A stretch of 64,000 bases of DNA, taken from positions 32,457,405 through 32,521,404 of the forward strand of contig OX392530.1 in the NCBI GenBank assembly GCA_947623455.1, read 5' to 3'. Of the stretch, positions 1 to 64,000 are shown in pieces. Under the pieces are notes generated by a model. The model was not told where the DNA came from. It was given only the letters and a program-made list of their open reading frames with translations, and searched no databases. Source of the stretch: Mimachlamys varia. Taxonomy: Eukaryota; Mollusca; Bivalvia; Pectinida; Pectinidae. How positions within the stretch are numbered: the stretch's first letter is position 1; each line of letters begins with the position of its first letter. A program made the translations under genes and the position numbers.

Positions 1-870
1 CAGTGAAATTGGGCTGGCGAGTTTACGAAATATCACAACTTCACCTCTTTAAAAGGTTCAATGCGATAAGGGAAGTTTTGAGACGGAAATGATAGCAGTA
101 CTTTCATATGATGTTCAATCCCATGAAATTCGTGTCGCGAAACCTTATTGTGTCGGAACGAAAATGGACACAAATTGAAATGGAATCATTACCTGTGTAA
201 TATGGCCTCGAACGATTTGACCAGTATAAATACATGTGTACACGCCGGGTCGTAGTTAAGAATAATCAAAACCATCTTACCACCGTTTTGAAAAAAGTCA
301 ATCAGTATGACCCTGATCAATGCGTTTGGTGACCCACTTAATGATAGGATTTCGGAAGTCAGGGAGACAGCAGCTAATGACTTAAACCTGCAAAAGTGAA
401 CTTGCTCCTTGATCTCGTTCCCAACTTTGACCGACCTTTACTGAGAAATAAGGCGCAAACAGCTCCGAAAATAATCAAGACTGCAAAAGACTAATTTGTG
501 GTACCCATAACAAGAATATTTTGCAATCTAAACCCGACCCAAAATCACCCGCATACATCGAGCACTATGAAAGAAGTAAAATTACTAATATTTCAAATTC
601 TACGTTTTTTTCCTGGATCGAGTTTTCAGTTCTAAATGGTGTTTTGTGGATCTGTTTAAGAATTATTGTTCCATATGTTTTTGTTGGTGATATCAGAAAG
701 CTCCGTGATCGTGAGCATGCTCTATGACTTTTGGAACAGCAGTATACACCAAGAACGATGAAAGCTGACTTAAGTCAAGTTACACCTAAATGTATTTTAT
801 TTTGGTTAACCAAATTTCGCTAGTGGTGGAAGGTTGTTGGTGATTTTGAAAATGAAACAATGGATTCAAG
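1..870. other. No recognisable feature (AT-rich, noncoding)
   Basis: I see no repeat, RNA gene or supported coding region here. The longest reading frame (521-727, + strand, 68 codons) has no recognisable domain and no splice-site or codon support, so I treat it as chance. The last ~90 bases may already belong to the left part of the Rep-A copy that follows. Confidence 0.5.
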
Positions 871-1215
871 AAATGCAAGTTGATGAAGACTATGAGGAAG
901 TTTTATGGTTGCTACCATGGCATCATTGAGAGATAAGCGATATCCGTTCGTATATGATATGAAGATGAACATCTTTGATTAAAAATGCTCATAAGTATCC
1001 CTACCCTACGTGTTGGGATTAGAAGGATGATCCAGGGTTCACGTGGCGTTTACTTAAATGTGACATTGATTTGCATAAAGGGTGCTGTCGATGAAGCAGA
1101 AAACGCATACTCTTCCGGAACACCTGGTCCTTTGTCAATGTTCAGTTCGGATTGTGGTTTTGTTGAAGCTTACGTATTCTCAATTTCCCCGCAAAATTAT
1201 GAGAAAAGGGGATTT
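870..1215 (+). repeat. Rep-A dispersed repeat, copy 1 (diverged)
   Basis: This is one of about fourteen copies or fragments in the window of a ~600-bp dispersed repeat named Rep-A here. Landmarks visible in this copy are 'GTCGATGAAGCAGAAAACGC' (1088-1107), 'TCTTCCGGAACACCTGGTC' (1111-1129) and the downstream block with GATTGTGGTTTTGTTGA. The part between the two blocks is shortened relative to the 33715-34330 copy. A 77-codon reading frame runs across it, but other copies carry stops and deletions, so coding is doubtful. Element class is unknown to me. Confidence 0.75.
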
Positions 1216-1336
1216 TGATGGATATGCGTTTCATCTTAGGGAAGCAGTAGTTTATAGTTACCGGTTCCGTAACATCATGTACCGGTCATCTAGCCCATGA
1301 TTTTGTATGTTGTATATAGGTTAAACACTGTACAAC

Positions 1337-1476
1337 GAGTGATTGTTGGATATGATATTTATTTCACTCTGGCTAGTTAACTTTTAAAAGTTACAAAGAC
1401 AAAGCGAGATCTTTTGTAGCTTTTGAAAATTAACTAACGGGAGTGAAATAAATACCACATCCAACAACCACGAGTC
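1337..1476. repeat. Inverted repeat (~58-bp arms, ~20-bp spacer), MITE-like
   Basis: The left arm (1337-1394) reads into TTGTTGGATATGATATTTAT and TTTCACTC. The right arm (1416-1476) is its imperfect reverse complement (GGGAGTGAAATAAATACC, then CATCCAACAACC). The arms match over nearly their whole length with scattered mismatches, so the RNA or single strand would fold to a long hairpin. There is no coding capacity. I could not define terminal target-site duplications; a decayed miniature inverted-repeat element is the likeliest origin. Confidence 0.75.
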
Positions 1477-1894
1477 GTGTGAACTGTTTCTACCACACTT
1501 TCAGTCGAAATAAGTAGAACATCAGACAATATAGCGTAGACGGATCGGTTCGTATTTTCCCGCCAAATGATAACGAGTTCATCAATCAGCAAGTGGCGTA
1601 ATTCCGGTCGAAGTTCACCATGCCAGCTGATCAAAATGAGTTTAGATTTATTCCACGTGTAATATAAATATAATGCTATTCAACAGTTGTAATGATTTTT
1701 GATACCCTGTGAGATGAATAACACCCATCTATTGTGGTCGAAAAAATTGTTTCCGTTGGTTTGCCTGCTGTGAATTGTTTGTGTTTTGAATAAGGTATTC
1801 TGTGAGAAGGACAACCTAAACCAAGATATCAAGAAACATTGCAATATGGTTTAAATGGTTTCGAAATCTAGACGAAAAATTTACAAAATTAGAA
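1477..1894. other. No recognisable feature
   Basis: A 66-codon frame on the minus strand (1434-1634) overlaps the hairpin arm and has no recognisable motif. Nothing else stands out. Confidence 0.4.
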
Positions 1895-2110
1895 CGTAAT
1901 GTTTTCTTGGATGTGACCAGTATTTAGTTGGCGGGTGTCGTCGATGAAACAAAAGACGCTTAATCTTCCGTAACACCTGGTCTTATTCTCTCGAACTTTG
2001 AAAAGAGTATCCGTGTAAATCTTTCCTTTGTTCATATATTGCCCCAAGTTAAATCGATTTTGAGTTCGGATTATGGTTTTGTTGACGCTTCGGTATTTCC
2101 TGATTATTCT
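1895..2110 (+). repeat. Rep-A dispersed repeat, copy 2
   Basis: Contains the Rep-A landmarks CTTGGATGTGACCAG (1909 on), GGCGGGTGTCGTCGATGAA, ACACCTGGTCTTATTCTC, TCTTTCCTTTGTTCATAT and ATTATGGTTTTGTTGACGCT, in the family order. The family's reading frame is broken here by stops (GCTTAATCT replaces GCTTACTCT), which argues against conserved coding in this copy. It lies about 700 bp downstream of copy 1 in the same orientation. Confidence 0.85.
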
Positions 2111-2149
2111 ATCCAGATTAGAAAATAAAAAATGATAACATACATGTTA

Positions 2150-3690
2150 TACAACTAATACCTTTATTAGAGTAAAAACGTCCAATGCCCTCCTTCTGCA
2201 TCTTCAAATACATAGTAAATAGATCTACCCAGCTCTTAATAACGTATTAACATCACGAAACGAAATCGACAAAACATCGGGATATGGACCGTGCGCCAAT
2301 TGTGTTATTTAATATGAACTTTATTTATTTTACAACAATCATGAAACAAGTTATACAACTTATATTAATCATTCTTGTTTTCCCGGATGTAAGCGCGCGA
2401 CGGGTCATATTGTGGGAGGAAACCGGAGTACCCGGAGAAAACCCACGTGGTCGGGCAGGTGACCCCATACCTTTTAACGTCCGGTAGGGGAATCGAACCC
2501 TGGCCGCCTTAGTGAAAGTCAACTGTGCTATCCACTGCGCCACCCGACCACCCCATTTACTTGTGTTCTTTGAGGGACGTTCTTTAGTTCTCCAATTCGT
2601 GTTAAGGTTAAACTTATATGTCACAAACACCACACACATTGTTTGTTTGGGCTTCATTTGACCTATTATGTAAATAACACAGCATGTCGGGTTATCTATT
2701 TGGACCATGTGCTGTTCTTGTCCTAGTTATAGGCTTTTCTAAGAATGTCCCATACTAGAAAAAAACATGCCCTTGTTACTATATGGATTTGATCATTATA
2801 TAAAGGTGTTCGACTAGAAAAAAACATTTTTAGTTTATCATCGATAATATTTTAACAGTTTTGTTGTCAGTAAAAGCATTGTACATGTCTCAACATTGTT
2901 CTTAATAAAGAATAATCATGAAGATGAATAACCTTTTTGGACGGTTCGGGAACAATAAAACGGGTCTTAAATGTATTTCATGTTCAGATAAATGATCTAT
3001 GAAATGTCGGTTACTGAATACGACCAGCGGCAACCAATCCAGACAGAAACACCCCAATAAGTTGACAAGTCCTTACTTCATACTCCTCTTATATTATACG
3101 AAGAGATAACCTTAGCTCGTGCCAAGGTAAAACAATAGCCATGCTCACACATATCTTATGGGCAGACTTTAATAACCTGGTTACGTAATGTCTCCCGATA
3201 ACTAGGCCAATAGTGCACGAGTCCTTGCATCCTTTCACATGTGCATTTACCTTTTGCCATGACCTAGATATGATGACCCTGTTGTAAAATGCTTGAAACA
3301 TACTAATTTTACTGGATTGACGTGAGCACTATTAAATTAATTCACCCCTGAAGACATATTTGAAGACTCTCAATTCAAAAAATTGGAATAGTTCATTATG
3401 CCATTCCATTGGTCAATTAGTTAAACATTTTACATGCATATTTCGGTGTTTGGTTTGTCATTATATTAAAAGCATTGCAAGTATATTTTACCACGAGATC
3501 TTTGTGTGAAATGAAATTTTGTACAAAAATACTGTAATGGAATTTAAATGAACAATGCTATTCGTATTTGATAGATAGGAAGTCTATACAAATAAAAAGA
3601 GTTTTACAAAATTAAGATTGCCAATCAATGACAAACAATCTAACATTAAAAGCAATCCTAAAACGATGACGTACTTGTGTACAGTTGATG
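2150..3690. repeat. Triplicated segment, copy 1 of 3
   Basis: First of three diverged, head-to-tail copies of a segment about 1.5 kb long without insertions. Shared landmarks in order are the CCCTCCTTCTGC block, GACATGGATCCTG-like, CGTGT(C/T)AAGGT followed by CAAACACCA, GGTTATCTATTTGGACC, CCTAGTTATAG, a block around CAGCGGC(A/G)A(C/T)CAATC, CCTGGTTACGTAA(T/G)GTCTC and ATCTTTGTGTGAAATGA. Copies are well diverged, so the triplication is old. Copy 1 is interrupted by a SINE (2385-2552). No conserved reading frame runs through the copies. Confidence 0.7.
2385..2552 (-). mobile_element. tRNA-derived SINE, family 1, copy a
   Basis: Read on the minus strand, the element begins near 2550 with a tRNA-like head. 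An A-box match TGGCGCAGTGGATAGC is followed ~45 bases later by a B-box match GGGTTCGATTCCC. These are the internal RNA polymerase III promoter elements of tRNA genes and SINEs. Next come AAAAGGTATGGGGTCACC and a conserved core ending GTACTCCGGTTTCCTCCCAC (about 2450-2415). That core type recurs in SINEs of aquatic invertebrates; I suspect the MetaSINE superfamily but cannot verify it. It looks like a retrotransposed insertion rather than a functional tRNA gene, because the acceptor stem and anticodon arm are poor. Confidence 0.85.
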
Positions 3691-5745
3691 TCTCTTCACA
3701 GGCAAGACCAACTGATACCCTCCTTCTGCAAATGCAAATGCATATTTAGTAAATGTATCCTAAGCCCACTCATTTTAATATAATATACAACAATAAGACG
3801 AAACTAAATTGATATTAAATAGAGACATGGATCCTAAAACAAATGTTTCGGGACGACCTTCTGACCCGTGTCAAGGTCGACTTGTTTTGTACACAGTTTA
3901 CAGAGCAAAAATTCATAAAGTGAACACGACCTTCTGACCCGTGTCAATGTCGAGTTGTTTTTGTACACAGTTTACAGAGCAAAAATTCATAAAGTGAACA
4001 CGACCTTCTGACCCGTGTCAAGGTCGAGTTGTTTTTGTACACAGTTTACAGAGCAAAAATTCATAAAGTGAACACGACCTTCTGACCCGTGACAAGGTTG
4101 AGTTGTTTTTGTACACAGTTTACAGAGCAAAAATTCATAAAGTGAACACGACCTTCTGACCCGTGTCAAGGTCGAGTTGTTTTTGTACACAGTTTACAGA
4201 GCAAAAATTCATAAAGTGAACACGACCTTCTGACCCGTGTCAAGGTCGAGTTGTTTTTGTACACAGTCTACAGAGCAAAAATTCATAAAGTGAACACGAC
4301 CTTCTGACCCGTGTCAAGGTCGAGTTGTTTTTGTACACAGTTTACAGAGCAAAAATTCATAAAGTGAACACGACCTTCTGACCCGTGTCAAGGTCGAGTT
4401 GTTTTTGTACACAGTCTACAGAGCAAAAATTCATAAAGTGAACACGACCTTCTGACCCGTGTCAAGGTTGAGTTGTTTTTGTACACAGTTTACAGAGCAA
4501 AAATTCATACAGTGAACACGACCTTCTGACCCGTGTCAAGGTTGAGTTGTTTTTGTACACAGTCTACAGAGCAAAAATTCATAAAGTGAACACGACCTTC
4601 TGACCCGTGTCAAGGTCGAGTTGTTTTGTAGACAGTCTACAGAGCATGTGCCAGGCTATCCGTATGGACCCAGCGATACTATTGACCTAGTTATAGTGAT
4701 TTTCGATTTATTAGAACGTCCCATACCAGACAATGGGCACTACTTAAAATTTAGCAACTAGTAAAAGCATTGTATCATCAAAACTATTCTGTGACCAGTA
4801 AAAACTTCATACAAAATGTACACACATCATCATTTTACTATGTGAGGTAAAATCATAAAGTGAATAATTCCCTGTTAGACGGTAAAGGACAAAGGCGACT
4901 GGTTTTTAAATGAATGTTTACATCAGAAGAACGATCTAAAACATTGTAGAATGTGGGGTACTGATTATGATCAGCGGCGGATCAATCGTGTCCTGAATAA
5001 AAATACAAGATGAAAATGCCTTCTTTCATACTTATCTATAATAGGAGACAACCCAACTTTCACCTGGTTGGTACAGACATAACGACATAAACAGTACTTG
5101 TGTCACATGCGCAAAAAGAGTGTAAATAGTGTAGTTATTTTTTATTAGTTTTTCACCCGTTCATTACACATAGTCTTTCAATCAGATAATCTCAATTTTC
5201 AAATATTTGATTTGTTTTTATTTTGTCATATTCTTAACATAAGTAAACAAAAGGAAATTCCAAACTAGAGTTACACTAATGCTGAACTGCAGACTACTAT
5301 TATAGCGTCCCTACCGGTTGTGTAGCATGGTCATGGGTGTGTTTTAGCACAACGGAAGTTACAGACAAGTGGATAAAGGAAAAACTAATACAGTGTACCT
5401 TTAAAAAAATCTGAACGATATTTGTATTGCTCTGATTTATGTCAAGGTAGACATGCGGTCGTCTGTGCAGACTTAAAATACCTGGTTACGTAAGGTCTCA
5501 CGAGAAATAGGCCAACAACACAAGCGACCTTGCGATATAAACCTTCCACACAAATATCAATATAAAGGTTTAGATGGTCTGTCACTGCCTTTTTCAATTT
5601 TTAACACGAGTTCTTTGTATGAAATGACATTTTTGTGGATTACACAAAACCGATACGATTTGCGTTTGTCTTAAATCAATACACGTGTTCTATGAGAAAT
5701 TGAGTACTGATGAGAAAAAAACACTAATCATGTCAGATTAAAAAA
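3690..5745. repeat. Triplicated segment, copy 2 of 3 (expanded)
   Basis: Second copy of the segment described at 2150-3690. It shares ATACCCTCCTTCTGC (3716 on), the GACATGGATCCT block, the GGCTATCCGTATGGACCC block (4654 on), GATCAGCGGCGGATCAATC (4970 on) and CTGGTTACGTAAGGTCTCAC (5481 on). It is longer than the others because a 74-bp unit inside it has expanded to about eleven tandem copies (3854-4646). The sequence corresponding to that unit appears once in copies 1 and 3. Confidence 0.7.
3854..4646. repeat. 74-bp minisatellite, ~10.7 copies
   Basis: Unit starts fall at 3854, 3927, 4001, 4075, 4149, 4223, 4297, 4371, 4445, 4519 and 4593, a 74-bp period (73 in the first unit). Units differ by only a few substitutions (TTTACAGAG versus TCTACAGAG; AAGGTCGAG versus AAGGTTGAG). 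Each unit opens with a hairpin-capable pair, CGACCTT ... AAGGTCG, separated by 12 bases. The reading frame found here (minus strand, 3987-4190) is only the translated repeat. High unit identity inside an otherwise old, diverged segment points to recent expansion. Confidence 0.95.
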
Positions 5746-6500
5746 AAACAAAAACATGGTGACGTAAATACAGTTTGTACTTCTTTAACAGCGTCCAATA
5801 CCCTTCTTCTGAACGTCAGTTCATATATCTACCCAACTATACTTCTTTAACAGCTTCCAATACCCTTCTTCTGAACGTGCAATTACATACTCAGTTCATA
5901 TATCTACCCAACTATAAGAAAACGAAAAGAGTACATGTACATCGGGACATGGATCCTGAAATAAGTGGGGGTTTTTATCGGGAACGGTCTTAACACCTCC
6001 CGTTCGTGTCAAGGTTATGCTAACAAACACCAAACAAGTAATTTGTGCAGCGCTGACTGGTGCTATTATGTAACACACACTTGACATGGGTTGGCGTCGT
6101 TAAACAGGCTGCCGAGTGTATTTCAGGTTATCTATTTGGACCCTGCCACACTAGTGCCCTAGTTACAATGAACCTGGCTTTTGTTAGAGAACAGGAAATT
6201 ACTGAATTGATTTGACAAAATATTTAAATATTTCTTTTAGAATAAGAATTATATCATCATTTTTCATTGTAAAATGAAATTATTAAGATGAATATCCATG
6301 TTGAACAATAGCAGTGCAATAGGGTCTTAATGAATTTAAACTCCAGAAGAACGATCTACAAAACGTAGACTATTAATAATGATCGACGGCTATCAATCAA
6401 GTCCTGAATTAATGTATCAGTTAATAATTAACTGAAAATTCATTATTTCACACTTGTCTACTGAAAAGTGTAATCCAAATTACGCCTGGAAATAAGAGTA
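5745..6500. repeat. Triplicated segment, copy 3 of 3 (3' truncated)
   Basis: Third copy of the segment. It includes CCAATACCCTTCTTCTGAAC, ATCGGGACATGGATCCTGAA, CGTTCGTGTCAAGGTTATG with AACAAACACCAAAC, AGGTTATCTATTTGGACCCT, and the block around ATGATCGACGGCTATCAATC (6380 on). It lacks the later CCTGGTTACGTAA block seen in copies 1 and 2, so it stops near 6500, where a different repeat begins. An internal direct repeat sits at its start (5781-5915). Confidence 0.65.
5781..5915. repeat. Short direct repeat at start of copy 3
   Basis: TACTTCTTTAACAGC(G/T)TCCA followed by ATACCCTTCTTCTGAACGT and TCATATATCTACCCAACTAT occurs twice in tandem, the second unit having a small insertion before the TCAGTTCATATATC block. 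The overlapping 72-codon frame is a product of the repeat and has no recognisable function. Confidence 0.8.
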
Positions 6501-6662
6501 AGTACCGAAACTCGGGAAATTATTGTATTAAAGTGCCAACTCCCTTATATTTGCCATCATTCTTGCATAGGACAAGAATTCCACGGAAGTGGATGTGTCG
6601 CCTGCGCAGCGAGTTGGGAGATACTGAAGTAACTGCACTCAAACAGATTTTTATTTATAGCA

Positions 6663-6685
6663 AGTGACCTTTGACCTTTGACCCT
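6663..6685 (-). promoter_or_regulatory. Overlapping DR1-type nuclear-receptor half-sites (unit 1)
   Basis: On the minus strand this reads GGGTCAAAGGTCAAAGGTCA, three AGGTCA-like half-sites spaced by one base, the DR1 arrangement bound by RXR/HNF4/COUP-type receptors. This is a sequence match only; no binding is shown, and the motif lies inside a repeat element. Confidence 0.45.
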
Positions 6686-6801
6686 GAAAAGCAATTCCAA
6701 GCAAGCATATTTGGTAATGATGCATTGTAAGAAGTTTCAGTTTAATTGGCACAAGGAAACTCGAGTTATCGCATGGAAACCGATTTTCTATTTATAGCAA
6801 C

Positions 6802-6831
6802 AGTGACCTTGACCTTTGACCTTTGACCCTG
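6802..6831 (-). promoter_or_regulatory. Overlapping DR1-type half-sites (unit 2)
   Basis: The second internal unit repeats the array with one extra half-site: on the plus strand TGACCTTGACCTTTGACC and then TTTGACCC. The four half-sites have spacings of zero and one base. The motif is preserved between diverged units while surrounding bases vary, which could reflect function or simple repeat expansion. Confidence 0.4.
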
Positions 6832-6999
6832 AAAAGCAATTCCAAGCAAGCACTTTTGGTAAGGAAGCACTGTATGACGTTTGAGTGTGATTGGCCCAAA
6901 GAAACTCAAGTTATCGCACGGAAACTGTTGGTGCAGACACCGCCGCCGACGACGCCGACATAGTGATCCCTATATGTCGCCTTTTCAGGCGACACAACA

Positions 7000-8470
7000 A
7001 TAAAATATAACATCAAGTAATTAAATGACAGATGTTGTAAACAAACTCTTGGTAAAACACTTCAAACTCGTTTTAATTATCAATTTAATAGAGCTTTAAA
7101 AATCTAAAAAATCACGCCATTTATTGTATATTATTTTATGATACATTCGTCGGACGTTTTATTAATTACTCCTTTTCAGTTTTTTCACGTGGTTTTTCTA
7201 TTTCAGTTTAAAACGTTTGATCCTACAGAACTAGTTTGATAAGGCGTTTCATTAACTAGTCCAAAACATTTTCTACATGTCGTTAGGTATAAGCTTCACT
7301 ATACCGTTTGAAGCCTTAAAACTAAAAGAATTTCGTGAACTCGGAACAAAGAAATATTGATTTGACCAGCCAGCGCAGTCATCCTATCGCTGTGTAAGAA
7401 CGGGACAGAAACCAAACATATGACTTTATGTCAGTATGTGTTTGCTGTCAAAGACAAGGTATGAATAGCTGAACTCTGTGCACCACTATAGCCTTACATG
7501 TGCGGTGTTGAGTAATGTTTAGCAGTGATGTCGCCCTTGACTTACATCTGTTCTTCTACAATAACAGCACTTTGCTGTAGTACAAATACACTACATGACT
7601 GAAATTTGCGTCCATCTCCACGTATGCTAGATACATATGTCCCACGTGCGACTGATATAGGTTCCCAGCAGGCAGCCGCAAAATCTTACATTGGTTAGCT
7701 CAAACCTCGTCGAGAGAAGAAACCCCCATTTTGCATTTCTCACTCGAGAAATGAGGTCGTTTTGGGGGATATGAAGTGATTATTTTTCTGTTACCCACTT
7801 GGCCTTGTCATCTGTATACATTGTTGACATTACAACTTAATGTCTATATCGTAACGTTTTCTATGATTATTATATCATCCCTTCATCTCACACGTGGGAG
7901 GAAACAAGAATTTCTCTTACATTCAACATTGTATCGAAAAAAGCTGTGCTATCCCGACGCGTGACAAATGACATAAGCCATGAGTTAGACAGTCAAGAAT
8001 CTCCTTCTGGAGTGGACATTTCCTTATCTAGGAAATCATCAACTGCATGAAGCCACCTTAACAAACGCATGGACATCAAGTTAAATAACGCACCGGGCAG
8101 GTTACACAAGGATTGATGACATCACCAAATTATTGGTGTAGCTGTTTTATAAATGATCAGCAATATGTTCCTAACGAAAATGATTTGAATAGTCAAAATT
8201 ACACATAACTTTTTTTTACCTCTTTATGCATGGACTATTTTTATGACCCAGCCATATATAGTGGCAGACACACTATAGTCATCACTCGTTACGTCTTTAC
8301 GGCCGTTAGTCCGTCCGAAACACATTCGATTGGCTCCGTATCTTTGTAACATCAAACTACGGTCCTAACTGTGGACCCCCTTTATTGTGAAACTCATCCG
8401 TTTCCCCTTATTATATAACTCTGTGACTTGTGATAGTAGAGCAAAAAACTTTGCATGATTGTTAACTAGC
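7000..8470. other. Noncoding AT-rich stretch with one small hairpin
   Basis: No gene or repeat family is recognised. Around 7723-7772 is an imperfect hairpin: CCCCCATTTTG, then CATTTCTC-ACTC-GAGAAATG, then CGTTTTGGGGG. The 62-codon frame at 7776-7964 has no recognisable domain. Confidence 0.45.
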
Positions 8471-8511
8471 ATACAAATATATCATTGATGTCTGTGCAAT
8501 AGGCCAGAATA

Positions 8512-8622
8512 TTTGACACGAGGTACTGGTAATCGACCGATGTTTTATTGTACGAGGCCGAAGGCCGAGTTCAATAGAACACCGGTCGATTATCAGTACC
8601 GAGGGTCAAATATTATGGATTA
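8512..8622. repeat. Hairpin A of the foldback element
   Basis: Near-palindrome: TTTGACACGAGGTACTGG ... ATCGACCGATGTTTTATTG, centre GAGGCCGAAGGCC, then CAATAGAACACCGGTCGAT ... CAGTACCGAGGGTCAAA. Arms about 50 bp with few mismatches. It is homologous to hairpin B at 9062-9190. Confidence 0.85.
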
Positions 8623-9061
8623 TTACATAATGCATTTGATTTTCCTTTACTATACGCATAAGCTATATTTTGAACCATTTACTAGTGAAATGAGCTATTG
8701 CAGGGCTAAAATGACTATTGCACGGGCACGTGCGAACTATTGAACACCGTGTGACGTTTCCTACTCTTTCAAGCATCAAAGTCAGTCGGATGTCAATGCT
8801 GCCAGACAACAACAGGCAAGACAATTTCTACAGGAAAGTTGGGAATTGGAGTCGCCAATGAAAACGGATTGATATTTTTGTGGTTATTACTCAGATAATC
8901 GAATATTTACCGTTTTATTTGTTTACATACCAGAGTTCACGCGATACATTATACAATCGATCTATTATCATTCAAAAAACATGTTAATAAAATAAAAATT
9001 TTCAGCGATTCAAAGTGTGTTTAAGTGATTATGCAATAAAGCACGTATATCATGGGTGTAT

Positions 9062-9190
9062 GTGCAATAGTCCAGAATATTTGACCCTCGGTCCTGGTAA
9101 TCGACCGATGTTCTATTGCCCTCGGCCTTTGGCCTCGTGCAATAGAACATCGGTCGGTTATCAGTGCCTCGTGTCAAATATTCTGGACTA
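9062..9190. repeat. Hairpin B, centre of the foldback element
   Basis: Near-palindrome with arms about 60 bp: GTGCAATAGTCCAGAATATT ... CTCGGCC-TTT-GGCC ... AATATTCTGGACTATTACAC. It is at the symmetry centre of the larger inverted arms (8637-9060 and 9195-9655). Confidence 0.9.
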
Positions 9191-9660
9191 TTACACACAC
9201 ATCCATGACATATTTGTATACTATTACACAGACATCAATGATATACTTGTTTCATTACATAATCACGTAAGCAAACTTTGAATCACTGACATTGTTTATT
9301 TTATTAACATGTTTTTGAATAATAATAAATCAATTTGACAATGTAACTCGTGAACTCTGGTACATAACAAGATAAAAGGTAAGTACATATGTATTCGATT
9401 ATCTAAGTAATAACCACAAAAATATCAATCCATATTCATTTGCGACTCCAAAACTCAACTTTCCTGTAGAAGTCGCCATGCCTGTTGTCTGGCAGCATTG
9501 ACATCAGACTGACTTTAACGCTTGAAATGGTAGGAAATGTCACGCTGTGTTCAATAGTTCGCACGTGACCGTGCAATAGTCATTTTAGCCGTGCAATAGT
9601 TCATTTCACTAGTAAATGGTTTAAAATATAGCTTATGCGTATAGTTAGAGAAAATCATAA

Positions 9661-10623
9661 GTATTATATAAAAGTATAAGATGATGTGCAATGCACATGC
9701 ATGATTTTTACCCAAAAAATAAAGGTCAAAATGTCTGATTGCTTCAAACATTAAAAGGCGTACGCCAAGGTGTTGACAACGTTTCCTCGCTCATCTCGCC
9801 AAAGGTCAAAGTCACAATTTAACTCCAGCATCGCCCTTTGTTAAACCTTTAAAAAGCAGAGTTGGTAGCAACCAAGCAATGAAATCATTGACCAAATATG
9901 AAGGTCATCAGATCAAGGTCAAAGTCATTTTTTTCATCTCTTAACTGCTAAACATGTTATAACGACAAAATGAAGCCAAATATTACATAAACTAATATCT
10001 TTTTACGGTAGCCATTTGCAAGTCACGATCAAAACATAACCAATGTGTACGCTTTGAAAGAGACATATCCAGTCAAACAAATTATTTACTTATTACGTGG
10101 TGTATACACTTCACAGTACAATGTTTAACAACATTGCTGTTTTTCGCAAACGCGTATATATGTATGATATTCATGAGCTAAATGTTCCCTGCTGGAACAT
10201 GCATTTTTTGCATGCTTTGCCAAATTTAGCAATCACTGTGGCAAATTACGTAGTCATGATTCATACAATGTGCCAACAATTGATAAAGTCTCTTCTTTTT
10301 AACTGCACGAAACAGTTTTAATAAGCTTTTTTATCACTCGATATGCTATTTGAATCACCCTTACAAAAATGTAACTGGTAGGACATCCTTTATATACGGG
10401 TTGAATTCGTTTATCGAGATTTAAATACTTGGCCACAGTTATAATGTCAGTATAAACCTTTGCATATCCGACAGAATTTATACCCGAAGATGTTTCAATG
10501 TATTTCCAAAAGTGCTAAGAAACAACAACATTGTTCTATCGTAACGCACATGTTTATAAACATAATAAACAGATATGGTCTAATCACCGAGCCTTGGAGA
10601 CTACCTTACAGCTGTTGTCTCTC
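9661..10623. other. Noncoding; no clear feature
   Basis: Contains several AAGGTCAAAGTCA-like words (9803-9815 and 9914-9926), resembling words common in bivalve repeats, but no element boundary could be fixed. The 74-codon frame at 10097-10321 shows no recognisable motif. Confidence 0.4.
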
Positions 10624-12238
10624 TTAAGGACTAGGTACAGCCATATTGGTTGTTACCTGGATGAAAATGGTAATATTGAAATTTTGATGTTTCCTTCCAA
10701 TACATTGCATAAGCTTTATCCCATTATGTTAAATATTGATATAAAATGCAGTTCAGCCCCCAAAATTAAAAAAATCTGTACTTAGAAAAAACAATATTCA
10801 GTAAATAATATCCAGATGGGAGTGCGCAAATATTTTTCGTATAGTTATTTGAAACTTCTCAAAAAAATAATACAAAGCTACTGCAATGTTCATAGAATGA
10901 TAACCCAGTGTTAAAATTTTGATATTAGTCTGTAAATCAGAGTATCAGGGAAAAATACACAGGTAACCCCTCTAAAAAATGTCGTCCATTGCATGCTGTT
11001 TTCAGTTCAGGTAAAAGTAGTTACCTGTATCTCGTGGGGGCAATATAGGGGCATTATTTTATATTAAATAGGTCATTTGTCTTGTAAATGTAAATTTCGT
11101 GTCAAATAAATGTATAAAATAAAAATAATAACACCAACATAACGTAATTTACATATACGATACGGTTACCTAATTACTAATTAAGTTTGAGAAATGTATT
11201 TTGATACCAATGTGCCTCAACTGCCACACATGTTTACGATGGCAACAATTTACGCTAGCGATGTTTGACAGGTGCGAAGCCGAGAACGAATCGGTATAAT
11301 CAGTGAGTTATCACTGTCCGATCCACGCGGAAGTGTATTATATATACGAATTCCATCAGAATTTTTACAACACAAATTAAACTTTGTTGACAATTCTTTC
11401 AAAATCATTAAATTACCTAAAAAAACACTGCCGGAAATGCCGAAGGACATCTTTTCACGTGCTATACATTCGCCAAAAAATGTAAAACTGGCAATCGCTA
11501 AAAACAATTTATCGTGATAGGAATGGGCAGTTTTTGCTTTGTGACGATATACCAAGTAACATTTACCTTTATTGCATGTTCGAATCCAATTTAATTGTTA
11601 ATTTTGTCGATGTTTCACCATGCCTCTAAGTCAGGCGTATGAATATCTAAAAAAATTAAATAGTGCAAAATGGAGGACAGTGGAGTATACATTGTATTTC
11701 GCTACATGCAACGGGAAGATGTTTAATTTAACAGATCTGACATAATGTCATAACTCGTCATACCGCAGACGGTAAGATTTTTGTTTTGGCTATGCGGCGT
11801 GCCACATAAATTTGTCGATCGGCGATAGAAATTTTAAAAATTTGATCCAAATGTGAGCGGTGTTCAGAATGTACATAAATTGCCATTCATGTGGCGAGTA
11901 CATTCTCTTATTCTGCGGTTTTCAATTGAAAGAGATATTTATTCAAAAATCGAAGGCTCGTCTATCATTCTGTGTATATTAAAGTAACGAAAAATGATAT
12001 TCATTGTTTTTATTATCTTTCGCAGTATTCTGCAAACGTGCACGCGTTTTTTGACATATAACACAAGATATCAGAAAAACCACTAAACGTACCAAAATAT
12101 GGTTGAAATTATCGATTCTCCATCACAAAATGTACTTTGTAGTCTATTTTGGTCATGTATTTTGCAGTATTTAATAAAATAACAAGTTTTGGTAAAAACA
12201 CCTCCGCCATATTGAATTGTCCTGTACCTAGTCCTTAA
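10624..12238. mobile_element. TTAA-flanked non-autonomous DNA element, ~1.6 kb
   Basis: A 13-bp perfect terminal inverted repeat, GGACTAGGTACAG (10628-10640) and CTGTACCTAGTCC (12222-12234), is flanked on both outer sides by TTAA (10624-10627, 12235-12238). TTAA target duplications are typical of piggyBac and Kolobok DNA transposons. Inside the TIRs the arms soon diverge, though CATATTGG and CCATATTG recur near each end. The interior is AT-rich with frames of at most ~100 codons (11250-11555 minus, 11272-11517 plus), neither resembling a transposase, so it would be non-autonomous. The TTAA could be chance; the TIR is the stronger evidence. Confidence 0.55.
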
Positions 12239-13224
12239 ACTACCGTTATACAAATTTAACATGTAATTGCTACCAAGTTCACAATTCTCGTGTCGTGTCT
12301 CACTTTCGGATTTTATCTGATCGAACCAAGGTCGTGTACACACCAGTTTGTCTCTGGTATGCTTTGTGCTAAAATACAAAGCTCCTCATCAAACTAAACC
12401 GCAGCACCAATCGCAGTCCTACGATTGGCCGCTTTCATCATGACAGTCAATTCTAATCTGAGTTTAAAAACGTAAAATTAACTTGAAATACACATTGGCA
12501 AATGACAATCATGAAGAATTTTTAAGCTAGTTATAATAGTATATAAAAAACATTCTTAAATTCTAACAACAGTTGTTGCGACCAAACTCACCCTTAACAC
12601 TGTAAATATTATACTAAAAGGTTTATAAGAATTCGTCCAAGAGAAAGAACTCTTATGAAGAGCTTGCACAAATTTGACAGGAGTTCGACAAGGTTCCACG
12701 TTGGGTCATGCCCTATATAATTAAAATTATCCTCACATTTAAATGTATCAGTGGATCGTCACCAATTCAAAACTTGACCTGCATTTTAACATGATGAATT
12801 AACATACCAAATTACATTTCAATATCTTTATTCATTCTATTTCATTGATGAGTATACGGGAAACTTTTGGGGCATGCTAGGAAAAATCTATAGGGATTTC
12901 CAGCGAAAACCCAAACATTTTTGAAGCGTAGAACCTAAACTACAATAACTGGTATACAAAATGGGTTTCCCTCTTTGCATAATTATGAATGTATAAACTC
13001 GGGTTCAGTCCTATAAGTACAACTTAAAGTGTAGTTGTTTCTCATAGTCTGATATCTAATTCCTCATTTCGTAAGTCACTGAATTAGCTGTACTTCTTAA
13101 AAAACTTTGTGAACTTTTACAGGATTCTTCGGAGTTTCATCCTCTTGATACCGGGATTACTTGCCCTATCCCGTCCCTATATTCAATACATTGTATCAAG
13201 TAAATACATATTTGGTTTATTTTG
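12239..13224. other. Noncoding; no clear feature
   Basis: No repeat or gene recognised. The 98-codon minus-strand frame at 12083-12379 begins outside the TTAA element and runs through its right end, so it is unlikely to be a gene. Confidence 0.4.
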
Positions 13225-13422
13225 CTTTGCGTCCTATTAACAGTCAGGGTCATTTAAGGACGTGCAAGTGGAGGTGGAGGAAAGGCGGAGTACCAAGAGG
13301 AAAACCACCGACCTACAGTCAGTACCTGGCAGCTGCCCCACGTTGGATTCGAACTCGCAACCCAGAGGTACATGTAAAGGGCTTGCGGTAGAATATTGAG
13401 GCATCTTAACCGCTAGGCCCCG
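13225..13422 (-). mobile_element. tRNA-derived SINE, family 2, near full length
   Basis: On the minus strand the head starts near 13422: GGGGCCTAGCGGTTAAGATG (A-box-like) and, further on, TTGCGAGTTCGAATCCAACG (B-box-like, 13360-13341). A core follows with TTTTCCTCTTGGTACTCCG and CTTTCCTCCACC, the same core type as family 1. It ends with the tail CCTTAAATGACCCTGACTG then TTAATAGGACGC (13260-13228). The head resembles a long-variable-arm tRNA (Leu/Ser type). The same tail ends Rep-D elements, suggesting one shared LINE partner. Confidence 0.85.
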
Positions 13423-15237
13423 TAAAATACATTTAAGCGAGAACGATCTTGACATGCATATATAAGTATGCTATTTTGGTATACTACGGTATAAGCATAC
13501 GTCTTAAAATATCATCAATATAATTTTGCATTTTCCTGACGTGACAAGCGTCATTTCCAATGTATTGATGTGTTGTGATAAAAGTAAGCTTTCAAATATA
13601 CTATTGCATTTTGGAAGTAATACACATTTCAAGGGGGAATGTTTACTCTTAAAAAGTAGAGTTATATTTAATTTAACAACTTATCTGCTGTTTTCAAAAT
13701 ATTGTTGCATAGATACAATGTACTTTGCATAATATAACTCGGCCAATGTCACTGAAGATGAAAACGACTTTTTGTTAGTATGAACAAGCTTATTTAAGCG
13801 GTCAGTACTTTACAAATCACTGGAAAAGGCATCTGTGTTTGCAATTCACTTTTGACATTTATTTTGGAAGCAAATGTACTCAGGACTCTACTTAGCTGTG
13901 TTTGTCATGGTATTATTAAAGATGTAACACAGACAGGAACTTACATGAGTGTCAATGTCCTAAGGAATATACTTTAAAAAAAAAAAGTTTAATGTCAAGC
14001 GTCTTTAGGCGACTGACACATTACATTATTAAACGAGTCAGTTATGTGATAAATTAATATTTGAAAACACCGATAGGCCATTAGGCTTAAACGCCAATAA
14101 ATTAATAGAATTTAATTGATAATTGTTTTTTTTTTAATCTGTATACTTAAGGACTATTTCGAGCATAACGCCTACATAACAAGACTATCTGTTATCAATA
14201 CAATATCTAAAGCCATCTGGTCACATCGTACTCAATAAACACCACAGTGTCAGCTGGTATAAACCAACACCCACATATTCTCTTATCCGGCTCCGTTTGT
14301 TCAAACGTTTAGAATTAACCAGTTGTTAGGGGGATTCTAAAAAAGAAAACGACAGATTAAGAAAATATCTGATAATTTACATATATTTATTGATATAAAT
14401 CGGCGTGCTTTGAGGGGTAAGTTAGCTTTTAAAAGCCCTTATTTGGTAACTGTAGCAATTTTAGTTTCCGTCCGTTAAAGCTAGCCGGTCTTTGAACATC
14501 AACGTTGTGATCACCGTTGTTAAAGCGTTTCTTAGATTACAAAAACATAGTTCGTCGAAGAACAGTTACATGTACGGCTTAAGTCGGGCCGTAGTGACAT
14601 TGAAATTGATTTTTTTTATATGAAAGTAAACTAGATACATTTTTGTATATGTATATATATATATAATACCCAGTAAACGAAATATCGATTTCTTACTAAA
14701 ATGGAAACTTCTTTCAATCGATTTATGTTGACATAAAATCCACTGAAAATAACAAAGTGACAAACGACCGTCTGTATATGGTACGTTAGAGACAAATCAG
14801 TAAAACGTTTGTTCAGCACTACAAAAACAAACCTCGCCATAACAGAGACGTAATAAAAACGACTCTGAGGTGGCTGCTTGCTCGTATACAGACAGGCTTT
14901 CATTCTTTTTCATATTTGTATGTCGTTTGATAAGCCAGTTACAGATATAAATTATTTTTGATGAGATATGATCTAGCCTTACCTCGTTATACTTGCAGTG
15001 TGACAATCCTTTTTAATATATGAAAACGCACCCGACTTCGTCGTTCCAAACATTGTTCCATTAATCTCTCCATGTCCTCTTCAAAACTTCTCGAATGTTT
15101 TTGTAGCTTGATATGCATAGTTCAGTTAAGATAAATACTTTACTCTTACTTACGTTGTATTCGCACTAACACAACCTTTCTTTAAGATGTCCGCCTTCGC
15201 GTTGACCTTTATGACGCCTTTACGTATTTTGATAGGA
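13423..15237. other. Noncoding; simple repeats only
   Basis: Holds short A/T runs (e.g. 13975-13986, 14128-14136) and a (TA) microsatellite at 14648-14664. Frames of 65-90 codons on the minus strand between 14566 and 15006 overlap each other in different registers and show no recognisable domain. Confidence 0.45.
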
Positions 15238-15849
15238 CATTATTAGGAAATGTTATATAGACAGAGCCACAGTCACTGTTATATAAGAACTGTACCGTGG
15301 ATAGCGAGAAACTTTTTGCCTAGTCAAACTTTCGCATTTCGCCTGCTATTTTGTCCTTATTACGGCGGGCGAAAATTTAACTACAGAGCAAATCTCCTCA
15401 AAAAACACGCAAACTTTTCGTCATTCAAAACTTTGGTAAGCTATCCTGTCACTGTTTGCATAGCAATGGTTTTCAAGTCGCTTTCGCTGTCATTGGAGTC
15501 TTCCTCTAATTATAGGCATTCAATGACAGCAATATGCCCGGGCCATTATTAGGAAATGTTATATAGACAGAGCCACAGTCACTGTTATATAAGAACTGTA
15601 CCGTGGATAGCGAGAAACTTTTTGCCTAGTCAAACTTTCGCATTTCGCCTGCTATTTTGTCCTTATTACGGCGGGCGAAAATTTAACTACAGAGCAAATC
15701 TCCTCAAAAAACACGCAAACTTTTCGTCATTCAAAACTTTGGTAAGCTATCCTGTCACTGTTTGCATAGCAATGGTTTTCAAGTCGCTTTCGCTGTCATT
15801 GGAGTCTTCCTCTAATTATAGGCATTCAATGACAGCAATATGCCCGGGC
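15238..15849. repeat. 306-bp tandem duplication, apparently identical copies
   Basis: Copy 1 is 15238-15543 and copy 2 is 15544-15849, offset exactly 306 bp. By eye I see no difference between them, and the plus-strand reading frames inside them translate identically for 97 residues. The frames (100 and 145 codons) have no recognisable domain. Perfect identity means either a very recent duplication or an assembly artefact; everything around it is diverged. Confidence 0.9.
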
Positions 15850-15910
15850 ATGAGTTCACGTCAAACTCATTGTTATGCAAAAGGTGGCAGGATAGCTTAC
15901 CAAAACTTCG
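15733..15910. mobile_element. Inverted-repeat (MITE-like) unit at duplication edge
   Basis: TTTGGTAAGCTATCCTGTCA followed by TTTGCATAGCAATG (about 15739-15774) is matched in inverse by CATTGTTATGCAAAAGG and CAGGATAGCTTACCAAAACT (about 15868-15908). Arms are ~40 bp and imperfect, with ~95 bp between. The left arm is also present in duplication copy 1, but the right arm occurs once, so the 306-bp duplication broke across the element. Confidence 0.7.
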
Positions 15911-16189
15911 AAACACGGACATTTTTTGTGATTCTGGAGAAAATGGAGATTATGTGTGCGGCAGCCTCGAGGATTCATTTGACTTGCATATAGAAGTTTT
16001 GTAGAATAAAAAAATACCCATCTTTCAAACGAAAGCAAGCATTTTCTAGTACCTCAACGAGATATGCGATTTTTGATGCAAAAAAGGTAGTTGGGGGTCG
16101 AAAGCTTGTCACCCTTTAGGCTTTATGACCATTGAGGGGAATATTTTTTTGATCTAAAATAAACCTACCCCCAAAAGTGTGCTACAGAG

Positions 16190-16214
16190 CCCCCCCCCCC
16201 CCCCCCCCCCCCCC
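16190..16214. repeat. Poly-C tract (25 C)
   Basis: An uninterrupted run of 25 C on the plus strand. The minus strand is a G-run able to form G-quadruplexes; such tracts are prone to slippage and to sequencing-length errors. Confidence 0.95.
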
Positions 16215-16268
16215 ACTGTCTAGCCGAGGGTAGCCAAAGGGCTAGTCTTGGAAAAGGCCAAGGAGCGA

Positions 16269-16580
16269 TATACTTCCTTGTTGGTGCAGCTGTAAAATAC
16301 TTCCTAGTTGATGCAGATGTTAAATACTTCCTAGTTGGTGCAGCTGTAAAATACTTCCTAGTTGATGCAGATGTTAAATACTTCCTAGTTGGTGCAGCTG
16401 TAAAATACTTCCTAGTTGATGCAGCTGTAAAATACTTCCTAGTTGATGCAGCTGTAAAATACTTCCTAGTTGATGCAGCTGTAAAATACTTCCTAGTTGA
16501 TGCAGCTGTAAAATACTTCCTAGTTGATGCAGCTGTAAAATACTTCCTAGTTGATGCAGATGTTAAATACTTCCTAGTTG
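16269..16580. repeat. 27-bp minisatellite, ~11.5 copies
   Basis: Unit ATACTTCCTAGTTGATGCAG plus CTGTAAA, period 27. Two variants exist, one with GGTGCAGCTGTAAA and one with GATGCAGATGTTAAA. They alternate at the left end (a 54-bp higher-order unit) while the centre is homogeneous. Because 27 is a multiple of three, the minus strand carries a 149-codon open frame (16165-16614) encoding a nine-residue repeat; no start context, signal peptide or other domain supports a real protein. Confidence 0.95.
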
Positions 16581-16639
16581 GATCACACCGGCGTGATGCG
16601 TAACTGGACACCATTTTTTGTAATATTTATTCGTATTTA

Positions 16640-17130
16640 GTATCCTTGTGCCGCTTAGTTATCATCTTCGGGATCCCTGTGCTGCTAAACATCTTAAGAG
16701 TTCCATACCACCTATCATCTTAATGTTAACCGTGCCTTTAATTGTTATAAGGATCCCCGTTCAACCTTCTTCTTAAGGATGCCTGTGCCACTTACCATCA
16801 TACGGATTCCCGTACAAATAATCACCTTAAGGATTCGAATCCCGTACTACGAATTATCTTAACAGACGCCGTATCACTACTACGTAATCATTATTAGAAT
16901 GCCCGTACCATTTATCGTTTCAGGATGTTGGTACCCCTTACATTTAAAGGATCCCCGTACCGTTTACAGTCTGTAAGGATCCCATACACTTTAAGGCGTT
17001 TCATTTTATGGATCATTGTTTTACTATTTATCCTAATTGTACAATGTATCACGTTAAGGATTCTCGTACCGCAAATCATATTAAGGATCTCTGTACCACA
17101 AATCACCTTAAGGATCCCTGTACACTATTG
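16640..17130. repeat. Degenerate ~27-bp tandem array
   Basis: Repeated, diverged units of the form TTAAGGATCCCTGTACC-rich plus AAATCA(T/C)(A/C). The clearest run is 17055-17125, where three units in a row begin TTAAGGATTC, TTAAGGATCTC and TTAAGGATCCC at a 27-bp spacing. Units to the left vary in length. The array lies immediately beside the homogeneous 27-bp minisatellite but has a different unit sequence. Overlapping 64-89 codon frames on both strands are repeat translations. Confidence 0.7.
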
Positions 17131-18514
17131 TACCATTTACCCTTTGGAAGTCATATCTATACATACATTGAGGGAGCTTTACGAAGGCCAATAGAAAAAA
17201 GATGAAATTAACTACATGTATATATAGGCAATCATAATGTTCTGAGAGAAAAAAAATAAGAGAAGAACTGGAATTCGAACAATGGGTTTCAAAATTGTAT
17301 ACCGTGTACTAATGGAAGAATGTATTTGTACAGAGACGCTTAATGTTGAGGCACCTACTTACATGTGTAAATTGCTAATCTGCTCAAAAACTGAGTAAAT
17401 GAAATACTATACCAACTTCTTAGGACTTTGATAATTTTGATAATTTTGTTGGTTAGGAAAAAACATATATAGTATAACATTGTTTACAATTTAGCAATGG
17501 AGCAAGGGAGGCAACTGTAAGAAGTCTTGGACAATTTTCTTAATATCTTGCTTGATCTTAAATTACTAAAGCAGGTCAAAGAATAATAACCTGATCATCA
17601 TCCGGACGTTAAATACGTAAAATAGTTCTACAGTATATACGGCATAGCGACATAATTTATTATATGTTCTTCTGATCAGTCTGCTGTTGACACGGTCAGA
17701 CATTCTGATGTACTTGTTTATTTTCGTCATTTGTTTTATTTATTGTCAAGTCACTGAATACTACGTTTTGTATTGGATCTATAATTGGCTTCCAGTATTC
17801 AGAACGAGATTTTATTTAGAGCACGTAGAAAGAAAAATGGCGGTGAATTTTCATTGACGGTTAATGAACAGATCTTGAACGTCCGATTTCCCGTCGCCTT
17901 GTTTGAATTTTGACTTACTACATGGCCGATGCTAGGGATTTAGATCGAACCGTCACAACCTACCGATCTCGTATTCCAGTTACCTCCAAGCATTTGGAAC
18001 TGACCTGAATGAAACATTATACATTCACAGATAATGTTAGGTTTATTTCTCCTAGGTTTCTAAGATGCACTCAGACACCACACACAAACACTAGGGTCTG
18101 GATTATGTACTTGTTTTTAATTAAAGACAAAATGCTTTCTGGATGCCTTCGTTCAACCACTGAGTACACTGGTAGGACACATTCAACGCTATGCGGGACA
18201 ACATAAGGACTTTTACTCTTCGTGTCACCGTATTTTACGCTTCAGAATCGAAACCCTTGGTTGAACTCATTGGAAATCCAACTTGAGGGGTTTAATATGG
18301 TGGTACATTTTGTATAACAGGACGAAAAGTTCAGCTCCATCTGATTCTGATAGGGAAGCAAAGGAATGCGGAGAGATCAAGATATGGTTTTCATTTGTTC
18401 TAAGGTAATGAACTTTTGACTCTGAGCTAGGATCTCATGTATCATTAAGGTGGATAGTTAATGAAACGAAAATATATTTTTGCCCTGAAGCTATCACCTT
18501 GGCAGGGAAAAATA
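17131..18514. other. Noncoding; no clear feature
   Basis: Nothing recognised. AAGGGAGGCAACT at 17504-17516 resembles an end motif common in molluscan mobile repeats but no partner was found. A 65-codon frame at 18009-18206 has no recognisable domain. Confidence 0.4.
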
Positions 18515-19375
18515 CAGGGGCTAGGCACAGACCTATGACACTATGAAATGAGTTTCAGATACTTATTTTACCTCTCTCAAATATAACCGTTGTATCACGT
18601 GTACTGTATAAGGAAAACAAAGTTGGGATGTGGGCACGGGAACACTTCTACCAACATGTGTCCGAGGTTTCCGAGTTTTGGCCTATATATATATCTGTGA
18701 CAGATATATAGTAGGAGGGATGTATATTTCTCTTACATTGGACAGGGGTATCCACACTCTTACCGGTGTGAGATTTTCTTGAGACAAGCTCTCAACAATT
18801 GGATGACGTCGTAGCAACAATACGATGACTTCACGACAACAATACCATGACGTCACGTCGACACCTCAATCACATTACATCAACATTGTCTTGCATTGAT
18901 GCAACGCAAACTAAGGATTATATATACTTGAGGTTTAACAGGGTAAGAGAAAAAAAAATCATTCACCTCCTTGGTAGTGAAACAGGAGATCTCAACCTTC
19001 AGGGTGAGATTCTTAAGCTGGCAAACACGAGGCAAGCCTCGTGTTTGGCAACTTAAGAATCTTAGCCCTCGGGTTGAGATTTCCCTGTCTCACCCCCAAC
19101 GGGGCGAAATATTCTTTTAATCTCCTCCTAGTTGGAGGGATTATATTCGAGAGAGGTAAAATACAGTGTAATTATCTGACAATCATTTCCTAGCCCCTGT
19201 TGGAAATAAATCAAACTTGATGTTATTGAGTTTGATAACAGAAAAGTATTTTCCCATCTGACTCGATTTTCTGACAAAGTGAACATCTTCTTATGCCCGG
19301 AAACCTCGGACACATGTTGGTGTTAGTGTTCCCGTGCGCACATCCCTATTTTGTTTTCCTTATACATGTAATTCA
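18515..19375. mobile_element. Complex inverted-repeat element with central hairpin
   Basis: Three inverted pairs are visible. The outer pair is GTATAAGGAAAACAAA ... CAACATGTGTCCGAGGTTTC (18606-18680) against its reverse complement at 19298-19368. The second is ACAGGGGCTAGG ... TTTTACCTCTCTC (18515-18585) against 19151-19202. The central hairpin is at 18983-19087. The order of the first two pairs differs between sides, so this is a rearranged or nested foldback structure and not a simple palindrome. No transposase frame is present. Confidence 0.65.
18983..19087. repeat. ~50-bp-arm hairpin
   Basis: Near-perfect palindrome. The left arm runs from AGGAGATCTCAACCTTCAGG to CTGGCAAACACGAGGC and the right arm from GCCTCGTGTTTGGCA to CCTCGGGTTGAGATTTCCCT, with a 2-base centre near 19035. 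Confidence 0.9.
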
Positions 19376-20465
19376 ATGGTTTTTAACTTTTTGCCTAGAC
19401 ACGATTTTACTGAACACTTTGTACAGTATCAGGTACATTTGTACGAGGCACCTATTACGAATGCAAGTGTATTGTTATCGAGTTCCGAATAAAATTTGAC
19501 TAGTTTATTGTCAATTAAGTTTTTTTTCTTCATAATAAACCCATCTATTTTGTATTGGTATAAACGAGAAGATATAAATATTGTGTTTGAATTTTTTTTC
19601 ATGAGCAAAGAATAGTCTGAATGTACGGACTACTTCAGATGGGGTATATTTTGTAATCTTTGTCAATTCAATATTGCACAGGAATCTTAACAATGATGCA
19701 CCAATAGCCAACCACACACTCTACAATTTGATATACCTGGTTGATAAATCTGAGTGAGATATAGGGAAAACTGACCTCTAGATACCCAGGGGTTACACAA
19801 ACATGCGCTATCTACACCTCTGGAATATGTAAGGTAAACATGAATGCTCCGTGTGCGCCACCTTGTTGATGATACAAGACTGGTTCGACCTTAAGATATA
19901 CGTCAAAAGAATCTCGAGGGCATAATCATTACAATAATGAATATTGACATGCTTTTTAAGTCAGTTGCGGCCCATTTTCAAAGGACAGGCATACAGCCTA
20001 GCGATTGGTCAGGTTTTGTTTTACCTGAGCGTACCTTCAGTTTTGACGAGACATATTTCAGGGCTGTAGAGAGCGTAGGTGACCGTAGCCCCATTGATAT
20101 CGAGGATGACCTGAATTTGACCTTGATCTTTTAAACCAGTTACATTGATGTTTGGTCAGTTGACACATTTATTGATTCTGACCAACTTGGCTTCATAATG
20201 TCATAATAGAATAGTAAGTAGTTAAAAGATATACAGTTAGACAGTCAGGGACCGTTGACATCATACTTATTATATCAATGTAAATCTGAAAGACATTTAA
20301 GCGCAACTTTATTAAGGTTAGGACTTTGATTAAGGAATTTCATAAAATAAATGTTATCGTCACATGCTGTGCCCTTAAATTACCTCAAAGCGTTAAAATC
20401 ATTCTGAGATGAAGCTGGGTAATGTGCTTTTCGGATTTATATTTTCTACATCCCACACTACTACA
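19376..20465. other. Noncoding; no clear feature
   Basis: No repeat family or gene recognised. Frames at 19511-19717 (minus) and 19937-20134 (plus, 65 codons) show nothing I can assign. Confidence 0.4.
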
Positions 20466-20467
20466 GT

Positions 20468-20557
20468 AAAGGGAGGCAACTCCTGGAAACAACCCAAAAA
20501 TGCAGCAAGGCCTCCAGAGTTACACTCCTTGGCAAATAAGAGTTATCTCCCTTCGTT
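20468..20557. mobile_element. Possible miniature element with GGGAGATAACTC-type ends
   Basis: AAAGGGAGGCAACTC at the left is approximately the reverse complement of AGAGTTATCTCCCTT at the right, ~90 bp apart. GGGAGATAACTC ends are frequent in molluscan repeats in my recollection; I could not confirm target duplications. Confidence 0.4.
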
Positions 20558-20732
20558 TAAGACCCATTCATGGAATGGCGACTTCATTCCTCGTACTGAA
20601 CATTATCTCTCTCTGTTTAGTTTAAACATATTCCATTGTAGAATATACAAATGGATTGGACAACAAGATATTACACTTTAGAAACAGTCCTCTCCGCAAT
20701 ACATGATTATGATTAAGAACATATATGTTTGG

Positions 20733-20830
20733 GGGAGGGGGGGAGGGATAGAGAGAATATGCAGGGGTAGGATGGAGGTGGGATGGAGGTGGGATGGAAG
20801 AGGAGATGAAAGGCGGGGAGAAGGCAGAAT
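20733..20830. repeat. Purine-rich tract with GATGGAGGTGG units
   Basis: Nearly pure purine strand containing two perfect GATGGAGGTGG units plus variants, and GGGGGAGGGGGGAGGG nearby. It can adopt triplex or G-quadruplex structures. It directly abuts the 5' truncation point of the LINE. Confidence 0.75.
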
Positions 20831-20845
20831 ATAGAAGTAAATAAG

Positions 20846-22515
20846 GCTTTTGATAAGGTATGGCACGAGGAATTACATATGTAATATATAAACTTGAAAA
20901 CCTTGGTATCAAAGGTAATCTACTTAAATGGCTTAAAAGCTATCTTACAAACAGGAATCATTTGTTGTCTTGAACGGCCAATCATCAGAACGCATGTATA
21001 TCAACTCGAGTGTCCCTCAAGGCTCTATACTTGGCCCCCCTATTATTTCTAATATATGTTAATGATTTCAACATTGGAAAACTTTCTGACATAAATTTAT
21101 TTGTAGATGATACATCTCTTTTTATCTGAAATTGATCATCGTGGCTCTATCGAAAACTTGAATGACGATATATCTACTCTATCAAACTAGGCAAAACGTT
21201 GGTTGATAACTTTTAACGCAGCAAAAACAAAACTTGTCTTATTCTCCAAAAAACGTGTTTTAAATCACCCAGATCTCATGCTCAATGATGTCCCCATTCA
21301 GCACGTCAGCACACATAAACACATTGGCATATCACTATCTGGAACCTTGAGCTGGCAGGTGCATATTTTTGATATTGTTGCTAGAGCAAATACAATACTG
21401 GACATATTGCAGTCATTATCATACTTAATCCCTCGAGGCGGTCTAGAGAAAATCTTTAAATCAATGGTCAGGTCTATTCTAGAATATGGCAGTATACTTT
21501 TTGATAACTGTAACCAGTATGAATCAGAACTTATTGAAAGTGTTTAGCGCAGGGCAGCTCTTATCTGCACTGGAGGGTATAAAGTTACCAAACATAATAA
21601 AATTCTATCTGAACTAGGTTGGGAGTTACTTAGTGACAGAAGGAAACATTGTCGATTAAAAATGCTTTTTTTAATTAAACAACAATCTCACTCCCTCATA
21701 TTGAAATCCGTCTGTCCACTTCTTTGTCATCGCACACAAAATTACAACTTTAGAAATTCCAACACACTTTTCCATATTCCTTCTAGAAAGTCATTTTATC
21801 ACCAATCTTTCTTTCCAAACACAATAAGAGACCTGAACAACCTCCCTGAACATATTCGGAACAAACCTTCTCTTGGATCTTTCTCACAAACCCTATCAAA
21901 ACTCTCTACTCCAGCCTCAAAACCTTTATATATTTATGGTCATGGGAAAGGAAAAATTAATCACTGCAGACTAGGAATGAGCCTTAATGCTCTAAACAAA
22001 CACAGATTTTTATACCGATTAACATCCAATAAATTTTGTGACGTCTGTACTTATTTCCCTGAAGACAAAAAACTCTTCTTTTTGACCTGCCCAAAATATA
22101 AAAACTTGCGTATGAAATTGCTTCGAAAATTGGCTCCAAATGCCAATCCAAACCTTATTGTAAATCTTATGCCTGATATCTATGTACAAATTCTATTATA
22201 TGGTTCCAACAATAATACCGAATCCTCAAACCAAACTATTTTTGACTCTGTATTTGAATATATCATTGCCTCAAAAAGGTTCTAACTTCATCATCTGAAT
22301 TAACCCTCTCCCCCGCCTCTTTCTTTGCTCTATCTTTCCCCTTCCTCTTCTCTTCATTTCTTTATGTTATGGCGTGTATGTGTGAGTGAGAGAGCGTGTG
22401 TTGTGATCACGTTTTGTAAATATTTTATTGTTTTATATGTAGAGGAGAGCATCATGTAGCCCTAGGGCTGTTTGTAATCCTCTTTAAACAAATAAAGAAT
22501 TAGAACAAATTACAA
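20846..22515 (+). pseudogene. LINE (non-LTR retrotransposon) remnant, 5' truncated, reverse transcriptase and C-terminal part
   Basis: Translation with frameshifts reads AFDKVWH, then LENLGIKGNLLKWLKSYL, VPQGSILGPLLFLIY, LFVDDTSLF, WLITFNAAKTKLVLFSK, HKHIGISLSGTLSW and ILEYG. These are the fingers-palm and thumb motifs of non-LTR reverse transcriptases; the catalytic box is FVDD where FADD is usual. A 207-codon frame (21662-22285) is the C-terminal region with GMSLNALNKHRF and CDVC ... CPKY, a degraded zinc-knuckle-like motif. Stops at 21128 and 21188 and frameshifts make it a pseudogene. The N-terminus and endonuclease are missing. The 3' end, about 22285-22515, ends in AAATAAAGAATTAGAAC. 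Clade not assigned. Confidence 0.9.
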
Positions 22516-22689
22516 AACCGCAAATACCAAGACAAATCAATTTCAGCATGATCAAAATGAAATCAATGTCAAATCAATGGCATAGTCATAAGGCAAATTA
22601 ATAAAATACAATTTCATAATCACATAATTATAAGGATGTACACACATAAATGATATAGAATGATAAAAACGTACTACATGTATATATCG

Positions 22690-23213
22690 ATCAGAACCTC
22701 TTGCTGGATTTGATGTCATGATGCACGTGTCTTAAGATGTTTGTATTGACATCTAATTAAAGCAAATTATTGCCACATAAAAGTAGTTCTAAAGTGAAAT
22801 CTGCATGTAATATATTCAATTTTTCTAGTTGATTGCGTCTTTCGTTGTTATACAGTAGACACTCAAAATAAAATGAAAGGCATTTCCACAGGGATGGCCA
22901 CAATAACAAACTAGATTGTCAACAAGATTTACTCTAAACAGTCATATTTAAGTAGACTACACTGATATCTTAGTATTGTATGTAAAATATTAATTTTACG
23001 ATCACCGAAACTGAAGTAGATTGGAGGAGGGATAGCACATTTGATGTTAACGAGTTTTTGAAAGAATGTAGTGAAGGCAATGATCGTACAGCGAGGTCAA
23101 ATGAATTCCAACTGCGGAGAATTGAAAGTATAAACGATGTATTTGTTAGAGAAAGCCCGAAAGGAAGAGTTCTATAATTATCATTATTTCTAAGAGTATA
23201 ACGGTTATTTTCA
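22690..23213 (-). pseudogene. LINE C-terminal fragment (second element)
   Basis: Minus-strand translation gives LRNNDNYR, FILSILRSWNSFDLAVRSL and SFKNSL, the usual LINE segment after the thumb. After a stop and frameshift come CGHPCGNAFHF, ECLLYNNERRNQLEKL and a terminal SSKRF-stop near 22691. The C-x-C ... H ... C arrangement is the zinc-knuckle-like C-terminus of such elements. It is a different copy from the 20846-22515 element. Confidence 0.8.
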
Positions 23214-23970
23214 GCAACACGTCTCCTTGCTGATGACACCTCATTAAACGTATCTTCATCTTCCCGTCCAGAAATACAATCAGTTTTAAATAGGGACCTG
23301 AAATCTTTAACTAAATGGGCTAATACTTGGCTTGTTCCCTTCAATCCTTTCAATTTGATGGGCATTTTTTAAATTTTAGTAATATGCATAGACACCTCGG
23401 AGATGTGGAATACTCTTGGCGATGGTATTAGATCCGTGCCCTTCTCTTCTCTCAAGTCCTCTTTAGTCCCAGATCTAGACTTACAATTTTCAGTACCCCC
23501 TTGGAGAAAGAAAAAAGAATATTCTTCATACTAGACTTAGACACGAATGCAGTGCTCCCAAACATGATCTTTACCGTGCAAACCTGGTCTAGGACTTAAA
23601 TTGTATAAATTGTGGCTACCATTGCGAGGATGCCTATCACTTCTCCTTTGAATGCCAGTCTTACTCCAATGCTTGTGCTGGCCTTTTTATAGCTTACTAC
23701 AGTTTGGTAATGAAAATATGGCTTTGGATTAAATTGTGTCGTATTTCATCAAGTGTAAAATTGTATTAGATCCAGCGGAAGATTTTAATTTGTTTTATTA
23801 TGATATTGACTTTATAACAAATGCTTTATATGTGCTTAACAAATTAGGCTCTATGTGTTAAAACTAACAGTCTATATTGTCATCTATTGTTTTGACAAAA
23901 TGTTGTGAGGAGATGGCTTCATAAGTTGTTATAACTTGTGCCAAATCTTTTTCTCTAAACTTTGATTAAT
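23214..23970 (+). pseudogene. LINE reverse transcriptase and C-terminal fragment (third piece)
   Basis: Plus-strand translation opens with LLADDTSLN, LNRDLKSLTKWANTWLVPFN (palm end). It then jumps over a deletion to MWNTLGDGIRSVPF, and in shifted frames to LRHECSAPKHDLYRANL and CINCGYHCEDAYHFSFECQS, the C-terminal zinc-knuckle-like motif. Stops and frameshifts abound. It lies head-to-head with the minus-strand fragment at 22690-23213, their 5' sides meeting near 23213. A T-rich trailer ends with AATAAAATATGTTTAAA (about 23966-23985). Confidence 0.8.
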
Positions 23971-26546
23971 AAAATATGTTTAAAGTCAAAGTTTTAAGTC
24001 AAACGGTTATTTCAGCAACTGTTGACGGCAATAGATCATTAATATTTTACTGTGCCAACATCCGCCCACACTTACAATTAAGGATGTACACCTCTGAGAA
24101 GTCAAAATTTTCCTGTATCAAATTTTTTTTTCTAATACACATTTTTGGACAAGGGAGATCAAGGCATGCCAGAAAATGCAAAAACTATGATATGTCATTG
24201 TGCTCTTTTTTGTTTTATGATCGGTCAAAGATATCAATATGACGTAATAAGGGATTTTAAGTCAATTTTGTAGTTTTGACCGATGCGGGACATTTTCATA
24301 CGATATAAATTGTATAATTATCCACTTTGTAGCATAATATTTCTATAAAAGTGAACATTATAAAGTTGTACAGCAAAAAATAGTTTGCTATAATTAAAAA
24401 TGACTAAACACTGATGTTTTTAAGAGATCAATCTAGCATCAAAATGGTGAAATTTTGCCCATTCGGCACGTGCATAAAATAGACAGAATTAGCATATTCA
24501 AAATGGCCGCCAAATTGGTAATTTTTTAAAATTCATGTTAAAAAAGTTCAACAAGCAACAGACATTATATTTTTGAAAAAAATTTCAGATGCATATATGC
24601 TATTAAAATTGATCAAACATGCAAAAATAAGCCTAAAACGAAGTACACATGAGCATTAACTGACAAGAAACTGTTGACAGAAAAATCCAAAGAATTGAAA
24701 ATAGCTCAGATGTGGCCCACTTCAACAACAAGCCGAAGTTAAAAGACAGTTCAAAATGGACGCATGTCTACTAAAATCTTGTTTCAACTGCTGCTGTACT
24801 GGTAACCGCGAAAGAATTCATCGTGGATATTGCTGATATCAGTTTATCTTAACTAAATTTATCAATATAATAAGTTATTAGGCTTTATTTTCGCTTCAAG
24901 GGTTGTCGAAATACATATTTTGGGCCTTTAAACAGAGTCTATGCGTTGTTTTTTTTTTAAACTGACCTGTGTCGCAACCAATTAGCTCTGCTGAAAGTGC
25001 TCCATGTTGATTATACACTTTCGCTAGCTAAACTCCTACCTCCAAGCAAATGTTTAAGCGCAAACATAGGACACGTACCTCTGAGCTGAATAAATAAGGT
25101 TTATTCATGGTAATTCGCCATTTAGATTACTGTAATGGTAACTCGTCAGTTTTTGGAAACTATTTTTAACTTCATTGTTTATGAATTTTATCTTTTTCTT
25201 CAAATATTTATTTATTGAGATATTTATCTTGTGGCAGATATAAAAACACATTAATTGATGCATTACCATAATAAAGTTGAATAATAGATATAGGGGTATC
25301 CAGTCACAATCAGACAATGTCAATGGGTTTCACCATTGCAAAATATTTCTGCTTGATTTTTTTTGTCAAAATGTTCTCGACAACTAAGGCACAATTGGAC
25401 AAATATAAGGTTTCACTGAATGTATAATAGTTTACAATGAGTGGTCATTAATATCTAACCAAACAATAAATATATTAAAAAACCTCGATTTTCTCGCCGT
25501 GGCATGCGGGTATCTGAGCTACGGTATTTTTTTAAAGTGAAATAGCAACTTTATATTCATTTTTATATTTCGGTATATTAATTAAGTGAAAAAGCAACTT
25601 CGTATTCATTTTGAAATGTATATACCTGAATTTTTGACAATACATCAAAGGATTTTGTTATGCTGCTAAAACAAACACGTTCTGTATCTATCAGAGTCTT
25701 CCCTCTACATTGTACTTTATACACAGACTGTGTATTAAAACTGGCGTTCTTATTTTTGTATATATACGAAACATTTCAATGGTATTAAACATTGAAGATT
25801 GTTTATAAGAAATCAACTTACGAAAATAAAAAACGAAGTTACGAACATCAAGTAAAAAACTGATCATAACACGAAAATGAAAGACAGTCTCTTATTGATA
25901 TAAATTAATATTCCTGTTATTATCGAAATGGATGAATGAATTGAAATATAAATCAATGAATAACAACGTGCAGTTTAAAGAAGACGTTTCAGCAGATGTA
26001 TGTAATATTAGGTGTAGTAAAACCTGTTTGAGTTGTCTTTCTTTAAACACTTGATACATGTAACAGTCGATGCTGTAATATGTATTTTCAGCGGGCCTAA
26101 ATCGATTCCTTGGACATGATACGTACATGTAGGTAGTTCACAGATCACAGCACAGGGACCTGATAATTAAGACAAAACATATACATATGAATAATAATCA
26201 TTTATCAGCATGTACATGCGTACTTGCCAGGTTGGAGGCAAGAGAACCAGGAAATAAGAGATAATACGATGTCGGCTATTACATGTTTATTACGTGAAAT
26301 ACGAAAAAAGGGGATGAAAACATCCAGAATAATTGTCTGAACTTGTTTAGGGCAAGTTTTATGAGGATAACTGAATCTGTATACAATACTTTTGAACTTG
26401 TTCAAATACATGTGTACCATCATTGAAGAAAAAAACGTTAAAATAAGCTTCATGTACAGGCAGGATATTTTGAACCGTGAGTAGAATATCTAAAGATATG
26501 GAAAGATTTTGTAAACCAAGGCTAATTTCTACTTTACTTTTGGTTT
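23971..26546. other. Noncoding AT-rich stretch
   Basis: No gene or named repeat recognised in about 2.6 kb. Two near-identical words, AAGTGAAA(A/T)AGCAACTT followed by (T/C)(A/G)TATTCATTTT, occur 60 bp apart (25535-25620), a small local duplication. Frames of 70-90 codons (23976-24242 plus; 25105-25323, 25892-26128, 26205-26453, 26359-26574 minus) show no recognisable domain. Confidence 0.45.
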
Positions 26547-26590
26547 CAAGTTTACGGAAGCCGGTTAGTGCCACATGAGGTTAACTTTTT

Positions 26591-26827
26591 ATGTCGTAAT
26601 TACGACTTAGTATGTCGTAATTACGACTTAGTATGTCGTAATTACGGCTTAGTATTTCGTAATTACGACTTAGTTATCTCGTAATTACGACATAGTTATC
26701 TCGTAATTACGACTTAGTTATCTCGTAATTACGACTTAGTGTGTCGTAATTACGACTTAGTTATCTCGTAATTACGACTTAACTTTCTCGTAATTACGAC
26801 TTAGTTATCTCGTAAATACGACTTATG
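26591..26827. repeat. Left array of TCGTAATTACGA palindromes (11 units)
   Basis: Period 21-22 bp. Two spacer types alternate, CTTAGTATG and CTTAGTTATC, between palindromes. Units are highly similar with occasional substitutions (e.g. GTAATTACGG, GTAAATACGA). Confidence 0.95.
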
Positions 26828-27180
26828 GAATATCTTATGTGTAGCAATGCTCAATATTGTAGACGCTCTCATTGGCCAAAGTGCTATCTACGTACCTGGG
26901 ACAGCCACTGGCTGAATTGAATGGGTATAATAAACTAACTTACCTTAAATTAACAACAGCAAATACTCCAAGACAACCGTTCCAATGAAAACACAGCATT
27001 ATACAGAAACAATAATGATAATGATATTTATTCAGATAAAAGGAAAAATTAAATACTTAAAACTTTTGAATTTAAAATATTACAGATGGTAATTATAATA
27101 ACAGATTTTGAATTGAATTCCTTGGGATAGCCCATATAAAGCCGTAAAGGCTTATTTGCTGCACATAAGATATTCCATAA

Positions 27181-27416
27181 GTCATAATTACGGGATAACT
27201 AAGTCGTAATTACGAGATAACTAAGTCGTAATTACGAGATAGTTAAGTCGTAATTACGAGATAACTAAGTCGTAATTACGACATACAAAGTCGTAGTTAC
27301 GAGATAGCTAAGTCGTAATTACAAGATAGTTAAGTCGTAATTACGAGATAACTATGTCGTAATTACGACATACTAAGTCGTAATTACGAGATAGGTAAGT
27401 CGTAATTACGACATAA
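27181..27416. repeat. Right array of TCGTAATTACGA palindromes (11 units)
   Basis: Inverse of the left array, again 11 units of 21-22 bp, with variants such as GTCGTAGTTACGAG and GTCGTAATTACAAG. The copy number equals that of the left arm although the variant units differ in position. Confidence 0.95.
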
Positions 27417-27457
27417 AAGTTTACTTCATGTTGCACTAACCGGCTTCCGTACAAGTT

Positions 27458-29954
27458 TGAACACAAGTGTAGCTTTAGGTAGATCTTGTACTAGTTTTAT
27501 CAAATGAGGTTTATAAAAATTAATTTCAATTTTAAGTATTTCTTTATTGTAAGTTGCCTATTGCAATCCGCATCTATTTTCGGTTCCATAGTTTTCGATT
27601 GTGACGTTTAAAGGATGAAACGTTGCAGTTACCTCCCCTAGACTTGCACAAGGAAGTGGGTTCTCGCAGGCGATACGGAAAAGCGACATGCCTTAAATTA
27701 AAGCTAGTCGATTCTACCGGTATGCTGTCGCAGAATCATGTGTTTCACATCAATGAGTTTTAGCTTGTTTTTTTGTCAACTGCAAGATAGTGCAAACCAA
27801 AACTTTGGAATTAATTCTATGCCATATTCCAGAAGTATAAAGAGCGGGGATGAGTGAAATCCCTGTGGTAACAAGTAAGGAACCCTACATGTATCTAGAA
27901 TAAACTAGAATATGAATGACCGTATTTTTTTAAAGAAAGATTGATAATTGGGAAGCATGTCACATTTTAGTGTATGAAATCATGTTCTATACAAGCTTTT
28001 ATACAGAAATAGAACGAACAGACAAAAAATGCTTATGTGTAGCTGTTTCATTTTGAATACAAGCCGAATGCAATATCCCCTTTTATCATATTACAAAGCA
28101 TCCCGTAAATATTTAGGAAAATTGTTTTGATTTTATCTTGACTCCTTGTAAATAGTCTTTAAATCAATTTGACGTATATGAGGTCATTGGTTTTATCTTC
28201 ATTTTTATTTCATATTAAGTGATAAAACATGTTGTTATATAGAAATGAGTAATAATTGGGCGTGTTCTCTGCATAATTCTGATACAATCACAGACATACC
28301 CTATAGCACAAATGACCCTGATAAGTATGATTGTATATCAATGTTGTAAAGGGAAATTCTCGTCTTGTGTGCTTCAGGTTACGGGATCTGATAGTTCAAG
28401 ATCTACTTGTGGAGATACAACACAGTATAATTACGGCATTAAGATAGCAATCTCCCGAAACTCATGGTTTTCCATGGAGTCTTAAATGTAGTTTTGCAGG
28501 TGAACAAACATGAGGTGACATTGATGAGGCAGACGACATGACTTAGCAATAATACCAATCGGGAATCATCGGTACTTTTCGTAAATGGGAACTCGGTTTC
28601 CGATCACAGTAATGGAATACTAGCTAGGATGCTTCAGTCTCTCCCCTTCGAAATATAATAGTTGCATTCGGAGGGCCAACACGAGCGATGCTGGCTTGTT
28701 CTCTGTCGTGGGTGCAACTGTACCAAACGAGAGGAAAACGGCTATGACAGCAAAGAGGAAAGTACTTATGGGACGACAAAGAGAAAACAAACAGCATGTC
28801 TAGGAGGAAAACACTTTCAAAACAAATAACAATGTTGTAAAAGAGGAAAACATAAAACATCAGCTATAGAGGTGGAATAGATAAAAAAAATTGAAATGTA
28901 ATACAAATATAATTTATATATGTACCTTCAATACTCTCTACTTTATTTCATAATTTAAAAGACGTGTAACTTATAGCTGTCGACTCTTCAAATTGTATTT
29001 GCTTCGTCACCTCATTATTAACGGCAAAAACCACTATGTCATACACTTTATCGGTAAAAACCCATCTGCGACGGAATATAATTCAGCTCAAGATTTATAC
29101 GAAACATTGTTTATGATATCAGTCTGCGTTACTTTATGAACATAATACAGATTTAGCCGATAATGTTTTTCTCTTGTTGAAAAAAAATTCCCTATTTTCA
29201 CTGTCAAACTACTGTTAATTTGAAAATCGTGGCCCTGCTGGATACGACGCGGCAGATACTGCAAACGAGGACAACATACGTGACATTCCGGCTTGTCATA
29301 TCGAAACCTTCAATTGGAGGACGCTCTATAAAAGTGTCTGTGTGACCCGTCAATCAATTCTTTACATAGAATTAAGCAATGCTAATTTATTTTAAATATA
29401 CCGGTAGATTTCGCTTAGTCACAGCTGATATTTATGGATCAGATCGGTAGTGTTATTGGATGACATCTGTTTTGGTTGTGTTATTACATAGTTTATTTGT
29501 ATATCCCGTTGTATACAGGGGGCTCCCGCCAACCCTTCTTTTAACACCGATAATAAACAGGATTCCGAGGTTAATGTGTCTGATATGTACACATACAAAT
29601 GATTACTCAATACACAGACAAAAAATGTTCACCTGGGTGAATAAATGCGCTGTACATGAAGTCATTCAAATGTAATATAACAATTTTCCATCAGTCGAAT
29701 TGAATTATAAATTCAATGCATATTCTACTAATTTATGCTAAATGGGTTGCACGTATTCCTGTATTTTGTCATGTGCACAAAGCTCACAATAAAAAAGCGT
29801 TTTCGGAACTGTCGATAAAGGAATTTAGATTTGATGCCTCGAAAGGGAAAAAGAATCGTATGACAGTTTGTTACGGACTAGTAACACGTATGAAAATGGC
29901 ACTGTTTCAACAAGTATGCTTCAGTTCTTACTTTAAGGCAATGACAATGATTTG
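27458..29954. other. Noncoding AT-rich stretch
   Basis: About 2.5 kb without a recognisable gene, RNA or repeat. Frames at 28624-28860 (minus), 29419-29610 (minus), 29460-29675 and 29716-29955 (plus) are 60-80 codons with no motif I can assign. Confidence 0.45.
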
Positions 29955-30020
29955 ATTTGACTTTATTTACACCGTGGGTGCAGTCCATAAAGCCGAAAAC
30001 GCTTCCTCTTTCGGAATAAC
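29955..30020 (+). repeat. Rep-A fragment, diverged
   Basis: ACACCGTGGGTGCAGTCCAT, then AAAGCCGAAAACGCTTCCTC and TTTCGGAATAACTGG. It aligns to the central Rep-A block (GGGTGTCGTCGATGAAGC ... ACGCTTACTCTTTCGGAACA). Confidence 0.55.
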
Positions 30021-31139
30021 TGGCCCCGGGATCATGAAACAAACTTAAATCTAAGACAAAATTTGAACTTAAGTCTGAAGTTTTGACTTAGGTAAGACAA
30101 CAATCTGAAGTGGATCGTGAAATGTGCAGAGCAAAATCTTAGCTGAGACTGAACTTAAGTCAGAAATCGTAATTGTCAATGGAAACCGCGCGCTGATTCG
30201 CGTATGTACGGTAATTGTTTGGAACTCTTCAGTGCGAGAATCCACGTTGTTGTCGGTAAACATAAAAACAAAATGGAGGAGACGATGAAGCGAGGGTCTG
30301 ATTGTGAAGTTATTTTTGTTTGAGAAAATTGTCAGCTTTTAACGTGTGGTGTTCCGAAGACTTTGTGACTCAGTCACGAAAGAGATGAGTGTCGCCAATC
30401 GACTACAAGTTTACTCGTAACCTCCCGGTAAGCTCCTCGAAGAGTAACGGTACTAGACTAGGCCTACAAAATGTAGTTGTCAATATACGCATTGTGCACT
30501 TTCATTTAGCCTTTCAAGTACATTTTTAACACCTAAATGTTATGACGTTTTAAAAATGCTCTGACGAGCAAGTTTTACACGTATATCAATTAAGAATTGT
30601 ACTCTATCTAGCTATGTCCAATATATAGTCTACATGGGCTGGTGTCGTGCTGATAAATGGTACAAATGTAACTTATCACAACACAGGCCGAGGGGTTTGC
30701 GTTCTCTGACAATGAGGTTTTTCATGGTGAGATACTTTTGACAGGCGCCGCAGTCTAGATCTGCGACAAAGGACCAACCAGTGGCCTATTGAAGGGATTG
30801 TATAGAAGATTTTATTAACGATTGACTGGTTCGTAGGGGACATGAGAAATTCCGTTAGCATATAGTGCAAATCCAAATAGATCATCTAGATACATGAACA
30901 CTGTAACTGTAAGTCCCTGTGGTCCATTTTTTTCAGTACTACGAGTTACTTCACTTGACCTTTGTCATTAACGAATTTGTGTTGCCATAAACTTTAATAA
31001 TGGTTTTCAAATGTTTGAAAATCAAGATCAGAAAAAAACAGACTTTTATTTGATATATTTCTAAAATAAGTCATTAAGTCTTTGAGATTGGGGGAGATTC
31101 TGCCTACAGTATACTGACAGGGTCAGGGTGAAGATAATT
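30021..31139. other. Noncoding; no clear feature
   Basis: 30035-30160 contains several near-repeats of AACTTAAGTCTGA or GACTTAAGTTCAG in both orientations (e.g. 30064-30076 and its inverse near 30150), perhaps a decayed inverted-repeat element. Nothing else recognised. Confidence 0.4.
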
Positions 31140-31258
31140 GTGTTGTACTGTGTAGGATGAGGAATTATTCTTGTATTATTACAAGGGTCTCTTAAGTAAA
31201 TCTGTCCTTGGGTCATGATTGTGTTGACACATCGGTATTCTCTGATTTTGTTATAAAT
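31140..31258 (+). repeat. Rep-A fragment (right part)
   Basis: TTATTCTTGTATTATTACAA, GGGTCTCTTAAGTAAATCTG, then GATTGTGTTGACACATCGG and TATTCTCTGATTTTG. These match the right half of Rep-A in order, with the block between TCTTTCCTTTG and ATTATGG shortened. Confidence 0.6.
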
Positions 31259-31974
31259 AAGATGACATTGGTTTAGAAATTTGGTCTCCAAGTACTCTCC
31301 TGTCATTTCGTAGGGAGTCGTGCTATTAGATCAAATCTTTAGTGGTATCAATCGATAGGAGGGGAGATAACCAACACGGTCTTTACTTTCTGTTGCAACT
31401 GTTACACAAAAGAAAAATGTGATATTATCTTTCCCAGAGTATTAAACTAACAAAAGATGTGCTGTCAAATATGCATTTGTCGAGTTGAAGTCATTCTTGA
31501 AATCGCTCATTGCAGAAAATTGAATATATATATTCAGTTCAGTGCCTCACCATCGTCGGGGACTGACAGACACTGCTTGTACGTAAGAGCAGTACCACGT
31601 GGGTTGCTGATGATGGCGTTTCTCCTGTTGCGGAGATTCTAAATCTCCGATTTTAAGGATACATTTCCGACAAGCCGTAACATCTCAGGTTCACCCATTT
31701 TTTAAAAAGTCGTACAAGGTTCCCCCTGTTTTTTTCCTGTTCGGTTTTACTGAACGAGTTATCTTTGGTATTTCCGGTCTTCTTCTGATGATCCGCTCCG
31801 ACACTGCTACGGTTAAAATTGCGTGCCACAATAATACACATAGGACATCATAAACAAAAAAACAAACAAAAAAAATCCGTGAATAACAATTTCTCGAAAA
31901 CAAGGACACGACTTATATATTTCAATAAAGTCAAACGTATCCCAATAATTTTTAACTCATAAGACTAAATTAAA
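31259..31974. other. Noncoding; no clear feature
   Basis: Small frames at 31457-31642 (plus) and 31653-31909 (minus) have no recognisable domain. GAGGGGAGATAACC at 31360-31373 resembles a molluscan repeat end, without a partner. Confidence 0.4.
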
Positions 31975-32090
31975 GGGGCCACTAGCATCACTGAAGAGTC
32001 CTTGGAGGACAGAACCGCTGTATGATGCAGTTATATTCATTTTTACGGTGCAGCATAAGTGTGTTACGTCATCTTTAACTAACAACGTTA
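31975..32090 (+). mobile_element. Rep-B copy 1 (hammerhead element fragment)
   Basis: Member of the hammerhead-bearing family Rep-B (see 37040-37275 for the best copy). It starts at the CACTAGCATCACTGA block and continues through GATGCAGTTATATTCATTTTT, GGTGCAGCATAAGTGTGTTA and CGTCATCTTTAA. A short deletion removes part of the segment between ATTCATTTTT and GGTGCAGC. The 5' half of the family, with GACCCTTCTGCTTCTAC, is missing. Confidence 0.8.
31985..32028 (+). ncRNA. Hammerhead ribozyme, degenerate core
   Basis: Stem I GCATCA (31985-31990) pairs with TGATGC (32023-32028). The core CTGAAGA fits CUGANGA. Stem II GTCC/GGAC is perfect. The third core block reads AGAAC where GAAAC is required, so G12 and A13 are altered, and stem III is CC/GC-mismatched. 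These bases are essential in known hammerheads, so this copy is predicted inactive. Confidence 0.75.
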
Positions 32091-33714
32091 ATCTATAATG
32101 CACAATCTTTAGATAGACTGTAGACTCGTCCCTGTACATGTATTGAAGGCGTTTATGACGATGTTATAAGTCATCGTTAAAGAACGGTAACTAATTAGAG
32201 GTGAGAAATGATCGAACAGTCCTAACAAACATAACCTTGCAGTTTAAATAAACATAGTATCCATTAATGCTATGTTACCAATGTATTTGTTAATTAAAGT
32301 TTGTGAAGAAGCAATAAAATATGTATAGATAAAAAATAACCTACATTGCCGGGTTATAAAAGAGATATTCGGTTCGCCTATGAAAACAAAATATCTCCAT
32401 AGAACTACAAGCCAGATAATATTTTGGTATTTGATATTAATCCGATAACGTTCAACTTTGATACAACAAATACAATGACTTAAACCGTATCAAAGGATTT
32501 ACTTTAGTACTTGTTTTATTCGAAATGGACTGACAGTTATGCCTTCTTTTTTTCAAAAAAAAATCAGACTACTTTTAAAATTGTTTTGTGATTAATTAAT
32601 TGAAACCTTTGATAGAAGCAGCAGTAATGCAACAGTTCTGATCGGACACATGTACAGTTTCAATTAAAATGTGATCCAATACTTTTGTTTTTATTTTTTT
32701 TTTGATTAAGACAAAAACATTATTGCACCATAAACAATATGGAATGTGACAATATTTTGAATAGGTAATAAATTAATTATTATAATAAAAAATATTTAAC
32801 CGATTAGATTTGTACGACACATCTAAAAAAATATATTGTAATTTCGTGCATGTCGTCATTGGTTTCTGTACAGACACACATCCTGATTGGCTCTTAGATA
32901 AGCGGCTTTAATCGTACAAGCACAGAAGGCCAACTTACATGTACAGATGTATAACGAAATACTACAAAACTCTAGATGATGACCAGATGTGTTGAATGTC
33001 AGATAAGAATCTAAGTAAATTGTTAAAATTCATAAAATTTGACCTAAATAGTCTAAATTCTAGATTCCAAAATGGAACAGAATTCCTTGCTTTTATTCGT
33101 CGAATTAGATTCTTTTTGGGTGGACACAGCATAAAGACTGTCGTCCAATGTGTATTTACAACAAAGGAAATAGCCATAACACCGTCAGGCATCAGCGATA
33201 ATCTCGGCCAATAAAAATCTCCTTCGTCATCGCGGTCAAGGGGGATAATTGGTGACTTACAGGTCATTAGTAGCACCCCGCTAGGATAAAGAGCAGGCCG
33301 TTTTCAGGACGACGCTGGGTAATTGGATGTGAACGAAAGTATTTAATTGGCTAGAGTAGAAAAGGAGCATTATGGGGTATGTATAAATTAAAATGCGTGA
33401 CCCTGCTGTATAAACGACCCGTGATTTTATCCGTGTCCAATAGGGTTTAGGCAGCGGTAAGGCAAAGTCACACTCATCTTGTTACAGACACAATGGCTGA
33501 CCTTGATACACAATATCAAACGATTTGCAATGTACCTTGAATCTTTAAACTAGGTCTTCGTCTACTGAAAGGTGCTGATAATAAGCGATTTTAGGATTAC
33601 CTAATAAAGCTTATATCATGGTAGGAGACATTATATAAAAGTAGATTAGAATAATATACACGCAAATAGATGACATCGTAAAGATTTACATACATTATAA
33701 TTGAGTGGAACTAT
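32091..33714. other. Noncoding AT-rich stretch
   Basis: No gene or repeat family recognised. The 104-codon minus-strand frame (32962-33276) and the overlapping 72-codon plus-strand frame show no recognisable domain. The 33415-33500 stretch is somewhat GC-richer. Confidence 0.45.
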
Positions 33715-34330
33715 TAACTACACGATAAACGTGACTATCTCAAATTTCCGATCGTGAACTTTCCCTTCCTTGAAAGTAACATCCCTTCTTTTGCAACCTA
33801 TGGTTTTTACATGTCGCAGTTGATTTGTTATTCTAGGGCCTGGTCTAAATATCGAGATTTTAGCAATCGTTGTCGACTGCTGACAAACAAACTAATAACA
33901 AAGGATTCCAGAGATGCAGGTTGATCAGAACTTGGGCAAGTTTTATGGTCACCGTATGTGTCTTTTAAGTGATATGAGGATGGACGTTTTTGAGTATGCT
34001 CATTATTTTGTTTACTTGTGATTAATAATGATAACTCGGTTCTCGTTTGCAGAATTGATGTTTACTTGGATGTGACCAAGATCTACATGTCGGTTGTTGT
34101 CGATGAAGCAGAAGTAGAAGTCGCTTACTCTTTCGGAACACCTGGTCTTTTTATCTTGTACTTCTACAGGGGTTTCCATGTAGATCTTTCCTTTGTTCAT
34201 ATTTTGTCCCTAGTTTAATCGATTTAGAGTTCGGAATATGGTTTTGTTTACGCTTTGGTACTCTATAATTTTTTTACAACTTTCTCATTCCTAATGTGTC
34301 CATTATCATTGTCTCAGGTTTGGTCTATAG
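33715..34330 (+). repeat. Rep-A dispersed repeat, near full length (reference copy)
   Basis: The longest copy. Left end ACGATAAACGTGACTATC; then TCTAGGGCCTGGTCTAAATA, GATATGAGGATGGACGTTTT, TGATGTTTACTTGGATGTGA, GTCGTTGATGAAGC-like (here TTGTCGATGAAGCAGAAGT), CTTACTCTTTCGGAACACCT, GTACTTCTACAGGGG, TCTTTCCTTTGTTCATATTT, and right end ATGGTTTTGTTTACGCTTTG. A 66-codon frame (34018-34218) spans the middle and resembles frames in the copies at 38347-38595 and 55833-56015 (shared VYLDVTKI, VDEAE, GTPGL, LLYFY). Lack of long frames and frequent indels elsewhere argue for a non-autonomous mobile repeat. Confidence 0.85.
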
Positions 34331-34860
34331 TTGAGCGTTCGCTCCTGTACTGAAGGCTACGAGTTATGTCCCCTGGTCTTGACATATCAGAGTCACATAG
34401 TAACTAGACTCGAAAACATCGATTTGGTAAAAGTCTTCGATGAGGATAGCACCGATTACTTTTTTAAACAGTAAAAACTATATGAAAGCCTGGACAAATA
34501 TTTAGAGTAAAAGTCATGTTTGTTCTGTGGTTATTAGATTATGTAGACAAGGAGTAATGTCATTTGATCCGATTTAATTTGTTTGATGTGTGAATTGATG
34601 TTAAACAAAAATAAGCAAATACCTCAGTTTTTCACAATAATACACTGTTTATACAGAATTCGAGTACGATTACATAACTTCCCTGCAACTGCTATCCTTT
34701 TTTTCAATATTTGTAAATAATTTGGCAATTTGATAGAACAGGTATAACCATGGTGATACAATGTACACTAGATCATGTCAACACAAGAAAAGAAAATTCT
34801 GTCATGCGTTAAACAAATTGAGTGGTTTCGAAGAAAACGATTGCTTACATCCAATTTGAT
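34331..34860. other. Noncoding; no clear feature
   Basis: Nothing recognised in this stretch. Confidence 0.4.
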
Positions 34861-34995
34861 TAGGAGGCGTCCATACAGTTTGAATGACGAAACAGCTGTA
34901 TGATGCATTTTAATTCTATTTTTTCGGCGTACTGTATCTTTTACTAAATTTAACAGGTTCAGCACGTGTGTGTTACGTCATCTTTGAATGTATAG
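34861..34995 (+). mobile_element. Rep-B copy 2 (hammerhead 3' half intact)
   Basis: Contains GACGAAACAGCTGTATGATG (34886-34905), TTTTTTCGGCGTACTGTATC, and TGTGTTACGTCATCTTTGA. The left part is diverged: the CTGATGA block is not present at its expected place (TCCATACAGTTTGAAT instead). Predicted ribozyme-dead because the first core block is lost. Confidence 0.8.
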
Positions 34996-35378
34996 ACAAC
35001 ACAGGAAGAATTTCTGTTAGTCCCTTAAAGGTACCCTACCATTCACCTTCGCTCACGTCGAATATGCGTAAACTTTTTCTGCTATAATGATAGGTTTTGT
35101 TAATATTATTTCATAAGATATATATCAAGTCGTTAAGAAAACCAAAGATATATTTATCATCTATATTTAAAGTATGTTTATTTGGTGAAATATCTGCGTC
35201 TGATCCGGCCGAACCTATAATCGTCAATGCTGGATACAGTTCTCCGAAGCATATACCTGACAAACATGTAAATATAAGTCAATGGAATTTGAAATTGTTT
35301 CATACTTACAATGTTTATGAAATATCTTCTGAGAAATTCTGGAACCAAACCTTCAATCTGGATCCTCAGCCTACCGTT

Positions 35379-35630
35379 TGATTGTTTTTAAGTTCTATTG
35401 CATGTAACAGCAACAGTCATTTCAGGACGGTCTTCCGGTGTATGCGATGTGTGTGTGTGTGTTTTGAAAGCGTGTATTTAGGAAGTTGCAATATGTTCGT
35501 GTAGTAATAGTCCGGATCTTTTGCTGATTTTAAGTGCTTATACACTGCAGTATACAGTCGAAGGCCCCCAGCGGAACACCAACCCTGTCTCATTATACTT
35601 ACAACGGGCAAACTAGTTGTTCCACTCCCA
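35379..35630 (-). mobile_element. Rep-D dispersed SINE-like element, copy 1
   Basis: Shares with the 50937-51192 copy the blocks GGACGG(C/T)(T/C)TTCCCGGTGTAT, GCAATATGTTCGTGT, ATAGTCCGGATCTTT and GTTGTTCCACTCCC in the same order. On the minus strand it reads toward a tail CCTGAAATGACTGTTGCTGT, a diverged form of the CCTTAAATGACCCTGACTG tail of SINE family 2. A (GT)8 microsatellite (35446-35461) has grown inside it. No tRNA-like A or B box was recognised at its head. Non-autonomous retroelement is the best reading. Confidence 0.7.
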
Positions 35631-36843
35631 TAATAATTGTTTGATTTATTTACCATTTTTTGTTAGCCTAAAATTAGATAGTTTAAAAAGTTTGTACTCT
35701 GTAATATCTTATGATATTTTAGTTATCATAATAATTCATGTCTATATTTTTGTATCAGTAGTATTATCGGTTTAATATAAATTTGAATGGGTATCTGATA
35801 CTTTGTATATTCGTTGTTATAATATTTGTCATATTCATTCATGAAAAGTGATAGGTAAACTAAAAATTTACAATATTAAAATTAATGAAAACGTAAACAC
35901 ATTTGCTTATCTCAGTAATTTATGTAAAATGAATAATCTAATATATACTCTGAATACCAAAACAGTTGAAACTCCAGACTTTGACGATTGGCACGAATCA
36001 AATTTTAACATTACCATATGATAATTGAAAGAATTAAATCCTTATGACTATATCGGATATAAATGAAAATATTACGAATAGGACCCTTAAACGACGATTT
36101 TTTTTTACCGAGACAAAAATGTATGTAAAGCTTAAGCATAAAACCATATCATGAAAGTAATGTTTAAATCACTGATTTTTAAACATTGTTTATAACTAAA
36201 CACATTATACAAATGTCATATGATGTCAAATTATCAACCCCAGATTAGTTTTACAGCAGTTATATTCATTCTTTATATTTACTTTATAAAGAAATGTGTT
36301 TATGGAATTTACTTACAATTACGTTAAGCTGAATGGCTTTATAATTTTCTGTACCGTGATCTCCGAATATTACGTTTATTTGACACTTTCTCATTGTAAC
36401 TTCAGCTCCAATACTTAAATACTAAGGGAAAATGAGACTCACATACCAATATGACACTTTCAGACAGAGAAATATAAATTGAAAATAAAAATATCTTATA
36501 ATTGGAATTTAAAAGAATCAGAGTAATAGAAGTTCAGACGTTGACAGGAACGTCACAATTAATAAAAACGATTTTAGTAATGTTTGTGTGTCTGTGTTTT
36601 CATAAGGGTGGACATTTTGAACATTCATTGTAATCATAGAAATATGCAATACTACCTGTAATTGTATACAATCGTTACCTGTCGTAATAGTTAAGGATTC
36701 CCAACTCATAATTTTTAACGGTCTATATCATTATATTACTACATGTTCGGGTAGAAATTAAAGATGTATTAAACTTTTACCGTTCGTGGAAACACAATCA
36801 GACAATAAAGCCTTGTAAAAAAGGTATTGGTGCCTGTTTGATT
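35631..36843. other. Noncoding AT-rich stretch
   Basis: No gene or repeat recognised; very AT-rich. Confidence 0.45.
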
Positions 36844-36941
36844 GATTACCAAAGGTAACCAGACTCTGTTGGTGATTTGTTTTAGTTCCCGTGATTACCA
36901 AAGGTAACCAGACTTTGTTGGTGATTTGTTTTAGTTCCCGA
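36844..36941. repeat. 49-bp tandem duplication
   Basis: GATTACCAAAGGTAACCAGA ... TGGTGATTTGTTTTAGTTCC occurs at 36844 and again at 36893, differing by one base (ACTCTG versus ACTTTG). GGTAACC is a short palindrome inside each unit. Confidence 0.95.
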
Positions 36942-37039
36942 GGTTTGCTGGAGCCTCAATAGCCACAGTTAAACTCATATGAGTAGTTGCACGGTACATA
37001 ATATACACATTTTCGTAGTACACTATTTGAAATTATACA

Positions 37040-37275
37040 GAAACAGTTTAATTTTACTTGCAAATTCATAAATTAAAGGGTTTTTTATGCACTTGACCCT
37101 TCTGCTTCTACATTAGTTTAGAAATTGGATTCCCACATTTTGCCACCTAGCATCACTGATGAGTCCTAAGATGACGAAACAGCTGTATGATGCAGTTTAA
37201 TTCGTTTTTTTTGGTATACTGTATATATTAAATTTAAAAGGTGCAGCATATGTATGTGTTACGTCATGTTAAACT
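37040..37275 (+). mobile_element. Rep-B copy 3: hammerhead-bearing non-autonomous retroelement (best copy)
   Basis: Order of blocks: TTCATAAATTAAAGGG (37064 on), GACCCTTCTGCTTCTACATT (37095 on), GTTTAGAAATTGGATTCCCA, the hammerhead (37150-37193), TTCGTTTTTTTTGGTATACT, AAAAGGTGCAGCATATGTAT and GTGTTACGTCATG (37257 on). The same order recurs at 52545-52780 and, in part, at five other places. The size (~235 bp recognised) and a type I hammerhead with a tiny stem III match known metazoan retrozymes; hammerheads of this kind also sit in Penelope-like element terminal repeats. No protein-coding capacity, so mobilisation would depend on a partner in trans. Confidence 0.85.
37150..37193 (+). ncRNA. 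Type I hammerhead ribozyme, complete conserved core
   Basis: Stem I GCATCA (37150-37155) pairs with TGATGC (37188-37193), six perfect pairs. Core 1 CTGATGA (37156-37162). Stem II GTC (37163-37165) pairs with GAC (37173-37175), with loop CTAAGAT. Core 2 GAAA (37176-37179). Stem III ACAG (37179-37182) pairs with CTGT (37183-37186) with no loop. Cleavage triplet GTA ends at A37187, so self-cleavage is predicted between 37187 and 37188. All invariant positions known for hammerheads are satisfied. Loop-less stem III is unstable in a monomer; known relatives act as dimers. Activity is inferred. Confidence 0.88.
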
Positions 37276-37371
37276 ACTTTAAGAGGAAATGCCAAGAATT
37301 TTTTTTTAAATGCCAACATAAACTGTTGTATCAAAGTGATGATTGTAATGTTTCTACATATTTTTGTTGAC

Positions 37372-37495
37372 GGACGGCGCAGTGGATATCCAACTTGTCG
37401 CTCGCCTAGACGACCGAAGTTCGATTCCATAATCAGACATGAAAAGGTATGGCGTCGCCTTCCCACCTAGGCGAAAAGATGCGGTTTCTTCGAGT
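37372..37495 (+). mobile_element. tRNA-derived SINE, family 1, copy b (decayed)
   Basis: GACGGCGCAGTGGATATCC (A box, from 37373) and GAAGTTCGATTCCAT (B box, 37416-37430) are followed by GAAAAGGTATGGCGTCGCC and a decayed core (CACCTAGGCG ... GCGGTTTCTTCGAG). The order equals that of the 2385-2552 element, on the opposite strand. A TCATAA insertion-like change follows the B box. Confidence 0.75.
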
Positions 37496-37631
37496 GTTAA
37501 TATCTCAAAGAGTGAAACTTATACCAGCTGATGCTTTTTATCATAATTATTCAACAATCAAGTTTAAGATAGTAAGATACATATAGTTGTAAGGCAAAGT
37601 GATTCCCCCTTTTTATACAGTAATATCAGAA

Positions 37632-37948
37632 TGTAAGACTTTGTGCGCCGTTTAAACCTCCAGCCACGACAGTGGTAGCCGTGCTGTAATATGACAAGAA
37701 GGATTGTCTACACGATATATTTGACGCTCTAAGTAGAGATACCCAATGTGGTCGGAATTGAATATTTATTTCCATTCGCCTTGATTTCATCGTGAACAAA
37801 GTACATAAAACATATACAACAGGACTCCATCGGGGCTCATAAATCTTTGGTGGGACCTTGTAGGTATTAGTCATCGGCTGCTTCTCGCCTTCCATATCTG
37901 TGTTGGTGAACGCCCGGCCCATGAGTCCCGCGGGTCGCCTTTCTTACA
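37632..37948 (-). mobile_element. LTR of a retrotransposon (317 bp)
   Basis: On the minus strand it begins TGTAAGAAAGGCGACC at 37948 and ends AAAGTCTTACA at 37632, i.e. the canonical TG...CA ends within 6-bp inverted TGTAAG/CTTACA. Directly upstream on that strand is a polypurine tract GGGGGGAGA (37957-37949), where plus-strand DNA synthesis primes. The LTR contains AATAAA (in GGAAATAAATATTC), a polyadenylation signal. It is GC-richer than its surroundings. No second LTR or Pol domains lie in the window, so this is a 3' LTR of a truncated element. The ORF at 37626-37922 is LTR sequence. Confidence 0.75.
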
Positions 37949-38095
37949 TCTCCCCCCAAATTGTGGCTGATTATTGGTGACAAGTTTGAAACCACACAGG
38001 CGTATCAGGGCCGACTGTTGGTCCCCCGGGCCCCACTCTCTGAACTTCCAGGCGGGCCACTCCATTAGGCACGGATTCCGTGAATGAATGGCGCG
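37949..38095 (-). mobile_element. Internal 3' fragment of the LTR retrotransposon
   Basis: About 145 bp adjacent to the LTR, ending at the polypurine tract. It is notably GC-rich (GGGGCCCGGGGGACCAAC on the minus strand). It shows a short open frame with no protein domain that I can recognise. The left breakpoint near 38095 is judged from the drop in GC content. Confidence 0.5.
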
Positions 38096-38280
38096 GCATC
38101 ACCTATGCATCGATCGGCTAGATTTGTATTCGGATGATTCACGTATATCGTCTCTAGATAAGTATAGATGTATTGTGTTGATGAGAAAGTGGGGTTAAGC
38201 TTCATATTACTTATGAATAAGGCTAAATTTGACTGATGACTGAACTCAAAATCAAAATAATTCACAAAATAGGAGGAAGG

Positions 38281-38440
38281 TGTTACCATTCACAAAAATA
38301 TGGACAAGGTAATGTCATTCACAAACTAGGGGCAAAGTTATACTATTCATAAAATAGGGGCGAAGTAATACCATTCACAAAAATACAAAAATATGGACAA
38401 ATAAATGCCACTAACAAAATGGGGCAAAGTTATACTATTT
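38281..38440. repeat. Degenerate ~28-bp tandem repeat
   Basis: Units of the type ACCATTCACAAAAATATGGA, CATTCACAAACTAGGGGCAA and CTATTCATAAAATAGGGGCG follow each other at about 28 bp, four to six diverged copies. CTAGGGGCAAA equals the Rep-A (reverse strand) word ACTAGAGGCAAAATA, so the array seems to have grown from the right end of the adjoining Rep-A copy. One more unit lies at 38681-38710. Confidence 0.65.
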
Positions 38441-38660
38441 ACATGGAGACTCTTGTAAAAGTACAAGAGAATAAGACCAGGTGTTCCGAGAGAGTAAGCG
38501 TCTTTTGCTTCATCGACGAAATACACCATGTTAATCTTGGTCAGATCCAAGTAAACATCAATCCTCGAAATGAGAACCGAGTCATTGCCAATCACAACAA
38601 TTAAGCATACTCATGAGCATACTCAAAAGCGTCCATCTTCATATCACACAAATATGTTTC
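38436..38660 (-). repeat. Rep-A dispersed repeat (minus strand)
   Basis: Reverse-strand landmarks: ACATGGAGACTCTTGTAAAA, AATAAGACCAGGTGTTCCGA, AGTAAGCGTCTTTTGCTTCA, TCGACGAAATACACCATGTT, TCCAAGTAAACATCAATCC, GTCCATCTTCATATCACACA. An 82-codon frame on the minus strand (38347-38595) shares VYLDLTKI, VDEAKDAYS, GTPGLILLYFY with frames in other copies. Confidence 0.9.
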
Positions 38661-38839
38661 TAATGAGACAAAGATGGCAACCAAGTAATACCATTCACAA
38701 AATACGGACAACGTTTTTACGATTGTCTGTTTGTTGACAAACTGAGGGCAAAATTAATAAGAGATCCGAAGGTCTTCAAATCCCCTTTGTGGTTTTTTTA
38801 TTTTACTTTCTAGTCTGAAATATACCTTATTTTATTTAA
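38661..38839. other. Short unassigned interval between Rep-A copies
   Basis: Contains one more diverged 28-bp unit (near 38690) and a T-rich tract. No gene. Confidence 0.4.
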
Positions 38840-39245
38840 CTTAGTATTGTTGACACAGAAATCAGAGAATGCCGAAGCGACAACAAAACCGTTATCTGAA
38901 CTCAGAATTGATTAACCTAGGGGCAAATTATGAAAGAAATATTAACATCTGTACATTGAAACTCCTGCAAAAGAATAAGAAAATAAGACCAGGTATACAG
39001 GAAGAGTAAGCGTCTTCTGCGTCATCGACGACACCCGCCATGTAAATCTTGGTCAAATCCAAGTAAATATCAAGTCATCAAAGTGAGAACCGAGTCATCA
39101 TTCCCAATCACAATAATTAAGCACACTACATAATTATACAAAAACGACCACCTTCAATTCATACAAGGATACAAATGTTTTCTCAATGATGGTGACCATA
39201 ACACTTACTCATAGTCGTCACGTTTATCATATAGCTTACCAATAT
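38840..39245 (-). repeat. Rep-A dispersed repeat (minus strand), long copy
   Basis: Starts with AATCAGAGAATGCCGAAGCG and includes GTTATCTGAACTCAGAATTG, AATAAGACCAGGTATACAGG, GCGTCTTCTGCGTCATCGAC, ACACCCGCCATGTAAATCTT, CCGAGTCATCATTCCCAATC and GTCACGTTTATCATATAGC at its far end (39216 on). The far end fixes the left terminus of the family near TATGATAAACGTGAC. Confidence 0.9.
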
Positions 39246-40074
39246 GCTGTCCATGTTAATCATAGTTTTTGTCGAGGTAAGCAGCTGATTTAGAAGAAGC
39301 TGTTGTGTCCTTTATTTCAAGTGCAGAAGGGTATATACAATCGACAATTTCAAATTAAAAGAAGTGACAAGGTTTTTGTTACCTGTCCTGATTATTTCTT
39401 CCACAAATTCATCCTCGTATGCAAAAAAAACAAAAACAAGTCATGTTAAAGTGGGCACAGTTTGTTTCCATGGAAATTCTAACTGGAAAATCTTTCCCCC
39501 AAACTCAGCAAACCAGCATAAAGCAATACCAGTGACAAATCAAGTGATAATAAACATGCAGTAAACAATAAGAGTATATCTTTACCAAATTACAAAGAAA
39601 TGATTAACGTTAAAAAAAAAATTGACATGTTACATGGACAAAATAAAACCAAGGATAATGTTTTATTATTGTTTAGTTTTTATTCCAATAAACTTTATTA
39701 TTGATATTGAGGTCAGTCATGTGCTGTCCCTACCATTCTGTGTCATTGGTTGTCCATGCTCCAAGTAAGTAACCAAGGACACCGAAAGGTATGCACGTGG
39801 CTGACGTCGATCTTATTAATATAACGAAAAATGCCACGATCACTGGGGACAACTTTAAAACCTGGAAATGACTTGTGCTTTTGTGGTAGACTAGAGTATA
39901 CATTTAGCGTGCATGAACGGGGCTTTTGAAAAAAGGTTCTTTCGTACGGTACCAAGATGTTTTTGCGTACAACAGGTAAAAGCTTGAATTTTGATGCGAG
40001 AAAGCTAGGTGAGGACGAATTTTCGACATCGTGAGCTTGCCATCACGTTTAACTCATGCTCTCCTGAAATAGCG
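39246..40074. other. Noncoding; no clear feature
   Basis: Frames at 39364-39564 (plus) and 39743-39955 (minus) have no recognisable domain. Confidence 0.4.
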
Positions 40075-40180
40075 TAACAAAAACACCAGAGAATACCAAA
40101 GGGTCAACAAAACCATAATCCGAACTCAAAATCGATTAAACTAGAGGCAAACTATGATCAAAGGAAATATCTACAACCTT
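40075..40180 (-). repeat. Rep-A right-end fragment (minus strand)
   Basis: CAGAGAATACCAAAGGGTCA, ACAAAACCATAATCCGAACT, CAAAATCGATTAAACTAGAG and GCAAACTATGATCAAAGGAA. Only the right terminal ~100 bp of the family, then it stops. Confidence 0.85.
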
Positions 40181-40879
40181 TGAATCAAAATAGCTCAAAG
40201 TGTCTTCAGGGGTGACGGAGTTAATTAATATAACCATTGAGGGGGCATTTTCATCCTTCCACCAAACTTACACCACGCATCTTTGTTTGCGTCTTAAAAT
40301 AGGTGTAACAGATGATCAGGCCCATGTAACCTTTAATGGTCAGCACAGCATTCTTTAACGCTAAACAGCTTCTGATAAACCGTTGTGCTAGTGGCCAAGG
40401 GTTCGAGTCTCATCGCCAGGGGTTACGTCATTTATTACACAGGGGACTTAAACTATTAATGCGTGTATGTAAAGTTACTGCGTCAAATCATTGTTGCAAA
40501 CCTGAATATGAAATGAAGTACAAATGTACCATCATAATATCGTTGAGAAATATTGCATAATGCATACGCACTTCATCATTTCAAACCCGTTCGGCACATT
40601 AAAATTGCAAGAATGAATTCCGCGGCAGTAACGCATTTAACACGATAATTTGATATCTTATACAGATAATTATATACTTTGTTTTTAACTGGCTGACAAT
40701 CCTTTATAAATAATCTCATATATCAATCAACCATGCTTTCATAACGATATTATTTTGAATCTGGTTGATCATTTATAAAACGCTTATCTTAACGAAATCT
40801 TTTGTTGAAACTTTGTGAAATAATTATCATTCATTTTGTTTTGTTATATAAAGCATCTTTGTTGGTTCGCTGAATTATA
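40181..40879. other. Mostly noncoding; possible tRNA-like scrap
   Basis: GTGGCCAAGGGTTCGAGTCT (40393-40412) looks like a B-box region of a decayed SINE or tRNA, but no A box could be placed. Otherwise nothing recognised. Confidence 0.35.
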
Positions 40880-41012
40880 CTTAAAACGCATAGGGGATAT
40901 TAATGTGGGAGGAACGATGATTAACTGGGGAAATCCCACGTGGTCGGGCAAGTGATCCAATACACTTTCATATCCGGTCGCGGATTCGAGTCCAAGCCGT
41001 ATTGATGATAAT
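40880..41012 (-). mobile_element. tRNA-derived SINE, family 1, copy c (head truncated)
   Basis: Plus-strand blocks AATGTGGGAGGAACGATG, AAATCCCACGTGGTCGGGCA, GTGATCCAATACACTTTCAT, ATCCGGTCGCGGATTCGAGT, CCAAGCCG match the 2385-2552 element in order. Its B box is degraded and the A-box part is absent beyond about 41012, where sequence similarity ends. Confidence 0.75.
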
Positions 41013-41419
41013 GTGATATTCGCAAAATTACAAAGAGAAATTGTCAGTTCAAGAATCTTCTTCAGTATTTTCAAGGGAAATGGAATGTATACCGTTATAA
41101 AGAATCATGGTTTTACAATGTACATGGTGTGGAGCTTGTTGATATACTCTCAGAGTTGCTTGCGTCTATGCGCGGGAGAACATATTTGTGCTGGTCGGTA
41201 TCCCATTGTGTGGTCAATAGCGTAGGCGGTATACATATAATATTAAATTATATCACATTTAAGGACAGGGATCAATACACATTTACATTATCTGACAGCA
41301 GACGTGGCACATGTACCACTGCCTGTGTCATAGCACCGCTCATCACTGGCGGGAGTCTAGTCGCCAGCATATCCCCTCGGCAGTCATCAGTCGCGTAATG
41401 GTCTTATTCAACTCTAACA
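41013..41419. other. Noncoding; short frames only
   Basis: An 89-codon frame (41129-41398) and a 70-codon frame (41013-41225) overlap in different registers. I recognise no domain in either. Confidence 0.35.
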
Positions 41420-42095
41420 TTGGCCCCTAGCATCAACAAGTATCGGAACGGTCTTTATTGCTTCTTATCATGCAAAAGTCTCGTGACGGAATTTGTTGTC
41501 CCCGGTCATTGCCCCTTAACATCCAAAAGTGCCGTGGCAGTTTTCATACACTTTCGCTCTCTATTTGCTTCCTGAAAGCATTCTCGGGAACCCGGCTTTG
41601 TTCTCTACCCTCTACCTGTTTCGTAGTTGTCTCCTTTGGCCCGTTGCTTCTACTAGTCTCGCGAAGGCTGTCTTTACTACCCATAGCCTCTATGAGTCTC
41701 TTGATAGCCTTCGCTGTACCCTAGCCCCACTTGTTTTGCGGAAGCCTTCTTTCACCCCCAACCTGGTCTTGTCCCGTGATCGCCTTGTTTGAACCCTAAC
41801 CTCTACTTGTCCAGCGATCGCTGCATTGACCCATCACCTCCACTAGTCGCATTATCGCCTTTTTGGCCCCTAGCTTCTACCATTCACATGATCGCCTTTG
41901 CTGACCCATAGCCCAACTTGTTTTGGCGAAATAATTCTTTGACCCCCTAACCTTTACTGGTGCCATGATCGCCTTCTTTGACCCCCTAACCTCTACTAGC
42001 CTCGTTATGGTCCCGATTAAGCTTCTGCTTGTTTCGTAATCATCTTTACTGACCCCTAGCCTCTCCTGTCTCGTGATCACCTTCTTTGAGTCTTC
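41420..42095. repeat. Degenerate ~39-45-bp minisatellite
   Basis: Recurrent phrase (T)GACCCCCTAACCTCTACT followed by AGTCTCGTGATCGCCTTC and TTT. The clearest units are at 41939-42060. Units to the left (41560-41900) vary more. Pyrimidine-rich on the plus strand, unlike neighbours. The 80-90-codon frames found here (plus 41458-41792, minus 41877-42122) are translated repeat. Confidence 0.8.
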
Positions 42096-42764
42096 AGTGT
42101 CGTTCTCCAAAAATAATGTCATTCAATCAAATAATGTATTCCAAGCCTTTCCGTCCTTCTTTGTACTCTTTAACACGTGTGGAGCTGCTTACTGTCTCTC
42201 ACCAAAAATGATTTTCTCAAACACGTAGTATAATTCATCAAAAATAATTAAGTGCTTCAATTTATCATTTATACAGGTACATATATATATACATATACAT
42301 ATAGGCAAGAGTCCAGCTGTGTAGTTGTCTTACATAACCATTGTAAATGTGTATGTTACAGATACAAAAAATTAAAATGTCAAACAAATCTGTATGAGAG
42401 GTAAATGATAAGCGAATAAACGACAACAGGACAAATCAATGCTGGAAAAACGTTATTTTCATACAATATCGCAAATTAATAAAATGTCTTATATTGTTTT
42501 TTTCATTGTTGTTCACAGACGCAGCTGCCACGTACATGGAACATTGAGTGATTGCGAAGTGTGTACTGTTATTGAAGGAAAAGTCATTTACACGTGTCTC
42601 CGCGTTAATCGATGTACATAACATGCTTCTATGATTTATTACCAATTTGGAAGTCTTTGTTCTGTTAGCAAAGTGACACAAAGTAAATTAGCTCTGTGTA
42701 TATATCCATACATGCATTAAAGCAGACCTATTCTCATATACCAGGCCTCTTGGTACATGTTGTT
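42096..42764. other. Noncoding; (TA)-rich microsatellite
   Basis: ATATATATATACATATACAT at 42282-42301 is a simple repeat. Overlapping 60- and 81-codon frames near 42436-42681 show nothing recognisable. Confidence 0.45.
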
Positions 42765-43545
42765 GCGCCGCAAATACTCCGGCCCCTGTGTATGCGTGCA
42801 AACATAATCCTCTATAAGGATGCAAACCCTACCCCATTTACTCCGCCCTAATCTGTAATATTAAGACACATATTCCCCGGCCCCTGTATATGCACGAAAA
42901 CAGTATTCCTATCAGGATACAAACCCTATCTCATGAACTAGGCCCTGATCTGTAGTACATTTTGTATTATGACACATAGTCATCGGCCCCTGTGTATGCA
43001 TGTAAACACAATCTCTATAAGGATACAAACCCTATCCTATGTACTAGGCTACGATCTGTAGTACATTTTGTATTATGACACATAGTCCTCGGCCCCTGTG
43101 TATGCATGTAAACACAACCTCTATAAGGATACAAACCCTATCCTATGTACTAGGCTCTGATCTGTAGTACATTTTGTATTATGACACATAGTCCTCGGCC
43201 CCTGTGTATGCATGTAAACACAACCTCTATAAGGATACAAACCCTATCCTATGTACTAGGCTCTGATCTGTCATCGGCCCCTGTGTATGCATGTAAACAC
43301 AATATCTATAAGGATACAAACCCTATCCTATGTACTAGGCTATGATCTGTAGTACATTTTGTATTATGACACATAGTCATCGGCCCCTGTGTATGCATGT
43401 AAACACAATATCTATAAGGATACAAACACAATCCCGTGTACTTGGCCCTGGTCTGTAGTGTTAAGACACATGTAGTCCTACCCCTCTGAATACATGAAAA
43501 CACAATCCCTATAAGGATACAATCCCTATCTCATGTACCAGGTTT
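42765..43545. repeat. ~106-bp satellite-like tandem array, 8 copies
   Basis: CGGCCCCTGTGTATGCATGT recurs at 42780, 42878, 42984, 43090, 43196, 43275, 43381 and (diverged) about 43479. The main period is 106 bp, with outer units of 98 bp and one 79-bp unit (43196-43274) that lost 27 bp. Each unit carries ATAAGGATACAAACCCTATC and GTACATTTTGTATTATGACA. Inner units are nearly identical and edge units diverged, the usual pattern of array homogenisation. Confidence 0.95.
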
Positions 43546-43769
43546 AGACTGTATTACTAAGATAAATAATAATATGCGTCAGTTCCTTTACCCATTGTGC
43601 CAGACCCTACTACGAAGTATATACTCGAGCCCCTGTGGGTAATAAACCTATACAAGTCCTGTCCGATATACCGAGTACCTAGCACCTCCTCACCCAGATG
43701 TAACGGATCATTATCCAAATGGATCAAAGTTTGAAACATAAACATACATAAAGGTTTTATAGGCTATGG

Positions 43770-44138
43770 ATCAAAATGTATTGCTCGCCATCTTTGTCTA
43801 TTTGGAAATATTTTGTATCCTTGTGTGAAATGAAGATGGACGTTTTTGAGTATGAGCATTAGTGTGCTTAATTGTGATTAAGAATGTTGAATCGGATCTC
43901 ATTTTGAGGACTTAACATTTACTTGGATGTGACCAATGCACATGGCAGATTGTGTCGTCGATAAAGCAGACGCTTACTCTTCCGGAACACTTGGTATTAT
44001 CCTCTTGTACTTTTACAGATGTACCCATGTAAATATTTCCTTTGTTCATTTTTTTGCCCCTAGATGATTCGACTTTAAGTTCAAACTATTGTTTTGTTGA
44101 CGCTTCGATATTGTCTGATTTTGTTTAATCTTTTTCAA
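43770..44138 (+). repeat. Rep-A dispersed repeat
   Basis: Blocks TCGCCATCTTTGTCTATTTG, GAAATGAAGATGGACGTTTT, GAGTATGAGCATTAGTGTGC, TTACTTGGATGTGACCAATG, GTCGTCGATAAAGCAGACGC, TTACTCTTCCGGAACACTTG, TTCCTTTGTTCATTTTTTTG, TTGTTTTGTTGACGCTTCGA. A 3-bp deletion and a stop after the DVT-like word disrupt the family reading frame. Confidence 0.9.
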
Positions 44139-45941
44139 CAGATAAGTTATAGCAATGACGAAGACCTATGATAAATACCCAGGTGATTACTTATTATAAG
44201 TTCAAGTAGCTCCAGAAAACGTCATTCAAAGGCGTGGCTTTTATATACCCCATGCGGATCGGCGGTTACAGAAATATAGACAAGGCAAGATATCCAATCA
44301 GAAAGAGTATTACAAATTAGAAGGGTGACAGATGTACTGACACTATCCTATATATCACGTGTCCGGACCATGTGCTAATACATTGCAGGATGACTGTCTT
44401 ACACGTACGAAATAGGTTAAACTCATGCGGGGGAGTTAAATAAGCCAGCCCCGTGATCAAATCAGTGACCTGCCTTATCATGTTAATCGGACAATATTAT
44501 TGGCAAAGAAATGAACCAATTTGTAACGTTTGACGAATAACAATGGGAGCGGCATGACAAATGACAACTATTACAGAAAAACTTGAATATATACATACCG
44601 AGTTATCGCCCGTGATTGCTCTCCTCTGCGCAGAAAGCTGTTGGTGTGGGTGTCAAACTATCAACTCTATGGATTAACGATTCCTTTTGACGTAATGGAC
44701 AAAACGTGTCTCCCATTGGTTTGATATTTGATATTTCGGAATTACTGCTAGTGTAATATTTGTAGACCGTTTATACATACATCCCGCCGAGAGTTTTGTT
44801 ATTACCTCGCCAGAACAAACCCGGAAATTATTCCGTATCCAACAGTTATTATTGTCTTTTTTATTTTCTTCTCCCCTGTCAAATGACGGTGGAAACAATC
44901 AACGGTGTTTGATGAAGTGGCCCATCCTGTCTGAGCTGTACAAATAGCAAGGGTACCCTTGATACTACCGGAAACGATTGGTCGTGATTGTGTCCGAGCA
45001 AGCTTCATTCGTATTCCATGTTTTGTCAACATAAAGACGGTTATATAATCAAATTGTTTGTTGAAACATTCTAACGGTCATATTATCAACAAAAAGAATT
45101 GCTAAAGTCAACATTCAAATTAGTTTGATTATCACAGCACTATTTCCGGTTTAAACATATCGCCGATGTTCACTGGTTCCTGCATGATCCTAGGTGTTCC
45201 AAGAAGATGGTAGACACCTCCAGATTGTCTTCGATGTACTGTTCCAAACTTGATGTCGGACTAATGGCAATTTGACAGTAATTGCTTTGTTTATGATACA
45301 GTCTATGTGACCATGCTGTTTGTTTCCTCTTTATCTGTCCCATCCATATTCTGTTTGTTTTCTTTATATAGTTGACTGCTAATAGATAGGTCTTTTTCAT
45401 TTTCAATGTCTCCCATTGTTACTATTTTATGGAATTGTGAGCAGTTCAAATAATAATGCAATAAATGATTGGAAATGTTTTTCTATGGGTAATTTGATTT
45501 ATTTTTTTTTTGTCTGAAATCGGAGTAAATTAAAACGATATGATATTTTACCAACTGTTTACTTCTTCACAATCCGTCATCCTGTTGCGTAGGCCCAATT
45601 TAAACTTGAGATTGACAAATGAAACAGGTGCCTCCGAAAGATCAGTATTTTGTAAATGATTCATACACTTAAGTGTCACGCTTAAATGTCGAATCCAGGT
45701 CAAAACATTCATATTTGAATGTTCCAGCATCAATTTCTTCTTTAATGCAAGATATTTAAGGAATAGAAATTATTTTATTAGCGTTTCTGGACATATTTCA
45801 TGAAAAGTATTCTTATCTTATTGATTGTTCTATGTCATAGATCTACGCAAATGTGAATGAAGCGGAACATTGCCATATTTTTATGCCCCTGCCATATACA
45901 AAATGTATTAGTATACCGCTATTATATAACACAGTCAGGGA
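44139..45941. other. Noncoding; no clear feature
   Basis: 1.8 kb without recognisable gene or repeat. Minus-strand frames of 60-80 codons (44674-44898, 44802-45032, 45170-45406, 45548-45733) lack recognisable domains. Confidence 0.45.
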
Positions 45942-46175
45942 TTGGTCGACTTCATGTCTCCCTCGCGTGCATCATGTCCAATCTCTCATGTCTCCCCCAT
46001 GCGGAGCCCCTCGCGGGATCCTCTAGAGAGTTGTCGTTCGTGTTACAGAACTCTCCGAGGTGTTCCGATGAACAACATGGCAGACGACAGACGATTTCAT
46101 TTAGCATACGCCGATGAAATCAACAATATTCTGCAGGCAAAGGACTCTGAAAACACAAAACGGGCCTCAAAATGA
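45942..46175 (+). CDS. Weak candidate exon or gene fragment
   Basis: This 77-codon frame is GC-richer than its surroundings and has coding-like composition in its second half: PMNNMADDRRFHLAYADEI, then NNILQAKDSENTKRASK and a stop. A possible splice acceptor (TATATAACACAG) lies just upstream at about 45926-45937. The KDSxNTKR-type ending vaguely recalls the start of tyrosine-recombinase-like (Crypton-related) proteins of invertebrates, from memory only. There is no downstream partner exon that I can identify. It may be an exon, a pseudo-exon or chance. Confidence 0.25.
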   Translation: MVDFMSPSRASCPISHVSPMRSPSRDPLESCRSCYRTLRGVPMNNMADDRRFHLAYADEINNILQAKDSENTKRASK

Positions 46176-46448
46176 TTTTACACAGTGACACTGGGCCAAA
46201 GTTAAACTGAAAGAAGATTAATAGAATTGCATTTTTTTTTTAAATTGAACTATTTATTTCTACATATTGATATTTAATAAATGTATTGTTTGTGAATCAT
46301 ATGAATATAGTCTTCATTGATGTTGTATTTCGGTATCATGTACATATTGCCCTAGTTGTAGGGAGACATGACGATTTGTTTACACAAGGCATGTCATATT
46401 TTCCCGAGGGCGAACAACCAAGGCAATGAATGTATAGTGTTACCCATG
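46176..46448. other. Noncoding; short AT-rich interval
   Basis: AGGGAGACATGACG at 46361-46374 is the reverse of CATGTCTCCCT at 45953-45963, an 11-bp inverted match around the candidate exon, probably too short to be meaningful. Confidence 0.35.
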
Positions 46449-46495
46449 TCCGTCGCGTCGCGTGCCGTCCTGTCGCGTCGCGTCCCGTCCCGCAT
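46449..46495. repeat. CpG-dense short tandem repeat
   Basis: Two ~20-bp units of GTCGCGTCGCGT(G/C)CCGTCC built from a CGTC(G/C) pentamer. CpG-rich in an AT-rich setting, so it stands out in composition. Downstream, TTAGCGCAAT recurs three times in 46512-46603. Confidence 0.8.
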
Positions 46496-48494
46496 TGTCG
46501 TTTTATGACACATTAGCGCAATGATAAATTCGCGCATCCGTGGTAATTACTATATAAAAAGCTTAAAAAACCCCAATTAGCGCAATCATGTGTTAGCGCA
46601 ATACTATCTACCGCCAAAATATGCATGTTTACAGTTGTAACATGTACTACAGAATACAGAATGACGTTCTGTTCCGACGTTCCGATATTTTGCCGCCTTT
46701 GTTACATTTGGTGCCTATGACGATCCTTTGTGTCAAGAATTGGGTGAAAGCAAGAAAAGGGGTATACCCCAACTTTAGTTGTAACTTATTGTTGTCTTTG
46801 GGAACAAAGTCTATTAGTATAGGAAAAATGATGGAGGAATGTAGCGGAACATCGGCGATCACGTAACTTAAATGGAAGAGCATCAGTTGCATGGTCAAAG
46901 GTTTACATCTTTGCTTTTGCTCTTATAACATATGTACACTGTATGTATACGGGGATTTATTTTAAATAATTTTGTTTTCTAGACAAACTTATGACTGCTT
47001 AAAGACTTCTGGGCTTCCGTCGTTCCAACTAGATTACAAATGGCTATGCGATATATTGGGAGTGTGCAGCAAGATATGAGCGAACGGAGTGTCAAAATTT
47101 GGACAGCACCGGTCGATTGAAGTGACAGATAAAAATGTATAAAACAAGCCACATTATACGTGATATTAGGTAACGCCGAGCTGTCGTTTTGTGTGAGGAC
47201 TAAAGGGATCTGGTGACCACGCCCGTATCAAATATCCGTCAAGGAAATTTCACTGATATATTTCAAAAATATAAAGTTACACATCTCTAATCCTTTATGT
47301 AAAGAAAAATAATCTTATGATGTTTAAGCATTTATGTGATTTATCTGTTGTGTATATTGCTAGTGGTAGTGGATGGTGTCGAGTAGCCTGGTAGAATATC
47401 ACAGGGTTCCTGATTTCCGTTCCAATCCATCATGCGTCCGCCTAATTAGGTAGCTGTATTAATACACCTGACTTTTAACGCTTCTTAATATGCACATATA
47501 TGTATTTATACTACCTGGAAATATCACATGACAATCACGACAAACTTTTTTGTATTTTGTATTTTTAGCAAATAAAATTAACCGCCCAAAATAAAACACA
47601 TGCCGATTCTTTGTCTACAAAATGATTGATTAATACCGGAAGTCGCCATGGCGATGTTTTGTATATTTATAGTTTTGAACTGACGAACGTTTTAAAATTG
47701 ATTGATATTTCATGCTATCTAAAGAACAGTAGCATCCTGTTTCATCGTAGCGCAGCACTGTTTCCCACCATTAAGAATATTCTTTTTTTATATCTCAACC
47801 TAATCAGTGCATAGAGTCAGCATCATTTATCGTGCAAGAAGCAGCTCACTGCACTATATATTGTACTGCAAGCCGTGCCATTCTCAATGAAACAAATATC
47901 CTGAATAGTATCATTTTGTTTTTAATTTCGAGAATTGTTTTTTGTGCTAAACGTTATAATGTGCTTATTAAACATCTGGAAACATATATTGCTATATAAT
48001 TATATTAGTGATCCGTAATATTGTTTTTTTTTCAAATTGGAAGCATTCATCGTTTGCTTATTTGTTATAATCTGCTGATCAAGCATTACTTAGAAATACT
48101 AATTGCTATTTTAGTATGATGAATACACAACCATAGTATTATAGACATTCTTCTCGCTCCCTGTCAAACGTACCGTTATTGCTACCTCGGGCGAAGTAAT
48201 CGAGACATACATGGACTTGTGTAAGGCTAGTAATGCTAATACGCCACCTGACATAAAAAAAACAAAGTAGTCTATGGAAAGACTGTAAATGGCTAAACAA
48301 TTGTTAAGCTGTTTCTAGAAAAAATGTGCGTGAAGATTTAAACAAAAAGTAAATTGCTATTTTACATACATTATACATGTATCGTTAACCGTCAGTGCAT
48401 ATTGAGATTTAAACAGTGCTTGCATACATTTTCTTCACTTTTGTAAACTTGTTAGCAAAGATATGCACAATGTCTACCTACATTTCTACATAGA
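46496..48494. other. Noncoding; no clear feature
   Basis: After the TTAGCGCAAT cluster nothing is recognised. An 81-codon plus frame (46621-46866) and an 83-codon minus frame (46647-46898) overlap each other and neither has a recognisable domain. Confidence 0.45.
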
Positions 48495-48518
48495 TTCAAA
48501 GCCTTCATAGGCTTTGAA
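48495..48518. repeat. Perfect 9-bp-stem hairpin
   Basis: TTCAAAGCC-TTCATA-GGCTTTGAA. No T-tract or coding context gives it a role; transcription terminator logic does not apply to this genome. Confidence 0.85.
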
Positions 48519-50936
48519 GTTATTAATGCATGTGTGCGATGCATGAATTTACATTATGCATTTTCAATACATAACCTTGCTTAACTCTTCATAAAACATG
48601 ACCTATATGTTTATGCATATCTTCTTGCATGTTTATATTTATTTACATCTATATGTTTACACTGTGCATATTCTCCTGTACATGGACTCAGAGATGTTTT
48701 AAACGGCAGGATGGTTCATAAATTATCAATGTTTATTCACCAGCTAGCTTATGCCTTTCCTGGCTGTTAATAAAGGAATGAATTATAAAACGACTTTGTT
48801 TAAAGATTCGAATTCTTTAAAAAAGAAATCCGGCTATCGGTTACTTCACTGGACGAGTCGTTATTATCCGCTAAATAGTGTGGCGATAGATTCTAGTTTT
48901 TAAAATGATTTGTAAAACAAAATCAAATTTTAATAACATCTTACTATCTGTAGTCTCACTAGGTATGCGTGAATAGCCTAGCAGTGTGAAATGTGCCATT
49001 TATCATAAACTTATCACTGAACACAGATTCACCTACGCGACATGACTTGTCATTTGTAAAACAGAAATTAGTTGTTCCACAACTTGTAATTGTAGTTTGT
49101 GATATCTATCAGCCTACACCTCCATCCCACAACACCGACCCTTCCGACCTATATTTACAATTGCTCGGTATCTTTCCATTGTAATACATTGTACAGGCAA
49201 ATGTTATTACAAGAATGTAACAATATTTGATAGTGTGACATCATCGATCTCTAATATGACGTCATCCATTTCATTTTGGTCTTCACCAAATATCCTGTTC
49301 AAAAAGTGTCCGAAATAAATAAATAAAGCGCAATAATCCACTTGAAATTTGTCATCAATAGCATTGTGTGTTATAGGATTGTAACAACATTTACTAATAC
49401 ATTCATTGCGAATTGTTAGTATCAGTAAATGAAAACGCACACCTAAAGTGCAAACTTTTTCTTGTTAAATAAAGTTTTTCTTTACGTCAAGCGAAACCGG
49501 AACACTGACGGTTGAATGAACGTTTTGATAAATTGTTTTTAAACAATGACACATTCTCAGGATAATTAATATGAATAGTGATCCATTTGACAGTGTGACT
49601 GATCCCTTAATATCATAAGTGAAATGATCTGAATAAGTTAATTAATTGGAGCGAGCCAGTGAGTTATGAGTGACACAGTGTTACACAATGTACAAGTGGT
49701 GACTTCATAGGCAAAAATGTATTAACCAAAGGGTTGTGTGAGACTTTTCAAGTAAAATAGTGAACTTGATACACCAGGAAAATGAGCCATTGACTTTCAT
49801 TTCTAATGATAACGAGAACTCATATTAAGCAGTAATAAGTTTTCTAAAAAGTCGTCATTTTAAGATCTGTTTGTGTCACCAGTTAAACACGTTTACCTAC
49901 ATTCAAAATTATATTCAAGTGAAATAAAAGTATTTTTGTACCTTCCTCCTACCTTCACTTCCCCCGAAGCAAAATAAATGTTTGCTTTTTTTTCCAAAAT
50001 GAATTATTAAGTTTCCATGACTGTGCAATATTTAAAGTACATTAATAAGAAAAAAATGCATCTCGTTTAGCTAGCTACACTAATATTTATTAGCATGATT
50101 GCCACCCCCACATATAACACACTGCTATCGTCCCTGATCTACCCTGGGGGTACACATGTAGCGTCACAGTGCATCAGACGTCATCGAACCCTTATCGCTA
50201 CCAATGCGCCCTAACCGGGGAGAGAATTTTGCATAATTCATGTAATACACAAATTGCTCAAAGTTTCATGCGGAAAACAAACGTACACACCGAGTTAACA
50301 CCAGATTAAAGTGCTATCAAGTCCCCACAAACATCTATATCTAATTGGTATTGCCAGAATCCTGTTTAAGAATCACATGTGTGTTGACTCTCCGCTTTAG
50401 TTGTTTTGGACACATGTTCTCGCGTATAGCGTGAACGCCCAGTTATACGCTCCTAACATGTCTATGTATAATATTCCTGTAGAGGTGTTATATACCAACA
50501 CTGCTATACTTGTCAGTCTAAATGTTTCAAGTTTAAATTAAGGTCTTATCTATTGACACATCACATGTTTTAACACTGTAAATGTCCTGTTACATACATT
50601 CTTTCTACTTATCCGTTTCGGAAGAGGTATTTTAGTCGCCTCGCTGGTGTAAAACATCGTGCAGACGGTCTTTGACAATATGACAGGTAGCATTTCGAAA
50701 ACAACTTCCCATAAATAGATAGATATGATAACAAATATATACCATGTATTAAAACGTTTCGATGATATTGCAAGCTCAAAACACAATGTAATAAACGTAT
50801 TAGAAAACATACTAAAAAGACCAATTAACATCTTAAATCATTTTCACAATTTCAGCTGTACCATATAATAAACATAAATTCCATTGGTTTACTTTCAACA
50901 GTAACCTACTGTTGATGTCAATATTGCCATAATTTG
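48519..50936. other. Noncoding AT-rich stretch
   Basis: About 2.4 kb with no repeat or gene recognised. Around 50137-50215 is a GC-richer tract with a GTAGCG ... CGCTAC inverted pair on the minus strand, possibly a decayed tRNA-like scrap. Frames near 50550-50831 (minus) are AT-rich and hydrophobic by composition. Confidence 0.4.
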
Positions 50937-51192
50937 ATTTGATTGTATTTACGTCATATAAATCAACAGCTAGGGTCTTTTAAGGACGGCTTCCCGGTGT
51001 ATGTGATGCTTGTGGTGAGTGCGTATGCATTTGGGAGGCGGCAATATGTTCATGTAAGCCTTCTTGCGATAGTCCGAATCTTTCCCGATATAATGTGCTA
51101 CCGCACTGAATTATACTGCCAAAGTCCCCGGGAAAACACCCAACCCGGTCACATTAAACTAACAATGCGTGAAACCGTCGTTCCACTTATAG
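50937..51192 (-). mobile_element. Rep-D dispersed SINE-like element, copy 2 (best copy)
   Basis: Plus-strand blocks: ATTTACGTCATATAAATCAA, CAGCTAGGGTCTTTTAAGGA, CGGCTTCCCGGTGTATGTGA, GCGGCAATATGTTCATGTAA, GATAGTCCGAATCTTTCCCG, CTGCCAAAGTCCCCGGGAAA, CCCAACCCGGTCACATTAAA, GTCGTTCCACTTA. On the minus strand it ends in CCTTAAAAGACCCTAGCTG and TTGATTTATATGACG, the same kind of tail as SINE family 2 at 13225-13260. An overlapping 113-codon frame (50943-51284) is not protein-like and spans the element edge. Confidence 0.8.
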
Positions 51193-51589
51193 ATATTCTC
51201 AGACTTCCCCAATTCTCATTGGCTTCAATATGGTCATGTGGAGGTCCATATTTTGTGATATTAACCTGTTGTTTCTATTTTTAGAAACACTAAGTCACTA
51301 TTGCGTTTTTGACGTCATAATCATTGTGACTTCACAGTGCCCCACCTTAAATGTCATGCTTTTAAAGATAGTATAATGTAATTTCAGTCTTTTGCAAACG
51401 AGTCTTATATCTGATATAACAAATTAAGGACCTTTGATTCAGTCAATCCGGTGTTGTACAGACATTGAAGAAATTATGCCCGTGGTCAATATTTTAGATT
51501 CTACCAGGTTAGTATAACACCATATTGACCTCGCCAAAGGTCCATAATTGATATATATATATATGGTTCATGACATAAACACATTGCTC
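51193..51589. other. Noncoding; (TA) microsatellite
   Basis: Contains a (AT)-rich run at 51551-51564. Nothing else recognised. Confidence 0.4.
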
Positions 51590-51812
51590 GTTCCCAATTT
51601 TAAATCACAAGGGGATTAACGCACCTGCACTTCTACTTTTACAATAGTTTATAGTAATTTGGATGTCCATTGTTATGACCCCTAGCATCAGAGTTGAACC
51701 ACTTAGGGACGAAACAGCTGTATGGTAAATTGGTATTCATGTTCGTCATGTTGTATTAGATTCAATAGGTGCAATCATTGTTAATGTGCATTTTACGTTC
51801 ATATTTCACGAT
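51590..51812 (+). mobile_element. Rep-B copy 4 (most diverged long copy)
   Basis: Blocks TTAAATCACAAGGGGATTA, GCACCTGCACTTCTACTTTT, ACAATAGTTTATAGTAATTT, GACCCCTAGCATCA, GGGACGAAACAGCTGTATGG and TAGATTCAATAGGTGCAATC. The order is the same as 37040-37275 with many substitutions, so this is an older insertion. Confidence 0.75.
51685..51729 (+). ncRNA. Hammerhead ribozyme remnant, first core block lost
   Basis: GCATCA (51685-51690) and GACGAAACAGCTGTATGG (51708-51725) survive, so the GAAA block and ACAG/CTGT stem III are intact. CTGATGA is replaced by GAGTTGA, and the 3' strand of stem I (TATGGTAA) no longer pairs well. Predicted inactive. Confidence 0.7.
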
Positions 51813-52544
51813 ATATCAAATTATATGTTTTAAAGGTGGCAGACTTTTGAAAGTACGTAACTATAAAAAAATATTAAAAACGTTTCCTTTTTTATTTGTT
51901 TATCAGATTGACTCGACACATCCGTCAGAGTTTTGAGTATAAACAGCCCGCAGTGACTAACAACGGAAGTTTGAAAACCGGTAACAGTAGAAAGAGTTCG
52001 TTAAGGGGCGGGTAAGTCACGATCCGGGATATTGTACCAAAAGACATACATCAGGAACTGCCGGAAGATAACGCCCGTGGAATTTTTGGAAAGATTGTGG
52101 TGAAATAAATAATAAAAAATATAAGGATTTCACAATATCTTATAATGATTACAACATATAGCCTGGGGGAAAACGCATACAAATGGATATATTACAATGT
52201 ATGACATGTACTTTAAAAATATAGTATTTGTTAAGTCATAGTGTACCGTACATCACACTTACAGACGCCCACACTTTCTCTAATTTCTATCCCTACCCCA
52301 GCCTCCTCATCCCATACACACCCACTCCCCCGTGCTATGTAGTGCAGTATTTTATACTTTGTGATTATTGCCCTGACGATTGCGGTCTTTATTCCTGAAG
52401 GTGTGTTTTGTGATCAAACGATTGCCACTCTTAATCTCAATATTTCGGTTTCGTAGTCTTCTGTGAAGGTCAACGTTGAATCGAAGTACAAAAGAAGGCC
52501 ACATAGCCGAAACAATTATACTGGTATATGTTTATCAAACCTGT
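51813..52544. other. Noncoding; no clear feature
   Basis: Nothing recognised in this AT-rich interval. Confidence 0.4.
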
Positions 52545-52785
52545 TGCTTCTAAAGTCATAAATTGAAGGGGTTTTACACACCTGACCCTTCTGCTTCTAC
52601 ATTAGTTTAGAAATTTTGGATTTCCACCTTTTGGCCCCTAGCATCACTGAAGAGTCCTAGGAGGGCAAAACAGCTGTTTGATGCAGTTAAATTCATTTTT
52701 TTCGGCATAATGTATCTGTTAAAACATTTAAAAGGTGCAGCAAATGTATGTCTTACTTCATGTTTCCCTACGGGGAACATTTTGT
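52545..52785 (+). mobile_element. Rep-B copy 5 (long copy)
   Basis: Blocks GTCATAAATTGAAGGGGTTT, CCTGACCCTTCTGCTTCTAC, GTTTAGAAATTTTGGATTTC, CACCTTTTGGCCCCTAGCAT, TTCATTTTTTTCGGCATAAT, TTTAAAAGGTGCAGCAAATG and TGTCTTACTTCATG. It aligns along its full recognised length with the copy at 37040-37275, including the 5' part missing from most others. Confidence 0.88.
52641..52684 (+). ncRNA. Hammerhead ribozyme with single core substitution (G12A)
   Basis: Stem I GCATCA (52641-52646) pairs with TGATGC (52679-52684). Core CTGAAGA fits CUGANGA. Stem II GTCC/GGGC is paired with one G-U. Core 2 reads AAAA instead of GAAA. Stem III ACAG/CTGT is intact and the cleavage triplet is GTT. The substitution falls on the catalytic G12, so a strong loss of activity is expected. 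Confidence 0.8.
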
Positions 52786-53119
52786 GCTTTAAACTCTTTA
52801 TATTTGGTTGTTCTTTTTTTAATATTGTTATTAGGAGAGTCTTGTTATCTGTTTACGATTATGATATGTACATCAGAGCAGTTGTTATTTGCGCTGTTAT
52901 TTCTCTTTGAGTATCCAAAAACTTTACCTTGAAATAGAGCGTTCAGAGGCAACTGAATTTTGGTACTTTCTGAACAAATATCTCCTTTGACATTGCCTCA
53001 CTTTTTGGCCTTGGTTGATGGTTCGACCCTGTGAGGAAGACCTTTGGTTCTGTTACCTGTTCGAGACCTACCAGAGTCTCTAACAATGGTAGATACTACT
53101 CCCTGTTTGGCACTTAGCA
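52786..53119. other. Noncoding; no clear feature
   Basis: No feature recognised apart from AT-rich sequence; 65-66-codon frames at 52710-52932 run out of Rep-B copy 5 and look like chance. Confidence 0.4.
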
Positions 53120-53210
53120 GTAGAAGGAGTGGAACGACTGGTTCAGCCGTTGTTAGTATAATGTGAGCGTTTGGAGTGTTCTGTTTGGGGGTCTTCGGCA
53201 GCATATTTTA
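53120..53210 (+). mobile_element. Rep-D fragment, copy 3 (head part)
   Basis: GGAGTGGAACGACTGGTTC, CCGTTGTTAGTATAATGTGA, GCGTTTGGAGTGTTCTGTTT and GGGGGTCTTCGGCAGCATA are the inverse of the right half of the 50937-51192 element. The tail half is missing. Confidence 0.7.
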
Positions 53211-53639
53211 GAGGGGTTCCATTTTAAACTGGTTAAACTTTTCGGACTATCGCAAGGAGGGTTACACAATCATACCGCATGCTGTTGTAAAAGCAAGTGG
53301 TTTCGTCATGATGCAGTTTTCGAACATACTTAACATATTTAAAATTTGAATGACACGATTTTGAATTAAAAACACAAAAAAACCTACATCACGACGTTGA
53401 TTTAGTGTATCACAGGTTTGAATATAAATCATAACAATATTTTCAACGTAAATCAAAAAGTTTATTTATCAAACATGATTTAAAAGTCGTCGAATCATTA
53501 ATCGCAGTAGTTCGAATATTAAAAACATGAATAAAACATTAAAATAAAGAGATTTGTGCAACGACACCGCTGATTTAAGTATACAACAAAACATCCTGAC
53601 ATGGTGTTGACAGTATTTACATCGTTGTGTTAACTAGTT
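53211..53639. other. Noncoding; no clear feature
   Basis: AT-rich interval, nothing recognised. Confidence 0.4.
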
Positions 53640-54127
53640 AATATTTGAGAAGTGAAGGTTTAACACAACAAAATGTTAGTCATATTACACTCTAACACAC
53701 ATTGCTATTGATGATGAGTTTGATAAAGGTGTACATTGTTGTATTGAATGAGTAATGTCAGTGATGCCAGTGAATATTTGAGAAATGAATGTTTAACAAC
53801 AAAAACATGTTAGTCCTATAACACTATAACACACATTGCTATTGATGATGAGCTTGATAAAGGTGTACATTGTTGTATTGAATGAGTAATGTCAGTGATG
53901 CCCGTGAATATTTGAGAAATGAATGTTTAACAACAAAAACATGTTAGTCCTATAACACTATAACACACATTGCTATTGATGATGAGTTTGATAAAGGTGC
54001 ACATTGTTGTATTGACTGGGTAATGTCAGTGATGCCAGTGAATCTTTAAGAGATGAATGTTTTAACAAAACAAGTAACTCTGTTACAGTCTTATAGCACA
54101 CATTGCGATTGATGACAAGCTTAATAA
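53640..54127. repeat. 134-bp tandem repeat, ~3.6 copies
   Basis: Units start (AATATTTGAGAA) at 53640, 53773, 53907 and, as AATCTTTAAGAG, 54041. Each carries GAATGTTTAACA, TAACACACATTGCTATTGAT, GATAAAGGTGTACATTGTTG and AATGAGTAATGTCAGTGATG. The middle two units are almost identical, the outer ones more diverged. Confidence 0.95.
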
Positions 54128-54291
54128 AGCTAGGAAATTAAAACAACATACGCTATCCCCGGCACACGTCCGCACATTCACGCATATACAACTCATTTTG
54201 AGATATGTCCTTAAATGACATTAGCTCTTGGTACAAAACTTAAAATGTAGATAAATAAAATTAAGCCAACCAAAAATATAGGAAGATTACG

Positions 54292-54402
54292 AAACACACA
54301 CTTATGCTGCAAAATTTCTACACTATTGTGAAAACAGAAGGATCAGGTGCATAAAACCCCTTTAATTTATGAATTTATAAGTAAAATTAAACTAGTTCAA
54401 TG
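54292..54402 (-). mobile_element. Rep-B copy 6 with the ribozyme deleted
   Basis: On the minus strand: GTTTAATTTTACTTATAAAT, TTCATAAATTAAAGGGGTTT, TATGCACCTGATCCTTCTGT, ACAATAGTGTAGAAATTTTG, then directly CAGCATAAGTGTGTG. In full copies the hammerhead and ~110 bp lie between GAAATTTTG and GCAGCATA. Here they are joined, so the whole ribozyme has been excised or skipped. Confidence 0.75.
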
Positions 54403-55519
54403 GATTTATTTTGAAATTGCATGTATTTGTATCAATAATCCATTGAATTTGCTGTCTTATAAAACTTCATGTACCTGGAAGGTCAATATTCTTATGAAGA
54501 CGTGAAATTGGAGACATATATCAATGTATCCAATTGTATGTTATAGAATCCTTTGTTCGTGTGATTGCATGTACATAACGTAGAATATCCATCAATACTT
54601 TTGTAAACATGGTACAATGTATCAATATTATGCAGCTCCTCTTTTTCGCAATTTTCCCAATTTAAGAGAGACCAGAGTTACGCAGTTTTGTATTTTTTTT
54701 CCAGACTGATAATGCAGCAGAAATAACTTATTAGCTAAGCATTTGCTCTATTGATATGACGTAGATATTTAGGTAGAACTTTTAGGAAATTTTAAAGGAA
54801 ATGCTATGTTCGTTAGGAATTGTCCATATTAATGTCTTAAGATGATGTAAGTTATATCGAACATGCACTAATATATATACTCGTGTACAACATAAGACAG
54901 TAAAACTGATATTCACTATTTATGATAGTAAATGTTTAAGTGTGCTAGAAAAAAAACATGTAGATAATACAGACGATTAAGATAGCATTACATCTTACTT
55001 AATGTGTTTGGTGGATGAATACTGAACATCTACAAGTACAGTCGGGAGAAAATTTATTCATGAACATGCCTATAAGCATCCCCTTGCCGAAAATATGCAT
55101 TTAAACGAAATTTTCTTTATAACTTAAATTCCTGAAATACTTCACTGAATACGTCCATGAGAAGCATACCTTCTATATCAAAAATTCCTGTGGTTTTATC
55201 ACATTTCAATATACTTTCAACTTCGATCATTGTATTAATAATATATTTATCCTACGGCGTATGATTATGATAATCATGGCGACAAGTGATCATATATTCA
55301 TTTTTATGTCTTCTGTATCGGGTCATTAGTTCCTTTTCAAAATTGAAACTGTGTGATGTAGTACTCTCGCGAACCACAAGTTACCGTCCTTTTATAAGTA
55401 TATCAGCGTTGAAAAAGAATCCTTCTTAATCAGGATCTTCACTTGCTCTTTGCTCCTGTACGCAATGTTTGACTCTCTTGAGAGATACTCGCTGATGACA
55501 CATCATCCGATGCCTATCT
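54403..55519. other. Noncoding AT-rich stretch
   Basis: No gene or repeat recognised. Confidence 0.45.
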
Positions 55520-55604
55520 TGCATGATTAGCCGTTCACCATTCCTTGAGGTCTAGTGTTAGCAGAATGTCAGAGACTTTAACTATTTAGCCACTGCGGCC
55601 CCGG
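55520..55604 (-). mobile_element. tRNA-derived SINE, family 2, head fragment
   Basis: On the minus strand GGGGCCGCAGTGGCTAAATA, GTTAAAGTCTCTGACATTC and CTAACACTAGACCTCAAGG match the head of family 2 (A-box region and long variable arm). The B box and core are lost. Confidence 0.6.
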
Positions 55605-55769
55605 TTATATCATCTTGCATATCTAGGTGAACTCAATGTTATGAGGAACACTGAGTGACAACTAAATAACAATGTCACTAAAGAAGATAATAGAAAAGAT
55701 CGATTTCATATTAAATAGGGCAATCAACTATCACATGATAATGGCGACCATATACTATACAGTAGCCTG

Positions 55770-56310
55770 ATTAAACTATCAAAGAATACCAAGCGTCAAC
55801 AAAACCATAATCCGAACTCAAAATCGATTCAACTAGAGGCAAAATAGGAGAACAAAGGAAAGATTCACACGGAGACCTTCGTAAAAATACAAGAGAATAA
55901 GATCAGGTGATCCGGAAGAGTAAGCATCTTCTGCTTCATCGACGATCCCCGCCATGTTAATCTTGGTCACATCCAAGTAAGCATCAATCCTTAAAATGAG
56001 AACTATCAATGTCAATCACAACAACTAATTAAGCACACTTATAAGTAAACTCAAAAACAGCCATCTTCTTATCACACAAAAATACACGTGTACAGAATAT
56101 TTCTCGATCAGATCAAGATGGCGACCAATCTATCACAAAAATCTCGATGTTCAGAGCAAACCCTAGAATATCGAATCAACTCCGACATGTAAACACCATA
56201 TGATGGAGAATCACGGATGTTACTATCAAGAAAAAGAAAATTCACGATCAGAAAATCGAAATCATCTCGTTTATCATACAGCTAGCTAATTAGTAAGCTG
56301 TTTAAGTTAG
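55770..56310 (-). repeat. Rep-A dispersed repeat, near full length (minus strand)
   Basis: Includes the right end (CAAAGAATACCAAGCGTCAA, CATAATCCGAACTCAAAATC) and the centre (AATAAGATCAGGTGATCCGG, AGTAAGCATCTTCTGCTTCA, TCGACGATCCCCGCCATGTT, TCCAAGTAAGCATCAATCC). It reaches the left end (CTCGTTTATCATACAGCTAG, 56266-56285), so both termini of the family are visible. A 60-codon minus frame (55833-56015) is shared with other copies. Confidence 0.9.
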
Positions 56311-57589
56311 AAACCTTATATTGTAACTTGTATTTTACGAACGCAAGCATATAATAAAGAATATTGAATAAATTGCCACATGCATTGTAGGCAAGGAAGA
56401 TGGATTTATATACAATATACATAACTCGAAGTATTTTCTTTATATGAAATTTAAATTGTCACGATTAAGGTCATTATTATTTTGCCACATTTAAATAAAA
56501 GAGCGACGCGAAAAGATGTAGATTTGTTTGTGGAATAACTATATCAAGTTCACCGATCTCATATTTTTTAAGAAATTTATAACGAGCGTTGCACATGCAT
56601 AGTTTTTTGTCTTATTGGCACGAACATGTATTCATTTGTTGTCTTTTAATTGGTGTATTTTGACCAATAAAATGTTAAATCGCCGACGTTGTATATCAGT
56701 TAATAGATCAGAATGATAAATTTAAAAACAGTCGGTTATTCTGTAAAGACGTGTTTAACATTGACAATCACTGTATATTTACGACTGTCTGCTGGCTTAT
56801 TATAGCCCGAGAGTGTGTACAGGTGTGGTAATCAATATCAATTAAGTGACATACCTCCACGTGTTTCCGGATTCTCGAGCATTACTGTCTGATCATCAAA
56901 TCGTTAATAGTTTTATTTGAAAATTGCAAATGTGATATTTATAAGCCCTACCACAGATGAATCGATTTTAAAACATGTAGCAAAGTATTCTGAAATTATC
57001 TATTTTAATCTGAGTTCTGCATTTCAAATCACTTTGATGAATGGTACAGACAGCTCTATCAGTAAAATAAAAATCGAATATTAAAAAAAAAAAAACATGC
57101 TACAATAATTTTGCTATATCATTGTCACATTATTGTCATAGTTTTATTTCCTGTTTGTTTTTGGGGAAAAAACCTATCGCTGTTTCTGCGAGGTTAATCA
57201 TGGTTCACGAGGGCAAACCTGCATAACGGGACTATATAATTTATCTGATCGGAACAAAAACAAAATTAACAATCCAATTAAAAACAGAAACAATAATAAA
57301 TATCATGGTGTCGTGTCATTGTTGTCGTCTGCTTCCGTAGTTCGGAACTAGGTTCTGGTTGCTCCTATCGATATTTCCTAGAAATGGAGACATAATCGGG
57401 TAAACCTGGGCGCGTGCTAGCGACATGATTTTGTAGTTCCCTGTCATGTGAAAAATATCATCAAATCAGTCAGGAAGTTATAAAGATGACGAATAGTAAT
57501 ATATCATTTAGTTGCCTTTAATTTGAAATGATCAAAATGCATCATTGATGCATGAATAAATCTTAACAAATATGCTACTCATTAGTAAG
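56311..57589. other. Noncoding AT-rich stretch
   Basis: No gene or repeat recognised; an A-run at 57081-57093. Confidence 0.45.
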
Positions 57590-57872
57590 CGTAATTGTTA
57601 TGATTGACAATGATACTCAGTTCTCATTTTAAGAACTTGATGTTTACTTGGATATGACAAAGATTTACATGGCGGGTGTTGTCGATGAAGCAGCAGACGC
57701 TTACTCTCCCGGAACACCTGTTCTTATATCTAATGTATTTTGTAGGGGTCTCCATGAAAATATGTCCCTTTTGTTCATATTTTCCCCCTAGTTTAATCGA
57801 TTTTAAGTTTGGATTATGGTTTTGTTGACGCTTCGGTATTTTTTAATGTTTGTTATTGTCTATCTTACAGTA
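57590..57872 (+). repeat. Rep-A dispersed repeat
   Basis: GTAATTGTTATGATTGACAA, TTGATGTTTACTTGGATATG, ATTTACATGGCGGGTGTTGT, CGATGAAGCAGCAGACGCTT, ACTCTCCCGGAACACCTG, GTCTCCATGAAAATATGTCC, TAGTTTAATCGATTTTAAGT, ATGGTTTTGTTGACGCTTCG. Confidence 0.9.
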
Positions 57873-60064
57873 ATTCAACGTCTAAAAGTAAAGAAAATGA
57901 AATAAATTTCTGTTAATGAAAATAGGACCAAAAGGCAATACATGATATTTATCTTCTGGATAGTGCAGCGGACATAAAATCACACAAACAAATAACAAAC
58001 AATACGTAATATAATGGTATCTGCTCTAGTTCAAAATATGTCACGAAACAAAATCAACGCAAGTCTGCATCGTCTACGTTTAGATCATCTAGTATTTGCC
58101 AGAATAAGTCTCAGTGAATACACTGTTTGCAATGTCTGCGAGTGCTCTACAGTTGCTCGAATACTACAGAAATTTGACTTGGTGCATCCCATCATAGATT
58201 TGAAGACTCAAGCAATAATGGTCGCAATTCTATTTCCCTGTATTTATTACCTGCCGTATGTGACCTTTTTGCGATGATGGACCAAACGACATAAATATGC
58301 ATGCTCTTACATAATCGACAGTCAAAGTATTTCACATGCTTTTCAAAATAAGGGTAGCCCAATATATCATGGTTTGTTAGCGATTCTTCCTTTTTTTCTT
58401 TTTGTTCAGGATATCTACTGAGCTTTAGGAAATATACTAAAGATGATTCAGGTAATATCATTTAATAGTAGTCTGCCAGTATATATCACTTGTATTTTAG
58501 AAAAAGTTTTTTTTAAATAATGTAACTAGTACTCATATATTGCACACTCCGGATTATTCAATGACCCGAAGTCACCTGTTCCTTGAACCTGACCAAAGTC
58601 GATCTGAAGCTTCAACAGATAACATACGGAGAGAAAAGCTCTGACGCAGCTAGAAGAAGAGTTTTAATGAGTTGTTTTGGTCATATTGCAAGTTGAAGAG
58701 AAAATTCATCAAATGTGTTTATATTCGCTTTGAAAAATCGATGCTCCGCTGGCAATTCTTGTATGTATGACAAATTCAAACAACTTCTATAGAATAGTTA
58801 TTGATATAATGAATATATATCATTATTTGGAATACATGATGTTTGCGATATCCATCATAGTTAAAAGTCCGTAAGCAAAACCCAGAATCATTGCTGGTAA
58901 CACAGATCAATGAGGAAGTCGTTTAGGAGTCGCCATATAATTACCACAAAAATAATTACCAATGATAACCACTATTTATATATAGTATAGCAGGACAAGG
59001 AACTCACCCATCCTTACATATTTCCTTGTAAACTTATGTGTGCATACCGTGACAAATATAACCACAGTTTTGTTAGATTTCATTGGCCTACAAACCGTGG
59101 CATTGACGCTTTTATGGAAAATGGAAAACGTTGGAATTTGCTGATATTGCAATCAGAAGGTACTGTGTATTGTGACGTCACTATCGCATCGATATCTGTA
59201 TGGTCACACCTTAACCAATCATATATATTTGATTAAGTTTATTTGTAAACATCTTAATTATGTATTTAGTTAAGATAATATTAACAGAGACGACTTTTAA
59301 AAGTAGACATTTTAGGATTTGCTTTAATTTATGATATAAATTAACCAATTAATTTATTTATCTGATACGAATTCCTAACATAATAAGCTGATATTATCAT
59401 GTTTACAAATAGACATAAAACGTGCTCCCCTCTAACCCGGTTTGACATTTGATATAACAGATAACAAGTCCCTTGTAAGAGTTAACCTGTTGTAGTGTAG
59501 GACAGGAGAGAAATCCGGTTAGCATGATGGTCTGGATATAATTTGGAGGCGAAAACTGTATTCTAGAAAAGTATATATAAAAAAAACTAAATAATTCCAT
59601 TAATTAAATTTACTCATGATCTAACCAAAGGTTATCCTTCCCTCGACTTTATGCCAACATTACGACGGTTGTTGAGAATAAAATTATCCATATATAATGA
59701 TTTTGACTTATAAAAAGATATTTTACATCAAAAATTAGACATCTGAACAATATGTACAAATAGTTATTTGATTGATATCTATATTTGGCATTGTAAGTCA
59801 CGAAACTCCAGACATCAGACAATCACCATCAAATATGCATTCTTCGGTCCTTGTGCATCATTCAGAATTTTCTGACGTAGTTTCTCTTTTTAGTTCACTT
59901 CATTCACACAAAAACTTTTCAGTGCAAATTATTCATAAGACCTTCACGAACTTTGTCTGGAAATAGATTCTGTATTTAACCAATTAACCGAGATTTTTTG
60001 AGACAAAGATTTTTTTCTGATGATTTTGCTGTTCTGATTTGCAGATAAATAACGACTTTGCTGT
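57873..60064. other. Noncoding AT-rich stretch
   Basis: 2.2 kb with no gene or repeat recognised. Frames at 58014-58277, 59036-59236 and 59772-59966 (plus) and 58192-58461 (minus) are 64-89 codons with no assignable domain. Confidence 0.45.
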
Positions 60065-60375
60065 ATAACAAAAATCAGAGAATACAAAAGCGTCAACGAA
60101 CCATAATCTGAACTCAATATCGATTCAACTGCAAACTATGAATAAAGGAAGGATTTAAACAGATACCCTTCAAGAAGTACAAAAGAAAAAAACAAGCTTT
60201 TTCGGAAGAATAAGCGTCTTCTTTCCCGCGATATAAACTAGGTCACATCAAAGTAAATGTAACGTCATCAAATGTATAATCTTATTCTCAGCATGTAGGT
60301 ACATTTAGTATATTAAAAAGCGGCAAACTTCCTATCATATACGAATGTAGAATGGCTCTCAATGAGACCAAAATG
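60065..60375 (-). repeat. Rep-A dispersed repeat (minus strand)
   Basis: AATCAGAGAATACAAAAGCG, ACCATAATCTGAACTCAATA, GGAAGAATAAGCGTCTTCTT and GTCACATCAAAGTAAATGTA. The centre has lost ~25 bp around the CATCGACGA word. It faces the next copy (60515-60692) as an inverted pair. Confidence 0.8.
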
Positions 60376-60514
60376 GCCTATATCATATTTGTGATTGAAT
60401 AAAGAATTGAAATAAAATCCTTTATAGACGGCACATCACAATTTAACTGAAAGTGATATTAAAATATTTGACAAGGTTTAGGTTACCTGGCCTGATAAGC
60501 TATTCGACAAATTC

Positions 60515-60692
60515 AGCTATATATGGAAACAAAGCCGAAGATGATTACTCTTTCGGAACATCTGGTCTTATTATCCTGTGCTTGACGAGGGCCTCCATGT
60601 GAACCTTTCCTTTGTTCATATTTTGCCTAGAGTTAAGTAGATTTCGAGTAGGGATTATGGTTTTGTTGACGCTTTAGTATTCTCTGATCTTC
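60515..60692 (+). repeat. Rep-A dispersed repeat
   Basis: GAAACAAAGCCGAAGATGAT, TACTCTTTCGGAACATCTGG, GTGAACCTTTCCTTTGTTCA, TTATGGTTTTGTTGACGCTT and AGTATTCTCTGATCTTCC. Right two-thirds of the family, 5' truncated. Confidence 0.85.
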
Positions 60693-61336
60693 CCCCCACC
60701 TCACCCCTACAATTATTGAAACATTAATTGTGCTCTGTCATTTCTACAAAGGGCGCTGCCATCTTGCTATGATAAAAATAACTGTAAACTCAAGGTCGCA
60801 GTATACAATAACAATTTCAAATATGTTTCTTTAACTTCGTATAGCCGAGATCCAGTGTTATCCATTTCGTATAGGTCGCACGTTCTTCTGATAAAACTTA
60901 ACTTATATCTCATCATAGGATTGACATGTTGACTCAAACTCAAACAATAATGTTTGCAATTTCATATCTGTGTGTTCCATTGGCATCATGAAAATTGCAG
61001 CTTTCTAATTAAGCGATTATAATTCATTGTATTGCGGCTGAGAATCGGTGTTGTTAATTTGAATAAGATAAATAGTATCTTATTTAGTTTAACTAATTTT
61101 CTTTTACCAAACGTAACACAAATTTTTAGTGACTTAAACAAAACCGTCCTTTCTACACTCAAAGAAACAATTCATTTATACAATGAATTGTAATGTGTTT
61201 CAATTAGGGTTTTAAAACATAAAGAATCTAACCCATTTAGAAATATCAGCTATAACTTTAGTTCGCGCTGTCCTAATGATTCATTTGGTACCAACTGTTA
61301 AATCCTTAAAATATTTTCTCAATATTTATTTGTTTA
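60693..61336. other. Noncoding; no clear feature
   Basis: AT-rich; nothing recognised. Confidence 0.4.
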
Positions 61337-61435
61337 AAGATGACGTAACATACACATATTCTGCACCTCTTACATTTAGTAATAGATACAGTATGCCGAA
61401 AAAATGAATTAAACTGAATCATACAGCTGTTTATT
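61337..61435 (-). mobile_element. Rep-B copy 7, 3' half
   Basis: On the minus strand it reads AAACAGCTGTATGATTCAGT, TTAATTCATTTTTTCGGCAT, ACTGTATCTATTACTAAATG, GAGGTGCAGAATATGTGTAT, GTTACGTCATCTTT. It starts inside the hammerhead (TAAACAGCTGTATGATTC, with GAAA changed to TAAA) and lacks everything upstream. Confidence 0.8.
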
Positions 61436-63714
61436 TCATTATTATATAAGATTTTATCATTGATATGGGTGACATTCCATTGTTCCATGTCACCGTGGAT
61501 GGCAGAGTATCACATCATAGTTTGTGACGAAGCCTCATTCTGTTACTATCCCGAAAATGAAAACTATGCTACAAAGGTATTACCGGAATAGGTTCATATC
61601 ATCAAAATGTCGTAAACGATCTTTATCGGCTACTTGTGCTTCAGCGACCTGATACGTTACATTGTCTGTGTTCAATAATTAAAAACTTTACGCCTAGGGA
61701 CGACCATTGAGAAATGCAATTCCTGGCACGGTGATAGCGTGTATTAGCTTATGAGCGGGGGCGGGAATCGCGCGCTGCCCGAAACACCCGCGTGCGTGGG
61801 GATCACTTACCGTCCCGGCTTCAGTAATGTACGGACTTTCCATTGATCAAGGTCGCTACTAAGATTGCATGTTGATATAAAAGTTATTTGACAGCGGATT
61901 CTGAAATGGTGCTTGTGATTGCCATATCTTGTACATGAGAGAGTCATATATTTCTCGGAATATTGATGCTTATAACCCTTATTTTGTACTGATATGTGAA
62001 GGAAAGTGCGCTGCTACTGCTAGCGTAAGTTATAATTTGAATATACACTGTAGGTATAATATTATATTGTCATTTTGTAATTTGTCTTCTATATTTTATG
62101 TATGGCTTAAAAAATTCCAATATTGATGCGTAAGTAAAGATATTTTTTGATAAACATATTTATCAAAACTAATTTGAATTCCTGCAATTATCTTTCATAA
62201 GTTAATTCATGGGGAAAAATGCATCAGAAGGCCTGCTGTAACGATTTCCTGTTGATCGCCACTGGGGTCAGATGTGTAATTTGACAGAAGATACATTGCT
62301 GCTGTACTGGGGTGCCACGTTCATTGTCCTGTTTCTACCAGACAGAAGTTACTCGAAGGTCACCCATGACAACTGTTTGCTGTAATTACGACTCTCAGTA
62401 CGTGTGTATGTCAGAACGGGTAAACGGGTAAACACAATACACATTACCATTGTAAAACTATATACCAGCAATCGTGAAAGCAGAGAAGGAACATAGATAA
62501 TTGAATTTCACGCCTTCTTTCACTGACGTCATATGTCAATGCACTAACGATAAAGCTGCTGTTGTTGCGATGGACTGGCGAGGGTGACGTGTCGGGTCCC
62601 TACCCGGCGGTAGGACATAGACACTGACCACAGGGTACTCACATGTCTACAACTGACACACGTCTTACATACAGTGTACTCTCATTTCACGGCAAATAAC
62701 ACCTAAACCATTTATTTACGGTTTATTTGGAATGTTTATTGCTCGTAAACATTTCTCTCGATGTAACTATAATCCAATGTAAATGAATATATTGCTTGGG
62801 GGGAAACGACTTTGTGTACTTTTAGTCAAGCTATGTAATGACAATAGTCATATAAGATGTATCATAAGAGTTTGACTAATGTAATTCCAACTTAATTACA
62901 TGTAATAGATTTGTAAAACTTCCAATCAGGAAATTAAATAAATATGTATGACAGTTGGTTCTTAATCTGGTTAATGTGTTCATCGTTTACACACAAGACA
63001 AATATGCAGATGAGACAAATAAATAACTCTTTTTAATAATTATTACATTACTAAGTTGACATTATAACGAGATAAGTGATATGTTTATAATGATTGGCCT
63101 TTAAAGTACTTTCATCTGTTATAAGCCGTAGGTTAATTATCTGATATTAACAACAACAATGATTAACAAACAGCTAGGTCATTGTTTATTTTATCACAAT
63201 TGTTTGGTATGTGATTGATGATGACAGATAGTTCCTGGGAGAAGATGACGTATAAAAGGCGGAAGAAAGTGCTTCGCCGGAACATATTGACGGAGGCGTC
63301 TATATGACGTCACAATCAAGGCGCTAAAACCACAACAATGCAATTAATCGTTCATTTCATTTCATAAAAACCGTGTTTTTCATGATATTCATAATTAATA
63401 TGTCACACATATTCACTCCATTCATATTATTTAAATTTGCACTGTAATGGCAGGCGATAGCACTTTAACATAATAAAAGTATTCCTATGAATGATGCGAT
63501 GATGTAAGCTGCTGTTGTGCTCATTTATGTGAAAGTAAGCACTTTATAAGATATTTATGCAAGTATCGACACATCCCGGACGGCATACAGATATATTTGT
63601 TTGAAGTCGTCTGCACCACGCTGGTTAGTAGGGGTCCGTTCGACTCTTCATGTTTTGGCAATGCATTAATTTGGACACATAAACTAGGGCGTACAGACAA
63701 ATAAGTAAATTCAG
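61436..63714. other. Noncoding AT-rich stretch
   Basis: 2.3 kb, nothing recognised. A GC-rich patch at 61753-61821 and another at 62568-62612 stand out in composition without a gene-like frame or tRNA boxes. Confidence 0.45.
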
Positions 63715-63872
63715 ATTCCTTCACACAGCCATGATCCGAACTCAAAATCGATTAAACTACAGTTGATTACATAAAAGGGGACCAAAGCATGTGTTCCGGA
63801 AAGGTAAGCGTCTTCTGCTTCATCGACGACACCCGCCATGTAAATTTACGTCACATCCTAGTAAATGAAACT
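63715..63872 (-). repeat. Rep-A dispersed repeat (minus strand)
   Basis: CAGCCATGATCCGAACTCAA, AATCGATTAAACTACAGTTG, CATGTGTTCCGGAAAGGTAA, GCGTCTTCTGCTTCATCGAC, GACACCCGCCATGTAAATTT, ACGTCACATCCTAGTAAATG. About 70 bp between CTACAG and GTGTTCCGG are shortened. Confidence 0.9.
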
Positions 63873-64000
63873 GAGAACTAGGACATTTGTTTTACAAATT
63901 TGAAGCAACATGACATAAAAATCACCACATAACCATATATCAAGGATACAGGATACTTCTGAATAAAATAATCTTAAAATAGATATTAAGTTATAGTTAA

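Follow-up and report, generated by a model that had tools for sequence, protein, structure and literature searches.

A type I hammerhead motif in a high-copy, retrozyme-like repeat of Mimachlamys varia

What should be made of a hammerhead ribozyme motif that lies, apparently complete, within a repeat scattered through a genome? Positions 37150-37193 of the window, by which we mean the whole 64,000-nucleotide stretch of Mimachlamys varia DNA analysed here, raise this question. A sequence-only reading had described there a type I hammerhead inside a dispersed repeat with a unit of about 200 bp, had pointed to hammerheads with very short stem III that act as dimers or in circular or concatemeric RNA, and had taken this one for the living member of its family.

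The letters and coordinates of the motif, its invariant bases and the predicted cut after A37187 are exactly as that reading gave them (Table 1). The site carries the CUGANGA and GAAA sequences, a UH cleavage site and three stems with stem I open, the arrangement that defines type I hammerheads. Stem I has 6 bp, stem II has 3 bp, with a C.U mismatch replacing the fourth pair of the family consensus, and stem III is the palindrome ACAGCUGU. Because stem I has no internal loop, the tertiary contacts between stems I and II that mark canonical retrozyme hammerheads are absent from the window hammerhead. The covariance check that had been suggested gave a divided answer: Rfam RF00163 (Hammerhead_1) matches at 25.9 bits (E 0.00025 in a 301-bp scan), a score that falls under the gathering score of 34, and two Rfam scans of the whole window, at the gathering threshold and with E up to 5, do not return the window hammerhead. 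With a structural descriptor that combines the core with a stem I of at least 4 bp, a stem II of at least 3 bp and a stem III of at least 2 bp, it is the sole site in the window.

Table 1. Positions of the hammerhead, of the copies of its repeat and of other features in the window
Feature	Position	Strand	Remarks
Type I hammerhead ribozyme	37150-37193	+	core intact; predicted cut between 37187 and 37188
Hammerhead segment GCATCA	37150-37155	+	
Hammerhead segment CTGATGA	37156-37162	+	
Hammerhead segment GTC	37163-37165	+	
Hammerhead segment CTAAGAT	37166-37172	+	
Hammerhead segment GAC	37173-37175	+	
Hammerhead segment GAAA	37176-37179	+	
Hammerhead segment CAGCTGT	37180-37186	+	
Hammerhead segment A	37187	+	
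Hammerhead segment TGATGC	37188-37193	+	
Retrozyme-like unit copy with hammerhead (window copy)	36909-37270	+	unit positions 101 to 84, counted from the cut
3' tail of window copy	37188-37270	+	family copies tend to end here, unit 80-90
49-bp head-to-tail duplication at 5' end of window copy	36843-36940	+	97% match; tandem repeat table and alignment with relatives
Copy B	52541-52768	+	CTGAAGA; GAAA changed to AAAA; Rfam 25.2 bits
Copy C	61335-61432	-	5'-truncated within hammerhead
Copy D	34880-34986	+	5'-truncated within hammerhead; flanked by TTTGAATG
Copy E	54281-54392	-	internal deletion removed hammerhead
Copy F	31977-32080	+	internal deletion; GAAA changed to AGAA; flanking repeat TTTAACT; Rfam 14.1 bits
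Copy G	51598-51809	+	core CTGATGA changed to GAGTTGA; no Rfam match
tRNA-derived SINE look	37366-37464	+	GGCGCAGTGG ... GTTCGATTCC; downstream of the element; 71-72% match between the two places
tRNA-derived SINE look	2453-2551	-	as above
Two inverted arrays	26589-26825 and 27178-27416		22-bp palindrome-rich unit (TTATCTCGTAATTACGACTTAG); 93% complementary
Tandem repeat	3853-4646		74 bp
Tandem repeat	15238-15849		306 bp, two identical copies
Tandem repeat	16270-16580		27 bp
Tandem repeat	42859-43271		106 bp
Tandem repeat	53636-54068		134 bp
Two open frames	21191-22285	+	resemble the end of a LINE-type reverse transcriptase
Second dispersed repeat family	1041-2121, 33964-34286, 38437-40175, 43940-44136, 55773-57864, 60087-60695, 63715-63887	both	repeat families D5, D8, D9, D11-D13 and D15

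The hammerhead does lie inside a dispersed repeat, as had been noticed, and seven copies of this repeat fall in the window. The copy that holds it is 90.2% identical to a first consensus, with a start and an end that recur in relatives; measured against a second consensus it is 88.9% identical (11% diverged) and covers unit 101 to 87. An earlier candidate, a 223-bp element with its 5' end at 37046, was overturned by the copies found elsewhere in the genome. The whole hammerhead region is kept in four of the seven window copies, and the core is intact in the 37150-37193 copy alone. A fair covariance score does not by itself imply activity, because copy B, presumably dead to judge from its changed GAAA, scores almost as high as the window hammerhead. 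The window also contains features of other kinds (Table 1). ARAGORN reports no tRNA over its length, and the longer of the two frames at 21191-22285 has no Pfam match above cut-off and no relative in a protein search at E 0.001.

Beyond the window, the core pattern CTGANGAGTCN{3,12}GACGAAACAGCTGT has 4,954 exact matches in the 975-Mb genome, the window copy included, and the reversed control has none. Most of the 100 places listed among these matches read CTGAAGA, so the CTGATGA of the window copy (N7 = T) is a minority state; its own variant, CTGATGAGTCN{4,12}GACGAAACAGCTGTA, occurs exactly 75 times (the window and 74 others, 41 of which lie in the 40 six-kb loci that we fetched), and the reversed pattern is again absent. 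A first look with the 223-bp part gave 3,592 genome candidates. The 40 that were scored align over almost the full length; apart from the window copy itself, these copies (39 in number) have 87-89% identity. Leaving out the window copy and one in L049 gives 38 similar copies, chosen by their similarity to the window copy. Their consensus ribozyme, GCATCA CTGAAGA GTCC TAGGA GGAC GAAA CAGCTGTA TGATGC, has perfect stems, and 30 of the 38 have intact cores. Rfam lists five of six hammerheads in four similar loci at 29.9-32.4 bits, one with a dead core. Hammerhead pattern scans of viral contigs gave no match; in prokaryote genomes one scan gave none and a loose pattern gave six, about the number that we estimate for chance.

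Several of these loci have histories of their own. Two near-identical loci 0.96 Mb apart on C6 (L028 and L029), with flanks common to both, look like segmental duplications, as do four copies with an identical loop at C17:5746637-5925820. At L027 (about 2740-3127) and L030 (about 2828-3126), each element copy adjoins an inverted piece of its own sequence, an arrangement that a strand switch by the polymerase might produce. An open frame with BTB and BACK domains adjoins a family copy at L021:3957-5219 on the minus strand.

Alignment of relatives and the spacing of dimers both give a unit of 379 bp, and the proposed length of about 200 bp is wrong. The unit is non-coding and, numbered from the cut within the hammerhead, consists of a tail (1-85), a 5' region of 256 nt (86-341) and the hammerhead (342-379 plus 1-6). 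In several loci among the aligned relatives the tail (..GTTACGTCATCTTT) joins the 5' region (ATGATAGGGGGTGGCAGACTC..) directly. The search for tandem dimers bore out the expectation, with this larger unit: L058 and L088 are head-to-tail dimers whose hammerheads, at positions 227 and 606 of the fetched stretch, are spaced by 379 bp. Both cores are intact in L088, and one of the two in L058 has CAAA for GAAA. Because just 2 of the 38 fetched copies are near-complete dimers, in stretches that allow about 1.9 units, most copies are single or partial units. A further 1.46 units lie on the reverse strand of L022 (5370-5900), the later hammerhead having GAGA for GAAA and the earlier having been missed by the scan. 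Unit GC is 38.8%, and no LTR was recognised in the aligned copies. Folded as a 379-nt circle, the unit is mildly more stable than its shuffles (z -2.0), which the 223-nt part is not (z 0.14).

The ends of the copies indicate how they may have been inserted. Among 102 copies from the window and the fetched loci, with four array loci left out, 68 have a 3' end at unit 80-90, about 85 nt past the cut; the remaining 34 end elsewhere, and the 5' ends vary. Flanks were compared for the 65 usable copies, namely those with a 3' end at unit 80-90, excluding L029, copies near locus ends and both dimers. Direct repeats of at least 7 nt flank the insert in 10 of them, where 200 re-pairings gave 2.0 on average and never more than 6. 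The mean shared flank length is 4.82, a value that none of the 200 reach, against 4.33 when re-paired. In several cases (L055, L064, L065 and L073) the duplication takes in CTTT or ATCTT from the tail itself, a hint that priming may use short homology. Sixteen inserts extend upstream into the preceding tail or hammerhead, and their starts relative to the cut are -88, -30, -4, -3, 6, 12, 14, 18, 19, 32, 50, 58, 64, 64, 82 and 84; the value of 32 is that of L081, which may lie further up owing to an internal deletion. These starts gather near the cut, with 8 of 16 between -30 and +19, and are thinner just past the ribozyme, a pattern seen in a small sample. None falls exactly at +1, and the idea that 5' ends lie precisely at the cut was rejected. 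The distribution fits a template whose 5' end would be near the ribozyme, or a polymerase that stops at the ribozyme structure.

Folding predictions agree with the proposal of dimer action, which is also how small Penelope-type hammerheads work (PMC7761336, PMC6466107). Alone, the window ribozyme is predicted to misfold, the hammerhead fold having -4.0 kcal/mol against a minimum of -9.0 kcal/mol. Two window ribozymes together are predicted to form a double hammerhead with an 8-bp stem III at -23.9 kcal/mol, and the CTGAAGA consensus reaches -33.3 kcal/mol. This prediction depends on the variant, because both the consensus written with CTGATGA and the bare array unit described below, when given as two separate strands, prefer other duplexes; on a single strand, two array units pair through their palindromes.

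Is the window copy, then, a working member of the family? Across the 38 relatives, 8 of 456 core cells differ against 314 of 6,966 in the flanks (raw p 0.003). When the flank is limited to positions at which the window copy equals the consensus, the comparison becomes 8 of 456 against 188 of 6,147 (p 0.15), and purifying selection on the cores of individual copies, the better conservation of core than flank that had been anticipated, is not significant after this ascertainment control. The window copies likewise show no better preservation of the ribozyme than of the flank (25 of 176 differences against 94 of 593; p 0.64). Single copies are thus without significant selection; that the consensus is perfect suggests a multiplying source that retained its ribozyme.

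Of the readings that compete for this locus, the least credible is a chance motif or a C/D-box snoRNA. Three C/D-box families do match the same place, weakly (13.2-14.3 bits, E 1.8-6.2), and the structural descriptor finds nine sites in 600 dinucleotide shuffles. Just three of those nine have a stem I of at least 6 bp and so match the quality of the window site; the reversed-pattern controls are zero, and the family is spread through the genome with a perfect hammerhead in its consensus, all of which makes this explanation extremely improbable. We regard the hammerhead at 37150-37193 as real, by its letters and its family, with self-cleavage a prediction. It is very unlikely that the window copy actively gives rise to the family and to circular RNAs. 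It does have the sole intact core among the seven window copies, yet a neutral copy at 8-10% divergence would keep its core with a probability of about 0.3-0.4, and four of the seven retain the hammerhead region at all. The case against a source is made by its 88.9% identity to the consensus, its broken stem II pair and its minority N7 base, set against 4,954 core matches genome-wide and intact cores in 30 of 38 relatives, and the label of living member is not supported. The window copy is most likely an old, inert relic of a single-unit insertion; it could cleave if transcribed beside a second copy, and nothing marks it as a source.

A more serious alternative is an autonomous Penelope-like element, of which the repeat would be the terminal repeat plus tail and the dispersed copies the 5'-truncated ends. 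The genome contains 15,646 first-look candidates (150 scored) for the reverse transcriptase (RT) motif LYTTIPH, known from Penelope-like elements, and the RT query fragment itself has a weak Pfam match to RVT_1 (E 0.009). Minimal type I hammerheads with a palindromic stem III are of the Penelope-like type (PMC7761336, PMC6466107), and in an Anolis element reverse transcription begins 111-118 nt inside the ORF with the cut at +26, which places the insert end 85-92 nt past the cut (PMC11167929), close to the value of about 85 found here in 68 of 102 copies. Against this, the tail of the 379-bp unit leads back to the 5' region without any coding sequence in between, and the unit has no ORF for RT plus GIY-YIG between repeats. 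Of the 40 six-kb loci, 6 contain RT fragments (two of the 6 are duplicates of a single locus), where we estimate about four for chance, and the fragments show no tie to the unit. Only in L016 does a fragment share the ribozyme strand, and that locus has another opposite; in the remaining five, all are on the opposite strand. In the one stretch read upstream of an RT, 1,298 bp in L093, neither a hammerhead-like motif nor a significant unit match appears. We consider an autonomous Penelope-like origin unlikely.

We propose instead, with good though not full confidence, that a non-coding retroposon of high copy number, one of the metazoan non-LTR retrozyme type, left the window copy behind long ago as a single-unit insertion, a reading that draws on the core, the 379-bp dimers elsewhere, the preferred 3' end, the variable 5' ends and the excess of direct repeats as read from sequence. 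In the mechanism that we envisage, multimeric transcripts would cut themselves, mostly as double hammerheads joined by the palindromic stem III, and a host ligase may then close the cut monomers into circles, a step most likely performed by tRNA ligases in animal retrozymes (PMC7229834). A reverse transcriptase acting in trans would start at the CUUU end of the tail on a nicked target and copy toward the hammerhead. Circular RNA from the family is plausible by analogy with the published mussel case (PMC7229834). Penelope-like elements are proposed helpers in the mobility of animal retrozymes (PMC7229834, PMC7761336). With its thousands of copies, the 3' end that they favour, their target duplications and the clustering of 5' ends near the ribozyme, the family makes the question of how such elements move testable from one genome.

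The genome also contains arrays in which hammerheads follow one another head to tail with a 45-bp period. They occur in 4 of the 40 fetched loci (L020 with 23 units, L044 with 16, L048 with 5 and L047 with 3 scored); their 5' flanks differ from the window family, and in three of the four loci their 3' tails are related to the family tail. Exact array junctions number 211 genome-wide, against zero for the reversed control, and the 100 that were listed fall into 20 loci, where 72 of 80 within-locus steps are exact multiples of 45 bp. Over 47 array units, which are not independent, the counts of variant cells are 3 of 282 for CUGANGA, 12 of 188 for GAAA, 30 of 235 for the loop and 22 of 141 for the linker. 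Cores are intact in 22 of 23 units in L020, 3 of 3 in L047, 7 of 16 in L044 and 1 of 5 in L048, many units of the last two loci being dead.

Because stem III is a self-complementary palindrome, junctions between two units can form type III hammerheads. At L020:2980-3030 Rfam reports one across two units at 50.9 bits (gathering 48.5), with a closed stem I, an open stem III and a full core: stem III is built from the palindromic CAGCTG of both units, and TGGTG-AAA-CATCA provides the closed stem I. Rfam lists its remaining 21 matches in L020 as type I, at 25.7-34.4 bits. The core and at least 7 of 8, 4 of 5 and 3 of 4 type III pairs are present at 26 of 43 junctions, which denotes a capacity to form and not a predicted fold. 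The type III fold is the predicted minimum-energy structure at none of the 43, because stem I shifts by one register (-18.9 against -16.0 kcal/mol). Tentatively, and with slightly less than even confidence, we suggest a sister subfamily whose unit has been reduced to the ribozyme, with every junction able to form a type III hammerhead (3-nt stem I loop) and with transcripts that would break down into 45-nt RNAs, possibly circles. If true, a weak, dimer-dependent type I ribozyme would have become a row of stronger type III ribozymes, a satellite made of the ribozyme alone, and the arrays would represent a simple sequence route from the one type to the other. Long arrays of 220-240-bp retrozymes, with up to 62 units, are described in a coral (PMC7229834). 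We found no published description of bare-hammerhead arrays in a search of the literature outside Cervera and de la Pena 2014 and Lunse et al. 2017, and their novelty is not established.

How does the family compare with known systems? With the minimal hammerheads of Penelope-like elements and Terminons (Cervera and de la Pena 2014; Lunse et al. 2017) it has in common a stem I without a loop, a very short, palindromic stem III and the expectation of dimer action, and with the Anolis Penelope-like element insert ends about 85 nt past the cut (PMC11167929). Unlike those elements, its unit has neither reverse transcriptase nor endonuclease. Schistosoma Sm-alpha, Sj-alpha and W-elements are likewise short dispersed repeats with a hammerhead (PMC8490949); Sj-alpha is called SINE-like, whereas ARAGORN finds no tRNA gene in this window. 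The satellite hammerheads of newt and axolotl resemble it in a weak palindromic stem III and dimer action, and differ in forming 330-350-bp tandem repeats and in that one of two axolotl types keeps all loop contacts (PMC7229834).

Retrozymes are recognised by a hammerhead in a unit of 150-450 bp with at least head-to-tail dimers, by GC below 50%, by the lack of an LTR, by target duplications longer than 4 bp and, at the RNA level, by expression as linear and circular monomers. The family shows the unit and the dimers, with the window copy a single unit, and likewise the low GC (38.8%, within the range of published metazoan retrozymes; PMC7229834), the lack of an LTR and the duplications, with at least 7 nt in 10 of 65 copies. 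We file it as retrozyme-like with a minimal hammerhead because the loop contacts are missing, but those of the mussel family are mostly missing too (PMC7229834). Of the original interpretation, the type I hammerhead with very short stem III, the retrozyme-like repeat and the genomic tandem dimers stand, and the living member is not supported. The closest published match is Mytilus galloprovincialis (Cervera and de la Pena 2020, PMC7229834), where about 5,000 hammerheads in two families of 350-390-bp repeats lack most loop contacts. The two systems agree in ribozyme type, repeat length, number of ribozymes, low GC, tandem copies and the lack of most usual loop contacts, a likeness drawn from the published description. 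In contrast to the mussel, the copies here are mostly single or partial units with a preferred 3' end and CTTT-type junctions. The window feature belongs with this known retrozyme-like kind and is probably inert.
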